Shown: in pieces, positions 1 to 64,000 of the stretch | How the letters are laid out: every line of letters starts with the position of its first letter | Numbering within the stretch: position 1 is the first letter of the stretch | Assembly: GCA_902800345.1 (NCBI GenBank) | Contig: CADCDO010000010.1 | Span: 1 to 64,000, forward strand | DNA: 64,000 bases | Direction: 5' to 3' | Source of the DNA: Fibrobacter succinogenes | GTDB taxonomy: Bacteria; Fibrobacterota; Fibrobacteria; Fibrobacterales; Fibrobacteraceae | Notes under the pieces: model-generated | What the model was told of the DNA's origin: nothing | The model's database searches: none | The model's input: only the letters and a program-made list of their open reading frames with translations | Position numbers and translations under genes: made by a program

Positions 1-1
1 G

Positions 2-973
2 GAAAAGATGGGTTTCAATACGGCAGGGCTTCCAGGTGAAATGTTTTCTGTGACTACTGGCATTTCGCTTGAAAATCGTTTCTGGAATTCTCGAATCCAG
101 AATCTTCTCGGTTTCAAGTTTCATTACATGAAGGCGGAAATCTCGAATATGCCGACGAGCCTTCTGATTGAACCTGCGGTAGAATCGAATGATTATACGG
201 ATTTCAGTTATGATGAAAGCTTGATGTTCAAAATTGCAAAACCGATTTTTGTGAAGGCTTCGTATCAACATGCGGTGCGTTTACCGTCTCCTGAAGAGCT
301 TTTTGGTGACGGCCTTCGCGTGAGTGCTGCGATAAATCTCAAACCTGAAGAAGCGGATAATTTCAATTTTGGAATTTCTGTGGATTTGCAGGAATTGCCG
401 CTTGTGACAAGGCTTCGCTTTGATGGTGATGTATTTTATTCATACTACAAGAATCGAATCCATTACATGAGTTCATCGCAAATGTCGATTCCTTATTTTA
501 ACATGAATCCGATTCGCAGCTGGGGCTACGAAGGCGATGTAAAGTTGGATGTAAATGAGTGGATTTTATTAGGAACGAACTGGACTTTCCAAGATTTACG
601 CAATGTAAAATATAATGCAAGACAGGGCATTCCCAAAAATGCCATTGTGCCGAATATTCCGCGATTCTTTATGAACTATCTTGCAGAAATCCATATTGGC
701 GACTTGTTTAGCAAGGAAGATTTTTTGAAAGTCTGGTGGTCTGCAAATTATACGGATGAATATTTCTACGGCTGGAAAATTAGCTCCCGCCAGAGCCGTA
801 AAATTAAGGCATCGTTCACGCAAGATATTGGCGTCGAATATTCCTTGTGGGATAATAAATTCGGCTGGAGCTTTGAAGTTGATAACATCGCGGATAGCGA
901 ATCGTTTGACAAGTTTGGCGAAAGTAAACCGGGTAGAAGTTTTGCGACAAAGATCCGCTACAGTTTTAGATAG
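2..973 (+). CDS. TonB-dependent receptor, C-terminal part (5' end outside window)
   Basis: This is the outer-membrane beta-barrel half of a TonB-dependent receptor. The reading frame is open from base 2, and the first methionine (base 8) is internal: it aligns with the middle of the receptor at 3537, not with a signal peptide. The two share ISLEN..F..SR.QN, the SYQH..R.P..EE.FGDGL stretch, the VPNIP.F.MN segment and the ending D.FGESK.GRSFA.KI. They are therefore clear paralogues. The remaining 323 or so residues are repeated aromatic beta strands ending in YSFR. The feoA start follows 16 bp after the stop, so receptor, feoA and feoB are probably co-transcribed. The signal peptide, plug and TonB box lie outside the window and cannot be judged. 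The ligand is unknown; iron complexes are likely from context. Confidence 0.88.
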   Translation, partial: EKMGFNTAGLPGEMFSVTTGISLENRFWNSRIQNLLGFKFHYMKAEISNMPTSLLIEPAVESNDYTDFSYDESLMFKIAKPIFVKASYQHAVRLPSPEELFGDGLRVSAAINLKPEEADNFNFGISVDLQELPLVTRLRFDGDVFYSYYKNRIHYMSSSQMSIPYFNMNPIRSWGYEGDVKLDVNEWILLGTNWTFQDLRNVKYNARQGIPKNAIVPNIPRFFMNYLAEIHIGDLFSKEDFLKVWWSANYTDEYFYGWKISSRQSRKIKASFTQDIGVEYSLWDNKFGWSFEVDNIADSESFDKFGESKPGRSFATKIRYSFR

Positions 974-989
974 AAGGAGATGGGAAAAA

Positions 990-1211
990 GTGTGTTTGTC
1001 AGAAATGAAGGAAAATCAAAAAGGCCTGATTCAAAAGATTAATGGTGATTCTCGATTTGTATCTCGCGTTGTGTCGATGGGGCTTCCGCCGAGCAGTCCG
1101 TTTTTGGTGTTGCAAAATGACGGACGTTCTCCGGTTCTTTTGTATTCGCACGATACGATGATTGCGATTAACCGCAAAGAATGTATGCAAATTGAAGTGG
1201 AGATGGCATGA
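990..1211 (+). CDS. feoA: FeoA-like ferrous iron transport protein
   Basis: A small SH3-like FeoA protein of about 73 residues that works at the cytoplasmic face with FeoB in Fe(II) import. I place the start at GTG 990: AAGGAG lies about 10 bases upstream (974-979), and the translation then begins MCLSEMKENQKG, which matches the usual FeoA opening (LSELKPGQKG). The longer open frame back into the receptor gene is not credible. The core (IQKINGDSRFVSRVVSMGLPP, then the hydrophobic V/L strands) fits FeoA. The 3' end overlaps feoB by four bases (ATGA), indicating translational coupling. An alternative start is ATG 1005. Confidence 0.85.
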   Translation: MCLSEMKENQKGLIQKINGDSRFVSRVVSMGLPPSSPFLVLQNDGRSPVLLYSHDTMIAINRKECMQIEVEMA

Positions 1212-3238
1212 GAACGATTGCTTTGCTCGGTCAGCCGAACTCCGGCAAATCTACACTTTTCAACGCCCTGACAGGCTCGCATCAGCATGTGGGCAACTGG
1301 CCTGGAAAAACGGTGGAAAGGGCGGAAGGCTTTTTCACGCAGGGAGAAGATCTGTATCGCGTTGTCGATTTGCCGGGTAGCTATGGGCTTACGGCGAACT
1401 CCGCCGAAGAAATGGTAACGCGTACTTACATTGAACGCGGCTACGCAGACCTTGTATGTATCATTGTCGATGCAGCTCAGCTTGAACGCAGCCTTTATAT
1501 GCTCGCCGATTTCGCCGGCGTGAAAAGCCCGGTGATGCTTGTCTTGAACATGATGGATGTTGCCGAGCAGCAAGGCAAAAAGATTGATATTCAGAAAATA
1601 GAAAATCTCTTGAAAATTCCAGTGCTCGGTTTTATCGCTTCGGATTTGAACGGTTATCCGAAATTTTTTAAAACGTTGGAACGTGCGATTGAAAAGCCTG
1701 CGATGATTTCATCTAGCCGCATCCGCAAGTTTGTGGAAGAAAATGCAGACGCAAAGAACGTTTCCGTTATTGAAAAACTGGAATCGTTGATTGAAAATTT
1801 GAAATTGGGAATTCGCGAAAAGTTCTGGATGATATCAAAGCTCTTGGAAAATGATTCTCTTGTCTGTTTTGAAGTTCGAAATGCGGTGGGAGAAGAACGC
1901 TGGAGCGAAATACAAAAAATTTTGGATGAAAGGGGAACCGATGGCGGACTTTTGACTGGCGAAGCAAAGTACCGCTTTGTATCTGAAATTCTCAGGGATG
2001 CGTCTTCAAGTTGCGAAAAGACTATGTCGCTTTCTCGCTTTGACAAAATTGCGACGCATCGCATTTGGGGAAAGTTTGTCGCGTTCTTTATCTTGGTGAT
2101 TACGCTTGCGGTGAGCATGATGATTGCGGTCCCGATTATCGCAGGTTGCTTTGGACTCCAGAGTGTTGCAGAACCGCTTGTGGTCAAGATGTGCGAATCA
2201 TTTGGCTGGTGGCCTTCTGTCGCTTCGTTTATCAATAGCGTTATCGTTGGCGGGCTTGCCGTGACTGTCGCCATGATGGGCTTTGTCTTTGCAATTCTCG
2301 TGACGTTTGGCCTGATGGAAGATACGGGCTACTTGGCAAGATCTTCGTATGTGTTTGATTCGTGGCTTTCGCGGCTTGGCCTGCACGGCAAGGCGTTTAT
2401 GCCGTTGTTTTCAGGACTTGCTTGTACGGGGGGCGCTGTCTGCGGTACTCGTGTTCTTGACACGCGTGGGCAGCGTCTTTTTGCAATGGTGCTTTTGTGG
2501 TCAATCCCGTGCGGTGCTAAAGTCTCCGTGGTGCTCTTCCTGGCATCCGTTTTCTTTGGCTCGGCAGCTCCACTGTTTGGCGTTATCTATGTGGCAATGA
2601 TTTTTGCATCGTTCTGGCTTTCGTCTAAACTCTTTGGAAACAAGCTAATGCCTGTGAATGAACGCGTGGGCATGATTATGGAACTTCCGCCGTATCACAA
2701 GCCTCATTGGAAAATTTTGATGAAGACGGTGGGTCGCAATGTCTGGGCCATTTTCAAAAAGGCGATTGCTGTAATTTGGCTTGTGTCCCTGATTTTTTGG
2801 CTTGTCTCGTATTCAAAAGACGGGAATGTGGAACATAGCGTTCTATACACCATCGGCAATGCGATTGAACCGTTTACGCAAATTTTTGGCATGCGTTGGC
2901 AACTGTTCATCTCTTATATTGGCGGAATCTTTAGCAAGGAAGCTTCTCTTGGCGTGATGAGTGTTGTTTTTGCAAGTACAAATGATGCATTCTCGCTTAT
3001 TTCACGCAATGAAGCGGGCGCAAATCTTGGAGAAATGATGCGTGCCGTGGTTTCGCTTCCTGAGGCTCTTGCGTTTATTTTCGCATCGATGTTCAATGTG
3101 CCTTGCGTACTGACGATGGGAACAACATACCGCGAAACGCATTCTTTCAAATGGCTGCTTGCTATTGCAGGGTATTACTTTGCGATTTCGTTAGGACTTG
3201 CATTTGTTGTTTACCACGTTGCACTTTGGGTACTTTAA
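1208..3238 (+). CDS. feoB: FeoB ferrous iron transporter
   Basis: Inner-membrane Fe(II) transporter with a cytosolic GTPase domain. The N-terminus carries the G1 motif GQPNSGKST (about residues 8-16), the FeoB-typical VGNWPGKTVE switch region, G3 DLPGS and G4 NMMD. A helical insertion follows, and the membrane part starts near residue 285. The two gate regions are visible, with GLACTGGAVCGTR and WSIPCGAKVSVVLF carrying conserved cysteines, and later FSKEASLGV. At 676 residues it is somewhat shorter than the E. coli protein (about 770) but complete. It overlaps feoA by four bases and ends before a strong hairpin. No FeoC is visible. Linkage to a TonB-dependent receptor upstream suggests outer- and inner-membrane iron steps in one operon. 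Confidence 0.95.
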   Translation: MRTIALLGQPNSGKSTLFNALTGSHQHVGNWPGKTVERAEGFFTQGEDLYRVVDLPGSYGLTANSAEEMVTRTYIERGYADLVCIIVDAAQLERSLYMLADFAGVKSPVMLVLNMMDVAEQQGKKIDIQKIENLLKIPVLGFIASDLNGYPKFFKTLERAIEKPAMISSSRIRKFVEENADAKNVSVIEKLESLIENLKLGIREKFWMISKLLENDSLVCFEVRNAVGEERWSEIQKILDERGTDGGLLTGEAKYRFVSEILRDASSSCEKTMSLSRFDKIATHRIWGKFVAFFILVITLAVSMMIAVPIIAGCFGLQSVAEPLVVKMCESFGWWPSVASFINSVIVGGLAVTVAMMGFVFAILVTFGLMEDTGYLARSSYVFDSWLSRLGLHGKAFMPLFSGLACTGGAVCGTRVLDTRGQRLFAMVLLWSIPCGAKVSVVLFLASVFFGSAAPLFGVIYVAMIFASFWLSSKLFGNKLMPVNERVGMIMELPPYHKPHWKILMKTVGRNVWAIFKKAIAVIWLVSLIFWLVSYSKDGNVEHSVLYTIGNAIEPFTQIFGMRWQLFISYIGGIFSKEASLGVMSVVFASTNDAFSLISRNEAGANLGEMMRAVVSLPEALAFIFASMFNVPCVLTMGTTYRETHSFKWLLAIAGYYFAISLGLAFVVYHVALWVL

Positions 3239-3272
3239 TCTTCTATGAACCCAGACCCACGATAGAAGAGGG

Positions 3273-3308
3273 TATGGCGTGCCGAACGGTGCGCCATACT
3301 TGTTTTTT
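3273..3308 (+). terminator. Rho-independent terminator after feoB
   Basis: TATGGCGTGCC pairs with GGTGCGCCATA around the loop GAAC, followed by a T-rich run. The hairpin and about 30 bases before it recur almost unchanged at 7062-7123 after the lipoprotein gene, so this is a repeated terminator cassette. Confidence 0.8.
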
Positions 3309-3315
3309 GCATATC

Positions 3316-3421
3316 GTCATTCTGAACAAAGCGAAGACGACTCAGCAGGCGAAAGTTGTGCCTTTAGCCCAAACCAGTCATGTTTTGCACTGGATCCTTC
3401 TCGCTACGCGTTCAGGATGAC
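3316..3421. repeat. Dispersed intergenic repeat (REP-like)
   Basis: The stretch starts GTCATTCTGAAC, contains CACTGGATCCTTC and ends CAGGATGAC, so its two ends form an imperfect inverted repeat. Related sequences occur at 57668-57740 and 60399-60473. Part of it (GAAGACRACTCAG.AGGCGA) recurs at 38417. It is non-coding. Confidence 0.6.
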
Positions 3422-3432
3422 AAACTAAAAAA

Positions 3433-3478
3433 GTTACCCTTGTCTAATTGGATTGTTTAAGAGCTGATTAGAGTAGAA
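3433..3478 (+). promoter_or_regulatory. Shared 46-bp regulatory element, copy 1 (upstream of receptor)
   Basis: This block runs from GTTACCC to TTAGAGTAGAA and contains GTCTAATTGGATTGTTT. It is identical at 39 of 46 positions to 33472-33517 upstream of tonB. TCTAA (3443-3447) and TTAGA (3468-3472) form an inverted repeat with a 20-bp spacer, the same spacing as in the other copy. It ends about 58 bp before the start codon. I infer a promoter/operator for a common regulator, with the AraC protein at 39928 as a candidate. Confidence 0.6.
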
Positions 3479-3536
3479 CGGATATGGGTGCTTAATTTAT
3501 TTTTGTTCGTCCATGTTGGAATTGGGGCGTTCGAAA

Positions 3537-5768
3537 ATGAAAAAGAAAATTGCGTTCTCCTTTGCATTGTGTTCTGCTTGTGCGATTGCTCAAACGGATG
3601 AAGTTACGTCTTATGACGATGCATTTTTTGATGAACCCGCGACAGTGAGCGAAGAACCTGCGCCGACTGCTCCGAATTCTGAACGTGTTTCTGAAACTTC
3701 TTTGCGTAATTCCGCAAAATCGTCCGATATTACCGTTCTTGACGGCTTGTCTGTTGAAGATGAAAGCGAGATGGAAACTGCTCCTGTCGATACGAAAACG
3801 AAGGCAGAATCCGTAAAAATATTAGATACGAAGGAATTGCAAGGTTCCAGTGCGACCATTGCCGAAGCGACGAACCGATCTAGCGGTGTGAAAATTCGCC
3901 AGTCAGGTGGCCTCGGCGGTGAAAGTAAAATCAATATCCGCGGCATGGAAGGCAAAAACGTGAAAGTTCTTGTCGATGGCGTACCTATCGATAACGAAAA
4001 CGGATCGCTTTCAATAAATGATATTCCTATTGACAAAATAGATCGCATTGAGGTTTACAAAAGCTATGTGCCGGAGCGTTTTGCGACGGATGGCATGGGT
4101 GGTATTATTAACGTTGTTACACATCGTTTGCCGAATAGTTCTATTAGCGGTTCCTATAGTTTTGGAAGCTTTAATACGCATAAGGCATCCCTTGACGCCA
4201 AATATGTATGGGTTAGCGATTCTACGAAAAATCGCTCTGTAGAAATTGGACTTTCGGCTTATTACAACTATTCTGACAATGATTACGAGTTTACAACGCC
4301 TTATATGGACACTACGGTAACGCGCGACCATGACCGTTACTACAGCTACAATATTTCTCCGTTTGTGAATTTCAATAATTTTTGGTTTGACCGGATTTTG
4401 CTTGGAGCGGGATTCGGAAGTGTGGATAAAGAAATCCAATCGAACTTCCATAGAATTGAAGATGCTGTAATGGAAGGCTGGTCATACGGATTTACGTTTG
4501 GCCTTGAAAAAAAAGATTTATTTGTTAAAGGCTTGAGCGGTTCTGTCTTGTTTGAGTTCTCGCACAATTTTGAAAATATAACGGATACGACGCACATCTA
4601 TTATACAGGTTGGTCTAGGGAAAGCTATCGCAGAAGTAAGGCTTTGGCAGGTGAAATTAAACAGGGTGGAGCCACTTTGTATGAACGCTATAATAATTCA
4701 TTCTTGATTCCGTGGAATTTCGATTATGCCTTTAATAAAAAACACATTTTGAGCTGGAGTGGCATTTATAGATACGATTCCCAAGAGCCTAAGGACAAAC
4801 TTGCTGTAACGAAGCTCAGCGTTTCTGGGTTCCCTGGACATAGTCATGGATTTATAACGGGATTATCTCTTGAAAATAATTTCCTTGATTCCAGATTACA
4901 AAATGTTGTTGGAATAAAGGGATTTATCTATAAACTTGCGGCCGATGACGATGGCGCTAAGCTGCAACGCCTAGGCGGTGAAAATATAGACTTTGAAAAT
5001 TTTGGCTATAGCGAAAATATCCGTTTTAAGGTAATTGAGCCTTTTGCCATTAAGGGAAGTTATCAGCATAGCCTAAGATTTCCGACGCATGAAGAGGTCT
5101 TTGGGGATGGACTGTATAGAGCTTCTTCGCCGAACTTAAATCCTGAAATATCGGATAACTTTACGGCTGGTGCGGAATTGGAATTGAATAACATGCCCTT
5201 GCTTTTACGTCTGCATTTGGAATTCAACTGGTTCTATCTTTTGATGGATGATAGAATTTATTGGAGTAGCCTTGCTGCTGTGCCGCAACCTTACTACAAC
5301 AGTGTCGGAACGAAAACGCATGGTTTTGAAATTGAAGCTTCTGTTGATGTTAATGAGTATTTAGCGATTTCGTATAATGTTACGAATCAGGATGTACGTA
5401 GTCGTGAAAAAGACTTGGTTTATGGCATTGATAAGGATTTAATCGTTCCGAACATACCGCTTTTTTACATGAATTTTGGCGCAGAATTCCATATTGGAGA
5501 TCTTCTGTTTAAAGATGACTTCTTTAAGTTGTATTGGACTGGTTGCTATACGGATGAGTATTATTACAACTGGAATGTTTCCAGAAGACAAAAAAGGATA
5601 ATTCCTAGCTCATTCTTCCAAGATATTGGTGTGGAATACTCCGTCCTTGCAAATAAGCTTTCATGGAGCTTTGAAGTGAGAAACTTTACAGATGCTCTCG
5701 TGTATGATAAGTATGGGGAATCAAAGGCTGGTCGTAGCTTTGCGTCTAAGATAAAGTTTAATCTTTAA
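3537..5768 (+). CDS. TonB-dependent outer-membrane receptor
   Basis: A complete TonB-dependent receptor of 743 residues. I choose ATG 3537 over the upstream in-frame ATG (3513) because it begins a signal peptide (MKKKIAFSFALCSACAIAQ). A Ser/Glu-rich stretch with a possible TonB box (ITVLDGLSV, about residues 63-71) follows. The plug comes next (about 90-200: SSGVKIRQSGG, INIRGMEGKNVKVLVDGVP, GGIINVVTH), and then the 22-strand-type barrel to the C-terminus. It is paralogous to the receptor at the window start. The lipoprotein gene follows after 29 bp, so the two likely form an operon. The regulatory element upstream is shared with tonB. I infer uptake of the metallophore made by the adjacent NRPS operon, or of a foreign one; the ligand cannot be read from sequence. 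Confidence 0.93.
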   Translation: MKKKIAFSFALCSACAIAQTDEVTSYDDAFFDEPATVSEEPAPTAPNSERVSETSLRNSAKSSDITVLDGLSVEDESEMETAPVDTKTKAESVKILDTKELQGSSATIAEATNRSSGVKIRQSGGLGGESKINIRGMEGKNVKVLVDGVPIDNENGSLSINDIPIDKIDRIEVYKSYVPERFATDGMGGIINVVTHRLPNSSISGSYSFGSFNTHKASLDAKYVWVSDSTKNRSVEIGLSAYYNYSDNDYEFTTPYMDTTVTRDHDRYYSYNISPFVNFNNFWFDRILLGAGFGSVDKEIQSNFHRIEDAVMEGWSYGFTFGLEKKDLFVKGLSGSVLFEFSHNFENITDTTHIYYTGWSRESYRRSKALAGEIKQGGATLYERYNNSFLIPWNFDYAFNKKHILSWSGIYRYDSQEPKDKLAVTKLSVSGFPGHSHGFITGLSLENNFLDSRLQNVVGIKGFIYKLAADDDGAKLQRLGGENIDFENFGYSENIRFKVIEPFAIKGSYQHSLRFPTHEEVFGDGLYRASSPNLNPEISDNFTAGAELELNNMPLLLRLHLEFNWFYLLMDDRIYWSSLAAVPQPYYNSVGTKTHGFEIEASVDVNEYLAISYNVTNQDVRSREKDLVYGIDKDLIVPNIPLFYMNFGAEFHIGDLLFKDDFFKLYWTGCYTDEYYYNWNVSRRQKRIIPSSFFQDIGVEYSVLANKLSWSFEVRNFTDALVYDKYGESKAGRSFASKIKFNL

Positions 5769-5797
5769 CGGAATTACAAACAATAAAAAGGAAAACA

Positions 5798-7042
5798 ATG
5801 AACATGATCAACAACAAATCTAAATCTTGCAATTTCGCAAGTATCGTAAAACAGTCTGCGCTTGCACTTGCTATGGCTAGTGCCCTTGTCGCTTGCGGCG
5901 ATGATTCCTCTAGCGCTTCGGATGAACCCAATAGCGAAGGCAAAAAATACGCCCTTGGCTTCATGATGGATAACTCCATGCTTGTAGGAACCGGAAGTTT
6001 TTCTGCAGACCAGAGTTCATTGGTGAAAGACTTTATTGAAACCAATAATTCTGCTTCTGTTGGTTATTTTAACGGATCCTTGTACATCTTAAATGCCGAT
6101 GAATCTGGAAACGGAAATCTTGCGCGCTATGAACTTGACAAGGATAATAATGTCCCTGAAAAGCCTGCTGCTACAGCGAAGTTTAAAGGCACAAGCGCAA
6201 TGATGTTTAAATTCGTTGACAAAAAGAAAATGTATGTGAATCAGACCACGGGTAACGCTATTGTGTCTGTAGACCCGGTTACTTTGAAAAAAATCAATAC
6301 AATTGATTTTTCCAAGTACCTGGAAGAAGGCGCTTTAATGATAGCCCCGGGTTCTTCTGTTGTACGTGATGGTAAACTTTACCAGTCCTTGGGCCAGATT
6401 GTCTATATGAATGAGAATAGTATTATGACGGGTGGTTCTGCAATGGTCGCTATTATCGATATCGCAACGGATAAAATTGAAAAAGTTATTCGTGAAGATG
6501 CAACCTCATCGCTTGGTATCTATGATGACATGAATAACACCATGGCTTTTGTCGATGAAAAAGGCGATATTTACTTCTATGCTCTTGGTTCGCTGGGCTT
6601 TGTTGAAGGACAAACAGAAGGTTGGGTGCGTATCAAGAAGGGTAAAACCGAATTTGACAAGGATTGGGTGTTCCACTTGCACGATGCCGCTTACGATGGC
6701 AAGAAAAAGAATGAAAACTATCTTATGGCTGGTGGTACATACATTGGCGACGGAAAATTTATGGGTTTCTTCGGAAACTTCTCTGACCCAAATAATTTCT
6801 ATGCGCTTGAATGGAACTTTGTTGTCATTGATTTGAAGAAGAAGACCATTGAAAAGGTTGATTTGTCTCCGACGATTCCGTGGTTTGCAGCCTCTATCCA
6901 TACAGATACAGATGGCTCTGTGTTCATTGGTCATTCCGATGGAAAGAAGGGCGCTATCTATCGTTACAGGGATGGCAAGGTCGAAAAGGAGATGGACGTC
7001 TCCACCGGAACTGCTTACTATATCGTTCCTCTTGAAGATTAA
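5798..7042 (+). CDS. Surface/periplasmic lipoprotein, DUF4374/XusB-like beta-propeller (putative)
   Basis: A protein of 414 residues with a lipoprotein signal: a basic N-terminus, the hydrophobic run LALAMASALVAC and a lipobox cysteine near residue 31, followed by GDDSSSASDE. The mature part consists of repeated strands of the type GS.YILN.D..GN..LARYELDKDN, YVNQTTGNAIVSVDP and GSVFIGHSDGKKGAIYRY, as in bladed propellers. It lies 29 bp after a TonB-dependent receptor and before a terminator. In Bacteroidetes, lipoproteins of this kind (DUF4374, XusB) partner siderophore receptors. I assign that role by resemblance and position with moderate confidence; a simple quinoprotein-like propeller of other function remains possible. 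ATG 5804 is an alternative start. Confidence 0.65.
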   Translation: MNMINNKSKSCNFASIVKQSALALAMASALVACGDDSSSASDEPNSEGKKYALGFMMDNSMLVGTGSFSADQSSLVKDFIETNNSASVGYFNGSLYILNADESGNGNLARYELDKDNNVPEKPAATAKFKGTSAMMFKFVDKKKMYVNQTTGNAIVSVDPVTLKKINTIDFSKYLEEGALMIAPGSSVVRDGKLYQSLGQIVYMNENSIMTGGSAMVAIIDIATDKIEKVIREDATSSLGIYDDMNNTMAFVDEKGDIYFYALGSLGFVEGQTEGWVRIKKGKTEFDKDWVFHLHDAAYDGKKKNENYLMAGGTYIGDGKFMGFFGNFSDPNNFYALEWNFVVIDLKKKTIEKVDLSPTIPWFAASIHTDTDGSVFIGHSDGKKGAIYRYRDGKVEKEMDVSTGTAYYIVPLED

Positions 7043-7093
7043 TTAAAGTTTAGACTCCTTATCTTCTATATCCCAGACCACAATAGAAGAGGG

Positions 7094-7123
7094 TATGGCG
7101 CGCCAAACGGTGCGCCATATTTT
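7094..7123 (+). terminator. Rho-independent terminator after lipoprotein gene
   Basis: TATGGCGCGCC pairs with GGTGCGCCATA around the loop AAAC, followed by TTTTG. It is a near copy of the feoB terminator at 3273, including the preceding CCCAGACC..ATAGAAGAGGG. Confidence 0.8.
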
Positions 7124-7164
7124 GTATGTAGCTGTTGTTTGAAATGTAAAATAACGGATAAAAA

Positions 7165-7198
7165 GAAGCGCCGGACAAATGCCCGACGCTAGTTTTTT
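7165..7198. terminator. Bidirectional terminator at the 3' end of the NRPS operon
   Basis: AGCGCCGGAC (7167-7176) pairs with GCCCGACGCT (7181-7190) around AAAT. On the plus strand six T follow. On the minus strand, the direction of the NRPS operon, the hairpin is followed by TCTTTTTATC. It closes the 26-kb operon about 30 bp after the last stop codon. Confidence 0.75.
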
Positions 7199-7218
7199 CC
7201 TAAGGAGAACCTTGGCTA

Positions 7219-10200
7219 CTAGATGAGAAATGCGAATTCCCTAATATTCTTCGCTTGGAGAATTTGGTCGATGTTCACTGTTTTCTTGAGATCAAGCGCA
7301 ATCTTGTCAACAAGTTTCATCAATGTGATGGAGTCACCGCCGATAGAGTAGAAATCGTCATCAAGCGTGATACTCGGATTTTCGAAAACACTTTGCCAGA
7401 TTTCAAGCATTGCTTTTTCTTCTACAGAAATGTTCTCGTTCGTGGCGCTCGCGGGCATCACTGTTGCAATAGAAATTTCTGGAATTGGAAGTTGCTTTTT
7501 GTCAACCTTGCCGTTGGCGGAAAGCGGGAATGAATCCATCGTAACAATGCGCGACGGAATCATGTACCCCGTGAGCGTCTTTGAAATTTCGGCCTTGATG
7601 GAGCTTTCTGCATTTTCGACGCTTGCTCCGAGAACATAAGCGATGATTTGCTTTCCGCTGCCCGGAACGTCCTTGAGCGCTGCGACCGCGCGTGAAACAA
7701 GCCCTGTATGCATAATTGCGGCTTCGATTTCTCCAAGTTCAATGCGGAAACCGTTGAGCTTGATTTGCGTATCGGAACGGCCCAGAAATTCAATAAAGCC
7801 TTCTGTTTTGAGTTTGCCCAAATCGCCGGTGCGGTATATACGACCAAGTTGCGGATGCTTGATGAACGCTTTACTTGTTTTCTCAGGATCATTGTTGTAG
7901 CCCTTCGCCAGTCCGACGCCGCCAATGTAGAGATCGCCTTGAACTTCTGGCGGACAAAGTTTCAACTCTTCATCGAGAACATAAAACGTCTGATTTTTCA
8001 TCGGATAACCGTAAGGGATACAATCCCATTCCGGGCGCACTTTGTTAAACGGGTAGATGATGGACCAAATAGCCGCTTCGGTGGCGCCACCGAGACTGAC
8101 GAGATCTGCAGAGCATCCTGCGTTCTTTGCGGTAGTACAAATGTCAAGTGGAATGCGGTCGCCCGAAAGTAGAACCTTGCGGAGCGAAAGATTGCCAGAA
8201 TCGTTTGCCGAAATGCGATGCTTCATTGCCATGTCGAAAAGTACAGGAACTGAATTCCAAATGGTCACATTTTGCGTCGTGAGAATTTGACAAACTTCAC
8301 TCATATCGCGCGCGTCACTCACCAAAGCGAGCTTTGCGCCGCAACTGAGTGCTCCGAAAATGTCATAGACGGAGAGGTCGAAGCAAATGGAAGAAATCCC
8401 AATGAGAGCATCGTTTTCTTTTAAGGACAAACGCTCGTTGACATCGATGATGGTATTTGCAGTTGCTCCGTGTTGCATGATGACGCCCTTGGGCTTGCCT
8501 GTACTGCCTGACGTGTAGATGATATAGGCTTCGTCTTCCGGGGTGTTTATCATTGGGAGTGGTTTGTCGCTGTAGTTTTGGATTCCTTTGGCTTCAAGGT
8601 AAGACTTTTTCAAGAGACATTTACAATTGCCGTCTTGCATGATAAAGTCTATGCGTTCCTTCGGGTACGAAACATCGATGGGGACGTAAACGCCGCCCGC
8701 CTTAAGAATGCCGAGAATGCTTGCAATTATTTCAGGAATGCGTTCGCCTAAAACAGCCACACGGTCTCTGCGGACGACGCCTTTCTCTTGCAAGAAATTC
8801 GCGATGCGATTCGAGAGGCTGTCGAGTTCGACATATGTGAGCGAAGAATCTTTCCCGACCACTGCAGTGCGGTTCTTGAACAATGGCATAGCGCTATTGA
8901 CGAGCCCATGCAATGTTTTTTTCGGTGCCGGCTTGACTTCGGGATTGTAGCGTTCCCAAACGAGATTGATTTCGGGGAAGCATGTTTCAGATTCGCCATT
9001 TGCAATGTAGCGGATATTTTCGACAAAGTCATGGAACATTTGATCCATAATTGTCGGATCGAAAATTTCCTTGACAACGTCCCATGTCACATAGAGCTTT
9101 TTGCCCATTTCGGCAATCTGGTTGTCGATGAAAATCTGCGGAGTCTGCGAAATGGAGTAGCGCAGTTTTCCGAGAACTTCGTAATAGTTTTCAGGAGCAT
9201 CGAATAAGACGCAGGTAAACACCACGGGCAAAATGGCCTTGCCAAATTGATTCTTGGATTTTGCCAATTCGCGCATGATTTCGGTGCCGTCGTAAGACAA
9301 GTGGTCAAGACCATCGACAATGCGGTTTTGCACATCGGCTGCTTGCTTCCACAAGTCTTTTTCGTTCATTGAAAGCGCAAGCGGCAAGAGTTTGGTGAAA
9401 TCACCGATAATCTTTTCGACATCCTTATGGAATGGCTTGCGTTCAAATGCCGTCAAGTTCAGCACCATATCGCGCTGGTTACTCCAACGTTCAAGAACTT
9501 TGGCGTAGATGGTGCAAAGGAGCGCCGATGGTGAAACGCGATGGGCCTTGGCAACTTCCTTGAACTTGGACCAAGTTTTTTTACAAATAACATCTTGTTT
9601 TCGAGTTATGGTGTAATCGGTGCAATCCGAAATTTTCTGTGCAAGTGGAACATGCGGATATTCGGGGAAGTTGCGCAATCGTTCCAGCCAGTATGCTTTA
9701 TCCTCTTCGTAGCGTTTCTCGTCGCGAGAATGCGAAAGGTCTCGGACGTAGCGTTCGTAAGAATAGCCAATGCGTTCTTCAAAAGGTTGCTTGCGCAAAA
9801 TACGTCCCAAGTCCGAGAAGAAAATCTGCATGCTATCGCCATCGCAAACCATCAAGTCGAAACTCACGAAGATAATACGGTTCGTATCGCCACAATCGAT
9901 GGCCTTGAACGTAAAGAGAGGCCATTGATCGTGCTTGTAAATGTGATGCGAAAGTTCGTTGCGGATTTTAAGCGACTCGGATTCGCGTTCAGCGGCGCTA
10001 CAATGGATGACTTCAACTTTATAATCGGGAACTTCCGTGAGTACTTTTTGCGTTCCATTCGGGAGGAATATGGCCCTAAATGCATCGTGCTTTTTGACGA
10101 CTTTGCGGATGGCGTTTTCGATTTCTGCAACGGAATATTGCGAATCGATTTCGAAATAATAGTGGGCGTTGTATTTGCCGAGTTCAAAATGGTCGTTGCG

Positions 10201-13200
10201 TCCGTTTAAGTAGGCGAGCTGAACACCTGTCATCGGAAATTCCGCACCCTTGCCGGAAACTCCAGTGTCTGCATTTTCCGTGGGTGCGGTTTCGTTCTTG
10301 GAGACAATTTTATCTTCGACGGTTTCAGCGAATTCCTTTGCGTTTGGAGTATTCAAAACAGAAACGAATGGAACACGGATTCCAAATTTTTGGTCAATGC
10401 GCTGAGCGATGCGTTGCGCCTTGATGGAATCACCGCCGAGTTCAAAGAAGTCCAGGCTGCAATCGATTTCTTTCAGATCGAGAACGGATTTCCAAATGTC
10501 GATAATGGCCGATTGCGTCTCGGTGAGAACGATGGGGGATTTTGTTTCGACGCTTTCGTTCGTGTTTGCTATAAGCGTTTGCAAAAGCGATTTACGGTCG
10601 AGTTTTCCGTTCGCAGAAAGTGGCATTTCGTCCAAGTGTACAAATCGGTGTGGCACCATGTAAGCAGGCAAAAATTGAGACAACTCTTTCTTGAAAACAT
10701 CCTTGTCCGTTTGCTTGCCAGTGTAAAATGCGACGATATGCTTGCTCGGGTCCAAAAGAACGATGGACGCGTCGACTTGATTCAACGAATTCATACGTTG
10801 TTCGATTTCGCCGAGTTCAATGCGGTAGCCGCCAACTTTGACCTGGTTGTCCTTGCGGCCAAGGAAGACGACGTAGCCATTTGCGGAGAAACGCCCAAAG
10901 TCGCCCGTCTTGTAAATGCGACCGAATTTGGGATGGTCGATGAATGCGGCCTTTGTCTTTTCTTCACTGTTAGCGTAGCCTTGAGCAACACCGACACCAC
11001 CGATATAGATTTCACCTTGGATTTCGGGTGGGCAAATTTCAAGAGATTCATTCAGAACGTAGATCGTCTGGTTTGCAAGCGGGTATCCGTAAGGGATGCT
11101 TTGCCAACTAGGATCTACGTGTACAATCGGGAAATAAATGGACCAAATGGAAGCTTCGGTTGCGCCGCCCAAACTGTAGATTTGGGCTTCAGGGAAATGT
11201 TTGTGAATCCGTGCGGGGAGCGAAACGGGAATCCAGTCGCCGCTCATGAGGACGTTTTTCAATTCACGATTGACGTAGAATTCATCGAGGCTATCGATGA
11301 AAAGCTCCATGCCAGCCGGCACTGAATTCCACAGGATATTCTTGGACGAATCTACGAAACGCTTGATTTCGTCTGTCTCGCGGATGTCCTTCGCTATGTC
11401 GAGTTCTGCGCCTGCAATCAAGGAACCGAAAAGATCGTAAACGGAGAGGTCAAAGCAGTATGAAGAAAGCCCAAGAATCGAAGCGCTTTCGTTAATACCC
11501 ATGCGTTCGTTGATGTCGAGAATCGTATTCATCATGGCCGCATAAGAAATCGACACGCCTTTGGGAACGCCCGTGCTGCCGGAAGTATATATAACGTAAG
11601 CAGTCGCATCGAGATTCGGATTTGGAGCGAAGTCTGCACGTTCGCGAGTCGGGGCTTCTACGAGTTTTTGCGGATTGACAAGCAATTTACAATTGGAATT
11701 TTTGACAATATATTCCTTGCGATCTTCGGGCCACTTGTCATCAACGGGAATGTATGTGGCGCCCACGCCCATCACGGCAAGGATGGCGATGACTGTCGAA
11801 AAATTCTTCTGCGAAAGAATGGCGATGGAATCGTTGCAATTGACGCCCTGCATTTTAAGCATGTACATGGCTTTGCGCACAGAATCCTCAAGTTCGCCGT
11901 AAGTCATGGTTGTCATGACGCCATTCTTGAGTGCGATGCGGTCACGGCATTTTACGAAGGATTTTTGCAGGTATTCAATCGGGTGCTTGATGTCGAATTC
12001 TTTTTTAGTCGAGTTATATGCAATAACTCTTTCTTCGAATTGTGGCGCTTGAGCGGTACATTCACCTGTCTTTGAAAAAGCTTCGATGCTTTCGCTGTAG
12101 TAACGGAACATTTCAGCAATGGTATTCGGGGTGAATATCTTTTCGAGATAGTCCCAAGAAATCATGAGCCCGCCATCGTGAGTTTTGCATATCTGGTTGT
12201 CGATGCTGACCTGCGATGTCTGCGTTTGCACGTATGAAACCTGTAAACCCTTACCTTCAGGGAGCCTCCCGAAAAGCATACTCGTGAAAACTATCGGCAT
12301 CGGATTTTCGTTGTCGATTCGCTTTTGACGGATGAGGTCACGAATGACTTCGACGCCTTCGTAGGCGCTGTGGTCAATTCGTTCGTACATGCAGTCGCGA
12401 ATAGTTTGTAACGCTTCGCGGAGCGGTAATTGTGCAATTTGTGCGTTGTCGAAATCGAAAATGACGTTACTTGTGTAATCGCCGATGATGTGGTCCATGC
12501 CTTCAACGCCGTAAGGGCGGTTGAGCATCGTGATGTTGACGGAAAATTTTCTATTCTCACTAAATCTTGCGAGCGTTTTCAAATAAAGATAGAAGAGAAC
12601 AACGCTAGAAGTGACGCCGTTTTTGCGTGCGATAATTTCCATGTTGCGGAGAGTGTCCTTACTGAACACATTCTGCATGCGCTTGCAAATATTTGCTTCG
12701 TTATTGCGCGATGCTGTAACAGGGAGCTTTGGTGCGGCAGGAATACCGGCTTCAAGTTTGCGCCAAAATTCCGCATCGCTATCGTGCTTGGCGTTGTCCT
12801 TGCGCGACTTAATCCAATCAATGTATTGCGGATTATTCTCGAAGTCAAAAGTTGGCAAAACGCCTTCATGATAAAGCGATAGAAATTCCGAAGCTAACCC
12901 TTGTGCACTCAAGCCGTCAACGAACATGAGCTCTAAATCAACGGTTGCAATATTGCGTTTTTCAGTTGAAATATTTGTGATTTCGAAAAGCGGCCACTTG
13001 CCAAGATCGCGCATTTCCGTTTGCGCCTGCAAACGTTTCTGTTCAAGATGTTGCTGTATATCCGCTTCCGGAATGGTTTCGCGTGCAATCCTGAAGTTCT
13101 TGCTAACATCCTTTGCAAGAATACACTGGTCTTCATCTTCGACAAATGCTCGGAGAGCCTCGTGCTTTTCAATCAATTGACGGAAACATTCTTCGGCCTT

Positions 13201-13563
13201 GTCGATGTCCAAAGAATGTTCCACTTCAAAATAGATATGCGTGGAGTTTACAGACCCGTGAAAGTTTTGTTCTCTTCCGAGTCTGTAAGACTGCTGCATG
13301 GGCGTCAGGGGTATTTTTTTTTCGACATCGGCACCTTTGCCGAGCTTTTCTTGAATCTTGTCAACCAGGTCACCGATGGTTTCTGCTTTCACGAGGTCGA
13401 GCATTCCGAATTCTATGCTCAATTGCTTTTTGACTTCTCCCAGGAATCGGAACATCTGTATGGAATCTTCAAAAACTTCGTACAGCGATGTTTCCGTCTG
13501 AACGTTCTGTTTTAAAATTTGATTGACAATTTCGAGAATTTCTTTTTGCGAAAATTGCGACAT
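7219..13563 (-). CDS. NRPS: ACP-Cy-A(Cys)-PCP-Cy-A(Cys)-PCP
   Basis: A 2114-residue synthetase and the last gene of the operon (AAGGAG upstream of ATG). Domain order: a loading carrier with Ser34 in FEDSIQM; Cy1 starting PLTPMQQSY, with ELMFVDGLS near 215; A1 with YTSGSTGVPKG near 665; PCP1 LGGDSIKAQ near 1047; Cy2 with DLMVCDGDS near 1240; A2 with YTSGSTGKPKG near 1685; PCP2 IGGDSITLM near 2077. The specificity pockets read D-L-Y-N-L-S-L-I-W-K in both A domains (FDLSVYD, WNSVP, L.SGD, SLGGATEASIW/AAIW), the code known for cysteine in yersiniabactin and pyochelin synthetases. Cy1 has Glu where the DxxxxDxxS motif has its first Asp. No TE is present. I infer that it loads the acyl starter and forms the first two thiazolines, like HMWP2 with an acyl rather than salicyl start. 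Confidence 0.93.
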   Translation of the reverse strand: MSQFSQKEILEIVNQILKQNVQTETSLYEVFEDSIQMFRFLGEVKKQLSIEFGMLDLVKAETIGDLVDKIQEKLGKGADVEKKIPLTPMQQSYRLGREQNFHGSVNSTHIYFEVEHSLDIDKAEECFRQLIEKHEALRAFVEDEDQCILAKDVSKNFRIARETIPEADIQQHLEQKRLQAQTEMRDLGKWPLFEITNISTEKRNIATVDLELMFVDGLSAQGLASEFLSLYHEGVLPTFDFENNPQYIDWIKSRKDNAKHDSDAEFWRKLEAGIPAAPKLPVTASRNNEANICKRMQNVFSKDTLRNMEIIARKNGVTSSVVLFYLYLKTLARFSENRKFSVNITMLNRPYGVEGMDHIIGDYTSNVIFDFDNAQIAQLPLREALQTIRDCMYERIDHSAYEGVEVIRDLIRQKRIDNENPMPIVFTSMLFGRLPEGKGLQVSYVQTQTSQVSIDNQICKTHDGGLMISWDYLEKIFTPNTIAEMFRYYSESIEAFSKTGECTAQAPQFEERVIAYNSTKKEFDIKHPIEYLQKSFVKCRDRIALKNGVMTTMTYGELEDSVRKAMYMLKMQGVNCNDSIAILSQKNFSTVIAILAVMGVGATYIPVDDKWPEDRKEYIVKNSNCKLLVNPQKLVEAPTRERADFAPNPNLDATAYVIYTSGSTGVPKGVSISYAAMMNTILDINERMGINESASILGLSSYCFDLSVYDLFGSLIAGAELDIAKDIRETDEIKRFVDSSKNILWNSVPAGMELFIDSLDEFYVNRELKNVLMSGDWIPVSLPARIHKHFPEAQIYSLGGATEASIWSIYFPIVHVDPSWQSIPYGYPLANQTIYVLNESLEICPPEIQGEIYIGGVGVAQGYANSEEKTKAAFIDHPKFGRIYKTGDFGRFSANGYVVFLGRKDNQVKVGGYRIELGEIEQRMNSLNQVDASIVLLDPSKHIVAFYTGKQTDKDVFKKELSQFLPAYMVPHRFVHLDEMPLSANGKLDRKSLLQTLIANTNESVETKSPIVLTETQSAIIDIWKSVLDLKEIDCSLDFFELGGDSIKAQRIAQRIDQKFGIRVPFVSVLNTPNAKEFAETVEDKIVSKNETAPTENADTGVSGKGAEFPMTGVQLAYLNGRNDHFELGKYNAHYYFEIDSQYSVAEIENAIRKVVKKHDAFRAIFLPNGTQKVLTEVPDYKVEVIHCSAAERESESLKIRNELSHHIYKHDQWPLFTFKAIDCGDTNRIIFVSFDLMVCDGDSMQIFFSDLGRILRKQPFEERIGYSYERYVRDLSHSRDEKRYEEDKAYWLERLRNFPEYPHVPLAQKISDCTDYTITRKQDVICKKTWSKFKEVAKAHRVSPSALLCTIYAKVLERWSNQRDMVLNLTAFERKPFHKDVEKIIGDFTKLLPLALSMNEKDLWKQAADVQNRIVDGLDHLSYDGTEIMRELAKSKNQFGKAILPVVFTCVLFDAPENYYEVLGKLRYSISQTPQIFIDNQIAEMGKKLYVTWDVVKEIFDPTIMDQMFHDFVENIRYIANGESETCFPEINLVWERYNPEVKPAPKKTLHGLVNSAMPLFKNRTAVVGKDSSLTYVELDSLSNRIANFLQEKGVVRRDRVAVLGERIPEIIASILGILKAGGVYVPIDVSYPKERIDFIMQDGNCKCLLKKSYLEAKGIQNYSDKPLPMINTPEDEAYIIYTSGSTGKPKGVIMQHGATANTIIDVNERLSLKENDALIGISSICFDLSVYDIFGALSCGAKLALVSDARDMSEVCQILTTQNVTIWNSVPVLFDMAMKHRISANDSGNLSLRKVLLSGDRIPLDICTTAKNAGCSADLVSLGGATEAAIWSIIYPFNKVRPEWDCIPYGYPMKNQTFYVLDEELKLCPPEVQGDLYIGGVGLAKGYNNDPEKTSKAFIKHPQLGRIYRTGDLGKLKTEGFIEFLGRSDTQIKLNGFRIELGEIEAAIMHTGLVSRAVAALKDVPGSGKQIIAYVLGASVENAESSIKAEISKTLTGYMIPSRIVTMDSFPLSANGKVDKKQLPIPEISIATVMPASATNENISVEEKAMLEIWQSVFENPSITLDDDFYSIGGDSITLMKLVDKIALDLKKTVNIDQILQAKNIREFAFLI

Positions 13564-13572
13564 GGAATCTCC

Positions 13573-15189
13573 TTAGATTTTACCTTCTTTGTAGGCGGCG
13601 TACAGTTTTTCTTTGGCGATTTTTCCAGTGCCCGTGAGAACCAAGGATTTTAGCGGGATAACCTCTTTTAACCCAAAACCCATTTCCGAAAAAATGAATT
13701 CCTTGAGCGAACTGACATTCACTTTTTCGGGCTCACCATATTCAACAAAGAGATAAATGTAATTGGTGGAGGCTGCGGAATCGTTTACGCCGCAGGCAGC
13801 GCAGCGGTAGCCAAATTTTGATGTGACAACTTGTTCGATATCGCGCAAGTAAATATTTTTGCCGTGGATAAAGAACATGTCTTTTTTACGGCCCACAACG
13901 TACAAAAGTCCATTGCTCAAAAAGCCGAGATCGCCTGTATCGAGCCATCCGTCAACAAACATGTCCGAAGAATCTTTGTTCAAATAGCCTGTGCAGATGT
14001 AATCGCTGAACACCTGGATGCTTCCCACGGTGTTGTCGGGAAGAACTTGGTTTTCCTCATCGCAGATACGAATTTGCATTCCGGGAATGGCACGACCTTG
14101 GCATACGATATCCTTTGCGTTTTCACGAAGGCCTTTCATATCAAAATCAATACCGGATGTTACCTTATTGATGTCTAGTTCAGGATATTTGTGATCCATG
14201 TTGAATGTGACAGCGCCCAAAGCCTCTGTCAGTCCGTAAAGAGGAACGATGGCGTGTTCGTGCATTCCGAATTTGACCATATTCTGGGTGAATTCGGCAA
14301 GAACTTTTTTTGAAAGAGGTTCGCCGCCATTCAGGATAAAGTCAACGCAGGACAAGTCCCAATTTTCGCTGCCATCCATAGCCTTTAAAAGGAGCGGGTA
14401 AGCAAAATTCGGGGCGGAAGTCTTTGTGGCGCGAGTCTTGCTGACCGCATCAAACCAAGATTTGGGATTCTGGATAAATTCGGCAGCATCCATATGGACA
14501 GCACCAGTCTTATAGTACATCGGGATTGTAATCAGCGTGACAATACCAAAAGCATGTTCTAGCGGGAGCCATTGCAACCAAGTATCCTTTGAACTAGTCT
14601 TTAATGCAATATTCAAATTCTTGAGCATCAATAGGAATCTTTCGTTTGACATCATGACGCCTTTCGGATCAGATGTACTTCCTGATGAATACAGCACAAG
14701 AGCAAGTGCTTTCGGGTCGACTTCAACGTAATCGATTTCTGCTGGCAAGTCTTGTGGGTATTCCGTAATTTCTTCGGGAACGACAATCAAACGTTTTGCA
14801 TCGCATTCCTTCCAGAAAAATTTGATGAATTCAGCCGTTTCGGTATCCGCAATAATGGCGGCCTTGGGATTGTCGCTTGCGACGCGGATTAGACGCGTTA
14901 CATGGTCCTTGCTGCGTGCCGCTGTCAAAAATACAGGCGCAATCCCCATGCTCAAAAGTGCAAAGAAATTTCCCATGAAGGCTTTTTTTGAAGCTCCGTT
15001 AATCTGGAAAATGACCATGTCGCCTTGCTTTAGCCCTGCGTTTTCAAAGGTACGCCTTGCGCAGAGAATTCGCATCTTGAGTTCGGCTTTTGAAACATTT
15101 GTGGCAATTCCGTTTTTCATCAAAATGATTCGTGAATCGCATTCAAGGTATTCCTTCAATTTTTGGTTAAGCGAGGGCAAGTTTTCCAA
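13573..15189 (-). CDS. Acyl-AMP ligase, FAAL-like, predicted starter-unit activating enzyme
   Basis: A 538-residue adenylate-forming enzyme. Motifs are VLYSSGSTSDPKG (ATP loop), WLPLEHAFGIVT, APNFAYPLLLK, LYGLTEA, DTGDLGFL, GRKKDMFFIHGKNIYLRDIE and a C-terminal GTGKIAKEK with the likely catalytic Lys. WLPL..., APNFAY and KNIYLRDIE are typical of fatty-acyl-AMP ligases rather than of salicyl/DHB-AMP ligases (YbtE, PchD, EntE). I infer that it adenylates a fatty or other carboxylic acid and loads it onto Ser34 of the NRPS encoded immediately downstream (10 bp away). The start is TTG at 15189, supported by AGGAG nine bases upstream; the reading overlaps the end of the PPTase gene by 23 bp. The substrate cannot be predicted from sequence. 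Confidence 0.8.
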   Translation of the reverse strand: MENLPSLNQKLKEYLECDSRIILMKNGIATNVSKAELKMRILCARRTFENAGLKQGDMVIFQINGASKKAFMGNFFALLSMGIAPVFLTAARSKDHVTRLIRVASDNPKAAIIADTETAEFIKFFWKECDAKRLIVVPEEITEYPQDLPAEIDYVEVDPKALALVLYSSGSTSDPKGVMMSNERFLLMLKNLNIALKTSSKDTWLQWLPLEHAFGIVTLITIPMYYKTGAVHMDAAEFIQNPKSWFDAVSKTRATKTSAPNFAYPLLLKAMDGSENWDLSCVDFILNGGEPLSKKVLAEFTQNMVKFGMHEHAIVPLYGLTEALGAVTFNMDHKYPELDINKVTSGIDFDMKGLRENAKDIVCQGRAIPGMQIRICDEENQVLPDNTVGSIQVFSDYICTGYLNKDSSDMFVDGWLDTGDLGFLSNGLLYVVGRKKDMFFIHGKNIYLRDIEQVVTSKFGYRCAACGVNDSAASTNYIYLFVEYGEPEKVNVSSLKEFIFSEMGFGLKEVIPLKSLVLTGTGKIAKEKLYAAYKEGKI

Positions 15190-15844
15190 GGTGTTTTTCT
15201 CCTATTAAAAAATCAAACAGATCTATCTTGGTTAAGGTTTTGACGGGTAAAAGTTCGGCGCAATAAGCGGTGATGACTGATTTTTCGTTATTGATAACTT
15301 GCATCTTGGCAAGTCTATAGTCAAATACATTTTCGTCAAACAATGAAAAGTTTAGACAAGCGATACTGCTGTCAATTCCAGTGCCAATATATTTTAGATA
15401 ACTTTCTTTTAACGCCCAAAAACGTGCAAATGCACGGGCTTGATCGTCTGAAGACCTTATGATTTCACGCTCAGACGGGTGCATTGCACTTTTGATACAA
15501 TCTAAATTACGCAAGTCAACGTCGGCAATGTCAACGCCAATAGGAGTATTGGCAAGTCCACAGACAACTCCGGATGCGGAGTGGGATAGGCTAAATTGGA
15601 GTTCTGGCATTCCTTTGATAAATGGCTTTCCGTAAGGGCCGAAATCAAATTCAATTTTTTCGTCTAAGCCTTTTTCTTCAATCAATGCGTATCGCAAAAG
15701 AATGTATGCAAGTGCAGAAAGTTTGCGGTCCTTAAAATAGCGGTATCGGTCAACGCGTTTCGCACGCTGTTCGCTCAGTAATGGCCATAGCCCAGCCAAA
15801 TCAAGTTCTGAAACGGATTCTATTTCTGTAAAAATGTATAGCAT
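15167..15844 (-). CDS. 4'-phosphopantetheinyl transferase, Sfp type
   Basis: A 225-residue enzyme that converts the carrier domains of the assembly line to their holo forms using CoA. The family motifs are visible: FGPYGKPFI, LQFSLSHS, GVDIADVD (magnesium-binding acids, about residues 117-124) and FWALKESYLKYIGTG (about residues 170-184). Its ATG follows directly on the stop of the Cy-domain gene (TAA then ATG), and its end overlaps the AMP-ligase start, so translation is coupled. Presence in the operon makes the cluster self-sufficient for carrier activation. Confidence 0.93.
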   Translation of the reverse strand: MLYIFTEIESVSELDLAGLWPLLSEQRAKRVDRYRYFKDRKLSALAYILLRYALIEEKGLDEKIEFDFGPYGKPFIKGMPELQFSLSHSASGVVCGLANTPIGVDIADVDLRNLDCIKSAMHPSEREIIRSSDDQARAFARFWALKESYLKYIGTGIDSSIACLNFSLFDENVFDYRLAKMQVINNEKSVITAYCAELLPVKTLTKIDLFDFLIGEKHLGKLALA

Positions 15845-17299
15845 TTACAAAACCTCTTCCCATTTTTCAGTGAACAACCGCTTAAGTAAATTCAAGTTGG
15901 TAGCAAACATTTGTTTTAATGTCTCAAAAGCAAATGCGGGTTCTGCGTAATCCCAGTTGACCGAAAGTTTTCCGTCAAAGTTGGTGACTTGGTAATCCAA
16001 CACGACTTGCGGAGTCTTGCTTAGAGCATAAATTTGGTGCAAACCGTTGGGCACATCGCTGTTGGACTTTTGTCCGTTTTCAAGGACACAAGTGATGACA
16101 ATGGGCATCTGTGCACGCATAGGCGAAAGACCTTCCTTGAATTTGAGAATCTTTGTACCATCGTATGTATGGAAGCGTACAAGTTGCCACAAGTCCTTTT
16201 GTACGCTTTGTACGCACTCTAGAAAATTCTTGCATTTTTTTGAAAGCGTGATGAATGCGATGTTGGTAAAATCGCCCACGACCGAATTGATATCTTTATG
16301 AAGCGGGAGCCTATTGAAAATGGTAGAATTAATAGTTAGCGAATCATTTTTACTAAAACCGAGTAACGACTTGAGATAAGCGGTGCTGATGACTGCGGCT
16401 GGTGTTGTGCGATATTCGCGGCATCTCTGCTGCAATAATGTGAATTCGTCTATCGATAATTCTCCAGAAATTCTTGCAAATCGATGATTGTGAATTTCAG
16501 AAAGCGGCTTTGCATACGGCAAGTCCGGCTCGCAAACGAGCTCGTTTACTTTCGATTTCCAGAAAGTTTCTGCTTGCGAGTAATCCTGTTGCTTTTCGAA
16601 TGTAATTAGATCATTGCAGTAGTCCTTGAAACCGTAATCAATCCATTGCACAGTTTCACTGCGATAAAGTTTGAACATCTGCGAAAGCGCGATTTTAGCA
16701 CTCCAGGCGTCCATAATCATGCAGTCGAAATCGAAATGCAAAATATCCCTTGTGTTAGGAACTCGTGAAACACGCATCGTAAAGAACGGCCACTGATTTA
16801 ACGGATAAATGTGGTGGCTCCATTCCTTGCGCTTTTCAAGTCTTTGCTCGGACGATTCCAATTCCACGACTTCAATGGAATACGTCGGGACTGTTTCAAG
16901 AACGCGCTGTGTCCCATTTGCAGAAATTACAAGACGGAGAGCGTCATCGTGAGTGACGACATCGTTCCAAGCATTTTCTAAGCGTGCGACGTCGATTTTT
17001 TCGTCGATTTCCAGCTCCATGTAATAATGGGTATTGATGCCACCTAAATCGTAAACTGTGTCGCGACCGACAAGGTATGATTTTTGAATGGGCGAGAGCG
17101 GAAATGCGTTTGACTCTTCTTCCGCTCGCTTTTCGAGATGCGCAATGATTCCGGCCTTGTTAGCCTTTAAACATTCCTTGTCTTCGGCACTGAGCGCTCC
17201 GTTTGCGGCACGGAACTTGAGCTTGCCTTCGTCTAGCCAAAGCGTTACGCCTCGGTTTGCGAAACTGTCAATAAGTTCTGCTACATTCTGAAAACTCAT
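15845..17299 (-). CDS. Stand-alone NRPS cyclisation (Cy) domain with TubC-like docking domain
   Basis: A 484-residue protein with an N-terminal docking module of the TubC_N type (RGVTLWLDEGKLKFRA, ALSAEDKECLKANKAGIIAHL, about residues 15-57). One heterocyclisation domain follows, from about residue 65 (FPLSPIQKSYLVGRD). The catalytic motif DCMIMDAWS (about 191-199) matches DxxxxDxxS exactly. There is no A, PCP or TE domain, so it must act in trans. The A-MT-PCP protein at 26345 lacks a Cy domain, and the two together would complete a fourth cysteine module. ATG overlaps the preceding stop (TAATG). Confidence 0.88.
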   Translation of the reverse strand: MSFQNVAELIDSFANRGVTLWLDEGKLKFRAANGALSAEDKECLKANKAGIIAHLEKRAEEESNAFPLSPIQKSYLVGRDTVYDLGGINTHYYMELEIDEKIDVARLENAWNDVVTHDDALRLVISANGTQRVLETVPTYSIEVVELESSEQRLEKRKEWSHHIYPLNQWPFFTMRVSRVPNTRDILHFDFDCMIMDAWSAKIALSQMFKLYRSETVQWIDYGFKDYCNDLITFEKQQDYSQAETFWKSKVNELVCEPDLPYAKPLSEIHNHRFARISGELSIDEFTLLQQRCREYRTTPAAVISTAYLKSLLGFSKNDSLTINSTIFNRLPLHKDINSVVGDFTNIAFITLSKKCKNFLECVQSVQKDLWQLVRFHTYDGTKILKFKEGLSPMRAQMPIVITCVLENGQKSNSDVPNGLHQIYALSKTPQVVLDYQVTNFDGKLSVNWDYAEPAFAFETLKQMFATNLNLLKRLFTEKWEEVL

Positions 17300-20200
17300 T
17301 AGGCGTTCTCCTGAATGTTCCTGATAGACAATTTTTCGGCGAGATCTATGGCGTATTCTTTTGATGTGAATGCGGTGAAGTGGTTTCCCTTGAGCTGTTC
17401 GTACTTTATTTCACCAATGCAGAGGTCATCCCATTTTTGGAACAGGAATTTATCATCATTCTTGAAAATACTGTTGCTGTTGTCTGCCTTCAAATAACGC
17501 AAGTCGCCAAAATACGGAGTCGGGTTATAATTGACCATGACGTTGAAGTTTTGGTCAAATGTATTCTTGATTCTAGCGAAAGCTTCATCGGTCATGCTCT
17601 TGCCGAAATCGCCCGAATACTCCTTGATTTTCTGGAATCGTTCGCTTGCAGATAATGCGTTGAAGATCCGAATGGCGGCTGCATCGGGTGACTGGCTGAT
17701 GATTTTTTCGAAGTCGCTTTCGTCAATGATTTTTTTCTTTGTTTCTTCGATGTAGCGGTTCATCAAGAAAGTGATGTCTTCGAATTTGAAACCAACCTTC
17801 TGCGGATCAATGCCAATTAATGTGGCAAAGAAAAAGTCCTTCATGTTCTTTTGCTTGATTTCAAATGGCAAACGAGCGCCTTCGATGATGGCGAGGTCCG
17901 CTATTTCGATTTCAGCATTTTCGAGACGTTCCGCAAGTTCCAATGACAGTTTTCCATTGAAGCTATAACCGATAATCTGAACTTTCTTGACGCCTGTTTC
18001 TATAATCTTGTCTGCAAATTCCTTGGCCAAGACGCTTGCAACTTCAGCCTCGCCAATTTCAAAGAACTGTTGCGTATTCGAAAGCTTGAACGTGAAAATT
18101 TCGCCTTCGTCCTGCTTTTCCATGAGCGGAATGATCTCATGGTACATTTCGTTGTTCCAAAGAACTGTTGGGAGCAAAATTCTAGCGCAATTGTTTTTCG
18201 GCTTGCCAATGCGCTGGAGCTGAATGAGTTCTCCCGAGTCGCCTGATTCTTCGGTGACTTCGTTTTTCAGGAACTGGGCAACTTCCGTGATGGTCGGGAA
18301 ATCAAGCAGCTGCTTTAAAATGGCGTCAAACGTCTTGTCCGAAGCGAGTTCGTTACGGATAGTTGTTGCCATCTGAGCCATGAGCAATGAGTCTGCGCCA
18401 AAGTCGTAGAAGTTGTCGTCCAAGCCAATGGAATCGATGTTTAACGCCTTGACGGTGATTTCAATAAGTCGGCTTTCTATTGATTTTTCGTTGCTCTGCG
18501 AGCTTTCGAATGCGTCTGCATAGTGCTTGAGTGCTTGCTGGTCAACGCTCCCGTTTGCGGTCAAAGGCAACTTGTCAAGAATTTGAATGGACGTATTCTT
18601 TTCAGGGCAGATATCATTCAGAATCAACTTTACAGAAGATTCAGAAACTTCATCCTTGTCGTACTTGAATTGTTTGACGTAAAGGTATCCGCCCAGCATT
18701 TTTGCCTTTGCATCATCTTGCGGGAATGTCGTTGCGTTTACAAGACCATCTTTTTGACGCAACAATTCAATCCAATCTTCTTTAGGCAAGAACATGTGCT
18801 TTTCTCTAATCTTGTCTACGGGCTTATCCATCATCAACGCTTGCGATACGGATATCGATGCAGAATCGTCCCCCACTTCTTCGATAAAGAGATAGCCGCC
18901 TGGGACTAGAGTTTTCTTCATTTGTTCTAGCGTGTAGTCTAGATCTATGGAGTTGGCCATCGCACCGCCACATAGAATAATGTCGACACTGTTTTCGGGA
19001 ATCCCTTGACTTTCAAATTCTTCGTTAAAGTCCAATTGCGTAAAAACCATCGCTGGATCTTTATGCGTATATTCTCCAGCCATGGGGAAAAATTGTGTGA
19101 ACTTATCCGTGAAATTATATGTGAAGGCGAAACCTGATTCTTTAAGACCTGCGAACGCCTGTCTTGTGATTTGCCCTGTACCAGCGCCCAATTCGAGAAC
19201 TCTCCAAATTTTTTTGGAATCCGTTGCCATAACCTGCTTCAAGAATTCTACGAGATGCTCGTTGATAATCTTGTAGCTGTTTTGGGCCTGTACAATATCA
19301 GACCAATTTTGCAACGCATTATTTTCTTGATTGTCGCTGTAGTTCTTGTAGACAAAATCATTTGGATCGGCGTTGCCAGCTAAAACTTCGCCAAAGTGAA
19401 TTCCGTTTTCTTTGAGATAACGAACGTATGGTTTCGAAGCGATGTGGCTATCGGTATTTTGAATGACCTCATCCCATTTATTTTCGTTTTGTTCAAATGT
19501 GATTTCTTGTGAAATCTTGAATTTATTTCCGCAAGATGCGATGTTGCCATTTTCTAAAAGGACATTTATCCATTCTTGCGCATGGAAACGGAATTTTTCC
19601 GGTATGGCTTTTTCGAGTTCTTCCTTGGTAAAGTCCTTACCGTAAACGAGAATGTTGTTTTGCAAAAGTCCAAGGAGAATCGAGTCTGCGGCAGTCTTTT
19701 CAATGTTTCTGTAGCTATTGCGAATTTTTTCCCAATCGAAGTTTTCATGTGTCGCAGAAATTTTTTCATCCGTCTGGGTTACGTTTTTAGTGAAAACTTC
19801 TTCACATTCATCAATTCTATTTTTCTGCTTTTTGCGCGGTTCCACAGCAACGATAAAGTTGTCCTTGTTGCTGCCCAGGAATGCGGTCGCTTTTTCAATC
19901 GGCAAACTGCTGACAAGAACTTCTTCGATCTGCGTGAGGTTTAGCGCGCCCGTCTTAGCCTTAGATTCTTCGAAGAACTTGAGGATGTTCTTGCGGTCGA
20001 TTTTGCCATTTGCAGAAAGCGGCAATGCGTTGAATTCCTGGATGTAGCCCGGATGCATGTAATGCAACAAGTATTTGTCGAGGTGTTCCTTGAGCTTTTC
20101 GTTATCAATGATTTGTTTGTCGCTCTTGACTTGTTTGACAAAGAACAGCACATGCAAAAGATCGAGCGCACTGTCGCTTTCTGGGAACGAACTCAGGTTA

Positions 20201-23200
20201 ACGTTCTTTTCGCCATGCAAGAGTTTTTCGGTCCATTTGCTTCGAGACATTTTGAGCTGCTCAAAAATTTGGTTCTGGCGTTCCAAATCATCGGACGGAA
20301 CATCCATCAAGAACGCCTGCGTGATGGTAATCCATGCTGCAAGTTCGTAAGACTCGAGGAACATGAAATGTCCGCCTGGAACGAGAACGTTTTCAATTTG
20401 TTCCAATGTCTTGCTGAAATCAATAGCGTTGTCCAAAACGTATCCGCCAAAGACTATATCAAATGAATTTGGCTTCAATCCCTGCTTGACAAAATCTTCA
20501 TTCATGTCGAGCTGCTTGAAAACGAGCTCTGGATAATCCTTGAACATTTCTGCCGCAGTCGGGAAGAAATGCTTTAGGTAATCGGTGAAGTAGTATTCAA
20601 ACTTGTGGCCCTTTAATGTGGGCAACAGGTATCTTGTTGCTGAACCTGTGCCGGCACCAATTTCGAGAATGCGGATGGGACGATTGGGCTCTTGGTCCAA
20701 AAGTTTTTTCAGATATTCTGCCAAGGTCTTATAGGCGATGACCATTATCTTGTTCTTGACGTAGAGCGAGTCAACATAACGGTACTTGTCGCCTTCTTCG
20801 GGGTAAAGGAATTTACCTGGATCAACATTTCCTTGGGCGATTTCTGCGAGATGGTCGCCGTTGAGCTTGACATATTCAAGGAAATCTTTTGAAATGTATT
20901 CGCCATTCCAAACTTCGTAGGCGTTCTTCCAAAGTTTTTCCTTTTCGCTTTCGGAAGCGTCAATGCGGCAAATGTAAGATTCGCCTTGCTGTTCGATGAA
21001 CTTTTCTGCAAGCAGGTAGCCGAGCCATTGCGTGACAAGCCAATGGTATTTTGCAATAACCGGAGCTTTGATTTCATCAATGGTGTATGCCTTATCCTTT
21101 TGGAAAACGCCCATCTTTTGTAGCTCGAACAAGATGGTGTAAGCGCTGGCTCTTTCTTCGGCCTTGTAACCTTCTTCAACTTGTTTCATGTCAATTTCGC
21201 CGATGCAGTCTTGCATGAACTTTTCGACAGCGTTTTTGCGTTCAGCGAATTTTTGTTTGTTAGCGTTGATTTCGTTTGCGGTTGCATTTTCGGCGACAAT
21301 TGCGGAATAGATTTCGCGTTTGTCAGCACTTACGACGGCAACAGCTTCCTTGATCGCGGGGAAGTCCTTCAAGACGTTTTCGATTTCGCCGAGTTCAATA
21401 CGATGGCCGCGAATCTTTACCTGCGTGTCTTCGCGACCGAGAAATTCAATTTCACCGCCGGGGAGATAACGACCCATGTCGCCGGTCAAGTAAACTTGTT
21501 CATCCGTTTTCGGGAGAGTCACAAACTGCGCGGCAGTGCGTTCTGCATCTAGGTAATAGCCAAGTGCAACGCCGTCACCACCGAGCGCAATTTGCCCTGC
21601 AACCATTGTCGGACACGGCTGCAAATTGTCATCGAGAATGTGCATGGTTTGGTTTGCAAGTGGGCGACCGTACGGTAAAATTTTGAGACCATCGTTTGGA
21701 TGGTAACGATGGTAGTTGGACCAGATGGATGCTTCCGTAGCACCGCCAAGGCAAATGACATCGACGCCGGGAGCGGCCTTGCGGATTCTTTCAGGCATGT
21801 CAACTGGAATCCAGTCACCGGAGAGGAATACTTCGCGGAGCGGGAGCGGTTCTGCAGAGTTCTTGCTTTCGACAAAATTCATGAGCATCTTCATCAATGC
21901 GGGCACGGTATTCCATACGGTAATGTGGTGCTTGTGAATGAGAGTTTCCCAAACTTCGGGGTTCATGTAATCTTCGGCGGTCGGGTAAATAAGCGTGCCG
22001 CCACAGGCGAGAACACCAAAGAGATCATAGACGGAAAGGTCAAAATTCAACTGCGAAAGTCCGAGAACAGCATCGTCTGCGGTAACGCCAAAACGGTCAT
22101 TCATGTCGTCGATGGTGTTCATTGCGCCTTTGTGCGTAATCACGACGCCCTTGGGTTCGCCCGTACTTCCGCTGGTGTAGATGATATAGGCGATGTCGTC
22201 AGGAGTGCGCTTCGGGAATCTTGAACAATCGACTGCAAAATCGTTGGCCGTAAGAGTATCAACATTGATGGTTGTGATTTCGCTTTCGAGGAGAGCTTCG
22301 TCGCTAGAAATGCCGATGGCCACTTTTGCGCCCGTCTTCTTGACAATCTTTTCGGCGCGGCCCTTTGCTTTGGCGGCTGCAATAGGCACATAAATGGCAC
22401 CAGCATACAGTATGCCAAATACCGATACAACTTGCCACGCTGATTTTTCCATCAAGACAGGGACGCAATCCTGGGGCTTTACTCCGCAGCTGATTAATTG
22501 ATCCGCCAAAACCTTTGCGCGAGCGTCGAGTTCTTCGAATGTAAATTTTGTGATGCCGTCATCAATAGCGATTTTTTTCGGCGTGCGCTTGACGCTTTCG
22601 ACAAAGTCGTCCTGCAACATTCGCACGTTCCAATCTTTTCGCGTGTCGTTTGCGGCCTTGCGTTCTGCTTCATCGCAGGCGGGGAGCGCAATTTCTGCAA
22701 CTTCTTCCCAATCTCCATTTTCTTCAGCAAGGGCGAGCAAACGCTTTTCGAATGCTTCGAACATGGAATCCAAAACGCCTTCCGGGAATACGCCTTCGCG
22801 ATAGTCCCAGTTGACTTGCAATCCGAAAGCGCCATCCATCACTTGGCAGTCGATAAAGGTTTGTGGCGTTTGGGAAATGCCTCCGACAAAGTCTCCGCGT
22901 AATGGTGTCCCCGAGTCGGCGAGGCCAATCGCGCTTGTATAGACGATCGGCATCAAAAGCCCTGTTTTTTTACTTTGTCTAGAGATTTCGCGCATGACTT
23001 CGACACCGCTGAAAAGGCGGTTGTCCAAGTCCGCAAAAAGCTGGCCGTTTATTTTGCGGGTACGAGCCAAAAAATTTTCTTTTGCAGCGCAATCGACTTC
23101 GAGCAGACTGAGCGATGTGAAATCGCCAACGATGTCCATGACTTTTTCATGGAGCGGGAGTCTGTTCAAAACGGTCATGTTGATGCAGAAATGCTTGTTG

Positions 23201-24189
23201 CGGCTCCACTTGGCAAGTACATCGGCGTAGCACGAAAGAATCGGAACAGTCGGCGTGAGGCCGTATTGCTTGGCGCGATTTTTCATGCGGTTCCAGGTGT
23301 TTGCAGGGATTCTCAAGAACTTGCGTCCAAAGGCGTCCTTTGCTTCGGAGGCGGGGAGTTTCGGCAATTCCGGTGCATCAGGGAGATTTGCAATTCGCTC
23401 CATCCAGTATTGCTTTTCTTTTTCGTACTGTGGAGTTGCCTTGAGTTTCTTTTCGGCAATCAAGTAATCGCGGAAAGAAAGTTCTTCTTCGCCTGTGACG
23501 GCGATTCCGTCAAAATAGGCGGCTTCAAATTCCGCAACGAGTTTCCAAATGCTTGTCCAGTCGGCGAGCAAAAATTCAATCGAAAAATGAAGAATGGCGT
23601 TATCGTTGTTGCGGCTTACGGCAAGCCCGAACATGGGCCATTTCCCGACAGTGTAGGCGCGGTTACCCATTTCCTTGCGAAACTTTTCAAAATCGTTTGC
23701 TTTTTCAGGATGCTTCACCAAGTCCCATTCCGGAATTTCCAATTCGGGAACATCTTTCATCACTTGCTGATAACCGCTTTCGTTGATGACCGCGTGGAGC
23801 ATGTCGTATTTGCGCGTAATAGCGTTCCAAATGTTGCGAACTTGTTGCGTTTCGAGTTCAGCGTAACGAATCTCAAGATAAACGTGGCAAGCGACACCGC
23901 CGTATTCAAAAGTCTTGCTGCGTCCAAGCAAATAAGCAGATTGTACATCGGTCAACGGAAATGGTTCAAAACGATTGGTACGGTCGATGACAATGGCGAC
24001 TTTACTGTTGTCACTCATTTCGCTCAAATACTTTATCAGTGCTTCTTTATTTGCCTTGAGTTCTGCGAGTACAGCGGGCGTCATCGCTTCCTTAGAAGCC
24101 TTGTACTTGATTTTCCCGTTTTCCGTCCACAAGTGAATTCCGTTTGCTTCAAAACGGTTGACCAAATTTTGCATGTTCTTGTCTGTCAT
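17299..24189 (-). CDS. NRPS: TubC dock-Cy-A(Cys)-MT-MT-PCP-TE, terminal synthetase
   Basis: A 2296-residue synthetase. Order: TubC-like docking domain (1-58; GIHLWTENGKIKYKA); Cy from about 75, with EFLLADWTS near 203; A with YTSGSTGEPKG near 672 and a D-L-Y-N-L-S-L-I-W pocket (cysteine); after motif A8 (RIELGEIE form, near 931) a methyltransferase with SAM loop LEIGAGTGSATR near 1178, then A10 LPLSANGKIDRK near 1394. A second copy of this A-tail/MT unit follows: IEEVL near 1410, LELGAGTGQITR near 1669, A10-like LPLTANGSVDQQ near 1878. Then PCP FGADSLLMA near 1935 and TE with GYSFNG (Ser near 2078, GxSxN rather than GxSxG) and GNHFTAF (His near 2270). It resembles PchF, except for the tandem MT duplication. 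I infer that it adds, methylates and releases the last unit. Confidence 0.92.
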   Translation of the reverse strand: MTDKNMQNLVNRFEANGIHLWTENGKIKYKASKEAMTPAVLAELKANKEALIKYLSEMSDNSKVAIVIDRTNRFEPFPLTDVQSAYLLGRSKTFEYGGVACHVYLEIRYAELETQQVRNIWNAITRKYDMLHAVINESGYQQVMKDVPELEIPEWDLVKHPEKANDFEKFRKEMGNRAYTVGKWPMFGLAVSRNNDNAILHFSIEFLLADWTSIWKLVAEFEAAYFDGIAVTGEEELSFRDYLIAEKKLKATPQYEKEKQYWMERIANLPDAPELPKLPASEAKDAFGRKFLRIPANTWNRMKNRAKQYGLTPTVPILSCYADVLAKWSRNKHFCINMTVLNRLPLHEKVMDIVGDFTSLSLLEVDCAAKENFLARTRKINGQLFADLDNRLFSGVEVMREISRQSKKTGLLMPIVYTSAIGLADSGTPLRGDFVGGISQTPQTFIDCQVMDGAFGLQVNWDYREGVFPEGVLDSMFEAFEKRLLALAEENGDWEEVAEIALPACDEAERKAANDTRKDWNVRMLQDDFVESVKRTPKKIAIDDGITKFTFEELDARAKVLADQLISCGVKPQDCVPVLMEKSAWQVVSVFGILYAGAIYVPIAAAKAKGRAEKIVKKTGAKVAIGISSDEALLESEITTINVDTLTANDFAVDCSRFPKRTPDDIAYIIYTSGSTGEPKGVVITHKGAMNTIDDMNDRFGVTADDAVLGLSQLNFDLSVYDLFGVLACGGTLIYPTAEDYMNPEVWETLIHKHHITVWNTVPALMKMLMNFVESKNSAEPLPLREVFLSGDWIPVDMPERIRKAAPGVDVICLGGATEASIWSNYHRYHPNDGLKILPYGRPLANQTMHILDDNLQPCPTMVAGQIALGGDGVALGYYLDAERTAAQFVTLPKTDEQVYLTGDMGRYLPGGEIEFLGREDTQVKIRGHRIELGEIENVLKDFPAIKEAVAVVSADKREIYSAIVAENATANEINANKQKFAERKNAVEKFMQDCIGEIDMKQVEEGYKAEERASAYTILFELQKMGVFQKDKAYTIDEIKAPVIAKYHWLVTQWLGYLLAEKFIEQQGESYICRIDASESEKEKLWKNAYEVWNGEYISKDFLEYVKLNGDHLAEIAQGNVDPGKFLYPEEGDKYRYVDSLYVKNKIMVIAYKTLAEYLKKLLDQEPNRPIRILEIGAGTGSATRYLLPTLKGHKFEYYFTDYLKHFFPTAAEMFKDYPELVFKQLDMNEDFVKQGLKPNSFDIVFGGYVLDNAIDFSKTLEQIENVLVPGGHFMFLESYELAAWITITQAFLMDVPSDDLERQNQIFEQLKMSRSKWTEKLLHGEKNVNLSSFPESDSALDLLHVLFFVKQVKSDKQIIDNEKLKEHLDKYLLHYMHPGYIQEFNALPLSANGKIDRKNILKFFEESKAKTGALNLTQIEEVLVSSLPIEKATAFLGSNKDNFIVAVEPRKKQKNRIDECEEVFTKNVTQTDEKISATHENFDWEKIRNSYRNIEKTAADSILLGLLQNNILVYGKDFTKEELEKAIPEKFRFHAQEWINVLLENGNIASCGNKFKISQEITFEQNENKWDEVIQNTDSHIASKPYVRYLKENGIHFGEVLAGNADPNDFVYKNYSDNQENNALQNWSDIVQAQNSYKIINEHLVEFLKQVMATDSKKIWRVLELGAGTGQITRQAFAGLKESGFAFTYNFTDKFTQFFPMAGEYTHKDPAMVFTQLDFNEEFESQGIPENSVDIILCGGAMANSIDLDYTLEQMKKTLVPGGYLFIEEVGDDSASISVSQALMMDKPVDKIREKHMFLPKEDWIELLRQKDGLVNATTFPQDDAKAKMLGGYLYVKQFKYDKDEVSESSVKLILNDICPEKNTSIQILDKLPLTANGSVDQQALKHYADAFESSQSNEKSIESRLIEITVKALNIDSIGLDDNFYDFGADSLLMAQMATTIRNELASDKTFDAILKQLLDFPTITEVAQFLKNEVTEESGDSGELIQLQRIGKPKNNCARILLPTVLWNNEMYHEIIPLMEKQDEGEIFTFKLSNTQQFFEIGEAEVASVLAKEFADKIIETGVKKVQIIGYSFNGKLSLELAERLENAEIEIADLAIIEGARLPFEIKQKNMKDFFFATLIGIDPQKVGFKFEDITFLMNRYIEETKKKIIDESDFEKIISQSPDAAAIRIFNALSASERFQKIKEYSGDFGKSMTDEAFARIKNTFDQNFNVMVNYNPTPYFGDLRYLKADNSNSIFKNDDKFLFQKWDDLCIGEIKYEQLKGNHFTAFTSKEYAIDLAEKLSIRNIQENA

Positions 24190-24190
24190 C

Positions 24191-25264
24191 TTAAACCTCT
24201 TCGCTGTATTTATGGATTTCTGCCGACGGGATGTATTCGCTGTTGCCTTCTGGGTGGATTAATTTTGCAAATCCGAAAATGTTCGTGATTTCGGACCATT
24301 TCTGTGAACACAAAAGTTCTCGTTGCGCTAACGGGGCGAGTTTTACCTTTTGGTCTATCATTTTTGAAAATTCAACAATGTTGTCTGCAATACCTTGCTT
24401 CCAGTCATCGAATAGCACGTGCATAAAATCTTTGGCTTTATAGTTTCCCAAGGTTTCCATTGTCAATTCTTTCAAGTAAGGCGGGATTTCATTACGCTTT
24501 TCGGGATTGTACAAGTATTTGGGAACGTACATGCGCGGCTTCCAAAGTACAGGGCCGAAAGTATCTTCGAGTATCAAGCGACCGGTTTCATAGACGATGG
24601 CAAAATTATGCAAGAGATGTGCATGGTTGTCGCGGTCGTCCGTATTCACCTGGTTGTTATATTCGATGGTGATGGGCGTGTCGCCAAGCTTTCCCGTGAG
24701 AATGTCGAAGGGACCAACGCATTCTGTGATGTGTTCGACTTTCAAATTGTAAATGGAGGGGAGAATGCGGGAGAGTATATCAATTGCAGGGAACGAAACT
24801 TGCGGACCGAACGCAGCCTTGATGTAAAGCGGCTTTTCGTGCTTATTCAATTCTTGAGCTACGCGGATGAATCGTGCTACTTCAGGAAGTTTCGGGTAAA
24901 GATCGCAAGTCTTGAAATAAACACCGTTCTTTTTGGCAACGCGATAAGTTTCAGTAAGGTCGCGCGGATGGATGGGCTGTTCCTGAAGAACGTGGATTTT
25001 TTTTTCCATGAACTTGCAGGCGAGTTCTGTACCGATGCCGCCCACCGTTCCAGAACTGATGACAACACAAGCGAAATCGATTTTTGGAATTTGTTCGAAC
25101 TCTGTGAAAAGCGGGATGCCATAAGTCTCGGCACATTTTTTGGAGCGTTCGCTTCCTTTGCCGTAAAGTCCGACTAATTCAAAATCATCTTTTAATAACT
25201 GTTGCAGAGCGTTGATGTAGAACTGTCCGAAAGTGCTTCCGCAGACAACAACTCGTTTCTTCAT
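24191..25264 (-). CDS. Thiazolinyl imide reductase (Irp3/YbtU/PchG-like)
   Basis: A 357-residue NAD(P)-dependent oxidoreductase of the Gfo/Idh/MocA type. The N-terminal dinucleotide loop is VVVCGSTFGQFYINAL, followed by FELVGLYGKGSERSKKCAETYGIPL, ACVVISSGTVGGIGTELA and HVLQEQPIHP. These signatures are characteristic of YbtU/Irp3 and PchG, which reduce one thiazoline ring to a thiazolidine on the assembly line. It lies between the two NRPS genes with two bases to the downstream start. A single such gene suggests that one ring (or one position) is reduced. Confidence 0.88.
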   Translation of the reverse strand: MKKRVVVCGSTFGQFYINALQQLLKDDFELVGLYGKGSERSKKCAETYGIPLFTEFEQIPKIDFACVVISSGTVGGIGTELACKFMEKKIHVLQEQPIHPRDLTETYRVAKKNGVYFKTCDLYPKLPEVARFIRVAQELNKHEKPLYIKAAFGPQVSFPAIDILSRILPSIYNLKVEHITECVGPFDILTGKLGDTPITIEYNNQVNTDDRDNHAHLLHNFAIVYETGRLILEDTFGPVLWKPRMYVPKYLYNPEKRNEIPPYLKELTMETLGNYKAKDFMHVLFDDWKQGIADNIVEFSKMIDQKVKLAPLAQRELLCSQKWSEITNIFGFAKLIHPEGNSEYIPSAEIHKYSEEV

Positions 25265-25268
25265 TTTC

Positions 25269-26348
25269 TTAAATTTCTCCCTCTATTTCGGTTGTAAGCA
25301 TGTCCTTGATTTCGCATGAAAATTCAGGTTGATTTGCGATGAGCGAATCGATGATGGGGGTGGCCAAATCGCTTTCGCCAAGTAAAATGGTTCCGCAAGA
25401 CTTCTTTTCTTTGGCAAAGCAGAGCGTAGCGGCACCGGCGCTAACGCCTGTCATCGGTGACGGACCGAGCCCATGAATGGTGAGCTTGAATTTTGCCGGC
25501 GCATCGACTTTAACGCCTTCCATAACGCATAGGTAGAAGGTATTTTCCTTGATACCGAAGGTATCGAGCTTACTTGCGGTGCAAAGTTTTTTAATGGTCT
25601 CGTCAGGATTTTGTTTGTACTGATGCCTTGCTGAATTCATAATTTCAATCATACGCTCTCCGCTAAGACACATGTGAAACCGCGCTTCATCAAGATTCAT
25701 TTTGCGCGTGACGGCTTCTGCTTCCCCATCGAAAAATGGAAACATCTTGTTGATTGAAATGACACTCTTTAAGTCTTCGGAATAATCATTTGACGAAGGG
25801 ACGAACGGAAGGATTTCGCCATTTTTCCAATAGACCATGGTGCGGTTGTTACTGTTGTGAAGGCTGTCGATAAAATCGTTAGCCGCTGTGTACGAAAATG
25901 CGCCAAGTCCGCCGTAGTAAAATTCCAAAGAATTGACATGATCAAACTTTTTAGCGAGATATTGCGGAATGAGCCCAGAAAGTCCCGGGATGCATCCTGC
26001 GCCATAAACAATTGAAACTCCGGATTCTTTTCTTTTGAATCCTTCAATTCCAAGATGCAAAACGGGCGTGTTTTTCGCTTCGGCGATTTCATCCATCTGC
26101 GTCGTTTGTGATTCCGAAAGTTTTGCGCAATCGAGAATGATTTCGCAGCCATCCATGAACCGTTCGACGCTTTCCTTGTTTGATACATCGACTTTCACCC
26201 ATTCTGCATCGTTCCATTCCGAGCGTAATTCGCTTGGGGCTTTTTCGATGTTGCGTCCGCCAATGCGAAGGCGATAATCAGAATTATTTCTGATGAAGCG
26301 AGTGGCCCAAATGCCAACAGCGCCGTAAGCGCCAAGAATTCCAATCAT
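25269..26348 (-). CDS. Saccharopine dehydrogenase-like NAD(P)-binding protein of the metallophore cluster
   Basis: A 359-residue protein beginning MIGILGAYGAVGIWATRFI, a Rossmann dinucleotide loop as in the saccharopine dehydrogenase/trans-acting enoyl reductase superfamily. It continues with RIGGRNIEKA, ILDCAKLSES and an internal GAGCIPGLSGLIPQYLA segment. It overlaps the upstream NRPS gene by four bases (ATGA) and precedes the imine reductase by four, so it belongs to the pathway. Lysine metabolism is not suggested by context. I infer a second redox step on the chain or a tailoring reaction; the substrate is unknown. Confidence 0.7.
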   Translation of the reverse strand: MIGILGAYGAVGIWATRFIRNNSDYRLRIGGRNIEKAPSELRSEWNDAEWVKVDVSNKESVERFMDGCEIILDCAKLSESQTTQMDEIAEAKNTPVLHLGIEGFKRKESGVSIVYGAGCIPGLSGLIPQYLAKKFDHVNSLEFYYGGLGAFSYTAANDFIDSLHNSNNRTMVYWKNGEILPFVPSSNDYSEDLKSVISINKMFPFFDGEAEAVTRKMNLDEARFHMCLSGERMIEIMNSARHQYKQNPDETIKKLCTASKLDTFGIKENTFYLCVMEGVKVDAPAKFKLTIHGLGPSPMTGVSAGAATLCFAKEKKSCGTILLGESDLATPIIDSLIANQPEFSCEIKDMLTTEIEGEI

Positions 26349-29071
26349 ATTTCTCCCTCTTCGATATCGCCCAAGGCGTTGATGCGTTCTTCAAAAATTT
26401 TTGCGAGATTGTTCAGTTCTGCATTTTCGAAAATTTCACGGAGCGATATTTCGATACCATATTGCATGTGTATTTTTTCTAGGAATCGCGTCGCCAAGAG
26501 ACTGTCGCCACCGATTTCAAAGAAGTTGGCGTGTCGGTCAACTTTCTCCAGTGAAAGCAATGACTTCCAGATTTCAGCGAGGTCTGCTTCACGTCCTTCG
26601 TAATTCTCGTTCACATCGGCGGAACTTGTCTTTTTCAAAAATGCGGTAATTGTTTTGCGATCGACTTTAGCATTGGCGGTAAGCGGGAACTTCACGAATA
26701 CTTCAGTCCGTGACGGAATCATGTATGGGACGAGATTTGTTTTCAGGTACTCGTCAAATTCACTGCCAAGAATTTCCTTGGCATCAAAAGCCTTCTTTGC
26801 CACGATTGTTTGTACAAAGTGTGAATTATTTTCGAGAGAAATTGTATCGAACGGTAATTCCCTAAAAATAGATTCCCATTCTTCGTCTGTTAAAAGTGAT
26901 GTAAAACGTCGCAAGCGGGTGTACTTGGCAAAACCGTTTTCTAGCACGGCTGAACTTACGATAGCGACTGGATCGAAATTTTCAAAATCAAGCGCCATAA
27001 ACGTTCCACCTTTTCTTAAAATCATGTAGGCGAACGAAAGCGCATTGGCAGGATTGTTGTAAGTGTGCAAAAAGCCGGCGTCAACAACAAGATCGAAAGA
27101 TTCTAAATCTTGCACACCACCATTTAAATTAAGCTTCTTGAATTTTAGGAATTTTCTCCATTCATCCAACGAACTGCGCGCAGAATCAAGCATTCCACTA
27201 GATTCATCATATAACGTAATTTCCATTCCATTCTTTTCGAACGACTTCAAAAATTCACGTACGCCAAGACCGGAACGTGCGTTCAAAAATGCGATTTTCT
27301 TAGCTCTTTCGTGAATCGCCGCAGTAATAACTTTATTGATGAACGATTTAAACGGAATGCTTTCAGAAAGCAATTTTTCCGGAGCGAATAATTCGTTTCC
27401 TAGAAGGTCTGTTTCTGGACGATTGCCCCTAAGAACATTTTCCAACAATTCAATATTTTCATTGCTGTTCAGTTTCTTCGAAAAATCAGATTCTACAGGT
27501 GGACGGATGCTCTCGAATCCGTTTTTGAAAAGCCAATTGTTCCATAAAGCAAATGCGTTTTTTACATTTTCCGGGACGGTCTTGATATTGGAACGAATCG
27601 CATAAATAAACGATGCTACAGCATTTGTACGGTCATGCAAAGATTCGTCTGCATAATTATCGATGTATTTGTAATCATATTTTGCGATTTTTTCTTTGTT
27701 GAGTGCTGGGATAACTGCAGCGACAATTTCTTTTTTCGCTCCATTCTCAACGACCACAGCCGCGGCATTTACAATATTTGTTTTTTTCTTGATGACGTTT
27801 TCGATTTCACCGAGTTCAATGCGGTAACCGCCAAGTTTAATTTGCGTATCCAAACGTCCTAAAAATTCGGAGTTGCCATCAGGCATCATGCGCACTTTGT
27901 CGCCCGTTCTGTACCAGCGTTCTCCATTCTCGACGGGGAAGCGTTCTTGTGTGAGGTTCGGCTGGTTCAAGTAGCCTTCGGCAACGCCAATGCCACCGAT
28001 CCAAAGTTCTCCAGCATCTCCGGTAGCGCATTCCTTACCGTTTTCGTCCATGACCTTGATTTTTTGGTTTAGCAGCGCCTTGCCATAAGGAATAGATTTC
28101 CATTCCGGTTTCAATTCGTTTACTTCGTACCAAACGGACCAGATGGAAACTTCTGTAGCACCACCTAAGGAAATAAAGCGACATTCAGGCCAAAAGTTCT
28201 TGGTTACGCCAAATAACGGAAGCGGGATCCAGTCGCCCGAAAGCATAACTGTTTTCAACGGAATTTCATTTGCTTCATCGCCTGCGACAATCGTGAACAT
28301 TTCAAAAAGTGCAGGGACCGAATTCCACAAAGTCACTTTCTGATCGCTTGCGATTTGTTTCCAGACATTCGCTTCTTTCTTTGTTTCTTCAGAGAGGACT
28401 ATGACCTTTCCGCCAACGGATAGCATTCCGAAAATGTCGTAAACAGAAAGGTCAAAGTCCAATTCAGAAATGGCCATACAAGCGTCATTTGCAGTTACAT
28501 TAAAACGATTGTTTATATCGCGGATGGTATTACTTACACCGCGGTGCGAAATCATCACGCCCTTGGGAACGCCTGTCGTACCGGATGTAAAAATGATATA
28601 GGCAAGAAGCGATGAGTCTTCGATGATTTCATCAATTGACATCGGCTCGCTTTGCAAGGCCTCTTCAATTTCGACAACGTTCCATGAGGAATATTCTTTG
28701 CGAAATTGTTCCGCATGGATTTTATCTGTAATTATGCCTGATATTTTTGCAGAATCAAAAATCTTGTGCATTCTCTCCATCGGCTGGTGAATGCCGACGG
28801 GGACGTAGGCCGCGCCGACAGCCTGAATGCCTAGCGTGCAGAATACTTGATTCATGCCTTTCGGAAGGACTATGGCGACATAATCTTTCGGTTTGACGCC
28901 AACCTTTTTCAAGCATGTCGCGATTCTCAATGCGCTTTCTGAAAGTGCTCCGTATGTTTTGAAATTGTAGGTACCATCGGATTTGCGCGAAACGAGTGCC
29001 GTTGCATTCGGAATTTCAGACGCCTTTGCAAAAACGGCAGAATGGATGCATTCAAGATTGTGAGTGAACAT
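26345..29071 (-). CDS. NRPS: A(Cys)-MT-PCP without condensation domain
   Basis: A 908-residue synthetase. It starts directly with an A domain (FTSGTTGVPKG near 164, FDLSVYDIFG near 208). The pocket residues D-L-Y (FDLSVY), N (LWNSVP), L-S (VMLSGDW) and L-I-W (SLGGATEVSIW) again read as cysteine. After A8 (GGYRIELGEIE, near 417) there is an insertion of about 300 residues at the place of an MT domain. Its SAM loop is degenerate (FLNARSGLGVREF near 600, in place of LEIGAGTG), so methyl transfer is doubtful. A10 (FPLTANAKVDRK near 800) and PCP (IGGDSLLATR near 858) follow. It has no Cy/C domain and no TE; the free Cy protein at 15845 is the natural partner. Confidence 0.9.
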   Translation of the reverse strand: MFTHNLECIHSAVFAKASEIPNATALVSRKSDGTYNFKTYGALSESALRIATCLKKVGVKPKDYVAIVLPKGMNQVFCTLGIQAVGAAYVPVGIHQPMERMHKIFDSAKISGIITDKIHAEQFRKEYSSWNVVEIEEALQSEPMSIDEIIEDSSLLAYIIFTSGTTGVPKGVMISHRGVSNTIRDINNRFNVTANDACMAISELDFDLSVYDIFGMLSVGGKVIVLSEETKKEANVWKQIASDQKVTLWNSVPALFEMFTIVAGDEANEIPLKTVMLSGDWIPLPLFGVTKNFWPECRFISLGGATEVSIWSVWYEVNELKPEWKSIPYGKALLNQKIKVMDENGKECATGDAGELWIGGIGVAEGYLNQPNLTQERFPVENGERWYRTGDKVRMMPDGNSEFLGRLDTQIKLGGYRIELGEIENVIKKKTNIVNAAAVVVENGAKKEIVAAVIPALNKEKIAKYDYKYIDNYADESLHDRTNAVASFIYAIRSNIKTVPENVKNAFALWNNWLFKNGFESIRPPVESDFSKKLNSNENIELLENVLRGNRPETDLLGNELFAPEKLLSESIPFKSFINKVITAAIHERAKKIAFLNARSGLGVREFLKSFEKNGMEITLYDESSGMLDSARSSLDEWRKFLKFKKLNLNGGVQDLESFDLVVDAGFLHTYNNPANALSFAYMILRKGGTFMALDFENFDPVAIVSSAVLENGFAKYTRLRRFTSLLTDEEWESIFRELPFDTISLENNSHFVQTIVAKKAFDAKEILGSEFDEYLKTNLVPYMIPSRTEVFVKFPLTANAKVDRKTITAFLKKTSSADVNENYEGREADLAEIWKSLLSLEKVDRHANFFEIGGDSLLATRFLEKIHMQYGIEISLREIFENAELNNLAKIFEERINALGDIEEGEI

Positions 29072-29078
29072 AAACTTT

Positions 29079-29822
29079 TTAACCTGCTGTAGCGAGATAT
29101 TCGGGGTATTGTTCGGAGTTTAAAACGAAAAAATGATCGCCTTCAAATTCCTTTTCCTTGAATTCCTGTGTCGTGACGGATTGCCAATGTTGCATGATTG
29201 CTGAAGTAGCCCCGATGTCCCTAGAACCACAATTGATGTAGATGGGAGCATCGATGCGTTCCCCATGATAAATCAAACTTTCATTGAGCGTGTAATCCTT
29301 ACGTACTTCCGGGAGAATGTACTGGAGCAATTCCTTATTCTCAAGAATTTCCTTGGGCGTGGCGTTGTATTTTTTGAGTTCGCGGATAAGCGCATCATCA
29401 CCCATGTATGTCTTGAATTCACCCGGATCTTCGTCTTGTGGAGCCTGGCGACCTGCCGCAATCAACTTTTCAGGGCGTATATTGTATTTGTTTTGCAAAT
29501 AGTCGGCAACGTAGAAAGCCATGGCAGCGCCCATGCTGTGTCCGAATAAGATAAACGGATTGCCTTGAGTCACTTTTACAATGCTTTCGCAAAGCGGTTC
29601 CAGAAGCTTCTTGAAATCACCTACAAATGGTTCACGGCGACGCGTTCCTTTGCCAGGGAGTTCGACACATATAAAATTCATCTTTTTCTTTTCAAGAGTC
29701 CACTTGCGGTATACGCTTGCAGAACCGCCAGCATGATGAAAACAGAAAATTTTTTTGTGCTCGATATCGTTTAGAGCATAGGTGGAGAAGGGGAACCAAC
29801 GTTCCTCAAGAGTTTTTTCCAT
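29079..29822 (-). CDS. Type II thioesterase of the NRPS cluster
   Basis: A 247-residue alpha/beta hydrolase that removes mis-loaded groups from carrier domains. Visible motifs are FCFHHAGGSASVYRKW, VELPGKGTRRREP, the nucleophile elbow LFGHSMGAAMAF, and near the C-terminus GDHFFVLN with the catalytic His. It is like YbtT/PchC. An in-frame TTG lies nine bases upstream, but ATG 29822 has AAGGA nine bases before it and is the better start. Eight bases separate it from the next NRPS gene. Confidence 0.92.
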   Translation of the reverse strand: MEKTLEERWFPFSTYALNDIEHKKIFCFHHAGGSASVYRKWTLEKKKMNFICVELPGKGTRRREPFVGDFKKLLEPLCESIVKVTQGNPFILFGHSMGAAMAFYVADYLQNKYNIRPEKLIAAGRQAPQDEDPGEFKTYMGDDALIRELKKYNATPKEILENKELLQYILPEVRKDYTLNESLIYHGERIDAPIYINCGSRDIGATSAIMQHWQSVTTQEFKEKEFEGDHFFVLNSEQYPEYLATAG

Positions 29823-29839
29823 TTTTTGCAATCCTTACT

Positions 29840-31558
29840 TTAGGTAATGCTCCAGCCTGCTGAAGAATTCCTTATATCCAAGAATTTTTTATAAACGCCT
29901 TCGACATTGCAAAGTTCTTCATGCGTGCCACGCTGTACAATACGTCCATTGTCAATGACAAGAATTTGATCAGCATTTTTGACCGTATTTAAACGATGGG
30001 CAATAGAGATAACCGTTTTTCCTTTGGTAAGTTCTCCAATCGCTTCCATCAGTTCCGATTCATTTTCAGGATCCACAGAAGATGTCGCTTCATCGAGAAT
30101 GACAACCGGCGCATCCTTCAATAGAGCGCGAGCAATAGAGATTCTCTGTTTCTCGCCGCCAGAAAGCGAGCTTCCGTTTTCGCCGATGATTGTATTGTAT
30201 CCATCCGGCAACTGTTCTATGAAATCATGGCAACGAGCGCGCTTTGCGACCTCGACAATTTGCTCATGCGTGGCGTCCGGACAACCGAACTTGATATTAT
30301 TTTCGACGGTGTCGTTGAACAGGAAAACATTTTGGAACACCATCGAAAAATGCGATAGCAATTCATCCGGCGCGTAATTCTTGATGTTTTTTCCGCCGAA
30401 TGTGATTGAACCCGATTGGACATCCCAAAAACGGACAATCAAATTGCATAAAGTTGTTTTACCGCTACCGGAATAGCCCACGATAGCGCATTTGGATTTT
30501 GCAGGAATTTTTGCACTTATCTTGTCCAAGATAATGCGGGAATCGTAACCGAATGTGACATCCTTGATTTCAATATCGGTCTTATTTTCGTCAACGGACT
30601 GCGTTCCTGTAAGCTTTGGAACATTGTAAGTTTCATCCATTTGGTCCATAGCCGTTTCAATCTGTTCCATCATGAAAGCGCCATTGGCGAGCAGTTCCAT
30701 TTGACCATAGACGATAAATCCCGAGACGAGGAACATCATTCCGTAGGTAAAATCCATTGTCCCGTGGAAAGTCATCCAGGCAGCAATCAAGATAACGATG
30801 CCGCTAAAAACTTCCAGTGTCGCTCTAAAAAATCCATGCGGTACAAGAATTGTCTTTTCCATCTTGATTGCCGTTTTTTGAAATTCATTGAACGTTTCGT
30901 CAAGCTTTGATGCATTGCCACGGCCAAAAGAACGGATAACGGCAATGCCGCGGATGTATTCGATGACATCATTCGTAACACGTTCAACGGCTGCATAACG
31001 CTTTAACGAAAGCGAACCGGACTTGTTCTGTATAAGTGTCAATGGGATAAGCGAAAGCAGAATTCCCAAAATTGCGACAATACCGATTCTCCAATCGAAG
31101 ACCATAAGGAAAATGGAAACGCCTATTCCCTGCAAAATGCCGCCCACAACATTGTCCACCGCCATCATGGTGAAATTTTCAAGCGTCGCCATGTTGGTCG
31201 TAATCGTATTATTGATGCGACCGAGCGATTCCTTTGAAAAGTAACCCATCGGTGCATTCTTCAGCTTGTTTCCGAGTTCAATGCGTTTATCCGTAAAGAT
31301 GATGAATCCCGCAGCAGTCATGAAAATATTCGTCAAGAACTTGAGAATAATTTTACCCACAAGTCCAACCGCTAAAATTGCAACTGTTTGCCAAATGACA
31401 TCCATCGAGAGCTTATCAATATGCATGAGCACCCAAAGGAATGCAAATATCGAAGAACAGTTGAAAATCGTATTCAGAATACTACAGACTAGCCCCCAGT
31501 AAATACGTCCCTTGTGCTTTCCGGAAAGCTTGATAATCCTTTTTAAAGTCTTGAGCAT
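29840..31558 (-). CDS. ABC half-transporter (membrane domain + ATPase), YbtP/YbtQ-like
   Basis: A fused permease-ATPase of about 572 residues. The N-terminal half has the six-helix exporter-type membrane domain. The C-terminal half has Walker A GYSGSGKTT, Q-loop FQNVFLF, signature LSGGEKQR, Walker B VVILDEATSSVD and the H-loop AHRL. I place the start at MLKTLKR (31558), which overlaps the preceding stop as TAATG and follows GGAGG; a longer reading begins inside the neighbour. Paired half-transporters next to Cys-derived siderophore synthetases are typically YbtPQ-type. In yersiniabactin these import the ferri-siderophore despite the exporter fold. Direction here is inferred only. Confidence 0.9.
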   Translation of the reverse strand: MLKTLKRIIKLSGKHKGRIYWGLVCSILNTIFNCSSIFAFLWVLMHIDKLSMDVIWQTVAILAVGLVGKIILKFLTNIFMTAAGFIIFTDKRIELGNKLKNAPMGYFSKESLGRINNTITTNMATLENFTMMAVDNVVGGILQGIGVSIFLMVFDWRIGIVAILGILLSLIPLTLIQNKSGSLSLKRYAAVERVTNDVIEYIRGIAVIRSFGRGNASKLDETFNEFQKTAIKMEKTILVPHGFFRATLEVFSGIVILIAAWMTFHGTMDFTYGMMFLVSGFIVYGQMELLANGAFMMEQIETAMDQMDETYNVPKLTGTQSVDENKTDIEIKDVTFGYDSRIILDKISAKIPAKSKCAIVGYSGSGKTTLCNLIVRFWDVQSGSITFGGKNIKNYAPDELLSHFSMVFQNVFLFNDTVENNIKFGCPDATHEQIVEVAKRARCHDFIEQLPDGYNTIIGENGSSLSGGEKQRISIARALLKDAPVVILDEATSSVDPENESELMEAIGELTKGKTVISIAHRLNTVKNADQILVIDNGRIVQRGTHEELCNVEGVYKKFLDIRNSSAGWSIT

Positions 31559-33312
31559 TATGCGACCTCCTTCTGTTCCAAACCTGCCATATGGCGATCC
31601 CACATGGATTTGTACAATGCGCATTTTTTCATCAGTTCTTCATGCGTTCCGCTATCGGCGAGTTCGCCTTTTTCAATGACCAAGATTTTTTCAGCATTCT
31701 TGATGGTCGAAAGCCTATGAGCTATGACGATAAGGACTTTATGATGAATAAGCCGAGAAAGAGCCTTTTGGATTTCGGCTTCATTTTCGGGGTCGGCGTA
31801 TGCGGTCGCTTCGTCCAATATAATGACATCCGCATTTTTCAAGATGGCACGAGCAATAGTAATACGTTGGCGTTCACCTCCAGAAAGCCTGTTGCCAGCA
31901 TCACCGGCTTTTGTATTGTAACCATTCTCGAGCGCGGTGATAAACTCATGGCAGCCGGCGGCCTTTGCAGCTTCGTAAACTTCTTCATCGCTAGCATCCG
32001 GACGTCCCATGCGGATATTTTCCATGATAGATACATTGAACAGGTAATTGTCCTGAGCCACATAGCTGATTTTTTGCATTTGCTGCTTGAATGGAATCTT
32101 GGATAAGCTCACGCCACCGAGCAATATGTCTCCTTTACCAACATCCCAGAAACCGGCCATCAATTTAGCGATAGTCGATTTTCCGCTGCCCGAGTGACCG
32201 ACAATAGCCGTAACGCCAGTTTCTGCCGTCTTGAATGAAATGTTGTTCAGGACATTTTTCTCTTTGTAACCAAATACTACATTTTTGAATTCGAATGAAG
32301 AACCTTTGAACTGAACGTTTTCTTTGGGACGGATTTGGTCCTTTTCTTCTAAAAAGTCATTGACTTGCTTGAAAGCCTGAAAAACCGAAGCAAACATTTC
32401 GGCGTAATTCATCGCAGCAATCATCGGACCTGCAATTCCCATGCTAAGTACGGCACACGTAAGAAATGTTGAAAATTCAATCTTTCCGTTCATGAACAAG
32501 TATGCTCCAAGCGGAAGCGTTACAAGCAGAGTCGAAGAAAGCGTATTCAAGCCAGCAGCCGAGAAAAACCAACAGCCACGCCACCAATCAAGAGTCGTAT
32601 CGCGATAGTATTTGCAGGCGTTCGTGAACTTGCTGAAAGAAGATGCGCTTTGATTAAATGCCTTGATGACTTCAATACCGTTTACGTATTCCACGATGGC
32701 ATCGTTCATATCGGCATTGGCTTTGAAAAAACGCGCGGATTTTTCCTTATAGCCAATCAATTGCCCCATGGTTACCAGAAAACCTAAAGGAATTGTCGCG
32801 ACAGCGCCAAGTGCCATGCGCCAGTCCATTGCAAACAAAACGATAATTATTGTCAAAGGAGTCACAATGTTTGCAGTCATTTCTGGCACCATGTGAGCAA
32901 AAGGCTTTTCAATACGTTCAACCGTATCCACGACGAGCATTTTGTACGAACCGGAAGCCTTGTCCAACATGACTCCCATTGGAATACGTTCCATTTTTTC
33001 TGTAATCCTCGTTCGTATTGTTCTTAAAATTGAAAAAGCCGCTTCATGCGAGGTCATCGTCGAAAGAGTCGATAAAAAGACCTTAATGGCAAAAGCGGCG
33101 ATGGCTACAAATCCGTAAATCAATATATCGTCTTGCGTTATACTCTTGTAGTAGAATGCAGAAAGCAGTTTTGCAACGCAAAAATAAGGAATGACACCAA
33201 TAAGAACACCCAAGACAGCATAAAACGAAGCCTTGAACAGTTGAACTTTTTTATCCCCAGCATACAGCCAAAGTAAATTCAATGAGTTTTTTTGAGTTTT
33301 ATCCGTTGACAT
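31558..33312 (-). CDS. ABC half-transporter (membrane domain + ATPase), partner, first gene of NRPS operon
   Basis: A fused permease-ATPase of about 584 residues. Walker A is GHSGSGKST, Q-loop AQDNYLFN, signature LSGGERQR, Walker B VIILDEATAYADPENE and H-loop AHRLST. The membrane part has six predicted helices. I choose ATG 33312 (MSTDKTQKN) with AGGAA eleven bases upstream over the longer open frame. It shares a one-base overlap with the second half-transporter, so the two are made in equal amounts and probably form a heterodimer. As the first gene of the operon, it places the operon promoter between 33313 and about 33470. Confidence 0.9.
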   Translation of the reverse strand: MSTDKTQKNSLNLLWLYAGDKKVQLFKASFYAVLGVLIGVIPYFCVAKLLSAFYYKSITQDDILIYGFVAIAAFAIKVFLSTLSTMTSHEAAFSILRTIRTRITEKMERIPMGVMLDKASGSYKMLVVDTVERIEKPFAHMVPEMTANIVTPLTIIIVLFAMDWRMALGAVATIPLGFLVTMGQLIGYKEKSARFFKANADMNDAIVEYVNGIEVIKAFNQSASSFSKFTNACKYYRDTTLDWWRGCWFFSAAGLNTLSSTLLVTLPLGAYLFMNGKIEFSTFLTCAVLSMGIAGPMIAAMNYAEMFASVFQAFKQVNDFLEEKDQIRPKENVQFKGSSFEFKNVVFGYKEKNVLNNISFKTAETGVTAIVGHSGSGKSTIAKLMAGFWDVGKGDILLGGVSLSKIPFKQQMQKISYVAQDNYLFNVSIMENIRMGRPDASDEEVYEAAKAAGCHEFITALENGYNTKAGDAGNRLSGGERQRITIARAILKNADVIILDEATAYADPENEAEIQKALSRLIHHKVLIVIAHRLSTIKNAEKILVIEKGELADSGTHEELMKKCALYKSMWDRHMAGLEQKEVA

Positions 33313-33471
33313 AATCGTGAAATTCCTGAAAAAGATAGATTTGGCTAACAAAATTTAAAACAATGTCAATTATTTTTGATGAATTTTTTATAAAATAAGA
33401 CGGATTGGATTTATACAAAACTGTTTGGATTATCGAAGTTTTTTACGAAAATAAGCATTAATTTCAAAAAT
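33313..33471 (-). promoter_or_regulatory. Divergent intergenic region carrying the NRPS operon promoter
   Basis: This AT-rich region separates the 26-kb minus-strand operon from tonB. TTGGATT occurs twice here (near 33404 and 33425) and again inside the adjoining 46-bp element, which suggests repeated regulator contacts. On the minus strand TTGTAT and TTTTAT, 17 bp apart, could be -35/-10 boxes, but the match is weak. I assign the promoter by position. Confidence 0.45.
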
Positions 33472-33517
33472 GTTACCCCAGTCTAATTGGATTGTTTCAA
33501 ACCCGTTTAGAGTAGAA
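33472..33517 (+). promoter_or_regulatory. Shared 46-bp regulatory element, copy 2 (upstream of tonB)
   Basis: A copy of the block at 3433-3478, identical at 39 of 46 positions. TCTAA (33482-33486) and TTAGA (33507-33511) form the same inverted repeat with a 20-bp spacer. It ends 48 bp before the tonB start. It also lies about 160 bp upstream of the first gene of the divergent NRPS operon, so one regulator could act on both. Confidence 0.6.
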
Positions 33518-33565
33518 AATAACGACCATTTGGAGCTATTTTTGAACGTCCTTTGGAAACCTAAA

Positions 33566-34285
33566 ATGACTCAAAAACGGATTTATTCAGCCTTGTCATT
33601 CAAAAAGGCCTTTTACGTGGGTCTTGTGGTCGCCATCCTTATACATGTCGCGACTTTGCTAAACCCATATTTTCAAAAGAAAGAAATCCCGATACATCGC
33701 GCAGATTCCCCCGTAATTCATGCGGAACAGGTTTATATTGCGCCACCTCCCCCACCTCCTGAAGCGCCCAAAATTGAAAAGAAAGTCGTACGGAGCAAAA
33801 TAATCCCGAAGGTCGTTGAAAAACCGGTTGAAGAAACACCTCCAGAACCGGATCCGGTCCCCATCGTGGAAACAGCGCCCGTGGCTGCCGCAGAACCCAT
33901 TGTAGAAGCTCCACCAGCACCACCAACGCCAACGCCTCCTGTAGCCAAGGCTCCTCCAAAACCATCGCCGGATTCCTTGAAAATGGTGACGCGCACCTAC
34001 CTGCGCTCGCTCAAAAAGCAACTGGAGCAAATCAAGGATTATCCTGCGACGGCAAAGCGCTTAAAGCAGGAAGGTACAGTACGTGTGCGCTTTACCATCC
34101 TTGCGGATGGCAAGATTGAACAGATTGAAGTTTCGGAATCGAGCCGCTATTCCTCTTTGGACAATAGCGCTTTGGAAGCCGTTACAAATATGGGCAAATT
34201 CGACCCCATTCCAAAACTTTTAGAAAAAGAACGCTGGCGGATAGAAATTCCAATCCAGTACAAACTTAATGCAGGGAGATCGTAA
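33566..34285 (+). CDS. tonB: TonB energy-transducing protein
   Basis: A 239-residue TonB. There is a single N-terminal membrane anchor (FYVGLVVAILIHVATLL, about residues 15-31), a long Pro/Glu/Lys-rich spacer with PPPPPPEAPK and many VE.P repeats (about 55-140), and a C-terminal TonB domain (YPATAKRLKQEGTVRVRFTI...). An in-frame ATG at 33470 would make the regulatory element coding; ATG 33566 is preferred because the protein then starts just before the anchor. It overlaps exbB as TAATG. Position beside the NRPS operon suggests that it is dedicated to metallophore receptors. Confidence 0.93.
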   Translation: MTQKRIYSALSFKKAFYVGLVVAILIHVATLLNPYFQKKEIPIHRADSPVIHAEQVYIAPPPPPPEAPKIEKKVVRSKIIPKVVEKPVEETPPEPDPVPIVETAPVAAAEPIVEAPPAPPTPTPPVAKAPPKPSPDSLKMVTRTYLRSLKKQLEQIKDYPATAKRLKQEGTVRVRFTILADGKIEQIEVSESSRYSSLDNSALEAVTNMGKFDPIPKLLEKERWRIEIPIQYKLNAGRS

Positions 34286-34851
34286 TGAATTTTATTCTTG
34301 AATTTGTAAAGCAGGGCGGATCTATTGGTTACATCCTGGTGGCAATAAACTTTATCGGTTATGCCATTATCATTTGGAAAGTCATTTCGTTGATTGTATT
34401 TAACAAAACGGTACAACCCCGATTGACGGACAAGGTAATACATCGCGTGGTGACTTGCAATACCGACCATCACATCATTACAGAAAGCATCCGCACCGAA
34501 ATCGGCCTTGCGTTTTCGCCTTTGACAAAAGGGCTTACGACTGTCGAAAATATCGCTTCCATTTCTCCTATGCTTGGCCTCCTCGGTACGGTGGTGGGCA
34601 TTTTCAACGCATTCACGGTGATAGCGGCTTCAGGTCTTGATGATCCATCCGCTTTTGCGACGGGCATCAAGTTTGCTCTCGTGACAACGGTCCTTGGACT
34701 TGTAGTCGCTATCCCGCACGTGCTTGCATTTAATTACTTGAACGCCCGAATGGAGCAGGAACAGGACGAAGTAGAAAACCAAGTGCTTCTGCATTTAGGA
34801 AAAATTTTGCAGGAGCGCGACGCCAGAAGAACGGAGTCCCGTAATGGCTAA
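34285..34851 (+). CDS. exbB: ExbB/MotA/TolQ-type proton channel
   Basis: A 188-residue inner-membrane protein with three predicted helices (about residues 12-35, 95-118 and 132-158). It has the conserved cytoplasmic/helix region LTTVENIASISPMLGLLGTVVGIFNAF and FATGIKFALVTTVLGLVVAIPHVLAFNYL. With ExbD it couples proton flow to TonB. The start overlaps the tonB stop (TAATG), and its own end overlaps exbD by eight bases. Confidence 0.95.
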   Translation: MNFILEFVKQGGSIGYILVAINFIGYAIIIWKVISLIVFNKTVQPRLTDKVIHRVVTCNTDHHIITESIRTEIGLAFSPLTKGLTTVENIASISPMLGLLGTVVGIFNAFTVIAASGLDDPSAFATGIKFALVTTVLGLVVAIPHVLAFNYLNARMEQEQDEVENQVLLHLGKILQERDARRTESRNG

Positions 34852-35236
34852 AAGACGTCATCGCATATCTTTGGACATGACACCACTTATTGACTGTGTC
34901 TTTTTGTTGCTTGTATTCTTCCTAGTGACATCAGTCTTTAAGCAGGACAAGTCCGTCCTCAAGCTTCTCTTGCCCGAAACCTCAAGCGAAGTCAAGCAAG
35001 AAGTTTCCGAGGGATTCTTTATAGAACTTTCCGAAACGGAAATCGCCATCAATGGCGAAATGGCGTCAGTTGAGATCTTGAAGAACAAAAGTGCCGCCGT
35101 GCAAAATAAAAAAGCCCCTGTCGCTTTGAAAATCGACAAGAAGACTCCTTACGAAAAAGTCGCAGAAGTCTTGGATGTTCTCCAGATGGAAAAGATTTAC
35201 AACATACAATTCGTCAATGAATTAAAAAAGGAGTGA
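34844..35236 (+). CDS. exbD: ExbD/TolR-type protein
   Basis: A 130-residue protein with one N-terminal helix containing the conserved proton-binding Asp (MTPLIDCVFLLLVFFLVTS, Asp near residue 16). A periplasmic domain with the usual LKIDKKTPYEKVAEVLDVL follows. It is the partner of ExbB and TonB, and translation is coupled by an eight-base overlap. The RND transporter gene starts three bases after its stop. Confidence 0.94.
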   Translation: MAKRRHRISLDMTPLIDCVFLLLVFFLVTSVFKQDKSVLKLLLPETSSEVKQEVSEGFFIELSETEIAINGEMASVEILKNKSAAVQNKKAPVALKIDKKTPYEKVAEVLDVLQMEKIYNIQFVNELKKE

Positions 35237-35238
35237 GT

Positions 35239-37613
35239 ATGTCACGAATTCGAATAAATATCGATAAGGTGAACCAAAAATTTGAAAACTTCGCAAGGTT
35301 CCTGATTTCGCACAGGGCCTTGCTTCTTGTTTCGTTTATCGCGTTGCTTGCGATTTCTATCGTGGGCATGAAAAAGATTTACGTCGAAGCTTCATGGGAT
35401 AGTTACTTTATCGAAGGCGACCCGATGCTTGTCGAAACGGACAAGTTCAAGGAAACGTTCGGTAACGACTATTTCGTGGGCGTGATGGTGGAAAGCGACC
35501 ATTCCATCATCAGTCCTGACAATTTGAAGCTTTTGCGCGAACTTTCCAACGAGTTGCGCGATAGCCTCTCGTATTCTGACGGTAAGGCAACATCGATTGT
35601 CGATTTGGAATACATGCTCGGCACGGACGAAGGCATGGAAATCGTGCAGATGAAGTGGGCCTTGCTGAAATTGAAAAGCGACTCGCCGCAAAGCCAGAAC
35701 TCGCAAAGAAACTCGTTTCCAAGGACCGCAAGCAGGCCTTCATTAATGTCAAGCTCCGTCCGTTCCCGGAAGATTCAGTGTGGAAAGCTGAAGGCGAGGC
35801 GAAGGGCGTTAAAGCCGAAGCTCCTGACATGAAGACGGGCCGCGAAACTTCTGAAATTATCGCCAAGGAAAAGTATGCTCCGCTGCATCCTCTTGCCACA
35901 GGTATGCCTTACTTGAGCCACCAAAAACTCAAGTACATTGGCGAAGAAATGAGCCGTATTTTCCTCATTACGATTCTCTGCTCCATCATCGTGATGTTCC
36001 TTGTGACGCGCTCGCTCCGCGGAATTGTATCTCCGCTGATTACCACATTTGCGGGTGTCATCATGACTTTTGGCTTGGTGGGCTATCTCGGACTTTACAT
36101 GGACGCAACCAACATCATGGTGCCTGTCATCTTGGCGTTTGCCGTCTCCATTGCGTATAACATTCACATCCATTCTTTCTTCCGCAAGAATATGATGCTC
36201 ACGGGTAAGCGCAAGGAATCTGTGCTTTACGCCATGAAAGAAACTGGCTGGTCAGTGCTGTTCTCGGGCCTTACGACAATTGTGGCTCTTTTGTCGTTCT
36301 TGTCGGTGATGCTTAAGCCTATCCGCTCTGTGGGCATTCTCTCTTCTATCGCTGTCGGTTTCATTCTTCTCGTGGCGCTTACGATTTCGCCGATTCTATT
36401 GAGCTTTGGCAAGGACAAGGAACCGAATGCCAAGGTACTCAAAAAGGGCGATACACGTATGGGCCTTATCCTCAATTCTCTTGGCCAGTTTGTTCTCGGT
36501 CACGGAAAGCCGATTGCAATCGTGTTTGCTGTTATTACTGCAATTTCGATTTATGGTGTCACCAAGATGGAACCCGCTTTTGACGTAGAACGCACCATGG
36601 GCCGCAAGGTAGAATATGTGAACAAGATGCTTTACGTTGCCGAATCTGAAATCGGTAGCTTCTACTCTTACGACTTGGTGATTGACTTTGGTACAAACGA
36701 CAAAGCCAAGGAAGTCGAAAATCTCAAGAAGCTTGAACAATTGCAGGATCATGCGCAAAAGTATCCGTTGACAAAACGTTCCACTTCGATTCTAGACATC
36801 TTGAAAGATTTGGACCGTACTTTGAATGAAAACCGTCAGGAAATGTATGTGGTTCCAGAAACGGAAGAACAGGTGGCGCAGCTCTTGCTCTTGTACGAAA
36901 ATGCTGGCGGTTCCGAAGCGAGCTACTGGATGGATTACGATTACAAGAAGCTCCGCTTGATGGTCGAAATTTCGAGCTACAACTCCAACGAACTCCAGAA
37001 GGAAATCGAGGATTTGCAGAATTACGCTCGTGAACTTTACCCGAATGCAAAGGTAACGGCTGTGGGTAACTTGCCGCAGTTTACCGCCATGCAACAGTAC
37101 TTGGAAGTAGGCCAGATGACGTCTTTCCTCATTTCTGTGGTGATTGTGGCGGTGCTCTTGATGATTGTCTTTGGCAGTGTCCGCACGGGTCTTATCGGCA
37201 TGATTCCGAACATTGCTCCGGGTATTTTCGTGGGCGGCTATCTCGGCTTCAGCAATATCCCGCTCGACATGATGACGGCTACGCTTATCCCGATGATTAT
37301 CGGCCTTTCCGTCGATGACACGATTCACTTCATCAATCACGGCCATGTGGAATTTGACCGTTGCAAGGACTACAAGGATTCCATTCTCAAGGTGTTCCGC
37401 GCCGCAGGGCCTGCTCTTGTGATGACGACGATTATCATGGTGGCGACATTTGCGGGCTTTACCACCTCGGCTGCAACGCAGATGTTCAACTTTGGCTTTG
37501 TGGTGTTCGTGGGCCTTGTTTCGGCATTGCTTGCCGACCTGTTTGTGACACCGCTTTTAATCAAGAAATTCCATATCTTCGGAAAAGAAACTGTTAGTGG
37601 AAAGGAGAAATAA
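35239..37613 (+). pseudogene. RND/MMPL-family transporter with a -1 frameshift
   Basis: An exporter of the RND/MMPL superfamily, split by one frameshift. The first frame (35239 to about 35649) covers the first helix (LLLVSFIALLAISIVGM) and periplasmic start, up to ...EGMEIVQ. The second frame then continues as DEVGLAEIEKRLAAK and runs through eleven further helices to 37613, including a conserved SVDDTIHFI near the end. Around 35647 the sequence reads GTGCAGATGAAGTGGGC; restoring one G (CAG GAT GAA GTG) gives V-Q-D-E-V-G and a continuous protein of about 792 residues. AAAAAGGAG precedes ATG 35239. Everything else is intact, so this is either a recent mutation or a sequencing error. Context (tonB-exbBD before, LolA-like and barrel genes after) suggests envelope export. 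Confidence 0.85.
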
Positions 37614-37614
37614 T

Positions 37615-38382
37615 ATGAAAAAGTTCTTCATGGCAACATTACTCTCGGCATCGTTTATCTTTGCTGCCGAACAAAACGCCCGTGACATCATGGTTAAAGT
37701 CAAGAACCGCCCGGATGGCGACACGCGCTCCTCTTCGATGGAAATGAAGCTCGTGAACAAGAACGGCGGCACCCGCGTCCGTAAAATCACTTCGTATGCG
37801 ATGGACGTCGGCGAAGACACGAAAACCATCATGTTCTTCCTCTATCCGAACGATGTGAAGGGCACGGGATTCTTGACCGTGAACTACGATGACGTCGAAA
37901 AGGAAGACGACAAGTGGCTTTACCTCCCGGCTTTGAAGAAAACTCGTCGCATCAGCGGTAAGAGTTCCAAGACCGATTACTTCATGGGTTCCGACTTCAC
38001 GTATGATGATATCGGCAAGCGCAACGTCGACGAAGATACGCACAAACTCTTGCGCGAAGAATCTGCCAATGGTTTTGATTACTACGTTGTCGAATCGACT
38101 CCGAAAAAATCTGGCGAAATTTTCTCCAAGAAGCTCGTCTGGATCCGCAAGGATTGCGATGTCGTCGAAAAAGTCGAATTCTACGATAAGCTCGGCAAGC
38201 TCCATCGTCAAATGATTTTCTCTGACATCAAGAAGGTGGATGGATTCTGGACGGTCGGCAAGATGGTGATGCAGAATGTTCAAACGGGACACTCTACGGA
38301 ACTCCTCTTCCTCGATCCGAAATTCAACATCCAGCTCGATTCTAAGATTTTCTCTGTGAACAAGCTGGAACGCGGGTTGTAA
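37615..38382 (+). CDS. Periplasmic LolA-like outer-membrane lipoprotein-sorting protein
   Basis: A 255-residue protein with a signal peptide ([20 protein letters not shown]). The mature domain has repeated beta strands of the LolA/LolB-like 'outer membrane lipoprotein-sorting' family ([61 protein letters not shown]). Such proteins are commonly encoded beside MMPL/RND transporters and are thought to carry hydrophobic cargo across the periplasm. AAAGGAGA precedes ATG 37615, just after the RND stop. Confidence 0.82.
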
Positions 38383-38443
38383 TTATTAGAGGGTCCTACT
38401 TTCCGTCATCTAGAACGAAGACAACTCAGAAGGCGAGCGTTGC

Positions 38444-38470
38444 AAAAATGAGAAAACTCATTTTTATAAC
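38444..38470 (+). terminator. Terminator-like hairpin between LolA-like and barrel genes
   Basis: AAAAATGAG pairs with CTCATTTTT around AAAA. A second perfect hairpin, GGGGCTGC-GT-GCAGCCCC, lies at 38485-38502. Both sit in the 236-bp gap between the LolA-like and barrel genes. Transcription of the barrel gene may therefore be reduced or separate. Confidence 0.5.
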
Positions 38471-38618
38471 CGAGCCGAAGAGTTGGGGCTGCGTGCAGCC
38501 CCATCCAGTAAAAGAATGCCTGTCATGCCCGCCTGGAGCTCTTTGACTACTTGCAGCTTTGCAGCTTAGTAGTCATGATCCGCGTATAGGGAGGGCATCT
38601 CCCTTTAAGGAGAAGGAT

Positions 38619-39842
38619 ATGATAAAAAATTCGATTTTCATGTTGTTGTCCGCGGCGTTTGCCTTGTCCGTGCATGCTCAAGAAAACGAACTCTCGCTCC
38701 AATTAAACGGTTTCGTGGATTCTTACCATGCGTTGCAGGTGGATTACCCTCACAAGATTATGTCCTCTCGGACGCGGCTCCGCCTTGAAATGCGTGCGAA
38801 TTACGGCGAGGCTTCGCTTTTTTCGAGCGTAAACCTTGCGTACAACAGTCTCATCAAGGAGCAGTCGGGAGCGTTTCTTCGCGAGGCGTATTTTGACTAT
38901 GCCGGAAAGTATCTTGAATTGAAACTCGGCCGTCAAATCATTACGTGGGGCGTTGCCGATGGGCTCCGCATTACGGATTTGATTTCGCCCATGGATTACA
39001 CGGAATTCATGGCAAACGATTACGACGACATCCGCGTGCCCGTGAATGCCATTAATCTCAAGTATCCTGGCGAAAGTTTCTCCGCAGAAGTCGTCTTTGT
39101 ACCCGTTCCGGAATTTTTTGTTATCCCCTCTGGTGAAGACAATCCGTGGAGCACGCCTCTCCCGCCCAACACAAGCATGGACTTGAGCGGAACTCCCGAA
39201 AAACGTATCAAGAATAGCGAAGTGGGCGGTCGCTTGCGGTTCTTCCTTGAAAATTTCGATTTCTCGCTTACAGCGTTGCGGACGTTCAACAAGTCTCCTG
39301 TGACGATTGCGACATACAATCCAGAAACAGAAAATGTCGTGATCAAGGGCATATACGAACCGATGAACGTTTTTGGTGGCGATATATCGATCCCGGCAGG
39401 TGAACTTGTTATTCGCGTAGAAATGGCAACGTATTTTGGCGAACCGATTGCTTTGAGAAATTCTAGTGATTACATGCTGAAAAAAACATTCAACGGCTTG
39501 ATAGGCTTTGATTGGTATGCCGGCAACAACTGGACTTTCATGGCCCAGTACATGCACAAATTCATTATCGAACACACCGAATCGCTAGGAATGGAAGAAA
39601 ATACGTCAATGCTTACGGCAAGAATTTCCAAGGAAATCCTAAACAATACGTTAAAACTTTCAGTCTATGGAATGTTCGACGTCGATAATGTCGGTTTCTA
39701 CATTCGTGCTGCTGGCGATTACTTGTTGAGTGACCAAATTACGCTTTCTTTGGGATCTGACTGGTTGGGCGGCAGACGAGGAACGTTCAAGACATACAAG
39801 AAAAATTCACAAATATGGGCAAAAGGTAAGTTTTTCTTCTAG
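38619..39842 (+). CDS. Outer-membrane beta-barrel protein, DUF1302-like, partner of the RND transporter
   Basis: A 407-residue protein. The start at ATG 38619 is set by AAGGAGAAGG and a signal peptide (FMLLSAAFALSVHA-QE). The rest is alternating beta strands, with FLREAYFDYAGKYLELKLGRQIITWG and DLISPMDYTEF as in DUF1302-like barrels, and a C-terminal Phe-Phe-Phe typical of outer-membrane proteins. MMPL transporter, periplasmic lipoprotein-sorting protein and DUF1302-type barrel recur together in many bacteria. I infer that the three form an envelope-spanning route for a hydrophobic compound. Confidence 0.75.
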   Translation: MIKNSIFMLLSAAFALSVHAQENELSLQLNGFVDSYHALQVDYPHKIMSSRTRLRLEMRANYGEASLFSSVNLAYNSLIKEQSGAFLREAYFDYAGKYLELKLGRQIITWGVADGLRITDLISPMDYTEFMANDYDDIRVPVNAINLKYPGESFSAEVVFVPVPEFFVIPSGEDNPWSTPLPPNTSMDLSGTPEKRIKNSEVGGRLRFFLENFDFSLTALRTFNKSPVTIATYNPETENVVIKGIYEPMNVFGGDISIPAGELVIRVEMATYFGEPIALRNSSDYMLKKTFNGLIGFDWYAGNNWTFMAQYMHKFIIEHTESLGMEENTSMLTARISKEILNNTLKLSVYGMFDVDNVGFYIRAAGDYLLSDQITLSLGSDWLGGRRGTFKTYKKNSQIWAKGKFFF

Positions 39843-39851
39843 TAAAACCTC

Positions 39852-39912
39852 TTGCCGATTTTATAGGAATTGTCTATATTTAGCCTAGACTAACATGTTT
39901 AGTCTCGTCTAA
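39852..39912 (+). promoter_or_regulatory. Promoter and putative operator of the AraC regulator
   Basis: TTGCCG (39852-39857) and TATATT (39875-39880) are 17 bp apart, a good sigma-70-type promoter. At the expected transcript start lies a perfect inverted repeat, AGACTAA-CATGT-TTAGTCT (39887-39905), followed by GTCTAA (39907-39912). The same GTCTAA word begins the arm of the element at 3433 and 33472. This suggests autoregulation by the AraC protein. Confidence 0.6.
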
Positions 39913-39927
39913 AAATGGATAAACATC

Positions 39928-40869
39928 ATGATTAAGCCCGTTACTGATAAAAATCTGATTTTAATACAAAAAACAGATTTCTTTTCCCATTATATGTTGC
40001 AAAATAAGACAGGGACCGGGCATCTTTTATCCTATAACGTATTGCCAGGCCTTCAAGTTTTCTACAGCAATTTTCACTTGAAGGAATTCTCCTTCAATTT
40101 TGAAAATCAAGGAAAAAGCTTAATCGTTCTGCATTGCCATAACGGAAGTTCGGAATGGCTAAATTCAGACTCCTCGCCAAAATCCATGGAAGAAAACGGT
40201 CTGCTCTTACTGGACCATATGCCAGCAAGCAAAACATTTCAGTTCCCCGTGCATTGCTATCACGGAATCGCCGTTGTCTTTTCCATGGACCGCTGCCAGC
40301 CTGAGCTCATGAACATGTTCAAGGCCGTCGATGTTGAATTCGATGCCCTCATAAAAAAAATTCAGCCGCTGACGCTTCCTTTGAAACTTCCGTCAAGCGA
40401 GCACGTAAGCCATATTTTTTCGGAATTGTACAGACTCCCTAAAAACATTCGCCTGCCTTATTTCAAAATAAAAGTGCTGGAACTGATGCTCTTTTTGAGC
40501 CGATTGGACGCCGAAGCCAATTACGAGACCGCAGCAAAAATTCCAAGTGCATACAAAAGCAAAATGGAACTGCTGCGCGAAATTCTTCGCGAAAACGTCG
40601 AAGACCATTTGACGCTCGAACAACTTTCCAAGCAAATTGAAATGAGTCCGACACAAATGAAAAAGTATTTTAAACTTGCATATGGCGATTCCATTTATTC
40701 ATACCTCAAAACGTACCGCATGAAAAAGGCGACCCAGCTCCTGCTCGAGGGAAAATACAACGTCGCCGAAGTCGCAAGTCGCGTAGGCTATACAAATTCA
40801 AGCAAGTTCGCACAAGCCTTCAAAGAATTTACAGGATACTCGCCCAAAGAATACCGCAACAAGGTTTAA
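39928..40869 (+). CDS. AraC-family transcriptional regulator
   Basis: A 313-residue regulator. The N-terminal ~200 residues form a sensor region without a recognised enzyme fold. The C-terminal ~100 hold two helix-turn-helix motifs: LTLEQLSKQIEMSPTQMKKYFK (first) and YNVAEVASRVGYTNSSKFAQAFKEFTGYSPKEYR (the AraC signature, about residues 277-310). In yersiniabactin and pyochelin loci an AraC regulator (YbtA, PchR) senses the siderophore and activates synthesis and receptor genes. Position 3' of the tonB/RND genes and the operator-like repeats suggest the same role here, but direct evidence is lacking. Confidence 0.88.
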   Translation: MIKPVTDKNLILIQKTDFFSHYMLQNKTGTGHLLSYNVLPGLQVFYSNFHLKEFSFNFENQGKSLIVLHCHNGSSEWLNSDSSPKSMEENGLLLLDHMPASKTFQFPVHCYHGIAVVFSMDRCQPELMNMFKAVDVEFDALIKKIQPLTLPLKLPSSEHVSHIFSELYRLPKNIRLPYFKIKVLELMLFLSRLDAEANYETAAKIPSAYKSKMELLREILRENVEDHLTLEQLSKQIEMSPTQMKKYFKLAYGDSIYSYLKTYRMKKATQLLLEGKYNVAEVASRVGYTNSSKFAQAFKEFTGYSPKEYRNKV

Positions 40870-40978
40870 GTATTTTATTAAGCCGCGGACAACCGGTAAA
40901 ATCGCACAATACCGGAATATTTCGCATCTTTTTTTGCTTTTTTGCGACAACGTCTCCATAAAAAAGTATATTCCGACT

Positions 40979-41536
40979 ATGATTGCTTCATATTTCAGAA
41001 AAATACTTTGTACATTGACGGCCCTTTTTTGGTTGGACCGCCGTAAAATTCTAGCCGGATTTGTTACCACATTCTGGGCGGTCCAGCATATCGCCTGCGC
41101 CTACGGGACGGACGAACCCTGCCATGATTGCCCTGACCATTCGCTATATTGCACACCAACCTTCAACAAGGAAAATTTTTCAAGAAAAGACTATAGCGAA
41201 TGCGAGCTGGCTCTTGCCGATTCTATGGAATATATAAGGGCTTGCGAAACTCCCTGTAAAAACACTGAACGTACTTTTTCCCCCGCGGAAGACGGCAGCG
41301 TCGTTATACAGAAGGTCTGCGCTGACCAAAAGCCCGACGATTGTTCATACGACACAAGGCAAAACAAGCAAGCTTTCATAGACTCCCTTGTGACGCAATG
41401 CTCCTTGGATCACATGAAAAGCGATTCCTCGTTAACGGGTTATCACTGTCTCTCTGGCGAAAACGTTTCCGTCGAAGAAGGCGAAAAACGCCAAAAAGCC
41501 CTCGACGAATGGCTGGAAAAAAGAGAAAATCGTTAA
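40979..41536 (+). CDS. Cysteine-rich predicted exported protein, unknown function
   Basis: A protein of 185 residues with a hydrophobic N-terminal region (ILAGFVTTFWAVQHIACAY, about residues 38-56) that may be a signal or anchor. About a dozen cysteines follow, many in pairs or regular spacing (EPCHDCPDHSLYC, CETPC, VCADQKPDDC). The spacing suggests disulfides in a periplasmic or secreted protein. No family recognised. It follows the AraC gene by 109 bp in the same direction. I use ATG 40979 because the upstream extension is not supported by a ribosome site. Confidence 0.6.
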   Translation: MIASYFRKILCTLTALFWLDRRKILAGFVTTFWAVQHIACAYGTDEPCHDCPDHSLYCTPTFNKENFSRKDYSECELALADSMEYIRACETPCKNTERTFSPAEDGSVVIQKVCADQKPDDCSYDTRQNKQAFIDSLVTQCSLDHMKSDSSLTGYHCLSGENVSVEEGEKRQKALDEWLEKRENR

Positions 41537-41582
41537 AATCCGTTCCGCTTTATTAACTTTTTAGACATTTTTCAAAAAATCC

Positions 41583-41622
41583 ATGGCAACTTGTGGACCA
41601 ATTCCGCAGGTTGCCATAATTT
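41583..41622 (+). terminator. Terminator-like hairpin after the Cys-rich gene
   Basis: ATGGCAAC (41583-41590) pairs with GTTGCCAT (41610-41617), followed by AATTTTT. The 19-base loop is long for an intrinsic terminator. Confidence 0.45.
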
Positions 41623-41638
41623 TTCCGATGTTTTCCCG

Positions 41639-41662
41639 ATATGAAACATATTTGTTTCATAT
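41639..41662. promoter_or_regulatory. Perfect inverted repeat upstream of the TIGR02147 gene
   Basis: ATATGAAACA and TGTTTCATAT are separated by TATT, and the repeat lies 80 bp before ATG 41742. Symmetry and position suggest an operator, possibly autoregulatory; a cruciform of no function cannot be excluded. Confidence 0.4.
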
Positions 41663-41741
41663 TCTAATTTAGGATAAAGTTTTATGTAAAAATATACGAT
41701 TTTTTGAGCATAATCGCCATTTTTGTTTTATTTTTGTAGAT

Positions 41742-42584
41742 ATGAAACCGATTACAGAATATCAAGATTATCGTGAGTATATGCGAGATTTCTATGCCGA
41801 GCGCAAAAGAAATTCGTATTTCACCTGGCGAAAGTTTGCAAGTCTTGCGGGATTTGCATCCTCGGCGTACTTGAAACTGGTTAGCGACGGAAAAACGAGC
41901 CTCAGCAAGCCCGGAATTGCCAAGGCCGCGCGCGCCATGGGTCTCGAAGGGTTCGACTACACCTATTTCGCATTGCTCGTAAAACTCGGGAACGCCAAAA
42001 ACGATGACGAAAAGGAATCGGCGCTTCAGGAACTCGAACACGAATCGCGTATGAACAAGATTCGGATTGTCGATGCGGATGCTATCCGCTACTACGAAAC
42101 GCCCGCCTGCCCCATTATTCGAGAACTGGCCCCCATCATGCCCAAAGCGACGCTTGGCGAAATTGCGTCTAAAATAAGGCAAGGCGTTACCGCCGCCGAA
42201 GTCCGCGAAATTTTACAGTTCCTCGTCAAGGCAAACCTGCTCCAAAAAAATGAGGACGGAACTTACGAACAAACACAAAAAGCCGTTAAAGGTTCCAAGG
42301 AGACAATTCCTCTTGCGATTCGCACCATGAACAGGAAAATGTCCGAACTCGCGGTGCGTTCCATTATCAAGGATTCCGTGGAAGAACGCAACTTTTCAGG
42401 CATCACCATGGGCATAGACAAATCCATTTACGACCGCATCACCAAAGAGATCGACGCATTCCGCAAAAAGATCGTTGACATTGCCAACGAATGCCAAAAA
42501 ATAGACCAAGTCTATCAAATGAATTTGCAGGTATTCCCTCTTACGGACAAAATTATCTCCTCAGAATCGAGAAAGGACCAATGA
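41742..42584 (+). CDS. TIGR02147 family protein (Fibrobacter paralogous family)
   Basis: A 280-residue protein opening ITEYQDYREYMRDFYAERKR, then FTWRKFASLAGFASSAYLKLVSDGKTSLS, GLEGFDYTYFALLVKFN-type helices, and a C-terminal RKKIVDIANECQKIDQVYQMNLQVFPLT. This is the pattern of the TIGR02147 family, which is greatly expanded in Fibrobacter. The N-terminal part resembles a helix-turn-helix DNA-binding region (SLAGFASSAYLKLVSDGK). A FISUMP lipoprotein starts three bases after its stop, so the two are co-translated. I infer a transcription regulator controlling its partner. Confidence 0.85.
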   Translation: MKPITEYQDYREYMRDFYAERKRNSYFTWRKFASLAGFASSAYLKLVSDGKTSLSKPGIAKAARAMGLEGFDYTYFALLVKLGNAKNDDEKESALQELEHESRMNKIRIVDADAIRYYETPACPIIRELAPIMPKATLGEIASKIRQGVTAAEVREILQFLVKANLLQKNEDGTYEQTQKAVKGSKETIPLAIRTMNRKMSELAVRSIIKDSVEERNFSGITMGIDKSIYDRITKEIDAFRKKIVDIANECQKIDQVYQMNLQVFPLTDKIISSESRKDQ

Positions 42585-42586
42585 TT

Positions 42587-43876
42587 ATGAAAAAGACTCA
42601 ATCACTAATTGCATTATGTGCAACCCTATTCTGGGCGTGTTCAGATTCTCCGGACGTGACTGGAACCACCATAATCGACAACACGATAGGTCAAAATGAA
42701 AGTTCTTCGAGCGAAATCCAAGGACAGGAATCCTCGTCAAGCGCGCCGCAATCCAGCGCTCAAGCAAAATCGTCGTCCAGTCAGCAGCCGCCGAAACTCT
42801 CGTCGTCCAGCGTAACAACGTCATCGGCGAGCCAACCGCCTTCGAGTTCCGCAGGCACCCAAGAAGCGTCACCCGCGTTTGCGAAAGACACGAAAAACGG
42901 CTTTAAGTTAGGCTCTTGCATTGCTTCTGGTTTGGAACCCTTACCGATACGTGCCGCCCAAATCGCAAGCCTCGCAGAAGCGTCTTCAGAAGAACTGCCC
43001 AAAGCGTACATTCTTAATGATGGCAAGGGGCACTACCAAGTGATGGCCTTGAAAGTAAGAGACGCCTGCCTAATCGAAGCGGACCTTTTGACAAAACGTT
43101 CCGGCGACACCTTACAAATTGATTATGGAGTCGTCCATTCAGAAACGACATGCTCGTGCTATAGCGACCACTGGTTTGATATCGAACCCGAAAATGCGAA
43201 CGTGAAGTTTATCCAAATCATGTTCTCCAACGGAACCACATACCAAGTCAGCGACGGGCCAACTCCGGAACCGTCGAAAGCAACATCGACTGATTCTACA
43301 TTTACAGACTCACGAGACGGCAAAACATACAAGACCGTAAAACTCGGCGAACGCATCTGGATGGCCGAAAACCTCAACTACGAAATCGAAGACAACCTAA
43401 AGAGTAATTGCGACGGGAATGATCCGGAAAACTGCGACATGGGATTCCCAACCAACCGGCCGCAAAGCTGGTGCAACGGCAACAAGCAAGAAAACTGCGA
43501 CAAGTATGGCCGCCTGTACAACTTCGAAGCCGCAAAAGTGGCATGCCCTCCCGGATGGAGCCTGCCCGCAGTCGAAGAATGGCCAGAAAGAGGAAATGGC
43601 GGACACCCCGCATTCCTCGACTACGCCGTCGTAGGTTGGTATGGTGGAAAAGACACATACGGCTTTTCCATCCTGCCCGCCGGGAATTACTCTGCCAAAT
43701 CCCAGTATTTCTTTGAACCGGGCGACGGCACCACCTATTTCTGGACAATGACGATAGACACGCGAAACAACAACTGCGCTACAATGATTCATTTCGGCAG
43801 CGGTTCCGAAGGAATGGTCAGCGTCTGTGCGAAGGACGAGAACGACGGACTGTCCGTCCGCTGCTTGAAGGATTGA
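42587..43876 (+). CDS. FISUMP-domain lipoprotein
   Basis: A protein of 429 residues. The signal ends in a lipobox (LCATLFWAC), and a serine-rich linker follows with repeated SSSS (about residues 30-90). The C-terminal part (about 255-429) is the Fibrobacter succinogenes major paralogous domain: FTDSRDGKTYKTVKLG, WMAENLNYE, CDKYGRLYNFEAA, CPPGWSLPAVEEW, and the end DGLSVRCLKD. I choose ATG 42587 with AAAGGA nine bases upstream; ATG 42581 is possible. It is coupled to the TIGR02147 gene. Function of the domain is unknown; it is surface or secreted in Fibrobacter. Confidence 0.9.
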   Translation: MKKTQSLIALCATLFWACSDSPDVTGTTIIDNTIGQNESSSSEIQGQESSSSAPQSSAQAKSSSSQQPPKLSSSSVTTSSASQPPSSSAGTQEASPAFAKDTKNGFKLGSCIASGLEPLPIRAAQIASLAEASSEELPKAYILNDGKGHYQVMALKVRDACLIEADLLTKRSGDTLQIDYGVVHSETTCSCYSDHWFDIEPENANVKFIQIMFSNGTTYQVSDGPTPEPSKATSTDSTFTDSRDGKTYKTVKLGERIWMAENLNYEIEDNLKSNCDGNDPENCDMGFPTNRPQSWCNGNKQENCDKYGRLYNFEAAKVACPPGWSLPAVEEWPERGNGGHPAFLDYAVVGWYGGKDTYGFSILPAGNYSAKSQYFFEPGDGTTYFWTMTIDTRNNNCATMIHFGSGSEGMVSVCAKDENDGLSVRCLKD

Positions 43877-43926
43877 TTTTCTAGACAGGTTGTGACTTCG
43901 TTAGGAGAAATGGTAGGGGGAAAAGA

Positions 43927-43960
43927 GAAGGCAGGCTTCGGCTTGCCTTCTTTTGTTTTT
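43927..43960 (+). terminator. Rho-independent terminator after FISUMP lipoprotein
   Basis: GAAGGCAGGC pairs with GCTTGCCTTC around TTCG, followed by TTTTGTTTTT. Confidence 0.85.
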
Positions 43961-43984
43961 ATAACATTTAAAGATGCTATAGAT

Positions 43985-44046
43985 AAAAACTATAAAACGC
44001 GCTAGAAATAAAGTATTGGACAAAGCTATAACGCTCTTCTATATTT
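43985..44046 (+). promoter_or_regulatory. Promoter of the C-S lyase gene (shared block, copy 1)
   Basis: TTGGAC (44016-44021) and TATATT (44040-44045) are 18 bp apart. The block from AAAAACTATAA through ATAAAGTATTGGACAAA to CTTCTATATTTGG recurs at 46585-46646. ATG 44055 lies only about ten bases after the -10 box, so the transcript may be leaderless. Confidence 0.7.
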
Positions 44047-44054
44047 GGCTGCGT

Positions 44055-45269
44055 ATGCACTCGGAAGAAAGAAATTTAGATTTTGATACCGTCATTGACC
44101 GTCGCCATACCAAAAGCATCAAGTACGATTTCTTTGTAGAATGCGGACTTGTGAAACCGGGCGAAGATTCAAGCGGTATTCTTCCGCTTTGGATTGCAGA
44201 CATGGACTTTAGGACAAGTTCATTCATTCAGGATGCGTTAGTTCGCTCAGCAGAGCATGGCATCTTCGGTTACAGCGATACGCAAGAGGATTATTTCATT
44301 ATTCTTCGGGATTTCTATCGCCGTCGCCATAATTATGAAATTGAAAGTCCACGTTGGGTCTTGAAAACGCCGGGCGTGATGTTTGCAATCGGCATGGCCG
44401 TCAAGGCCTTCACAAACGTTGACGACGCCGTGCTGATCCAGCAGCCTGTTTACATGCACTTTGTTGACGTGATTGAATCCAACAATCGAAAAGTCGTCAG
44501 TAACGATCTCGTATATGGCGAAGACAATCGCTACCACATCGACTTTGAGGACTTTGAAAAGAAAATCGTTGAAAACAACATCAAGCTTTTTCTACTTTGC
44601 AGCCCCCACAATCCCGTTTGCCGCGTCTGGACCCGCGAGGAACTTTTACGCATCGGCGAAATATGCCTGAAACATAACGTCATCGTCGTAAGTGACGAAA
44701 TCCATAACGACTTCGTCTTTGAAGGAACGCACACCATGTTCGGTTCACTCAGCGAAGAACTTGCGGACATTTCCATCATCGTCACAGCACCGACAAAAAC
44801 GTTCAATTTGGCCGGCATCCAGATTTCCCACACATTCGTGAAAAATCCGAAACTTCGCCGTGCACTTCGCAACCAAATTAACGCAACCGGCTACGGTCAA
44901 GTCAGCATTCAGGGAATTGTCTCTGCCGAAGCCGCCTACTCCAAAGGCGACATCTGGCTTGACGCGCTCTTGAAGTACATCAAGGGCAACATCGATTACA
45001 CCGAAAAATTCGTCCGTGAGAATTTAAAAAACGTAAAACTAGTTCCGATGGAAGCGACGTACCTTGCTTGGCTGGATTTTAACGGATTGAGACTTACGAC
45101 AGCGCAGATTGACGACCTCGTCCTCCACAAAGCGCACCTCTGGCTCAACAGCGGCAAAAAATTCGGCAAACCGGGTGCAGGCTTCCAACGTCTGAACCTC
45201 GCATGTCCACGAAGTACTCTAGCGGAGGCTCTCAGCAGGTTAAAATCTGCGCTTGATTCTGTCAAATAG
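44055..45269 (+). CDS. PatB/MalY-type pyridoxal-phosphate C-S lyase (aminotransferase fold I)
   Basis: A protein of 404 residues of the MalY/PatB group, which cleaves cystathionine or related C-S bonds with pyridoxal phosphate. It opens FDTVIDRRHTKSIKYDFF and continues LPLWIADMDF, VLKTPGVMFAIGMAV, LCSPHNPVCRVWTREEL, VVSDEIHNDFVF and the cofactor lysine in APTKTFNLAGIQ. I use ATG 44055; the in-frame TTG at 44016 lies inside the -35 box and cannot be a start. No Shine-Dalgarno sequence is seen. It ends before a strong terminator and is therefore monocistronic. Confidence 0.9.
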   Translation: MHSEERNLDFDTVIDRRHTKSIKYDFFVECGLVKPGEDSSGILPLWIADMDFRTSSFIQDALVRSAEHGIFGYSDTQEDYFIILRDFYRRRHNYEIESPRWVLKTPGVMFAIGMAVKAFTNVDDAVLIQQPVYMHFVDVIESNNRKVVSNDLVYGEDNRYHIDFEDFEKKIVENNIKLFLLCSPHNPVCRVWTREELLRIGEICLKHNVIVVSDEIHNDFVFEGTHTMFGSLSEELADISIIVTAPTKTFNLAGIQISHTFVKNPKLRRALRNQINATGYGQVSIQGIVSAEAAYSKGDIWLDALLKYIKGNIDYTEKFVRENLKNVKLVPMEATYLAWLDFNGLRLTTAQIDDLVLHKAHLWLNSGKKFGKPGAGFQRLNLACPRSTLAEALSRLKSALDSVK

Positions 45270-45281
45270 ACACAAAGAGAG

Positions 45282-45322
45282 CCTCCAGGACGCCTAGAAT
45301 CCACCTGGAGGTTCTTCTTTTT
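45282..45322 (+). terminator. Terminator after C-S lyase gene
   Basis: CCTCCAGG (45282-45289) pairs with CCTGGAGG (45304-45311), followed by TTCTTCTTTTTC. Confidence 0.75.
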
Positions 45323-45515
45323 CAACTTTCCTACCATACCTATAGGATTTCTGCAATGAATTTTTTATATTTAACACATTCTTCAAAAAGGAGATTCCCG
45401 ATTAAAAGCATGCAGGGCGAATATGTTCCAAGGCAAATGCCGGCGTTATGGTTGCACAAATCGGGAACGACACAAAACAACACAACAAAACAATTTTCAG
45501 GGATATAAACAGACC

Positions 45516-46460
45516 ATGACATTACAACAATTACGTTACGCCATCGGGATCGCAAAAGCGGGGTCCTTTAACAAGGCCGCCGAATCCTTGTTCATATCCC
45601 AGCCGTCCCTCACGACCGCCATCCGCGAACTTGAAGATGAAATCGGCATCACCGTTTTCAACCGCACAAGCCGCGGCGTCACGCTAACGCCCGAAGGCGA
45701 AGAATTTATCGCCCGCGCGAACGAGCTCTACAACCACTACGAATCCGTTCTCGAGCGTTACAGCAAGGAAGAACAAAAGAAGAAACGTTTCGCCGTTTCC
45801 ACGCAGCACTATTCCTTTGCAGTAAAGTCTTTCGTGAACATGGCGAAAAAATTCAACATCGACGATTACGAATTCGCCATCCGCGAAACAAAAACAAAAG
45901 AAGTCATCGACGATGTGACGAGCCTTCGCAGCGAAATCGGCATCATCTACTTGAGCGATTTCAACCGCAAGTACATCACGTATTTGCTCAAGGAACACGA
46001 TCTTGTATTCCAGAAGCTAATCGATTGCAAGGCCTACGCCTACATGTGGAAAAACAATCCGCTCGCGAACAAGCCCTACGTGAATCTCGAAGACCTTTCG
46101 GATTACCCGTGTCTTTCTTTCGAGCAGGGCGAAAGCGGGAATTACTACTTTGCCGAAGAGATTTTAAGTACAAACGAATACCATAAAACGATTAAAGCGA
46201 ACGATCGCGCTACGATGCTGAATTTGATGGTGGGCCTCAACGGCTATACGCTTTGCTCCGGTATCATCAGCGAAGAAATCAACGGTTCCGATTACGTTGC
46301 CGTGCCGTTCAAGGACGCAAAAGGCGAGGATGACCGTTCGATGGAAATTGGTTACATCACCAAAAAGAACTTTATGCTCAGCACCATCTGCCGCATTTAC
46401 ATCCGCGAGATGGAAGAATACCTCAAGGCATACACCGCAGAGCACAATCCGAACGCTTAG
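45516..46460 (+). CDS. LysR-family transcriptional regulator
   Basis: A protein of 314 residues. The N-terminal winged helix is MTLQQLRYAIGIAKAGSFNKAAESLFISQPSLTTAIRELEDEIG..FNR.S.GV.LTPEG, and an effector-binding domain of about 220 residues follows. ATG 45516 gives the canonical LysR start; the longer frame is not typical. It sits between the C-S lyase and the DUF4418 operon, both of which share a promoter block, so it may regulate one or both. CbnR/CysB-like relatives sense sulfur or aromatic metabolites, but no effector can be read here. Confidence 0.92.
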   Translation: MTLQQLRYAIGIAKAGSFNKAAESLFISQPSLTTAIRELEDEIGITVFNRTSRGVTLTPEGEEFIARANELYNHYESVLERYSKEEQKKKRFAVSTQHYSFAVKSFVNMAKKFNIDDYEFAIRETKTKEVIDDVTSLRSEIGIIYLSDFNRKYITYLLKEHDLVFQKLIDCKAYAYMWKNNPLANKPYVNLEDLSDYPCLSFEQGESGNYYFAEEILSTNEYHKTIKANDRATMLNLMVGLNGYTLCSGIISEEINGSDYVAVPFKDAKGEDDRSMEIGYITKKNFMLSTICRIYIREMEEYLKAYTAEHNPNA

Positions 46461-46481
46461 CGGCTTTCTATGATTGCAAAC

Positions 46482-46516
46482 ACGCTCGTCAAACCTGACG
46501 GGCGTTTTTTCTTTTT
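46482..46516 (+). terminator. Rho-independent terminator after lysR gene
   Basis: ACGCTCGTCA pairs with TGACGGGCGT around AACC, followed by TTTTTTCTTTTT. Confidence 0.85.
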
Positions 46517-46584
46517 CATCTAGGTCATGCAAAACAGTTGCAGACAAATGTTATAAACACATATGAGCAAATTTTATTATAGCA

Positions 46585-46646
46585 AAAAACTATAAGTCAC
46601 GCTAAAAATAAAGTATTGGACAAACTCATATTCTCCTTCTATATTT
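46585..46646 (+). promoter_or_regulatory. Promoter of the DUF4418-ABC operon (shared block, copy 2)
   Basis: TTGGAC (46616-46621) and TATATT (46640-46645) are 18 bp apart, embedded in the same block as at 43985-44046. AAGGAGG follows before ATG 46676, so unlike the other copy this transcript has a normal leader. Confidence 0.7.
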
Positions 46647-46675
46647 GGCATCGAACAAATAGCAAGGAGGCATTT

Positions 46676-47104
46676 ATGACAAACGGATTATTTTTTGGAT
46701 CTATAACAGTTTTAATAGGCACTATCGAATCTTTACTTTCATTTGTCGTACTTCCGTTTTGCACGCCCATGGATGGCGTCTTTATGCGTTGCCACTACAC
46801 TTCCGTCATCGATGGATTCGTTGGTATCGCAATCGCGATTACGGGTATCGCCTACTTTTTGCAGCCCAAATTACGCAAAGCGTTGTCCTATGCCGTAATT
46901 ACTTTAGGCGTTATCACATCGCTTGTTCCAACGGCCATCGTAGGAGTTTGTCACCATCCCCACATGCATTGCCATTCGATATCGTCCCCCATTCTTCAAC
47001 TGATTGGAATCGCGATTGCACTTTTCGGAATCGCAAACATCGCTTTTTTAGCAAGCCGCAACTTTGAATCGGAGAATTTTACTAATGAATCATACAACGC
47101 TTAA
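46676..47104 (+). CDS. DUF4418-like membrane protein
   Basis: A protein of 142 residues with four predicted helices (about 5-28, 44-64, 70-95 and 105-132). The N-terminal FCTPMDGVFMRCHYT is the Cys/His signature of DUF4418 proteins, which are usually encoded with an FtsX-type permease and ATPase, as here. AAGGAGG precedes ATG 46676. The in-frame TTG at 46616 is in the promoter. The permease start lies inside its 3' end (20-bp overlap). Metal- or heme-related functions have been guessed for the family; none is shown. Confidence 0.8.
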   Translation: MTNGLFFGSITVLIGTIESLLSFVVLPFCTPMDGVFMRCHYTSVIDGFVGIAIAITGIAYFLQPKLRKALSYAVITLGVITSLVPTAIVGVCHHPHMHCHSISSPILQLIGIAIALFGIANIAFLASRNFESENFTNESYNA

Positions 47105-48275
47105 AATTATATACACCAATTTTTGGAGTCATCCCGTGCGAAGCTTGGGGCTTGTCATTTTAACAGCCATCGCATCGGTCACATTACTTTCTGGCGTCAT
47201 CTTTTCAAAAAGCCTTGACGCAGGCTTCGAACAACTTTCTTCACGCATGGGAGCGGACCTGCTTATCGTCCCGTACGGAGTCGATATTCAAAACCAGTCT
47301 ATCCTTTTACAAGGCGACTTCAACCACCACACGCTCCCTCGAGAAGTATTGGATTTCGTACAGAAATTACCAGGAGTAACCGCAGCATCACCACAGTTCT
47401 ACATCTCAACGCTCAGCGCAAGCTGCTGCGACAAAAAAGTCAACATCATCGGTTTTGACCCCAAGACCGATTTTACAATCAAGCCGTGGATCCGCAAGAC
47501 ATACAAAAACAACTTTATTCCCGGTTCCGTCATCGTGGGTAGCGACATTCAAATTGAAAATGGCGAAAAAATCAAATTTTTCGACAAGGAATTTACAGTT
47601 GTCGGAACACTGGAGCCGCTCGGCAACAAGCTAGACCAAACCATTTTCGCAGATGTCGAAACGGTCGAATTGCTCCGTCAAGCAGCCGCAAGCAAGGGTT
47701 ACAACATCAGCTCCGAAGGAGGGCCATCATCAATTCTTGCAAACTTTGAAGAGGGTACGGACTTCGAAAAAATTTCGCAAAAGATTCAAGAGCAATTCAA
47801 TGATTTGCAAGTCATTCAACGCAAGAACATATTCGATAACGTAATCGCTACGGCAAGATCCTTTAAAATCGCAGTCTGGCTTATCGCAGGATTTTTCCTG
47901 TTCACCGTAATTGCGGTCATCTATATCGCATTTACGGTTTCGACAAACGAACGGAAACGTGAGTTCGCGACACTCCTCATTATCGGAGCGACCCGCAAAA
48001 AGCTAGCAGACATCGTTCTCGGAGAATCGTTTCTTGCAAGCGGAAGCGGAGCTATTGCCGGAACGCTTTTCGGAGCAGTCGGCATCATATCGTTCCGCTT
48101 TTTAATTCAGGAGAACTTGCAAATCCCCTTTTTACTCCCGAACATATCAGCCATCATTTTAACGATTGTCGGTGCTTTGTTCATCCCCGTCATTGCTGGG
48201 GTTGGAGCATCATACCATATCGCAAAAAAAATCGGAAACATTGATGTTTACACCGCATTGAAGGAGGACGCTTAA
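47085..48275 (+). CDS. ABC transporter permease, FtsX/MacB-like
   Basis: A protein of about 396 residues. There is one N-terminal helix (LGLVILTAIASVTLLSGVIF), a large extracytoplasmic domain with GADLLIVPYGV and a SASCCDK cysteine pair, and three C-terminal helices (IAVWLIAGFFLFTVIAVIYIAF and others). This is the MacB/LolE topology. I choose ATG 47085 (GGAG 14 bases upstream) over a TTG at 47064. It overlaps the ATPase gene as TAATG. It may export or extract a lipid-linked or metal-related substrate; the direction is unknown. Confidence 0.88.
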   Translation: MNHTTLKIIYTNFWSHPVRSLGLVILTAIASVTLLSGVIFSKSLDAGFEQLSSRMGADLLIVPYGVDIQNQSILLQGDFNHHTLPREVLDFVQKLPGVTAASPQFYISTLSASCCDKKVNIIGFDPKTDFTIKPWIRKTYKNNFIPGSVIVGSDIQIENGEKIKFFDKEFTVVGTLEPLGNKLDQTIFADVETVELLRQAAASKGYNISSEGGPSSILANFEEGTDFEKISQKIQEQFNDLQVIQRKNIFDNVIATARSFKIAVWLIAGFFLFTVIAVIYIAFTVSTNERKREFATLLIIGATRKKLADIVLGESFLASGSGAIAGTLFGAVGIISFRFLIQENLQIPFLLPNISAIILTIVGALFIPVIAGVGASYHIAKKIGNIDVYTALKEDA

Positions 48276-48958
48276 TGATACTCAACGGAAACAACATAAC
48301 AAAACAATATACACGCCGCGGTGAAAAATTCAGTGCGGTCAACAACGCAGATTTCTTTGCATGGTCGGGTGATTTCACGGTCATCTTCGGCGAATCAGGA
48401 AGCGGTAAAAGTACCCTCCTGAATGCACTCGCCGGCGTTACCAAGCCCACATCGGGAAACGTCGAAATTGACGGACAGCCGCTCTTTTCGCTAAACGACG
48501 AAGACCTAGCCCGCTTACGCAATGAACGAATCGGCTACATTCCGCAAAACGCGGCAAGCCTCTCCGCATTTACCGTTGCCGAAAACATTACCTTATCTTC
48601 ATCCCTGTACAACAAGAAGATAGACAAGGAGCATATCAAGGCATTACTGGACAAGCTCGGCATTGCGCACTTGGCGAACGAACATCCGCAAAATCTTTCC
48701 GGCGGCGAATTGCGCCGAGTCGCCATTGCTCGCGCCCTCGCCAACAAGCCAGATTTGATTATCGCCGACGAGCCGACCAGCAACCTCGACGAAGAGAATA
48801 GTCGCAAGGTTTACAGCCTTTTTGCGCGACTTGCACGGACGGGCGTTGCAATAATCATCGCCACGCATGACAAAACAGCGTTCGGCTACAGCAACCGAAC
48901 CTACCACATGAAATCAGGTACGCTCATCCCCGACATCGGAGAATACGGCAACTTGTAA
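48275..48958 (+). CDS. ABC transporter ATP-binding protein, LolD/MacB-like
   Basis: A protein of 227 residues with Walker A GESGSGKST, Q-loop YIPQNAAS, signature LSGGELRR, Walker B LIIADEPTSNLD and H-loop THDK. It is the partner of the FtsX-like permease just upstream (TAATG overlap). It is the last gene of the three-gene operon. Confidence 0.93.
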   Translation: MILNGNNITKQYTRRGEKFSAVNNADFFAWSGDFTVIFGESGSGKSTLLNALAGVTKPTSGNVEIDGQPLFSLNDEDLARLRNERIGYIPQNAASLSAFTVAENITLSSSLYNKKIDKEHIKALLDKLGIAHLANEHPQNLSGGELRRVAIARALANKPDLIIADEPTSNLDEENSRKVYSLFARLARTGVAIIIATHDKTAFGYSNRTYHMKSGTLIPDIGEYGNL

Positions 48959-49106
48959 AATTTCTAATTTTACAATGTAAAAGAAACGCCGTAAAACAGA
49001 CATGCTCGTCCCGGAACGCATCGACAAGCTCGCTTCGATTTAATTCAGCGCAGGCAGTGCATCGCAAGTCCGGGAAGACAGTCGGGTATCTCCCATTCTC
49101 TCCGCC

Positions 49107-50528
49107 ATGAAGCTCTTACTAATCTACTTCTTCGTTCTCGGTTTCATCTGCGTTCGCGATTTGTTCAAAGTCAAAAACTTTGACGATTACGTTGTTGCAG
49201 GCCGTAAACAAACAGCCCCGTTCGTTTTCATGAGCCTCATGGCAACCGTTCTCGGGGCGTCAGCCACGGTAGGCATCGCTGCACGCGCCGAAAGTATCGG
49301 CTTTGCCGCCTTCTGGTGGCTTGCGGTCGGAGCAATCGGCTTCTGGTTCCAGGCGGCTTTCTTGAGCAAGCCCGTCCACGATATGAATGTACGGACGCTC
49401 CCTGAAATTGCAGAAAAGACCGTTGGCAAAACAGGGCGAAAACTCGTCGCCTTCATCATCGCTGTTTCGTGGATTGGAATTATCGCAGCACAGTTCGCTG
49501 CAGTCGCAGGATTCATCGGACTTGTGCTGGGACACGATGCGGGAACGCAATCCGTCTTGATTACGGCCGGAATTGTCATTGTCTATACGCTCTTGGGCGG
49601 GCAGCTTTCCGTTGTGCGCACCGATGCATTGCAATTTGGAATTTTGACTCTCGGATTTTTTGCCGCCGCCATCTACTTGTTCGGCGGATTTTCGGGCACA
49701 GAAAATACGGCACTCCAAACCGCGCAAAGAGTCGCAAATGAAACTTCCGCCGGGCTTGCGACGTTCGGGAATTTCAATCTCTTGAACGAAAAATTCGGCT
49801 TTGCAGATTTGTCAATGATGTTGTTCACAGTTGGTGGCGCATACTTCCTCGGACCTGACGTGATTTCGAGAAATCTCGTCGCAAAAGACGCAACCGCAGC
49901 ACGCAAAGCAGTTGTTGTCGGGAGTTTCGCCATACTCGTTTTCAGCGTTGTCATTGTCTTGCTCGGCATGTGGGCCGCCACTTACGCCCCGGATGCAGCA
50001 GCCACCCACGCTACCGGCGCCATGAACCCGCTATTCCGTCTCGCATCAGGTGTACTACCGCTCCCGCTTGCGGCACTCCTCTCCGTTGGACTTTTATCCG
50101 CACTGCTCTCGTCCGCAGACACCTGCCTCATCAATTCAGCAGCCATTTTCGGAAGCGATATCCTGAATACGCGCCGTATCTCTGTCGTGCGCCTGCTCGT
50201 TGTCGCCATCGGCGTTATCGCGACTTTTCTTGCGCTTCAAGGTAAAGATATCATTGGACTTTTGACGATGGCCTATTCAGTCTATACGCCCGGAATTGTA
50301 GCCCCGCTCGCCGTTGCCATTATCGCGCATAAAAAATTCAATATCAAAAAATCTCTCTGGTACGCAGGCGTCGTTGTCGGCGGACTCTTCGGCCTCATCC
50401 CGGCCATCCTGGCGTCTACCGTAAAAATCCAAACACCGGCTTATCTCCCGCATATCGGAATCGCCATATCGCTTGCTTTCGCGCTGGCAAGCTTACGAAG
50501 GGTCTCTACTCCACACGTTCCAAAATAA
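49107..50528 (+). CDS. Sodium:solute symporter family transporter
   Basis: A protein of 473 residues with about 13 predicted helices and the SSS fold. FDDYVVAGRKQTAPFVFMSLMATVLGASATVGIA near the N-terminus is typical, as are VYTLLGGQLSVVRTDALQFGIL and LLSALLSSADTCLINSAAIF. It imports a small organic solute with sodium; the substrate cannot be inferred. It stands alone, and its 3' end overlaps the convergent rsmG by 23 bp. Confidence 0.9.
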   Translation: MKLLLIYFFVLGFICVRDLFKVKNFDDYVVAGRKQTAPFVFMSLMATVLGASATVGIAARAESIGFAAFWWLAVGAIGFWFQAAFLSKPVHDMNVRTLPEIAEKTVGKTGRKLVAFIIAVSWIGIIAAQFAAVAGFIGLVLGHDAGTQSVLITAGIVIVYTLLGGQLSVVRTDALQFGILTLGFFAAAIYLFGGFSGTENTALQTAQRVANETSAGLATFGNFNLLNEKFGFADLSMMLFTVGGAYFLGPDVISRNLVAKDATAARKAVVVGSFAILVFSVVIVLLGMWAATYAPDAAATHATGAMNPLFRLASGVLPLPLAALLSVGLLSALLSSADTCLINSAAIFGSDILNTRRISVVRLLVVAIGVIATFLALQGKDIIGLLTMAYSVYTPGIVAPLAVAIIAHKKFNIKKSLWYAGVVVGGLFGLIPAILASTVKIQTPAYLPHIGIAISLAFALASLRRVSTPHVPK

Positions 50529-51270
50529 TCAGAGCACGGTCTTGCGTGCTGTTCGGGATCGTATAAAAATGCTTACCGATAAATTTATATCCAAAATCTT
50601 CTGGATAAAAAGTCTTTAGCTCGTCCGCAACAGCGGGGCCTTTCATAAAGAACACACGGCCACCAACTTTGAGCGAATTGGCGATACGCGGAAGAGTCTT
50701 TTCCATCAGTTCAAACGCACGGCTGATAACACCATCAACGGGAATGGTCATGCTCCGGCTTGTAACTTTATGACCGAACACATCGATTCCTTCTAGGCCC
50801 ATCTTTTCAATGACCATGTTGAGAAAATTGATGCGGTTGGGACGGGGTTCGCATAAAGTAAGACGAATAGACGGATTGACTATCTTGAGTGGAATTCCGG
50901 GGAAACCGGCACCGCTGCCGACATCTATCATGCGGGCAGGCCACTTAGGCACGTATGCATTGATGAGCGTGCAATCGGCATAATGGCGCTCCACCATTGT
51001 CTCGAATGCGTTGAGACGCGTCAAATCCTGGTCGTCGTTGTTTGCACGGAGCAACTGGTGAAACTCCCAAATTTGCCCGAGCGTTTCGGGTTGGAGTTCC
51101 ACACCATAATAACGCAGCAACTTGTCAAGCCCGGCAAGCGAGGGCGTCACACGTTTTCCGTTAAAAAGCGGAAACTCCGTCCGCGGTGCCTTCATATGCG
51201 GGATAAAGTCCTTGCCAAGCGCACTTGCGCCACGAGGTTTGGAATTTTTTGACCAGGAAGAATTCGCCAT
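50506..51270 (-). CDS. rsmG: 16S rRNA (guanine527-N7)-methyltransferase RsmG
   Basis: A protein of 254 residues using SAM to methylate G527 of 16S rRNA. The family motifs are visible: RHYADCTLINAYVP, MIDVGSGAGFPGIPLKI (SAM loop), LCEPRPNRINFLN and SRAFELMEKTL, and a basic N-terminal extension of about 40 residues longer than E. coli RsmG. It is convergent with the symporter gene and does not lie beside gidA or parAB. Confidence 0.93.
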   Translation of the reverse strand: MANSSWSKNSKPRGASALGKDFIPHMKAPRTEFPLFNGKRVTPSLAGLDKLLRYYGVELQPETLGQIWEFHQLLRANNDDQDLTRLNAFETMVERHYADCTLINAYVPKWPARMIDVGSGAGFPGIPLKIVNPSIRLTLCEPRPNRINFLNMVIEKMGLEGIDVFGHKVTSRSMTIPVDGVISRAFELMEKTLPRIANSLKVGGRVFFMKGPAVADELKTFYPEDFGYKFIGKHFYTIPNSTQDRALIILERVE

Positions 51271-51352
51271 GCCACAAAGTTAGAAAAGTTTTGCAATAAA
51301 AAAATGGTCCAAACGAGCCTCTTCTGCGTGTTTATATAATGGAGGCACAAAC

Positions 51353-52747
51353 TTGACCAGAATACTTTTACTCTTCACCCTATTGACCACAATCACCGCA
51401 GCGTCTGCCGCAGCTCCGCAAATACATGCGCAAGAAGCACCGCAGGCACCCTTTGACGAAGCCCTAGTCTTTGAATGGTGGGACGACGGCATCATCACGC
51501 CCGAAGAAGCCGACGAAATCCTTTCGCGGCTCGAAGAAGGCAATTACGACGAAGCATGCCTGCTCGCCGAAGTTTACGCCCAGGAACCGTGCGCGCTGCC
51601 GAAACCCAAATCCCCACGCAAAAAAAAGTCCAAAACCACGAAAACAGCTCAGTCTCCAAAGCCAGCGCAAGAATCACCGGCCATCATTCCGCATGGGCGC
51701 ATCACATGGAAAAGCCAGTACGATTCCGACGGCCGCTTAAAAAAGCACCGGGAAGAACTGCTGGTCCAGTTTTACTATTTCAAGTTACGTCTGGGCTCCC
51801 AGGAACTGCTGACTTACCAGCGCGACGGTTTTGAATCGCATTTCGGACAAATTTCGACCTCTGAACTCCGTAGCCACATACCGCTAGATACCTTATGGGG
51901 CGCAGCACTTTTCTACCCCATCGGCAAATTCCATGCCGGCGCACTACTAGACACGTCAAAGGCGTTCCATCTGCAATTCGGTTTTTCCGCCGACCGTCAT
52001 AACAAAATCGCCACCTCATTTTGGAGATTCCCGGACGCTCACGCCATCGCATTGCAAGCCAGCACATCGCTCGGGCAAATCTCCGCCTGGTACCAGCTAG
52101 GGCAAAGCAGACCTCTCGTCAAGCTCCAGCTGCAAAACGAAAAACAAAGACTTTCATGGAAAACGACCGCCTACATCCACGGCGATTCCGTCCCGCAAGG
52201 GCTCAACTTGAGCAAAGGCATCACCGAAAACTGGCTGTGGGCATCGCAAACGGTCAACGTCAAATGGCCCGAAATGCAAAACACAGCCATTTCCGCCAGG
52301 ATCCGCATTCTAAGTCCCACCAGCAAGGACTCCGTAAGCGCACGCATCAAGATGTCCCTTGCATCGGGTCCCAAGCGTTTGCGCCCAGGTCTCAGCGTGA
52401 CCTGTATCGAAGCCAGTGAAAATTGCAAATCAACCGAATGGAAAAGTAACATCGAATCCACATGGGAGCAGTTCTCGTTCAAGGCAAGCGCCAAAGTACG
52501 CCACGAGAACTCACGCACAAAACCACCCAGAATTGAGCTCAGCGCGAAGTACACACCAATGCGCTCATTCGCCAAATTAATTCTCTCCGTTCCCGAAGCA
52601 AACCCATCCAAAGCCATTTCCGTCCAGAACGAAATCAAACTCGTCAGCGACTGGCTGGATTGCGACTTCGTTTTCGCCTTCAAAAAGAATCGCACCAGGC
52701 CTTTTATGCCCAACTACGCCCACCTCAACGTTTCCCTGAAATTTTGA
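51353..52747 (+). CDS. Predicted exported beta-rich envelope protein, unknown function
   Basis: A protein of 464 residues. The start is TTG at 51353 with GGAGG seven bases upstream, giving a signal peptide (MTRILLLFTLLTTITAASA-AAP). A short acidic helix-rich segment (FEWWDDGIITPEEADEILSRLEEGNYDEA, about 39-67) is followed by a basic Lys/Pro linker (about 80-110) and then roughly 330 residues of amphipathic strands (FYYFKLRLGSQELLTY, ISAWYQLGQSRPLVKLQL, YAHLNVSLKF end). The terminal Phe suggests an outer-membrane barrel. No family recognised. Confidence 0.65.
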   Translation: MTRILLLFTLLTTITAASAAAPQIHAQEAPQAPFDEALVFEWWDDGIITPEEADEILSRLEEGNYDEACLLAEVYAQEPCALPKPKSPRKKKSKTTKTAQSPKPAQESPAIIPHGRITWKSQYDSDGRLKKHREELLVQFYYFKLRLGSQELLTYQRDGFESHFGQISTSELRSHIPLDTLWGAALFYPIGKFHAGALLDTSKAFHLQFGFSADRHNKIATSFWRFPDAHAIALQASTSLGQISAWYQLGQSRPLVKLQLQNEKQRLSWKTTAYIHGDSVPQGLNLSKGITENWLWASQTVNVKWPEMQNTAISARIRILSPTSKDSVSARIKMSLASGPKRLRPGLSVTCIEASENCKSTEWKSNIESTWEQFSFKASAKVRHENSRTKPPRIELSAKYTPMRSFAKLILSVPEANPSKAISVQNEIKLVSDWLDCDFVFAFKKNRTRPFMPNYAHLNVSLKF

Positions 52748-52841
52748 GACATTTCTTCCCAAAAGCTCTTTTTTCAAACGCCATGTGTACTATTGTAACC
52801 AAGAATTTCCATAATATTTGAGCTTAACGCATAGGATAATA

Positions 52842-52914
52842 GTATTATTAATAATACCCAAACACTCTCGAACTCCTTTAGGTTACCTCCTTTGCCTGAA
52901 GGAGTTCTTTTTTA
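52842..52914 (+). terminator. Palindrome and terminator hairpin before a small membrane protein gene
   Basis: GTATTATT/AATAATAC is a perfect 16-bp palindrome (52842-52857). Twelve bases later GAACTCCTTTAGG (52870-52882) pairs with CCTGAAGGAGTTC (52895-52907), followed by six T. It is a strong intrinsic terminator, probably for the envelope-protein gene, or the end of a short transcript. Confidence 0.7.
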
Positions 52915-52941
52915 TTGGAGCCATTTTTTTATCTTAAGGGT

Positions 52942-53328
52942 ATGTTTTATATTGCAGCTATTGTCGGGGCAATCGTCTTTTTGCCATCTATCGTACTGAA
53001 TATCGCACTTGCATTTGGCGCCCCGCTTGGCATGTACGCCATGAACGGCCGCCACAAGGTCGTACCGCAAGAGGTCCGCCGGGCATTCGTGCTCCCGATT
53101 ATCATGCAATTCGTGGCGCTATTCACTATTTTAAGCGCAGGCCACGTACTCCCCGAACTCATCCCGTTCGGGATTACACGCATTCTAGCCTTCTTTTTTG
53201 CTATTTACCTGACTTTTTACACGGCGACGGTTCTCTTTAGCCTGAGCGTAAAAGAACGGCACGTGATGGGAACATTTGCAATTGCATCGACCATCTGTTT
53301 CTGGATTGTCGCGGTAGGAACGATTTAG
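52942..53328 (+). CDS. Small multi-pass membrane protein, unknown function
   Basis: A protein of about 128 residues with four predicted helices (FYIAAIVGAIVFLPSIVLNIAL; LPIIMQFVALFTILSAG; ILAFFFAIYLTFYTATVLFSL; TFAIASTICFWIVAVGTI). No family recognised. The start is uncertain. ATG 52942 has AAGGG too close, while an in-frame TTG at 52915 has AAGGAG ten bases upstream, lying in the descending arm of the terminator hairpin. Confidence 0.6.
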   Translation: MFYIAAIVGAIVFLPSIVLNIALAFGAPLGMYAMNGRHKVVPQEVRRAFVLPIIMQFVALFTILSAGHVLPELIPFGITRILAFFFAIYLTFYTATVLFSLSVKERHVMGTFAIASTICFWIVAVGTI

Positions 53329-53433
53329 ACGAAAGAACGCCGCTTAGGTTGGTGAGCTCACCGAACCACGCGGCTACAGACGAAAGACGAGCGGTGAGAG
53401 ACGACAACTGCGTAAAGCGAAAGGCAATAGAAA

Positions 53434-54114
53434 ATGGAAAAGGCAGCACCGAAACACAATTACCAAGTGGATTTGGAACGGATTATCCGGCGGCTTGAGC
53501 GCACGGGCGAAGTGCCGACGCTCTTGCTGCATGCGTGTTGCGCGCCGTGCAGCAGCTACACCATCGAATACCTTTCGCAATACTTCAAGATTACGCTTTT
53601 CTATTACAACCCGAACATCGCCCCCGCCGAGGAATACCAGCACCGTGTAAGCGAAATCAAGCGGTTCGTTGCAGAATTTGAGACAAAGCATCCAGTTACG
53701 TTAATAGAGGGCGATTACGACCCGAAAAAATTTTACGATGTCGCCCGAGGACTCGAAAAAGAACCCGAAGGTGGCAAGCGTTGCCGCAAATGTTTCGAAC
53801 TCCGCCTTTCGGAATCCGCACGGCTCGCCAAGGAACTGAACTGCGACTATTTTACGACGACGCTCACCATCAGCCCGATGAAGGATGCGCAAGTGCTCAA
53901 CGAGGTCGTCCAGGAACAGTGCGATATTTACGGCATCAGGCGGCTCCCGAGTGATTTCAAGAAGAAGGGCGGCTACAAGCGTTCGATCCAACTGTCGCAC
54001 GATTACAATCTCTACCGGCAGAATTTTTGCGGGTGCGTCTATTCCATGCGCGAAGCGGAGGAACGCGAAGCGAAGAAAACAGAAGGAAACGGAAACGCAA
54101 GTGAAACATTGTAG
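53434..54114 (+). CDS. queH: Epoxyqueuosine reductase QueH
   Basis: A protein of 226 residues that reduces epoxyqueuosine to queuosine in tRNA, the last step of queuosine synthesis. The family cysteines are visible: LLHACCAPCSSYTIEYL (about residues 33-49), KRCRKCFELRLSESA (about 112-126) and the C-terminal NFCGCVYS. These ligate the Fe-S and second metal site. QueH is the alternative to QueG. It stands alone here. Confidence 0.92.
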   Translation: MEKAAPKHNYQVDLERIIRRLERTGEVPTLLLHACCAPCSSYTIEYLSQYFKITLFYYNPNIAPAEEYQHRVSEIKRFVAEFETKHPVTLIEGDYDPKKFYDVARGLEKEPEGGKRCRKCFELRLSESARLAKELNCDYFTTTLTISPMKDAQVLNEVVQEQCDIYGIRRLPSDFKKKGGYKRSIQLSHDYNLYRQNFCGCVYSMREAEEREAKKTEGNGNASETL

Positions 54115-54185
54115 GCCGATTCCGTCCCCATTCGCAGATTATAAAGGGATGACATAAAGGGCTTTATTTTATATACTTTTATAAA

Positions 54186-55175
54186 ATGGTTAGGACTTGG
54201 ATTCACATATTCGCCGCTTTTTTATGCATCATCGCAGCAGCCTGCAGCGATGATGTTACCGAACCGCAAGACGATGGACCTTCCGGATCCATCGAGATCA
54301 TTAAGATTACCGAATCTTCGTCCAGCGAGAGCGTTTTCAATTCTTTTTTCCGTCCTTCAATAGTTCCAATTCACTTTTCGAACCAAATCGAAATCGCAAT
54401 ATCATCATCCAGCAGAACGAGATATTCCTCCAGCAAGAACAAAGTTTCATCGAGCAGTTCCATCCCCGCAATTTCATCAAGCATCAAATCCTCGAGTTCC
54501 GTGGCAACTTCCAGCTCGAATACGCCCAAGTCCAGCGCAGCACTCCACTTTTACGAGTGCGACAAATACGATTGCGTGACCACGGAGTTCTTGAATCCAG
54601 ATGTCTCTTACGGCGAATTTTTGGACGAACGTGACAACCAGGTCTATAGAACCATCGTCATTACCAACCACGTTTGGACTGCACAGAACATGAACTATAA
54701 TGCGGGCTCAAATTCAGAAGCAGCAAGCTGGTGCTACGACAACGACCCGGAAAACTGCAGAAAATACGGAAGACTCTACACATGGGATGCAGCACAAGAA
54801 GCATGCCCCAAAGGCTGGCACCTGCCCACACATGACGAGTGGATTGAACTTTTGGACGACCACGCATGCGATGAAGAACTTTTGGATGACGGGACCTGGG
54901 CTTTTGACTGTTCCGCGAACCAATTAAAATCAGCCGAATCTTGGAATGAGGACGTTGAAAACGCCCATGGTTTTTCTGCCACAGCCGCAGGAATAAATTT
55001 CAACGGAGCATTTATCTCAGCCGGTGAAATGGCGTTTTTTTGGTCCTTAACGGACACGCTCTCGTTGTACGCCTTTGCCACGATGTTGCAAGACAACGTA
55101 AAATATGCTCTCTTCGGAGCGACCGATAAAAACTATGGATTTTCCGTACGCTGCGTCAAAGGCGAAGCGGAGTAA
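54186..55175 (+). CDS. FISUMP-domain lipoprotein
   Basis: A protein of 329 residues with a lipoprotein signal (FAAFLCIIAAAC, Cys near residue 20) and a serine-rich linker with SSSS and SSSSSR repeats (about 40-118). The FISUMP domain follows (about 135-329: DNQVYRTIVITNHVWTAQNMNY, CRKYGRLYTWDAAQEACPKGWHLPTHDEW, KNYGFSVRCVK). It resembles the lipoprotein at 42587 but lacks a TIGR02147 partner. The role is unknown; such proteins are numerous and cell-surface associated in Fibrobacter. Confidence 0.88.
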   Translation: MVRTWIHIFAAFLCIIAAACSDDVTEPQDDGPSGSIEIIKITESSSSESVFNSFFRPSIVPIHFSNQIEIAISSSSRTRYSSSKNKVSSSSSIPAISSSIKSSSSVATSSSNTPKSSAALHFYECDKYDCVTTEFLNPDVSYGEFLDERDNQVYRTIVITNHVWTAQNMNYNAGSNSEAASWCYDNDPENCRKYGRLYTWDAAQEACPKGWHLPTHDEWIELLDDHACDEELLDDGTWAFDCSANQLKSAESWNEDVENAHGFSATAAGINFNGAFISAGEMAFFWSLTDTLSLYAFATMLQDNVKYALFGATDKNYGFSVRCVKGEAE

Positions 55176-55254
55176 AGACAAAACCCGTTCTGTAAATATT
55201 CCCGTTTTTCTATCTTTGACCTAGAACCTTACGCCGCATCCAAAAGTTTCCATT

Positions 55255-57615
55255 ATGTACGATCCTCGATTTTTACCGATTTGCAAAGAAGACCTGGACG
55301 AACTAGGCTGGGATTACGTTGATGTGATCATCATCAGCGCCGATGCATATGTCGATCACCCTTGCTTTGGGCACGCGGTTGTCGGGCGACTTTTGGAACA
55401 TGAGGGTTTGCGTGTGGCGATCTTGCCGCAACCGAACTGGCGCGACGACTTGCGCGATTTCAAGAAGCTCGGGAAACCGCGACTTTTCTTTGCGATTTCG
55501 AGCGGCATGGATTCCATGGTGAACCACTACACCGCCGCGAAACGCCTCCGCAGCGACGACGCCTTTACGCCGGGGAACAAGGCCGGATTCCGCCCCGATT
55601 ACGCGACTTACACTTACGCAAAAATTTTAAAGAAGCTCTACCCCGACGTGCCGCTGCTCATTGGCGGTCTCGAATCGAGTTTGCGCCGCGTGACACATTA
55701 CGATTACTGGAGCGACAGACTCAAGCCGAGCATTCTATTCGATACGCAGGCAGACATTCTCGTCTATGGCATGGGCGAAAAGCCGCTGAAAGAAATCGTG
55801 CGTTTGCTCAAAAAAGGCGTTCCGTTTTCAAGCCTGAATTCCGTTCCGCAAACCGCCTACTTGGCGCCCAAGGGGAACATTCCGAAAAACAGCAAGTGGG
55901 AAGACCTGCGATTGTACAGCTACGAGGAATGCCTAGAAAGCAAGCGGAATCAAATCGAGAACTGCCGCCGAGTGGATATCGAATGCAACAAGTGGTTCCA
56001 GCGCCGCATTCTGCAGGATGTCGCCGAGCAGACCGTGGTGATCAACCCTGCGTACCCGCCGATGGAATATGGCGAACTGGACGAAAGTTTTGAATACCCG
56101 TACGCCCGCGAACCGCACCCGCGTTACAAGAAGCGCGGAAACGTGCCTGCGTTCGACATGATCAAGTTCAGCATCAACACGCACCGTGGATGTTTCGGCG
56201 GTTGCAGTTTCTGCGCCATCAACGCACACCAGGGCAAATTCATCGCAAGCCGTAGCCGCGAAAGCATTATGCGCGAAGTCGAAATCGTCACCAACATGGA
56301 AGGCTTTGCCGGCACGATTACAGACCTTGGCGGCCCCAGCGCGAACATGTACAACATGCGTGGCCGCGATCCGAGCCGTTGCCAAAAGTGCGCCCGTGCA
56401 AGCTGCCTTACGCCCAAGATTTGCGACAACATGGACACGCACCATAAAGAAATTTTGGAGCTGTACCGCGAAGTGCGCAACCACCCGAAAGTCAAACACT
56501 TGTTCATCGGAAGTGGTGTTCGTTACGACATGCTCTTGCAGGAGACGGATGACGAAGATCTCCGCAAGGACCACGAAGAATACGCCCGCGAGCTCATCGA
56601 CTACCACGTAAGCGGTCGCTTGAAAGTGGCACCCGAGCACACCAGCGATGCGGTCTTGAAATTGATGCGCAAGCCGAGCTTTACGTTGTTCCACAAATTC
56701 AAGGAATTCTTTGACGACGAATGTAAGCGCATCGGCAAAAAGCAGCAACTGATTCCGTACTTTATCAGTAGCCATCCGGGATGCACCGAAGCCGACATGG
56801 CTGAACTTGCACTCGAAACAAAGCAATTGGGTTTCCAGTTGGAACAAGTGCAAGACTTTACGCCAACGCCGATGACTATTGCGACCGAAATGTTCTACGC
56901 CGAAATGACGCCGGACGGAAAGCCGCTCTTTGTCGCCAAAACGCCCGAAGAAAAAGCAAACCAGAAGCAGTTCTTCTTCTGGTACATTCCCGCGAACCGT
57001 CCGCACTTGCGCGAAGTTCTGGAACGACTCAAGATGGGGAAAGTCAGCCGCTTGCTACTGAGCCGCACTGCCATGGCGGAGGGCAAGGAATATTTCCCGA
57101 GCAAGGAACGCGAAGAAAACGAAGACTTCCGCAACCGCGAAATGCAAAAGCGCGAAGAACGCACGAATGCGTTACGCCCGAAAAAAGAGAAAGTCAAAAA
57201 TCGCTGGCGAGACGAAGGGTACGAGCCGCGTGACAATCGCTTTAGAGAAAGTCGTGGGGAATCGCGCGAATTCCAGTTCCGCGAAGAACGCTTTAGTGAA
57301 AGTCGCGGGAACCGCTTTGGCGAGAATCGTGAACGCTTTAGCGAGAGTCGCCGATTTGGTGAACGTAATGGAGAAGGTCGCGAGAATTGGCGAAACGAGA
57401 ATCGCTTTGAACGCGAAGGGGAACGCCAAGAACGTCGCGGATTCCATCGAGATGAACGTCGCGACTTTGATCGTCGCGGGAATCAGCAGAATGCGCCGTT
57501 CCGCGAACACCGCAATGTCGAAGACAAGAACCGTTTCAACAGCGGCGAGATAAATCTCGCCAGCCGCCGCTCACACGGAAAAGGCTTCAAGAAACCGACG
57601 TTTAAAAATAAGTAA
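55255..57615 (+). CDS. YgiQ-family radical SAM protein with Arg/Glu-rich C-terminal tail
   Basis: A protein of 786 residues. The N-terminal domain (about 1-300: ISADAYVDHPCFGHAVVGRLLE, IGGLESSLRRVTHYDYWSD) and the radical SAM domain with the cluster motif CFGGCSFC (about residues 315-322), then C.KC.RASCLTP and VSGRLKVAPEHTS, are those of YgiQ (UPF0313). The last 150 or so residues are unusual: a low-complexity tail built from NRF.E.R, FSESRGNRF, RERRGF-like units rich in Arg, Glu, Phe and Asn, ending in basic residues. This resembles RNA-binding RGG-like or DEAD-box tails. The enzyme reaction of YgiQ is not known. Confidence 0.9.
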   Translation: MYDPRFLPICKEDLDELGWDYVDVIIISADAYVDHPCFGHAVVGRLLEHEGLRVAILPQPNWRDDLRDFKKLGKPRLFFAISSGMDSMVNHYTAAKRLRSDDAFTPGNKAGFRPDYATYTYAKILKKLYPDVPLLIGGLESSLRRVTHYDYWSDRLKPSILFDTQADILVYGMGEKPLKEIVRLLKKGVPFSSLNSVPQTAYLAPKGNIPKNSKWEDLRLYSYEECLESKRNQIENCRRVDIECNKWFQRRILQDVAEQTVVINPAYPPMEYGELDESFEYPYAREPHPRYKKRGNVPAFDMIKFSINTHRGCFGGCSFCAINAHQGKFIASRSRESIMREVEIVTNMEGFAGTITDLGGPSANMYNMRGRDPSRCQKCARASCLTPKICDNMDTHHKEILELYREVRNHPKVKHLFIGSGVRYDMLLQETDDEDLRKDHEEYARELIDYHVSGRLKVAPEHTSDAVLKLMRKPSFTLFHKFKEFFDDECKRIGKKQQLIPYFISSHPGCTEADMAELALETKQLGFQLEQVQDFTPTPMTIATEMFYAEMTPDGKPLFVAKTPEEKANQKQFFFWYIPANRPHLREVLERLKMGKVSRLLLSRTAMAEGKEYFPSKEREENEDFRNREMQKREERTNALRPKKEKVKNRWRDEGYEPRDNRFRESRGESREFQFREERFSESRGNRFGENRERFSESRRFGERNGEGRENWRNENRFEREGERQERRGFHRDERRDFDRRGNQQNAPFREHRNVEDKNRFNSGEINLASRRSHGKGFKKPTFKNK

Positions 57616-57618
57616 ACA

Positions 57619-57639
57619 GTGGTTAGTGGCTAGTGGTTA
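57619..57639 (+). repeat. Three 7-bp direct repeats (GTGGYTA)
   Basis: GTGGTTA-GTGGCTA-GTGGTTA run without gaps just after the YgiQ-type gene. They are non-coding and may be a slippage-prone tract. Confidence 0.7.
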
Positions 57640-57667
57640 GGAAATCCATTAGCGAAAGAGCGTCATC

Positions 57668-57740
57668 CTGAGGAGTGGAACGACGAAGGATCCAGTGCCA
57701 TTTCTTCATTCGTCATCCTCGCGAAGGCGAGGATCTTGAG
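57668..57740. repeat. Dispersed intergenic repeat (REP-like), with a hairpin
   Basis: GTCATCCTGAGGAGTG...GAAGGATCCAGTG is followed by GTCATCCTCGC, and ATCCTCGC-GAAG-GCGAGGAT forms a perfect 8-bp hairpin. It is related to the elements at 3316 and 60399. With the 7-bp repeats before it, it fills the 261-bp gap before the AT-rich gene; I see no gene there. Confidence 0.6.
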
Positions 57741-57876
57741 CATTAGCGATAGAAAAAATCCTTACGAAAAGCAACATGTTCAATTACAGGGGGAAAAAAT
57801 ATTATAAAGGAATCTCATCCAAGTTAAAATCGAACATTTGGGCAAAGGAAACAAGAGATTCCATCAAAGCGTTTAT

Positions 57877-59346
57877 CTACAATTCGTTCGAATTAATAAT
57901 TCGTTTAATTTCATCTAGATATTTCTTTATAAAGGTTCTTTTTCCTTTTGCATTCGGATATGCATAAGCTATAAAATCTTTAAAAGAATAATTTGGATAT
58001 TTCGATATTTTTAATTTTAAAACATCAAAAAAATTTTGAGGAATCTGTTGAATATCTAGAAGCATTTCAAGCTCGTATAAGTTCATAATCATCACATCAG
58101 ACAAATCAACATCATCCTTTAAAAGATCTTTACAATAGCTATTCGCCAGATGTAAAGGATTACTAAGAACAATTATTTTGAATATTTCTTTACATCCACA
58201 AAATCGTTTTAGTTCATCGTGATTTTCATTCAAAGCCCTTTCTGTTTTAGCGAGTTCAGCAACGGCACCTCCAATATTTCTTTTTAAATCAAGCTTTACT
58301 TTATTTTCATCCCCTTTATACAAAGCTTCGGCATAAAGACTAGCTTGTTTAACTTCTATAAGAACCAACGACTCATTCCGACGAATCAGCACATCTGTTG
58401 TTTTTTGAGATCTACGTTTTGTTCCATACTCAATATCACCTGATCGAACAAAAGACTCATCAAGATAAAATTCGAATATTTTTTTTACATATTCTTCTAA
58501 AACTTTACCAAATTGACATCTAAATTTATTAACTTTTTTTTCTTTATCTTTATCAGCTAAATCATAAAACAAACCTGTAGTAACCCTTGAAATCAAGTTT
58601 TTTGCCGAAGGAATAAAATAAACCTTTTTATTTCGTCCCAATGGATCAACACCTGAATCTAAAATTGGTTTTGAAATATACGTTGGTGGACATGACACAT
58701 TTGAAATCCATTGATTTCTTGAACAAGAAAAAAAATTTAGGTAATTTTCGCACCATTTTTCACTCACTTTTAAGCCCAACTTTTTCTCAAATTCCTTGTA
58801 ATCTTTACACTCAAAAGTATATCCAGATTTTATAATGGACCAACTAAAACCGAGAATCAAAACATACGGAACATTAACCATATCCTCAATTTCATGCAAT
58901 GGTGATACTCCATAAATTTCAAGCCATAATTCAAAAAAAATACACCAAGTTCTTGCAATTTGATTTTCGCAATTTTCACAAAGTTGCTGATTAACGGCAA
59001 CAATCAAATTAAATTCCTTATCATTTTCATCATTTGCAATAAGCAAAATTTTTTCCAAGTCTTCTCTTGATGGCTCGCAATCTTTTTTCAAAACACTATT
59101 ATTTGCATATTTAATAGCTAAACACAAAGCTTTGCATAAAGTATCATTGCTGTAAGGGGTATTACCGAATAAAGATACGTTATTTTGTAAAAGATTTTTT
59201 GACAAAAAACATATACTTTTTGCAACATACAGAAAAGAAAACTGTGAAAAAAATTTCTTTTTTTGATTATTTGTTAATTCACATGGTGGAGTATATATCA
59301 CATCAACTCCACTATAATCGCCATATTTTAAATGTTCCAAAGACAC
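57877..59346 (-). CDS. AT-rich orphan protein with PD-(D/E)XK-like nuclease core
   Basis: A protein of 489 residues. Its base composition (about one third GC) is far below its neighbours, which suggests recent transfer. The C-terminal half contains TTDVLIRRNESLVLIEVKQASLY (about residues 315-337), with D, then ExK after a hydrophobic strand, as in the PD-(D/E)XK nuclease/restriction endonuclease-like fold; the preceding helix EEYVKKIFEFYLDESF fits. The N-terminal ~250 residues are of unknown type. The start is GTG (GGGGG upstream). No methyltransferase or other defence gene lies beside it. I infer a nuclease or defence-related orphan; function is unproven. Confidence 0.6.
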   Translation of the reverse strand: MSLEHLKYGDYSGVDVIYTPPCELTNNQKKKFFSQFSFLYVAKSICFLSKNLLQNNVSLFGNTPYSNDTLCKALCLAIKYANNSVLKKDCEPSREDLEKILLIANDENDKEFNLIVAVNQQLCENCENQIARTWCIFFELWLEIYGVSPLHEIEDMVNVPYVLILGFSWSIIKSGYTFECKDYKEFEKKLGLKVSEKWCENYLNFFSCSRNQWISNVSCPPTYISKPILDSGVDPLGRNKKVYFIPSAKNLISRVTTGLFYDLADKDKEKKVNKFRCQFGKVLEEYVKKIFEFYLDESFVRSGDIEYGTKRRSQKTTDVLIRRNESLVLIEVKQASLYAEALYKGDENKVKLDLKRNIGGAVAELAKTERALNENHDELKRFCGCKEIFKIIVLSNPLHLANSYCKDLLKDDVDLSDVMIMNLYELEMLLDIQQIPQNFFDVLKLKISKYPNYSFKDFIAYAYPNAKGKRTFIKKYLDEIKRIINSNEL

Positions 59347-59486
59347 CTCTGTAACGCCCCCTATTTATCTAAATAGTCTTTTATCTATTTTTATAAAATA
59401 ATAATATAACACATCAAAAAAAAATCCGTCCTCCAAGAAAAGAACAGATAATATAGAAAATCATGATATAGTATGCGATTTTCAAA

Positions 59487-60329
59487 TTACGAGTGTGCAA
59501 GCACACTCCACCACTCGCCTTTTTCGCGTTCGACGGAAACTTTGAAGCCGGCTTCTTCGAACCATTTGAGAATGTAATCCTTTTCCGTGACAAGCTGTCC
59601 GCTGATGATGAGTTCGCCACCTTCGGCGAGCAAGTCTTCGATGTCGTCACGGAGCGGCCAAAGTTCGCTGCGAATCATATTGCAAAGAATCACGTCGAAC
59701 TTCGTTCCGTCCTTGAACGCATCCAGAAATCCGAGCACGCAGTCACTTTCGCCAAAGCCATTGCGTTCAAAGTTTTCCGCAATGCAAGGAATCGTGAGCG
59801 GGTCAATTTCCGTACCCACAGCAAGGCTTGCGCCTTTACGACGCGCAAACATCGCGAGGATGCCCGTTCCCGTTCCGATGTCGAGAACAGTCTTGCCATT
59901 AAAATCAATATTTTCCATGAGCGCAGCACAGCTACTCGTCGTCTCGTGCTCGCCCGTTCCAAATGCAGTCTTTGCCTCAAGTTCCAAGACAACTGCTTCC
60001 GGATCTTCCGGCGTGAACTCCACCCAAGGCGGACGCACCCAAAGGTGCTCGCTCACAGCCACCGGCTGCGCACGGTCTCGCCACCACTTGTCCCAATCCT
60101 TGGCAGGCTCTTCCGTCACCGTGAAGTTGTACTGCGGAAACTCCGCCACAATGCGGTCGCGTTCCGCCTTATCGCCCGTATAAAAACAGAACTCCGTGCG
60201 ACCAGCCGTCACCGGGTCCAGTTCTTCGAGCGTTGCAACACCCGCCTCGAAAAGCAGGTAGCTTGCAATTTCATATTCTTCATCGGGGCAATTGCCCTCA
60301 GCCTTGTACCAAGTTTCAATTTTCTGCAT
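59487..60329 (-). CDS. prmA: Ribosomal protein L11 methyltransferase PrmA
   Basis: A protein of 280 residues that methylates ribosomal protein L11. It has the PrmA N-terminal domain (about 1-95; DWDKWWRD), the linker FGTGEHETT and the SAM loop VLDIGTGTGILAMFA, then GTEIDPL, NMIRSELWPL and the end GEWWSVLAHS. Its start faces the fic gene region divergently. The usual catalytic segment NILA is here CNMIRSEL. Confidence 0.9.
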   Translation of the reverse strand: MQKIETWYKAEGNCPDEEYEIASYLLFEAGVATLEELDPVTAGRTEFCFYTGDKAERDRIVAEFPQYNFTVTEEPAKDWDKWWRDRAQPVAVSEHLWVRPPWVEFTPEDPEAVVLELEAKTAFGTGEHETTSSCAALMENIDFNGKTVLDIGTGTGILAMFARRKGASLAVGTEIDPLTIPCIAENFERNGFGESDCVLGFLDAFKDGTKFDVILCNMIRSELWPLRDDIEDLLAEGGELIISGQLVTEKDYILKWFEEAGFKVSVEREKGEWWSVLAHS

Positions 60330-60398
60330 AGTTTAAATTTATGAAAATTAAAGGCTCGTCAAATACAGCTCTTGAAAAAGTGATATATTTTACCACAA

Positions 60399-60473
60399 GT
60401 CATCCTGAGCAACGCGAAGGATCCAGTAAATTTTTAAAAGCAACTGGATTCTTCGGCTTTCGCTTCAGAATGA
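60399..60473. repeat. Dispersed intergenic repeat (REP-like) upstream of fic
   Basis: AAGTCATCCTGAGCAACGCGA and GGATCCAGTAAA, then AACTGGATTCTTCGGC and TTCAGAATGACGA, give the same imperfect inverted repeat as at 3316. It lies in the 5' part of the open frame of the Fic gene, which helps exclude the longest reading of that gene. Confidence 0.6.
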
Positions 60474-60493
60474 CGAACATGCCGAAAACCAAC

Positions 60494-61543
60494 ATGCTTT
60501 ACATCCACCAATTCCCAGACTGGACGCGGTTCCGCTTCGATTCTCCCAAGGTGCTCAACGCGCTTGGGCAGACACGCCTTGAAGAAGGCAAACTCATCGG
60601 AATCATGCAAATCTGCGGGCTCAAGGACATCGAAGCAAAACTCCTCGCCGAAGATATCGTCGCGAATTACGCGATTGACGGCTACACGCTAGACTCCGCG
60701 CACACGCTTGCCGAAGTGGAACTCAAAAGCAAGGGCTCACAAAACTTTATCAAAAACTACCTCGGCGCCATCCAGAACGCCTCGCAGCCCCTCACCGAAG
60801 AACGCCTTTTCAACTGGCATTCCGCGATGGGTCAGAACAAAGTCAAACACTTCCGCGACACGCCCAGCGAAGTACAGAAAATCATTGATGCGACCGTCCC
60901 CGATTCCGCCACGACACTGCGCTTTACTGGCCCTAACCCGGAACGCTTGCAAGGCGAAATGGAAAACTTTTTATCGTGGTTCGAGAGCGCAAATATAGAC
61001 GGGGTGATTAAAGCCGCAATTGCCCATTTCTGGTTCATCACGATTCGCCCCTTCACCGATGCAAACGGCCGACTCGCGCGCGCCATCACAGCCATGCAAC
61101 TCGCCCGCGCCGAAAGCACAACGCATTGCCAGTACGCACTAAACAAACAAATTAACAACAACAAAGCTGACTACTTCAAGATTCTCGCACGCACGCAAGC
61201 CGCAAGCGGCGACCTCACCGAATGGATTCTGTGGTTCCTGCAAATGCTGCGAAACGCAATCAAGGATAGCGAACAACTTTTCGCCGCAGAAATCAGCCGC
61301 ATCCAGTTCCGCAACGCCCACGCAAACGATACATTCAGCGCCCGCGAACAGCAGCTCCTCGACGAAATCATGGCGGGCCGCCTCGCACAACCCTTCACCG
61401 CAAAAGAAGCCGCAGCCCTCTTCAACGCAAGCCACGACACCGCCCTCCGCGAAATCCAGAGCCTCATGGACAAAGGAATTTTGCAAACGAACAACAAAGG
61501 CGGCAGAAGCATGCGATACCGCCTTGTCAATAGTCATTCTTGA
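60494..61543 (+). CDS. Fic-family protein with DUF4172 N-terminus; catalytic His replaced by Arg
   Basis: A protein of about 349 residues. N-terminal MLYIHQFPDWTRFRFD...RLEEGKLIGIM matches the DUF4172 domain that precedes Fic domains. The Fic core is FWFITIRPFTDANGRLARAI: the usual HPF.(D/E)(G/A)NGR appears as RPFTDANGR, so the catalytic histidine is Arg (codon CGC, one base from CAC). The C-terminal part is a winged helix (FTAKEAAALFNASHDTALREIQSLMDKGIL). The REP element at 60399 makes the long upstream frame unlikely; ATG 60494 fits the family start, with ATG 60479 as an alternative. I infer that AMP-transfer is weak or lost, leaving a possible regulatory role. Confidence 0.85.
   Translation: MLYIHQFPDWTRFRFDSPKVLNALGQTRLEEGKLIGIMQICGLKDIEAKLLAEDIVANYAIDGYTLDSAHTLAEVELKSKGSQNFIKNYLGAIQNASQPLTEERLFNWHSAMGQNKVKHFRDTPSEVQKIIDATVPDSATTLRFTGPNPERLQGEMENFLSWFESANIDGVIKAAIAHFWFITIRPFTDANGRLARAITAMQLARAESTTHCQYALNKQINNNKADYFKILARTQAASGDLTEWILWFLQMLRNAIKDSEQLFAAEISRIQFRNAHANDTFSAREQQLLDEIMAGRLAQPFTAKEAAALFNASHDTALREIQSLMDKGILQTNNKGGRSMRYRLVNSHS
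61508..61538 (+). repeat. 31-bp direct repeat, copy 1 (inside 3' end of first fic gene)
   Basis: The stretch starting AGCATGCGATACCGCC and ending AATAGTCATT is identical to 62821-62851. It encodes the last residues of the fic protein (SMRYRLVNSH). The two copies frame the second fic gene. Confidence 0.85.
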
Positions 61544-62691
61544 TAAACCGCAATTCCCTTAGCCGTCAACAAATATTTTTGTCGAGGGTGCCGAGGCGCA
61601 TTGAGGTATAACATTTTGACAAAGCCTTCTTTGATTGCCGGAGAAAGGTAAAGGTTCAAGAAGTTTTCTCGATGTTTTAACTCAATTGCCGCCATCATTT
61701 CTTTAACAGACAGACTTTGTTCGCCAATAATTCCTATAAGCTTCATGATATTTGGGTTATCAGAATGGAGCTTATTATGCATTTGCGTTTTACTTGGCAG
61801 AAGCTTGTCCGGTACTTGTCCGGTACTTGTCCGGTCAGTAAGATTCGGCTGAGCCCTCCATTCTTCAGAGGGCTGGATATGCAAATAGCGGTTTCGCAAA
61901 TCCCATTGTTCGCCCAATAACAAATTACGGAAAAAGCGTTCAAGATAAACAGGACTATAATCAACGCTCTCTACTGCATTCCGATAGTTGGCACGAACCA
62001 ACGCATTACGAAAATACCAAGAATGCCTTGCAAACATGTCGTTATTGACCTTAAAGCCCAAAGACCGCAAATACAGAATAGCAAAAACCGCCGTTGTGCG
62101 AGTATTCCCTTCACAGAAAGCATGTATTTGCCATCAACCCGATACAAACTTCGTCACATGAGCAATGAGACTATCAGAAGAAATACCCTTGTAGCTAAAA
62201 TTCTTTTCTTGCTCAATATCAAAATCTAAAGCACGATTCAAATCTTCCCAGTTCAAATAGCGAACAGTATCACCCTTCAAAACCCATTCTTTTTTTGTGA
62301 TATTGTAAGTGCAGACTTTCCCTGCATGTTTAAAAACCCCTTCAAAGATTCTCCTATGCAAGGCAACTAATCCCTGTGCGCTGAAATCCAAAGTATCGGC
62401 AGAAAGGATTTTGGTTATATTCGCGGCAACCTTGTCGGCTTCTTGTTTTTGTTCATCATCTGGTTCCCGAAACGACTTTGACTGATAATACGACCGAATA
62501 AGCTTACGGGCTTCATCGATATCGATTTCACCTTCGATATGCTTTCGGGCCGTTTCTTTCAAGTAATCGGACGTCTCTAAGCCATCAACAGCCTGCAAGC
62601 CAATGGCAGTTCGCCAAATAGAAGCCTTCTCTTTTTTATCGGGCTCCCCTTGCTTGATGTATTCATCAAAATCTGCAAAATCTTTCTTCAT
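61534..62691 (-). pseudogene. Second fic gene interrupted by an in-frame TGA before the Fic motif
   Basis: Both parts lie in one frame. The N-terminal part (62691-62137) contains IWRTAIGLQAVDGLE, a helix EGEIDIDEARKLIRSYY resembling the VbhA-type antitoxin module, and Fic helices (LVALHRRIFEGVFKHAG, VRYLNWEDL). It ends ...KFVSG at TGA (62136-62134). Without any shift, the next codons give WQIHAFCEGNTRTTAVFAILYLRSLGF, an intact Fic motif (HAFCEGNTR), and the C-terminal winged-helix region to 61534. A single substitution therefore separates it from a 385-residue protein. It may be a nonsense pseudogene. The 3' end overlaps the convergent fic gene by ten bases and lies in a direct repeat. Confidence 0.85.
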
Positions 62692-62763
62692 ACAACCTTT
62701 TTGACGACCATGGTCTTTAATCGGTTCATCATAAGTAATATAGATTAATTATGACCAACGAGG

Positions 62764-62853
62764 ATATTCCAAAGCCTCATGGATAAAAACATTCTCGAGA
62801 CAAACAACAAAGGCGGCCGCAGCATGCGATACCGCCTTGTCAATAGTCATTAG
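62764..62853 (+). pseudogene. Remnant of a fic 3' end (contains 31-bp repeat copy 2)
   Basis: Reading from 62770 gives QSLMDKNILETNNKGGRSM then RYRLVNSH and TAG. This matches the end of the first fic protein (QSLMDKGILQTNNKGGRSM RYRLVNSH) at most positions. Nothing upstream continues it. It is therefore an orphan 3' fragment of a fic gene, with 62821-62851 identical to copy 1. Confidence 0.85.
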
Positions 62854-62895
62854 ACATTTGTCGTTGCGACACCCAATGGGGTGAAGCAATCTCAA

Positions 62896-63963
62896 TTACT
62901 TCTGCAAGTTCAAACTAGCATTCGCAGCACCGTATAAACTAATGCTATAGTCCTTGATGACGTACACCGGAATCTTGTTCAACAGCGGGCGAATGTTCGG
63001 GTTGTAGTTCTTTTCGAACCAGGTCATGAACAAGTTGTCGCGTTCGAGCCAGCGCAAATCCTTCTGCACCGTGCCGCCAGCGAGGTAGAAGCCGCCAAGC
63101 GGGAGGAACAGCGTCGCGGCGTCGCTTGCAAAGCGGGCGAGCATCTTCACGAACATGCGCATCATCTCGGCGGCGACCGGATCGGTATCGCTTGCACGGC
63201 TGATGTACTTCGGACGGTCGTGCCAATCCGTTTCTTCAATCTTCTTGAAGGCTTCGTTATCGGGAACGCCCTTCGTGTCGCGCCACCATTCATAGAGGTG
63301 GGCAAGGCCCATGCCGGAGACGAGCGGTTCAACGCCCGGCACCGTACCGATGCGCTTTTCCATGTAGTCGCGGAAGTCTTGGGATTCCTTGTCGAACGGA
63401 GCGAACGTGGAATGACCACCTTCGGAGCAAGCCGGGATGTACTTTTCGCCATCGAAAGCGAGGAAGCCAACACCCATGCCCGTACCCGGGCCAATCACGG
63501 CCTTGGTCGCTTTCTGCGGGGCTGGCGTACTTCCGTCAGTATGCACGAGCTTGAAAATTTGTTTCGGGTCATCGACATCGAGTGTCGGAATTCCGTAGCT
63601 GATAGCCATGAAGTCGTTGATGACAAGTGTCGGGATGCCGGTTGCATTCGTGATGGCATCGCCGTCAACGCACCACGGGAGGTTCGTCATGACGCACTTG
63701 TTGTTGGCTACCGGCCCTGCGGCACTGATACAGATGTGAGACGGCTTGAGCGATGTGCTATTTTCGGCAGCAACCTTGAGCGTTTCGCGAATCGGTTCAT
63801 CGAGCCCTTCAATGCACTGGCTCGGGCAAACTGTTTCGAGAATGAGCGTAAACTTGCCATCTTTGTAGCCCACAAGGCCAAGGTTCGTGTTCGTACCACC
63901 GATATCACCCGCCAAAACAAGACGGTCGAATTTTGCATCGGGATTAAGCCATTTAATTTCCAT
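62896..63963 (-). CDS. glk: Glucokinase (bacterial Glk family)
   Basis: A protein of 355 residues that phosphorylates glucose with ATP at the start of glycolysis, fitting a cellulose/glucose specialist. Motifs are LVLAGDIGGTNTNLGLV (ATP phosphate-binding), ISAAGPVANNKC, VINDFMAISYGIP (sugar-binding Asp), IGPGTGMGVGFL, and EGGHSTFAPFD. A C-terminal GGFYLAGGTVQKDL is also typical. The length is near that of the family. It is transcribed toward the fic region, and the next upstream gene is outside the window. Confidence 0.94.
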   Translation of the reverse strand: MEIKWLNPDAKFDRLVLAGDIGGTNTNLGLVGYKDGKFTLILETVCPSQCIEGLDEPIRETLKVAAENSTSLKPSHICISAAGPVANNKCVMTNLPWCVDGDAITNATGIPTLVINDFMAISYGIPTLDVDDPKQIFKLVHTDGSTPAPQKATKAVIGPGTGMGVGFLAFDGEKYIPACSEGGHSTFAPFDKESQDFRDYMEKRIGTVPGVEPLVSGMGLAHLYEWWRDTKGVPDNEAFKKIEETDWHDRPKYISRASDTDPVAAEMMRMFVKMLARFASDAATLFLPLGGFYLAGGTVQKDLRWLERDNLFMTWFEKNYNPNIRPLLNKIPVYVIKDYSISLYGAANASLNLQK

Positions 63964-64000
63964 AATTAAAACTCCATGAATTTCTCGATGAATATAATAA

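Follow-up and report, generated by a model that had tools for sequence, protein, structure and literature searches.

In-frame duplication of an adenylation-domain tail with its embedded methyltransferase in a terminal NRPS of Fibrobacter

The terminal NRPS of a gene cluster in Fibrobacter succinogenes carries two methyltransferase (MT) stretches in the tail of its adenylation (A) domain, which raises the question of how the second MT arose and whether the two have separate tasks. The cluster lies in the window, the whole stretch of 64,000 nucleotides that was analysed (contig CADCDO010000010.1, positions 1 to 64,000). The host of this NRPS is a rumen bacterium.

A putative thiazoline metallophore gene cluster

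The cluster encodes Cy domains, Cys-type A domains, a thiazolinyl imine reductase, a TonB receptor, and an ABC pair, as is typical of thiazoline siderophore clusters of the pyochelin or yersiniabactin kind. Its genes include the following:

7219..13563, (-): NRPS of 2114 aa, T-Cy-A-T-Cy-A-T, with Cys-type codes (domain and code reading)
13573..15189, (-): fatty-acyl-AMP-ligase-like loading enzyme (profile match)
15845..17299, (-): stand-alone TubC-Cy protein (DxxxxDxxS)
17299..24189, (-): terminal NRPS of 2296 aa (ORF with Pfam TubC_N, Condensation, AMP-binding, two methyltransferase stretches, PP-binding, and Thioesterase)
24191..25264, (-): thiazolinyl imine reductase of the Irp3/PchG type, no fused MT (TIGR01761, 247.7 bits, cut-off 188.8; PF21390)
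25269..26348, (-): second putative NAD(P)-binding reductase (matches saccharopine-dehydrogenase-like genes of relatives)
26345..29071, (-): A-E-PCP protein of 908 aa, with a stuffed MT-like domain that has a broken SAM loop and a His (PchE-type epimerase)

The loading enzyme is nearest to fatty-acyl-AMP ligases and stands in place of the salicylate-AMP ligase of the PchF system. Annotation of the second reductase-like gene is weak, as it scores under the Pfam cut-off, and this weighs against the best explanation given below. No mention of this cluster was found in the literature on Fibrobacter siderophores. The cluster suggests that Fibrobacter has a family of thiazoline metallophores that is still undescribed.

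The second unit is a copy of the first

The domains of the terminal NRPS are ordered TubC docking - Cy - A - [MT1] - A10 - [Asub'-MT2-A10'] - PCP - TE. The specificity residues of the A-domain core, read by eye in the A4-A5 region against the table in PMC3672683, are D L Y N F S L I, a Cys-type code. The parts of the carboxyl-terminal half are:

21400..22602, (-): A-domain core (AMP-binding / AA-adenyl-dom)
~19975..21429, (-): unit 1 (u1), A8 to A10 with embedded MT1, ~480 residues (sequence alignment)
20119..21192, (-): MT1 core, residues ~1000-1357 (Pfam Methyltransf_12 and others; CurJ 5thy, E 6.5e-25)
20632..20667, (-): predicted SAM-binding loop of MT1, LEIGAGTGSATR, residue 1175 (alignment)
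20431..20433, (-): acceptor-site position of MT1, Asp1253, VLDN (alignment)
19990..20025, (-): first A10 motif, LPLSANGKIDRK, residue 1389 (invariant in 7 orthologues)
~18520..19974, (-): unit 2 (u2), duplicated Asub'-MT2-Asub', ~480 residues (alignment; AlphaFold2)
18658..19734, (-): MT2 core, residues ~1486-1844 (alignment)
19162..19197, (-): predicted SAM-binding loop of MT2, LELGAGTGQITR, residue 1665 (alignment)
18955..18957, (-): acceptor-site position of MT2, Ala1745, A/V-M-A-N-S (alignment)
18535..18570, (-): A10-like LPLTANGSVDQQ, residue 1874, Lys replaced, varying between orthologues (alignment)
18268..18471, (-): PCP, GADSL (PF00550)
17302..18222, (-): TE domain, GYSFNG (PF00975, under the curated cut-off)

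The preliminary description had proposed a tandem duplication of the A-domain tail with its MT at 18490-21420. All motifs that it quoted were recovered in frame, and its span came close to ours, which we refined to about 21429-19975 for u1 and 19974-18520 for u2. In frame, IENVL (residue 936) lies in u1 and IEEVL (residue 1421) in u2. The units are arranged head to tail, and BLASTP aligned them end to end, with 138/466 identical residues (30%; 216 bits, E 3e-69). Their global alignment scored 557, compared to a mean of 16 (sd 7, maximum 41) in 200 shuffles. The proposal was further borne out by MT phylogeny, in which u1 and u2 were sister domains (support 98/97), and by an AlphaFold model of the tandem, in which one order of helices and strands appeared twice and the relative placement of the units is uncertain (pTM 0.57). 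The AlphaFold2 model of u2 (mean pLDDT 93.4, pTM 0.93) had the CurJ C-MT as its nearest fold, and the close fold neighbours were C-MT domains (CurJ, DszA, and citrinin CMeT).

As in PchF-like MT-interrupted A domains, u1 has an A8 (GREDTQVKIRGHRIE) and an A10 with its Lys (K1396, NGKIDRK). In u2, A8 is absent and the A10 Lys is gone (NGSVDQQ). As both features occur only in u1, u2 is an Asub-MT-Asub copy that is unable to act as a second A-domain lid. The sequence shows an in-frame duplication, within the Fibrobacter lineage or earlier, of the tail of the last-module A domain, comprising Asub and its stuffed SAM-MT. This duplication is old, and it is lopsided, the stem of u2 in the tree being longer than that of u1.

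The SAM site is kept and the acceptor site differs

Both MT1 and MT2 carry the Gly-rich loop, the acidic residue after strand 2, and the motif II Asp of class I MTs. The SAM residues (E1176, D1203, and D1228 in MT1; E1666, D1695, and D1720 in MT2) were invariant in both units in all 7 orthologues, in agreement with the earlier reading of both SAM loops as intact, and u2 looks still able to hold SAM. The two outcomes that the preliminary description had named as refuting it, units without homology or one unit stripped of its SAM-binding residues, were both checked for, and neither was found.

The column of the PchE His is occupied by Asp1253 in u1 and Ala1745 in u2. The Glu of the acceptor pair is present in both (E1279 in MT1, E1771 in MT2), and the His of the CurJ-type His-Glu pair, a mark of PKS-type C-MTs, is absent in both. 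Neither unit has the Asn that PchF-type N-MTs, such as that of B. cenocepacia PchF, carry at the acceptor column. The acceptor loops differ consistently in every orthologue (VLDNAID or VMDNAID in u1 versus GAMANSID or GVMANSID in u2), with a further difference in this region at W1286 (u1) versus S1778 (u2). The rebuilt loop favours an acceptor for u2 other than that of u1. Since the SAM site was apparently kept while the acceptor site of u2 was rebuilt, the two MTs probably methylate different spots of a putative metal-binding molecule.

Conservation and relatives

The tandem pair was present in 7 Fibrobacteraceae genomes, including the source genome, with zero indels across the 1873-aa stretch compared. 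The dN/dS of u2 was about 0.06-0.09 (pairs with useful dS), indicating strong purifying selection. This speaks against the earlier option of a decoy, if by that a decaying copy is meant; dN/dS and the absence of indels together rule out such decay.

Two further Fibrobacter genomes, G022 and G088, contain the same cluster in the same gene order, with G022 sharing 83% (NRPS1), 88% (Cy), and 78% (terminal Cy-A core) identity with the tandem cluster. Their terminal NRPS, however, lacks both MTs: the A domain is uninterrupted, with the PCP directly next (ORF of 1427 aa). The A-core tree inside Fibrobacter is a star, so that either a gain or a loss of the MTs may separate the tandem from this MT-less form.

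Both units belong by descent to the class of MTs stuffed into terminal NRPSs in Paenibacillus, Brevibacillus, Sporomusa, and Peptoniphilaceae. They fall in a clade of non-His MTs that is separate from the VLH class and includes the pyochelin-type N-MT of B. cenocepacia PchF; how u1, u2, and the Peptoniphilaceae domains branch relative to one another is not completely settled (AU p 0.075). A reductase-fused MT recruited into the NRPS was considered as the source of u2 and rejected (AU p 0.018 for a grouping of u2 with reductase-fused MTs).

The nearest whole-protein homologues (40-43%) were terminal NRPSs of Paenibacillus, Brevibacillus, and Sporomusa (L033-L037, L039, L088), which share a stuffed MT, with VLEN where u1 has VLDN, and the gene order A-E-PCP, reductase-like gene, imine reductase, terminal NRPS. 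They differ in having a single stuffed MT; the second MT, if present, is on the imine reductase (Asn, MLNN). Such a fusion to the thiazolinyl imine reductase is found in most Bacillota relatives, whereas the Fibrobacter reductase has no fused MT. Stuffed and reductase-fused MTs occur together in the relatives from Brevibacillus, Paenibacillus, Lachnospiraceae, and S. chattanoogensis. In Sporomusa, a single stuffed MT accompanies an unfused reductase, which counts against the division of labour proposed below. Outside Fibrobacter, no A domain with two MTs was found in 79 loci, in which ORFs with two hits contained separate modules, nor among the matches listed from 297 Paenibacillaceae, 250 Negativicutes, and 130 Peptoniphilaceae genomes; outside Fibrobacteraceae, there was none among the homologues checked in the matches listed. 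Together with the tandem, the counterparts without MTs in the same genus and those with one MT in Bacillota make a comparison trio, permitting tests of how A domains cope with domains inserted into them and how labour is shared between tailoring domains in tandem.

A possible division of labour

By sequence, u1 kept the adenylation-lid features; u2 shed both of them and retained its fold, SAM site, and acceptor-pair Glu (E1771), with a rebuilt acceptor-site loop. We propose that MT1 and MT2 both methylate the chain on the single terminal PCP, at one acceptor each. The likeliest acceptors would be the nitrogens of two reduced (thiazolidine) rings, methylated after the thiazolinyl imine reductase(s) have acted and before TE release. 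Here, u2 would do the second methylation, which in most Bacillota relatives may fall to the reductase-fused MT. Sorangibactin contains two consecutive N-methyl-thiazolidines, and its cluster has two separate MTs (PMC10127202). As no characterised member of the VLE/VLD MT class was found, N- rather than C-methylation is something we infer.

We give about even chances to a division of labour after the ancient in-frame duplication, probably with two N-methylations of reduced thiazoline rings. A reading in which the duplicated Asub-MT-Asub unit was neofunctionalised, so that two paralogous MTs per terminal PCP would serve two rings, one of them from the previous module, is plausible but somewhat doubtful. 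If true, a single polypeptide would combine methylations that relatives split between synthetase and reductase, and closely related clusters would have gained or lost the MT pair en bloc.

Alternatively, u2 may be a conserved structural or docking pseudo-MT with a pseudo-Asub that, for instance, holds the PCP or recruits the reductase, with MT1 as the sole methylator. The Ala at its acceptor position provides no His, Asn, Asp, or Glu; it retains 56/104 class-conserved columns, almost half being missing, compared to 86/104 in u1; A8 and the A10 Lys are gone; and it is located between Asub and PCP. Moreover, MT activity was undetectable in an A domain engineered to hold two M domains in the a8-a9 interval (review PMC11355689), which weighs against a methylating tandem; the doubled stuffed MT described here is natural and selectively kept. 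Against this, the full SAM site of u2, glycines included, is invariant despite up to 31% divergence of u2 between the 7 orthologues, and the loop is broken in PchE-type E domains, where SAM is no longer used, unlike in u2. We regard a non-methylating u2 as unlikely. It is far less probable still that one unit is itself a PchE-type epimerase, in a module that both methylates and epimerises. Stuffed MT-like epimerases are known in this cluster family, including the 908-aa protein, yet the essential His (H1204 of PchE, PMC8807600), found in two Pseudomonas PchE-like proteins and in the 26345-29071 protein, is replaced in u1 and u2. As both SAM loops are also intact, unlike those of E domains, this mechanism was rejected for either unit; the cluster moreover already has an E-type domain.

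The common ancestor and kept SAM sites of MT1 and MT2 would also suit two MTs sharing one acceptor, for redundancy, a higher rate, dimethylation of one atom, or simple dosage. This seems improbable given that the acceptor loops are fixedly different in every orthologue and W1286 of u1 corresponds to S1778 of u2; in addition, a second methyl on an N-methylthiazolidine gives a quaternary ammonium, which is chemically less likely. We hold equally little expectation of a mixed scheme, in which one MT N-methylates the thiazolidine and the other C-methylates the thiazoline alpha-carbon, as in yersiniabactin. The C-MT domains among the nearest folds, and the last-thiazoline C-methylation predicted for MchB (PMC10080011), speak for it, but u1 and u2 both lack the C-MT His and both belong to the non-His clade.

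Comparison with known systems

Two MTs per A domain is already precedented: ColG, for columbamide, and LynB3, for lyngbyapeptin, are interrupted A domains that methylate doubly (PMC11355689, PMC10127204). In these, too, a single NRPS module has an interrupted A domain with two MTs, and labour is divided, which in ColG is N,O-dimethylation. However, their MTs lie back to back in one interruption (A-Ms-Mb-A), and those of LynB3 resemble different families. In the Fibrobacter tandem, the MTs are paralogous, the whole Asub-MT-Asub unit including A10 is repeated, and an intact A10 and the start of a pseudo-Asub separate MT1 from MT2.

The pyochelin synthetase PchF resembles the Fibrobacter protein in that it ends in Cy-A(MT)-PCP-TE for Cys and has a reductase of the PchG/Irp3 type close by, but PchF-type proteins (B. 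cenocepacia, L025) have one stuffed N-MT with Asn at the acceptor position, compared to two with Asp and Ala. The embedded epimerase of PchE (PMC8807600) is likewise an MT-like fold stuffed between A8 and A9, but has a catalytic His and a broken SAM loop, neither of which is true of u1 or u2. Lastly, the sorangibactin and mupirochelin clusters (PMC10127202, PMC10080011) are similar in having more than one MT, a pair of reductase-type genes, and an MT in the terminal NRPS; their extra MTs are separate proteins (SrbF/G, MchF/G), and their starter is salicylate.

Two consecutive A-domain tails with embedded methyltransferases

The terminal nonribosomal peptide synthetase (NRPS) had been proposed in the preliminary description to carry a tandem duplication of an A-domain tail with its methyltransferase (MT). 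This proved correct: the two units align end to end with 30% identity (138/466, E 3e-69), and each, about 480 residues long, consists of a whole C-terminal A subdomain (Asub) into which an MT (MT1 or MT2) is inserted. The features discussed here, all on the minus strand, are as follows.

17299-24189, minus: terminal NRPS ORF, 2296 aa (TubC docking, Cy, A, two MT stretches, PCP, TE)
about 21429-19975, minus: unit 1, A8 motif GREDTQVKIRGHRIE ahead, ending in A10 NGKIDRK with its lysine
19974-18520, minus: unit 2, A8 lost, ending in NGSVDQQ
24191-25264, minus: thiazolinyl imine reductase, scoring above the curated cut-off
25269-26348, minus: second reductase-like gene
26345-29071, minus: 908-aa protein, stuffed domain with His and broken SAM loop, the PchE-type epimerase of the cluster
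13573-15189, minus: loading enzyme, nearest to fatty-acyl-AMP ligases of the MbtM/FadD32 kind

As unit 1 holds A8 and the A10 lysine while in unit 2 A8 is missing and the closing NGSVDQQ differs between orthologues, the order is A core-Asub(MT1)-Asub'(MT2)-PCP-TE. The AlphaFold check suggested earlier agrees, since the helix/strand order appears twice in the tandem model, in which a pTM of 0.57 makes relative unit placement unreliable. Unit 2 alone was modelled with a mean pLDDT of 93.4 and a pTM of 0.93; its nearest structures are CurJ and related C-MT domains, with the pyochelin synthetase PchE also among the matches.

The terminal Cy motif (NRPS residues about 205-215) is ExxxxDxxS (EFLLADWTS), the first Asp being replaced by Glu, as is common to the Sporomusa, Paenibacillus apiarius and Brevibacillus relatives. 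The TE nucleophile elbow (window about 17970-17950) reads GYSFNG; elsewhere it is TYCYIS (G022, a Fibrobacter genome with neither MT; L125), GHCMGG (Sporomusa) and GYCSGG (B. cenocepacia). This Ser/Cys exchange may accompany different release chemistry; the sorangibactin TE is a Cys TE (PMC10127202).

Conservation and distribution of the tandem

Judged by sequence comparison, the tandem is real and maintained by selection. It is complete in 7 of 111 Fibrobacteraceae genomes, the window genome included, one of the seven belonging to another genus, and these orthologues show zero indels over the 1873-aa stretch compared. For pairs with useful dS, dN/dS of unit 2 is 0.06-0.09, similar to unit 1 and the TE; only one pair, whose dS is 0.056, gave a higher value (0.20). 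In G022 and G088, two further members of the window genome's genus, the terminal NRPS has 1427 aa and its A domain is uninterrupted, so that the MT count in Fibrobacter is two (seven genomes) or zero (two), never one. In G022, where this was checked, the remaining cluster matches the tandem clusters (NRPS1 83%, Cy 88%, A-E-PCP 82%).

The terminal NRPS gene (17299-24189; orthologues L005-L011) is a mosaic among Fibrobacter genomes, probably formed by segmental recombination: G025 and G101 differ by 16% in the A core and 2% in unit 2 and PCP-TE, while the window shares 95% of PCP-TE and 72% of unit 2 with G025.

A scan of GTDB species genomes gave at least 79 loci from Bacillota, Actinomycetota, Pseudomonadota, Cyanobacteria and others. 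Among the matches listed, two MTs in one A domain occur only at two Fibrobacter loci, from the F. succinogenes MAGs RUG12439 and RUG12208 (G089 and G092 are probably these genomes); every other stuffed A domain has a single MT, and where an ORF gave a pair of full MT matches, these belong to separate modules. The doubling was likewise absent from every match in targeted searches of 297 Paenibacillaceae, 250 Negativicutes and 130 Peptoniphilaceae genomes.

Two MTs per A domain are already known, from ColG (A-Ms-Mb-A, N,O-dimethylation) and LynB3 (PMC11355689, PMC10127204). In both, however, the MTs lie back to back in a single interruption, whereas in Fibrobacter the A-domain tail is repeated along with the MT; moreover, the LynB3 MTs resemble different families, while MT1 and MT2 are paralogues. 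According to a review (PMC11355689), no MT activity was detectable in an A domain engineered to hold two M domains between a8 and a9, which makes this natural, conserved doubling worth studying.

Origin of the duplication

A tree built from 51 MT domains places units 1 and 2 as sisters (support 98/97), nested in the terminal stuffed-MT class of Paenibacillus, Brevibacillus, Sporomusa, Lachnospiraceae and Peptoniphilaceae. Grouping unit 2 with reductase-fused MTs was ruled out (AU p 0.018); placing unit 1 with Peptoniphilaceae apart from unit 2 was not rejected (AU p 0.075). The stem of unit 2 is longer than that of unit 1 (1.48 vs 0.89 changes per column). An old, lopsided duplication inside the terminal stuffed-MT class is the best account.

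In the relatives from Brevibacillus, Paenibacillus and Lachnospiraceae, the imine reductase is 35-46% identical to that of Fibrobacter and has an Asn-class MT at its C terminus; those of Sporomusa and Fibrobacter have no fused MT. An imine reductase with a C-terminal, PchF-like Asn-class SAM-MT was seen at L030 (an Anaerococcus prevotii plasmid), L033, L035-L037, L039, L088 and L092. Such fusions apparently join ring reduction and N-methylation in a single protein.

Cofactor and acceptor sites

Both SAM loops had been read as intact, and indeed the whole SAM site is retained in both units across every orthologue. The column that holds the catalytic His of PchE (H1204; PMC8807600) is His in epimerase-type domains and in the VLH class of stuffed MTs, Asn in B. 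cenocepacia PchF and in the reductase-fused MTs, Glu (VLEN) in the Bacillota class closest to unit 1, Asp1253 in unit 1 and Ala1745 in unit 2. A Glu 26 residues further on is present in both units (E1279, E1771). Of 104 class-conserved columns, 86 are retained in unit 1 and 56 in unit 2, whose losses include the A8 region and acceptor-loop residues (VLENA to AMANS, Trp1286 to Ser1778). Taken together, with the His absent and the SAM sites intact, these features make both units look like MTs rather than epimerases. In unit 2 the cofactor site is intact, while the acceptor site has been rebuilt.

Predicted product and roles of the two MTs

The likely product is a thiazoline/thiazolidine metallophore, judging from four A domains of Cys type (codes read by eye), four Cy domains, the imine reductase, the second reductase-like gene, a PPTase, a type II TE, an ABC pair, a TonB receptor and TonB. 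Such systems make the two consecutive N-methyl-thiazolidines of sorangibactin (PMC10127202). The analysis establishes the duplication, its conservation, the fold and the SAM sites; from these we infer methyl transfer, which atoms accept the methyl groups and in what order the steps occur. MT1 and MT2 would share out two methylations on the terminal PCP, with the nitrogens of two reduced rings as the most likely targets.

The loading enzyme differs from the salicylate-AMP ligases found in pyochelin-type clusters, and a salicylate cap is unlikely because the genome has just one chorismate-binding gene. This enzyme is 81-95% identical in tandem clusters and only 59% in G022. The imine reductase is 94-97% identical between tandem clusters and 67% in G022, a drop exceeding that of neighbouring genes, which may reflect a different acceptor. 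One module is split between a stand-alone TubC-Cy protein (15845-17299) and the A-E-PCP protein without its own Cy (26345-29071); the two probably cooperate.
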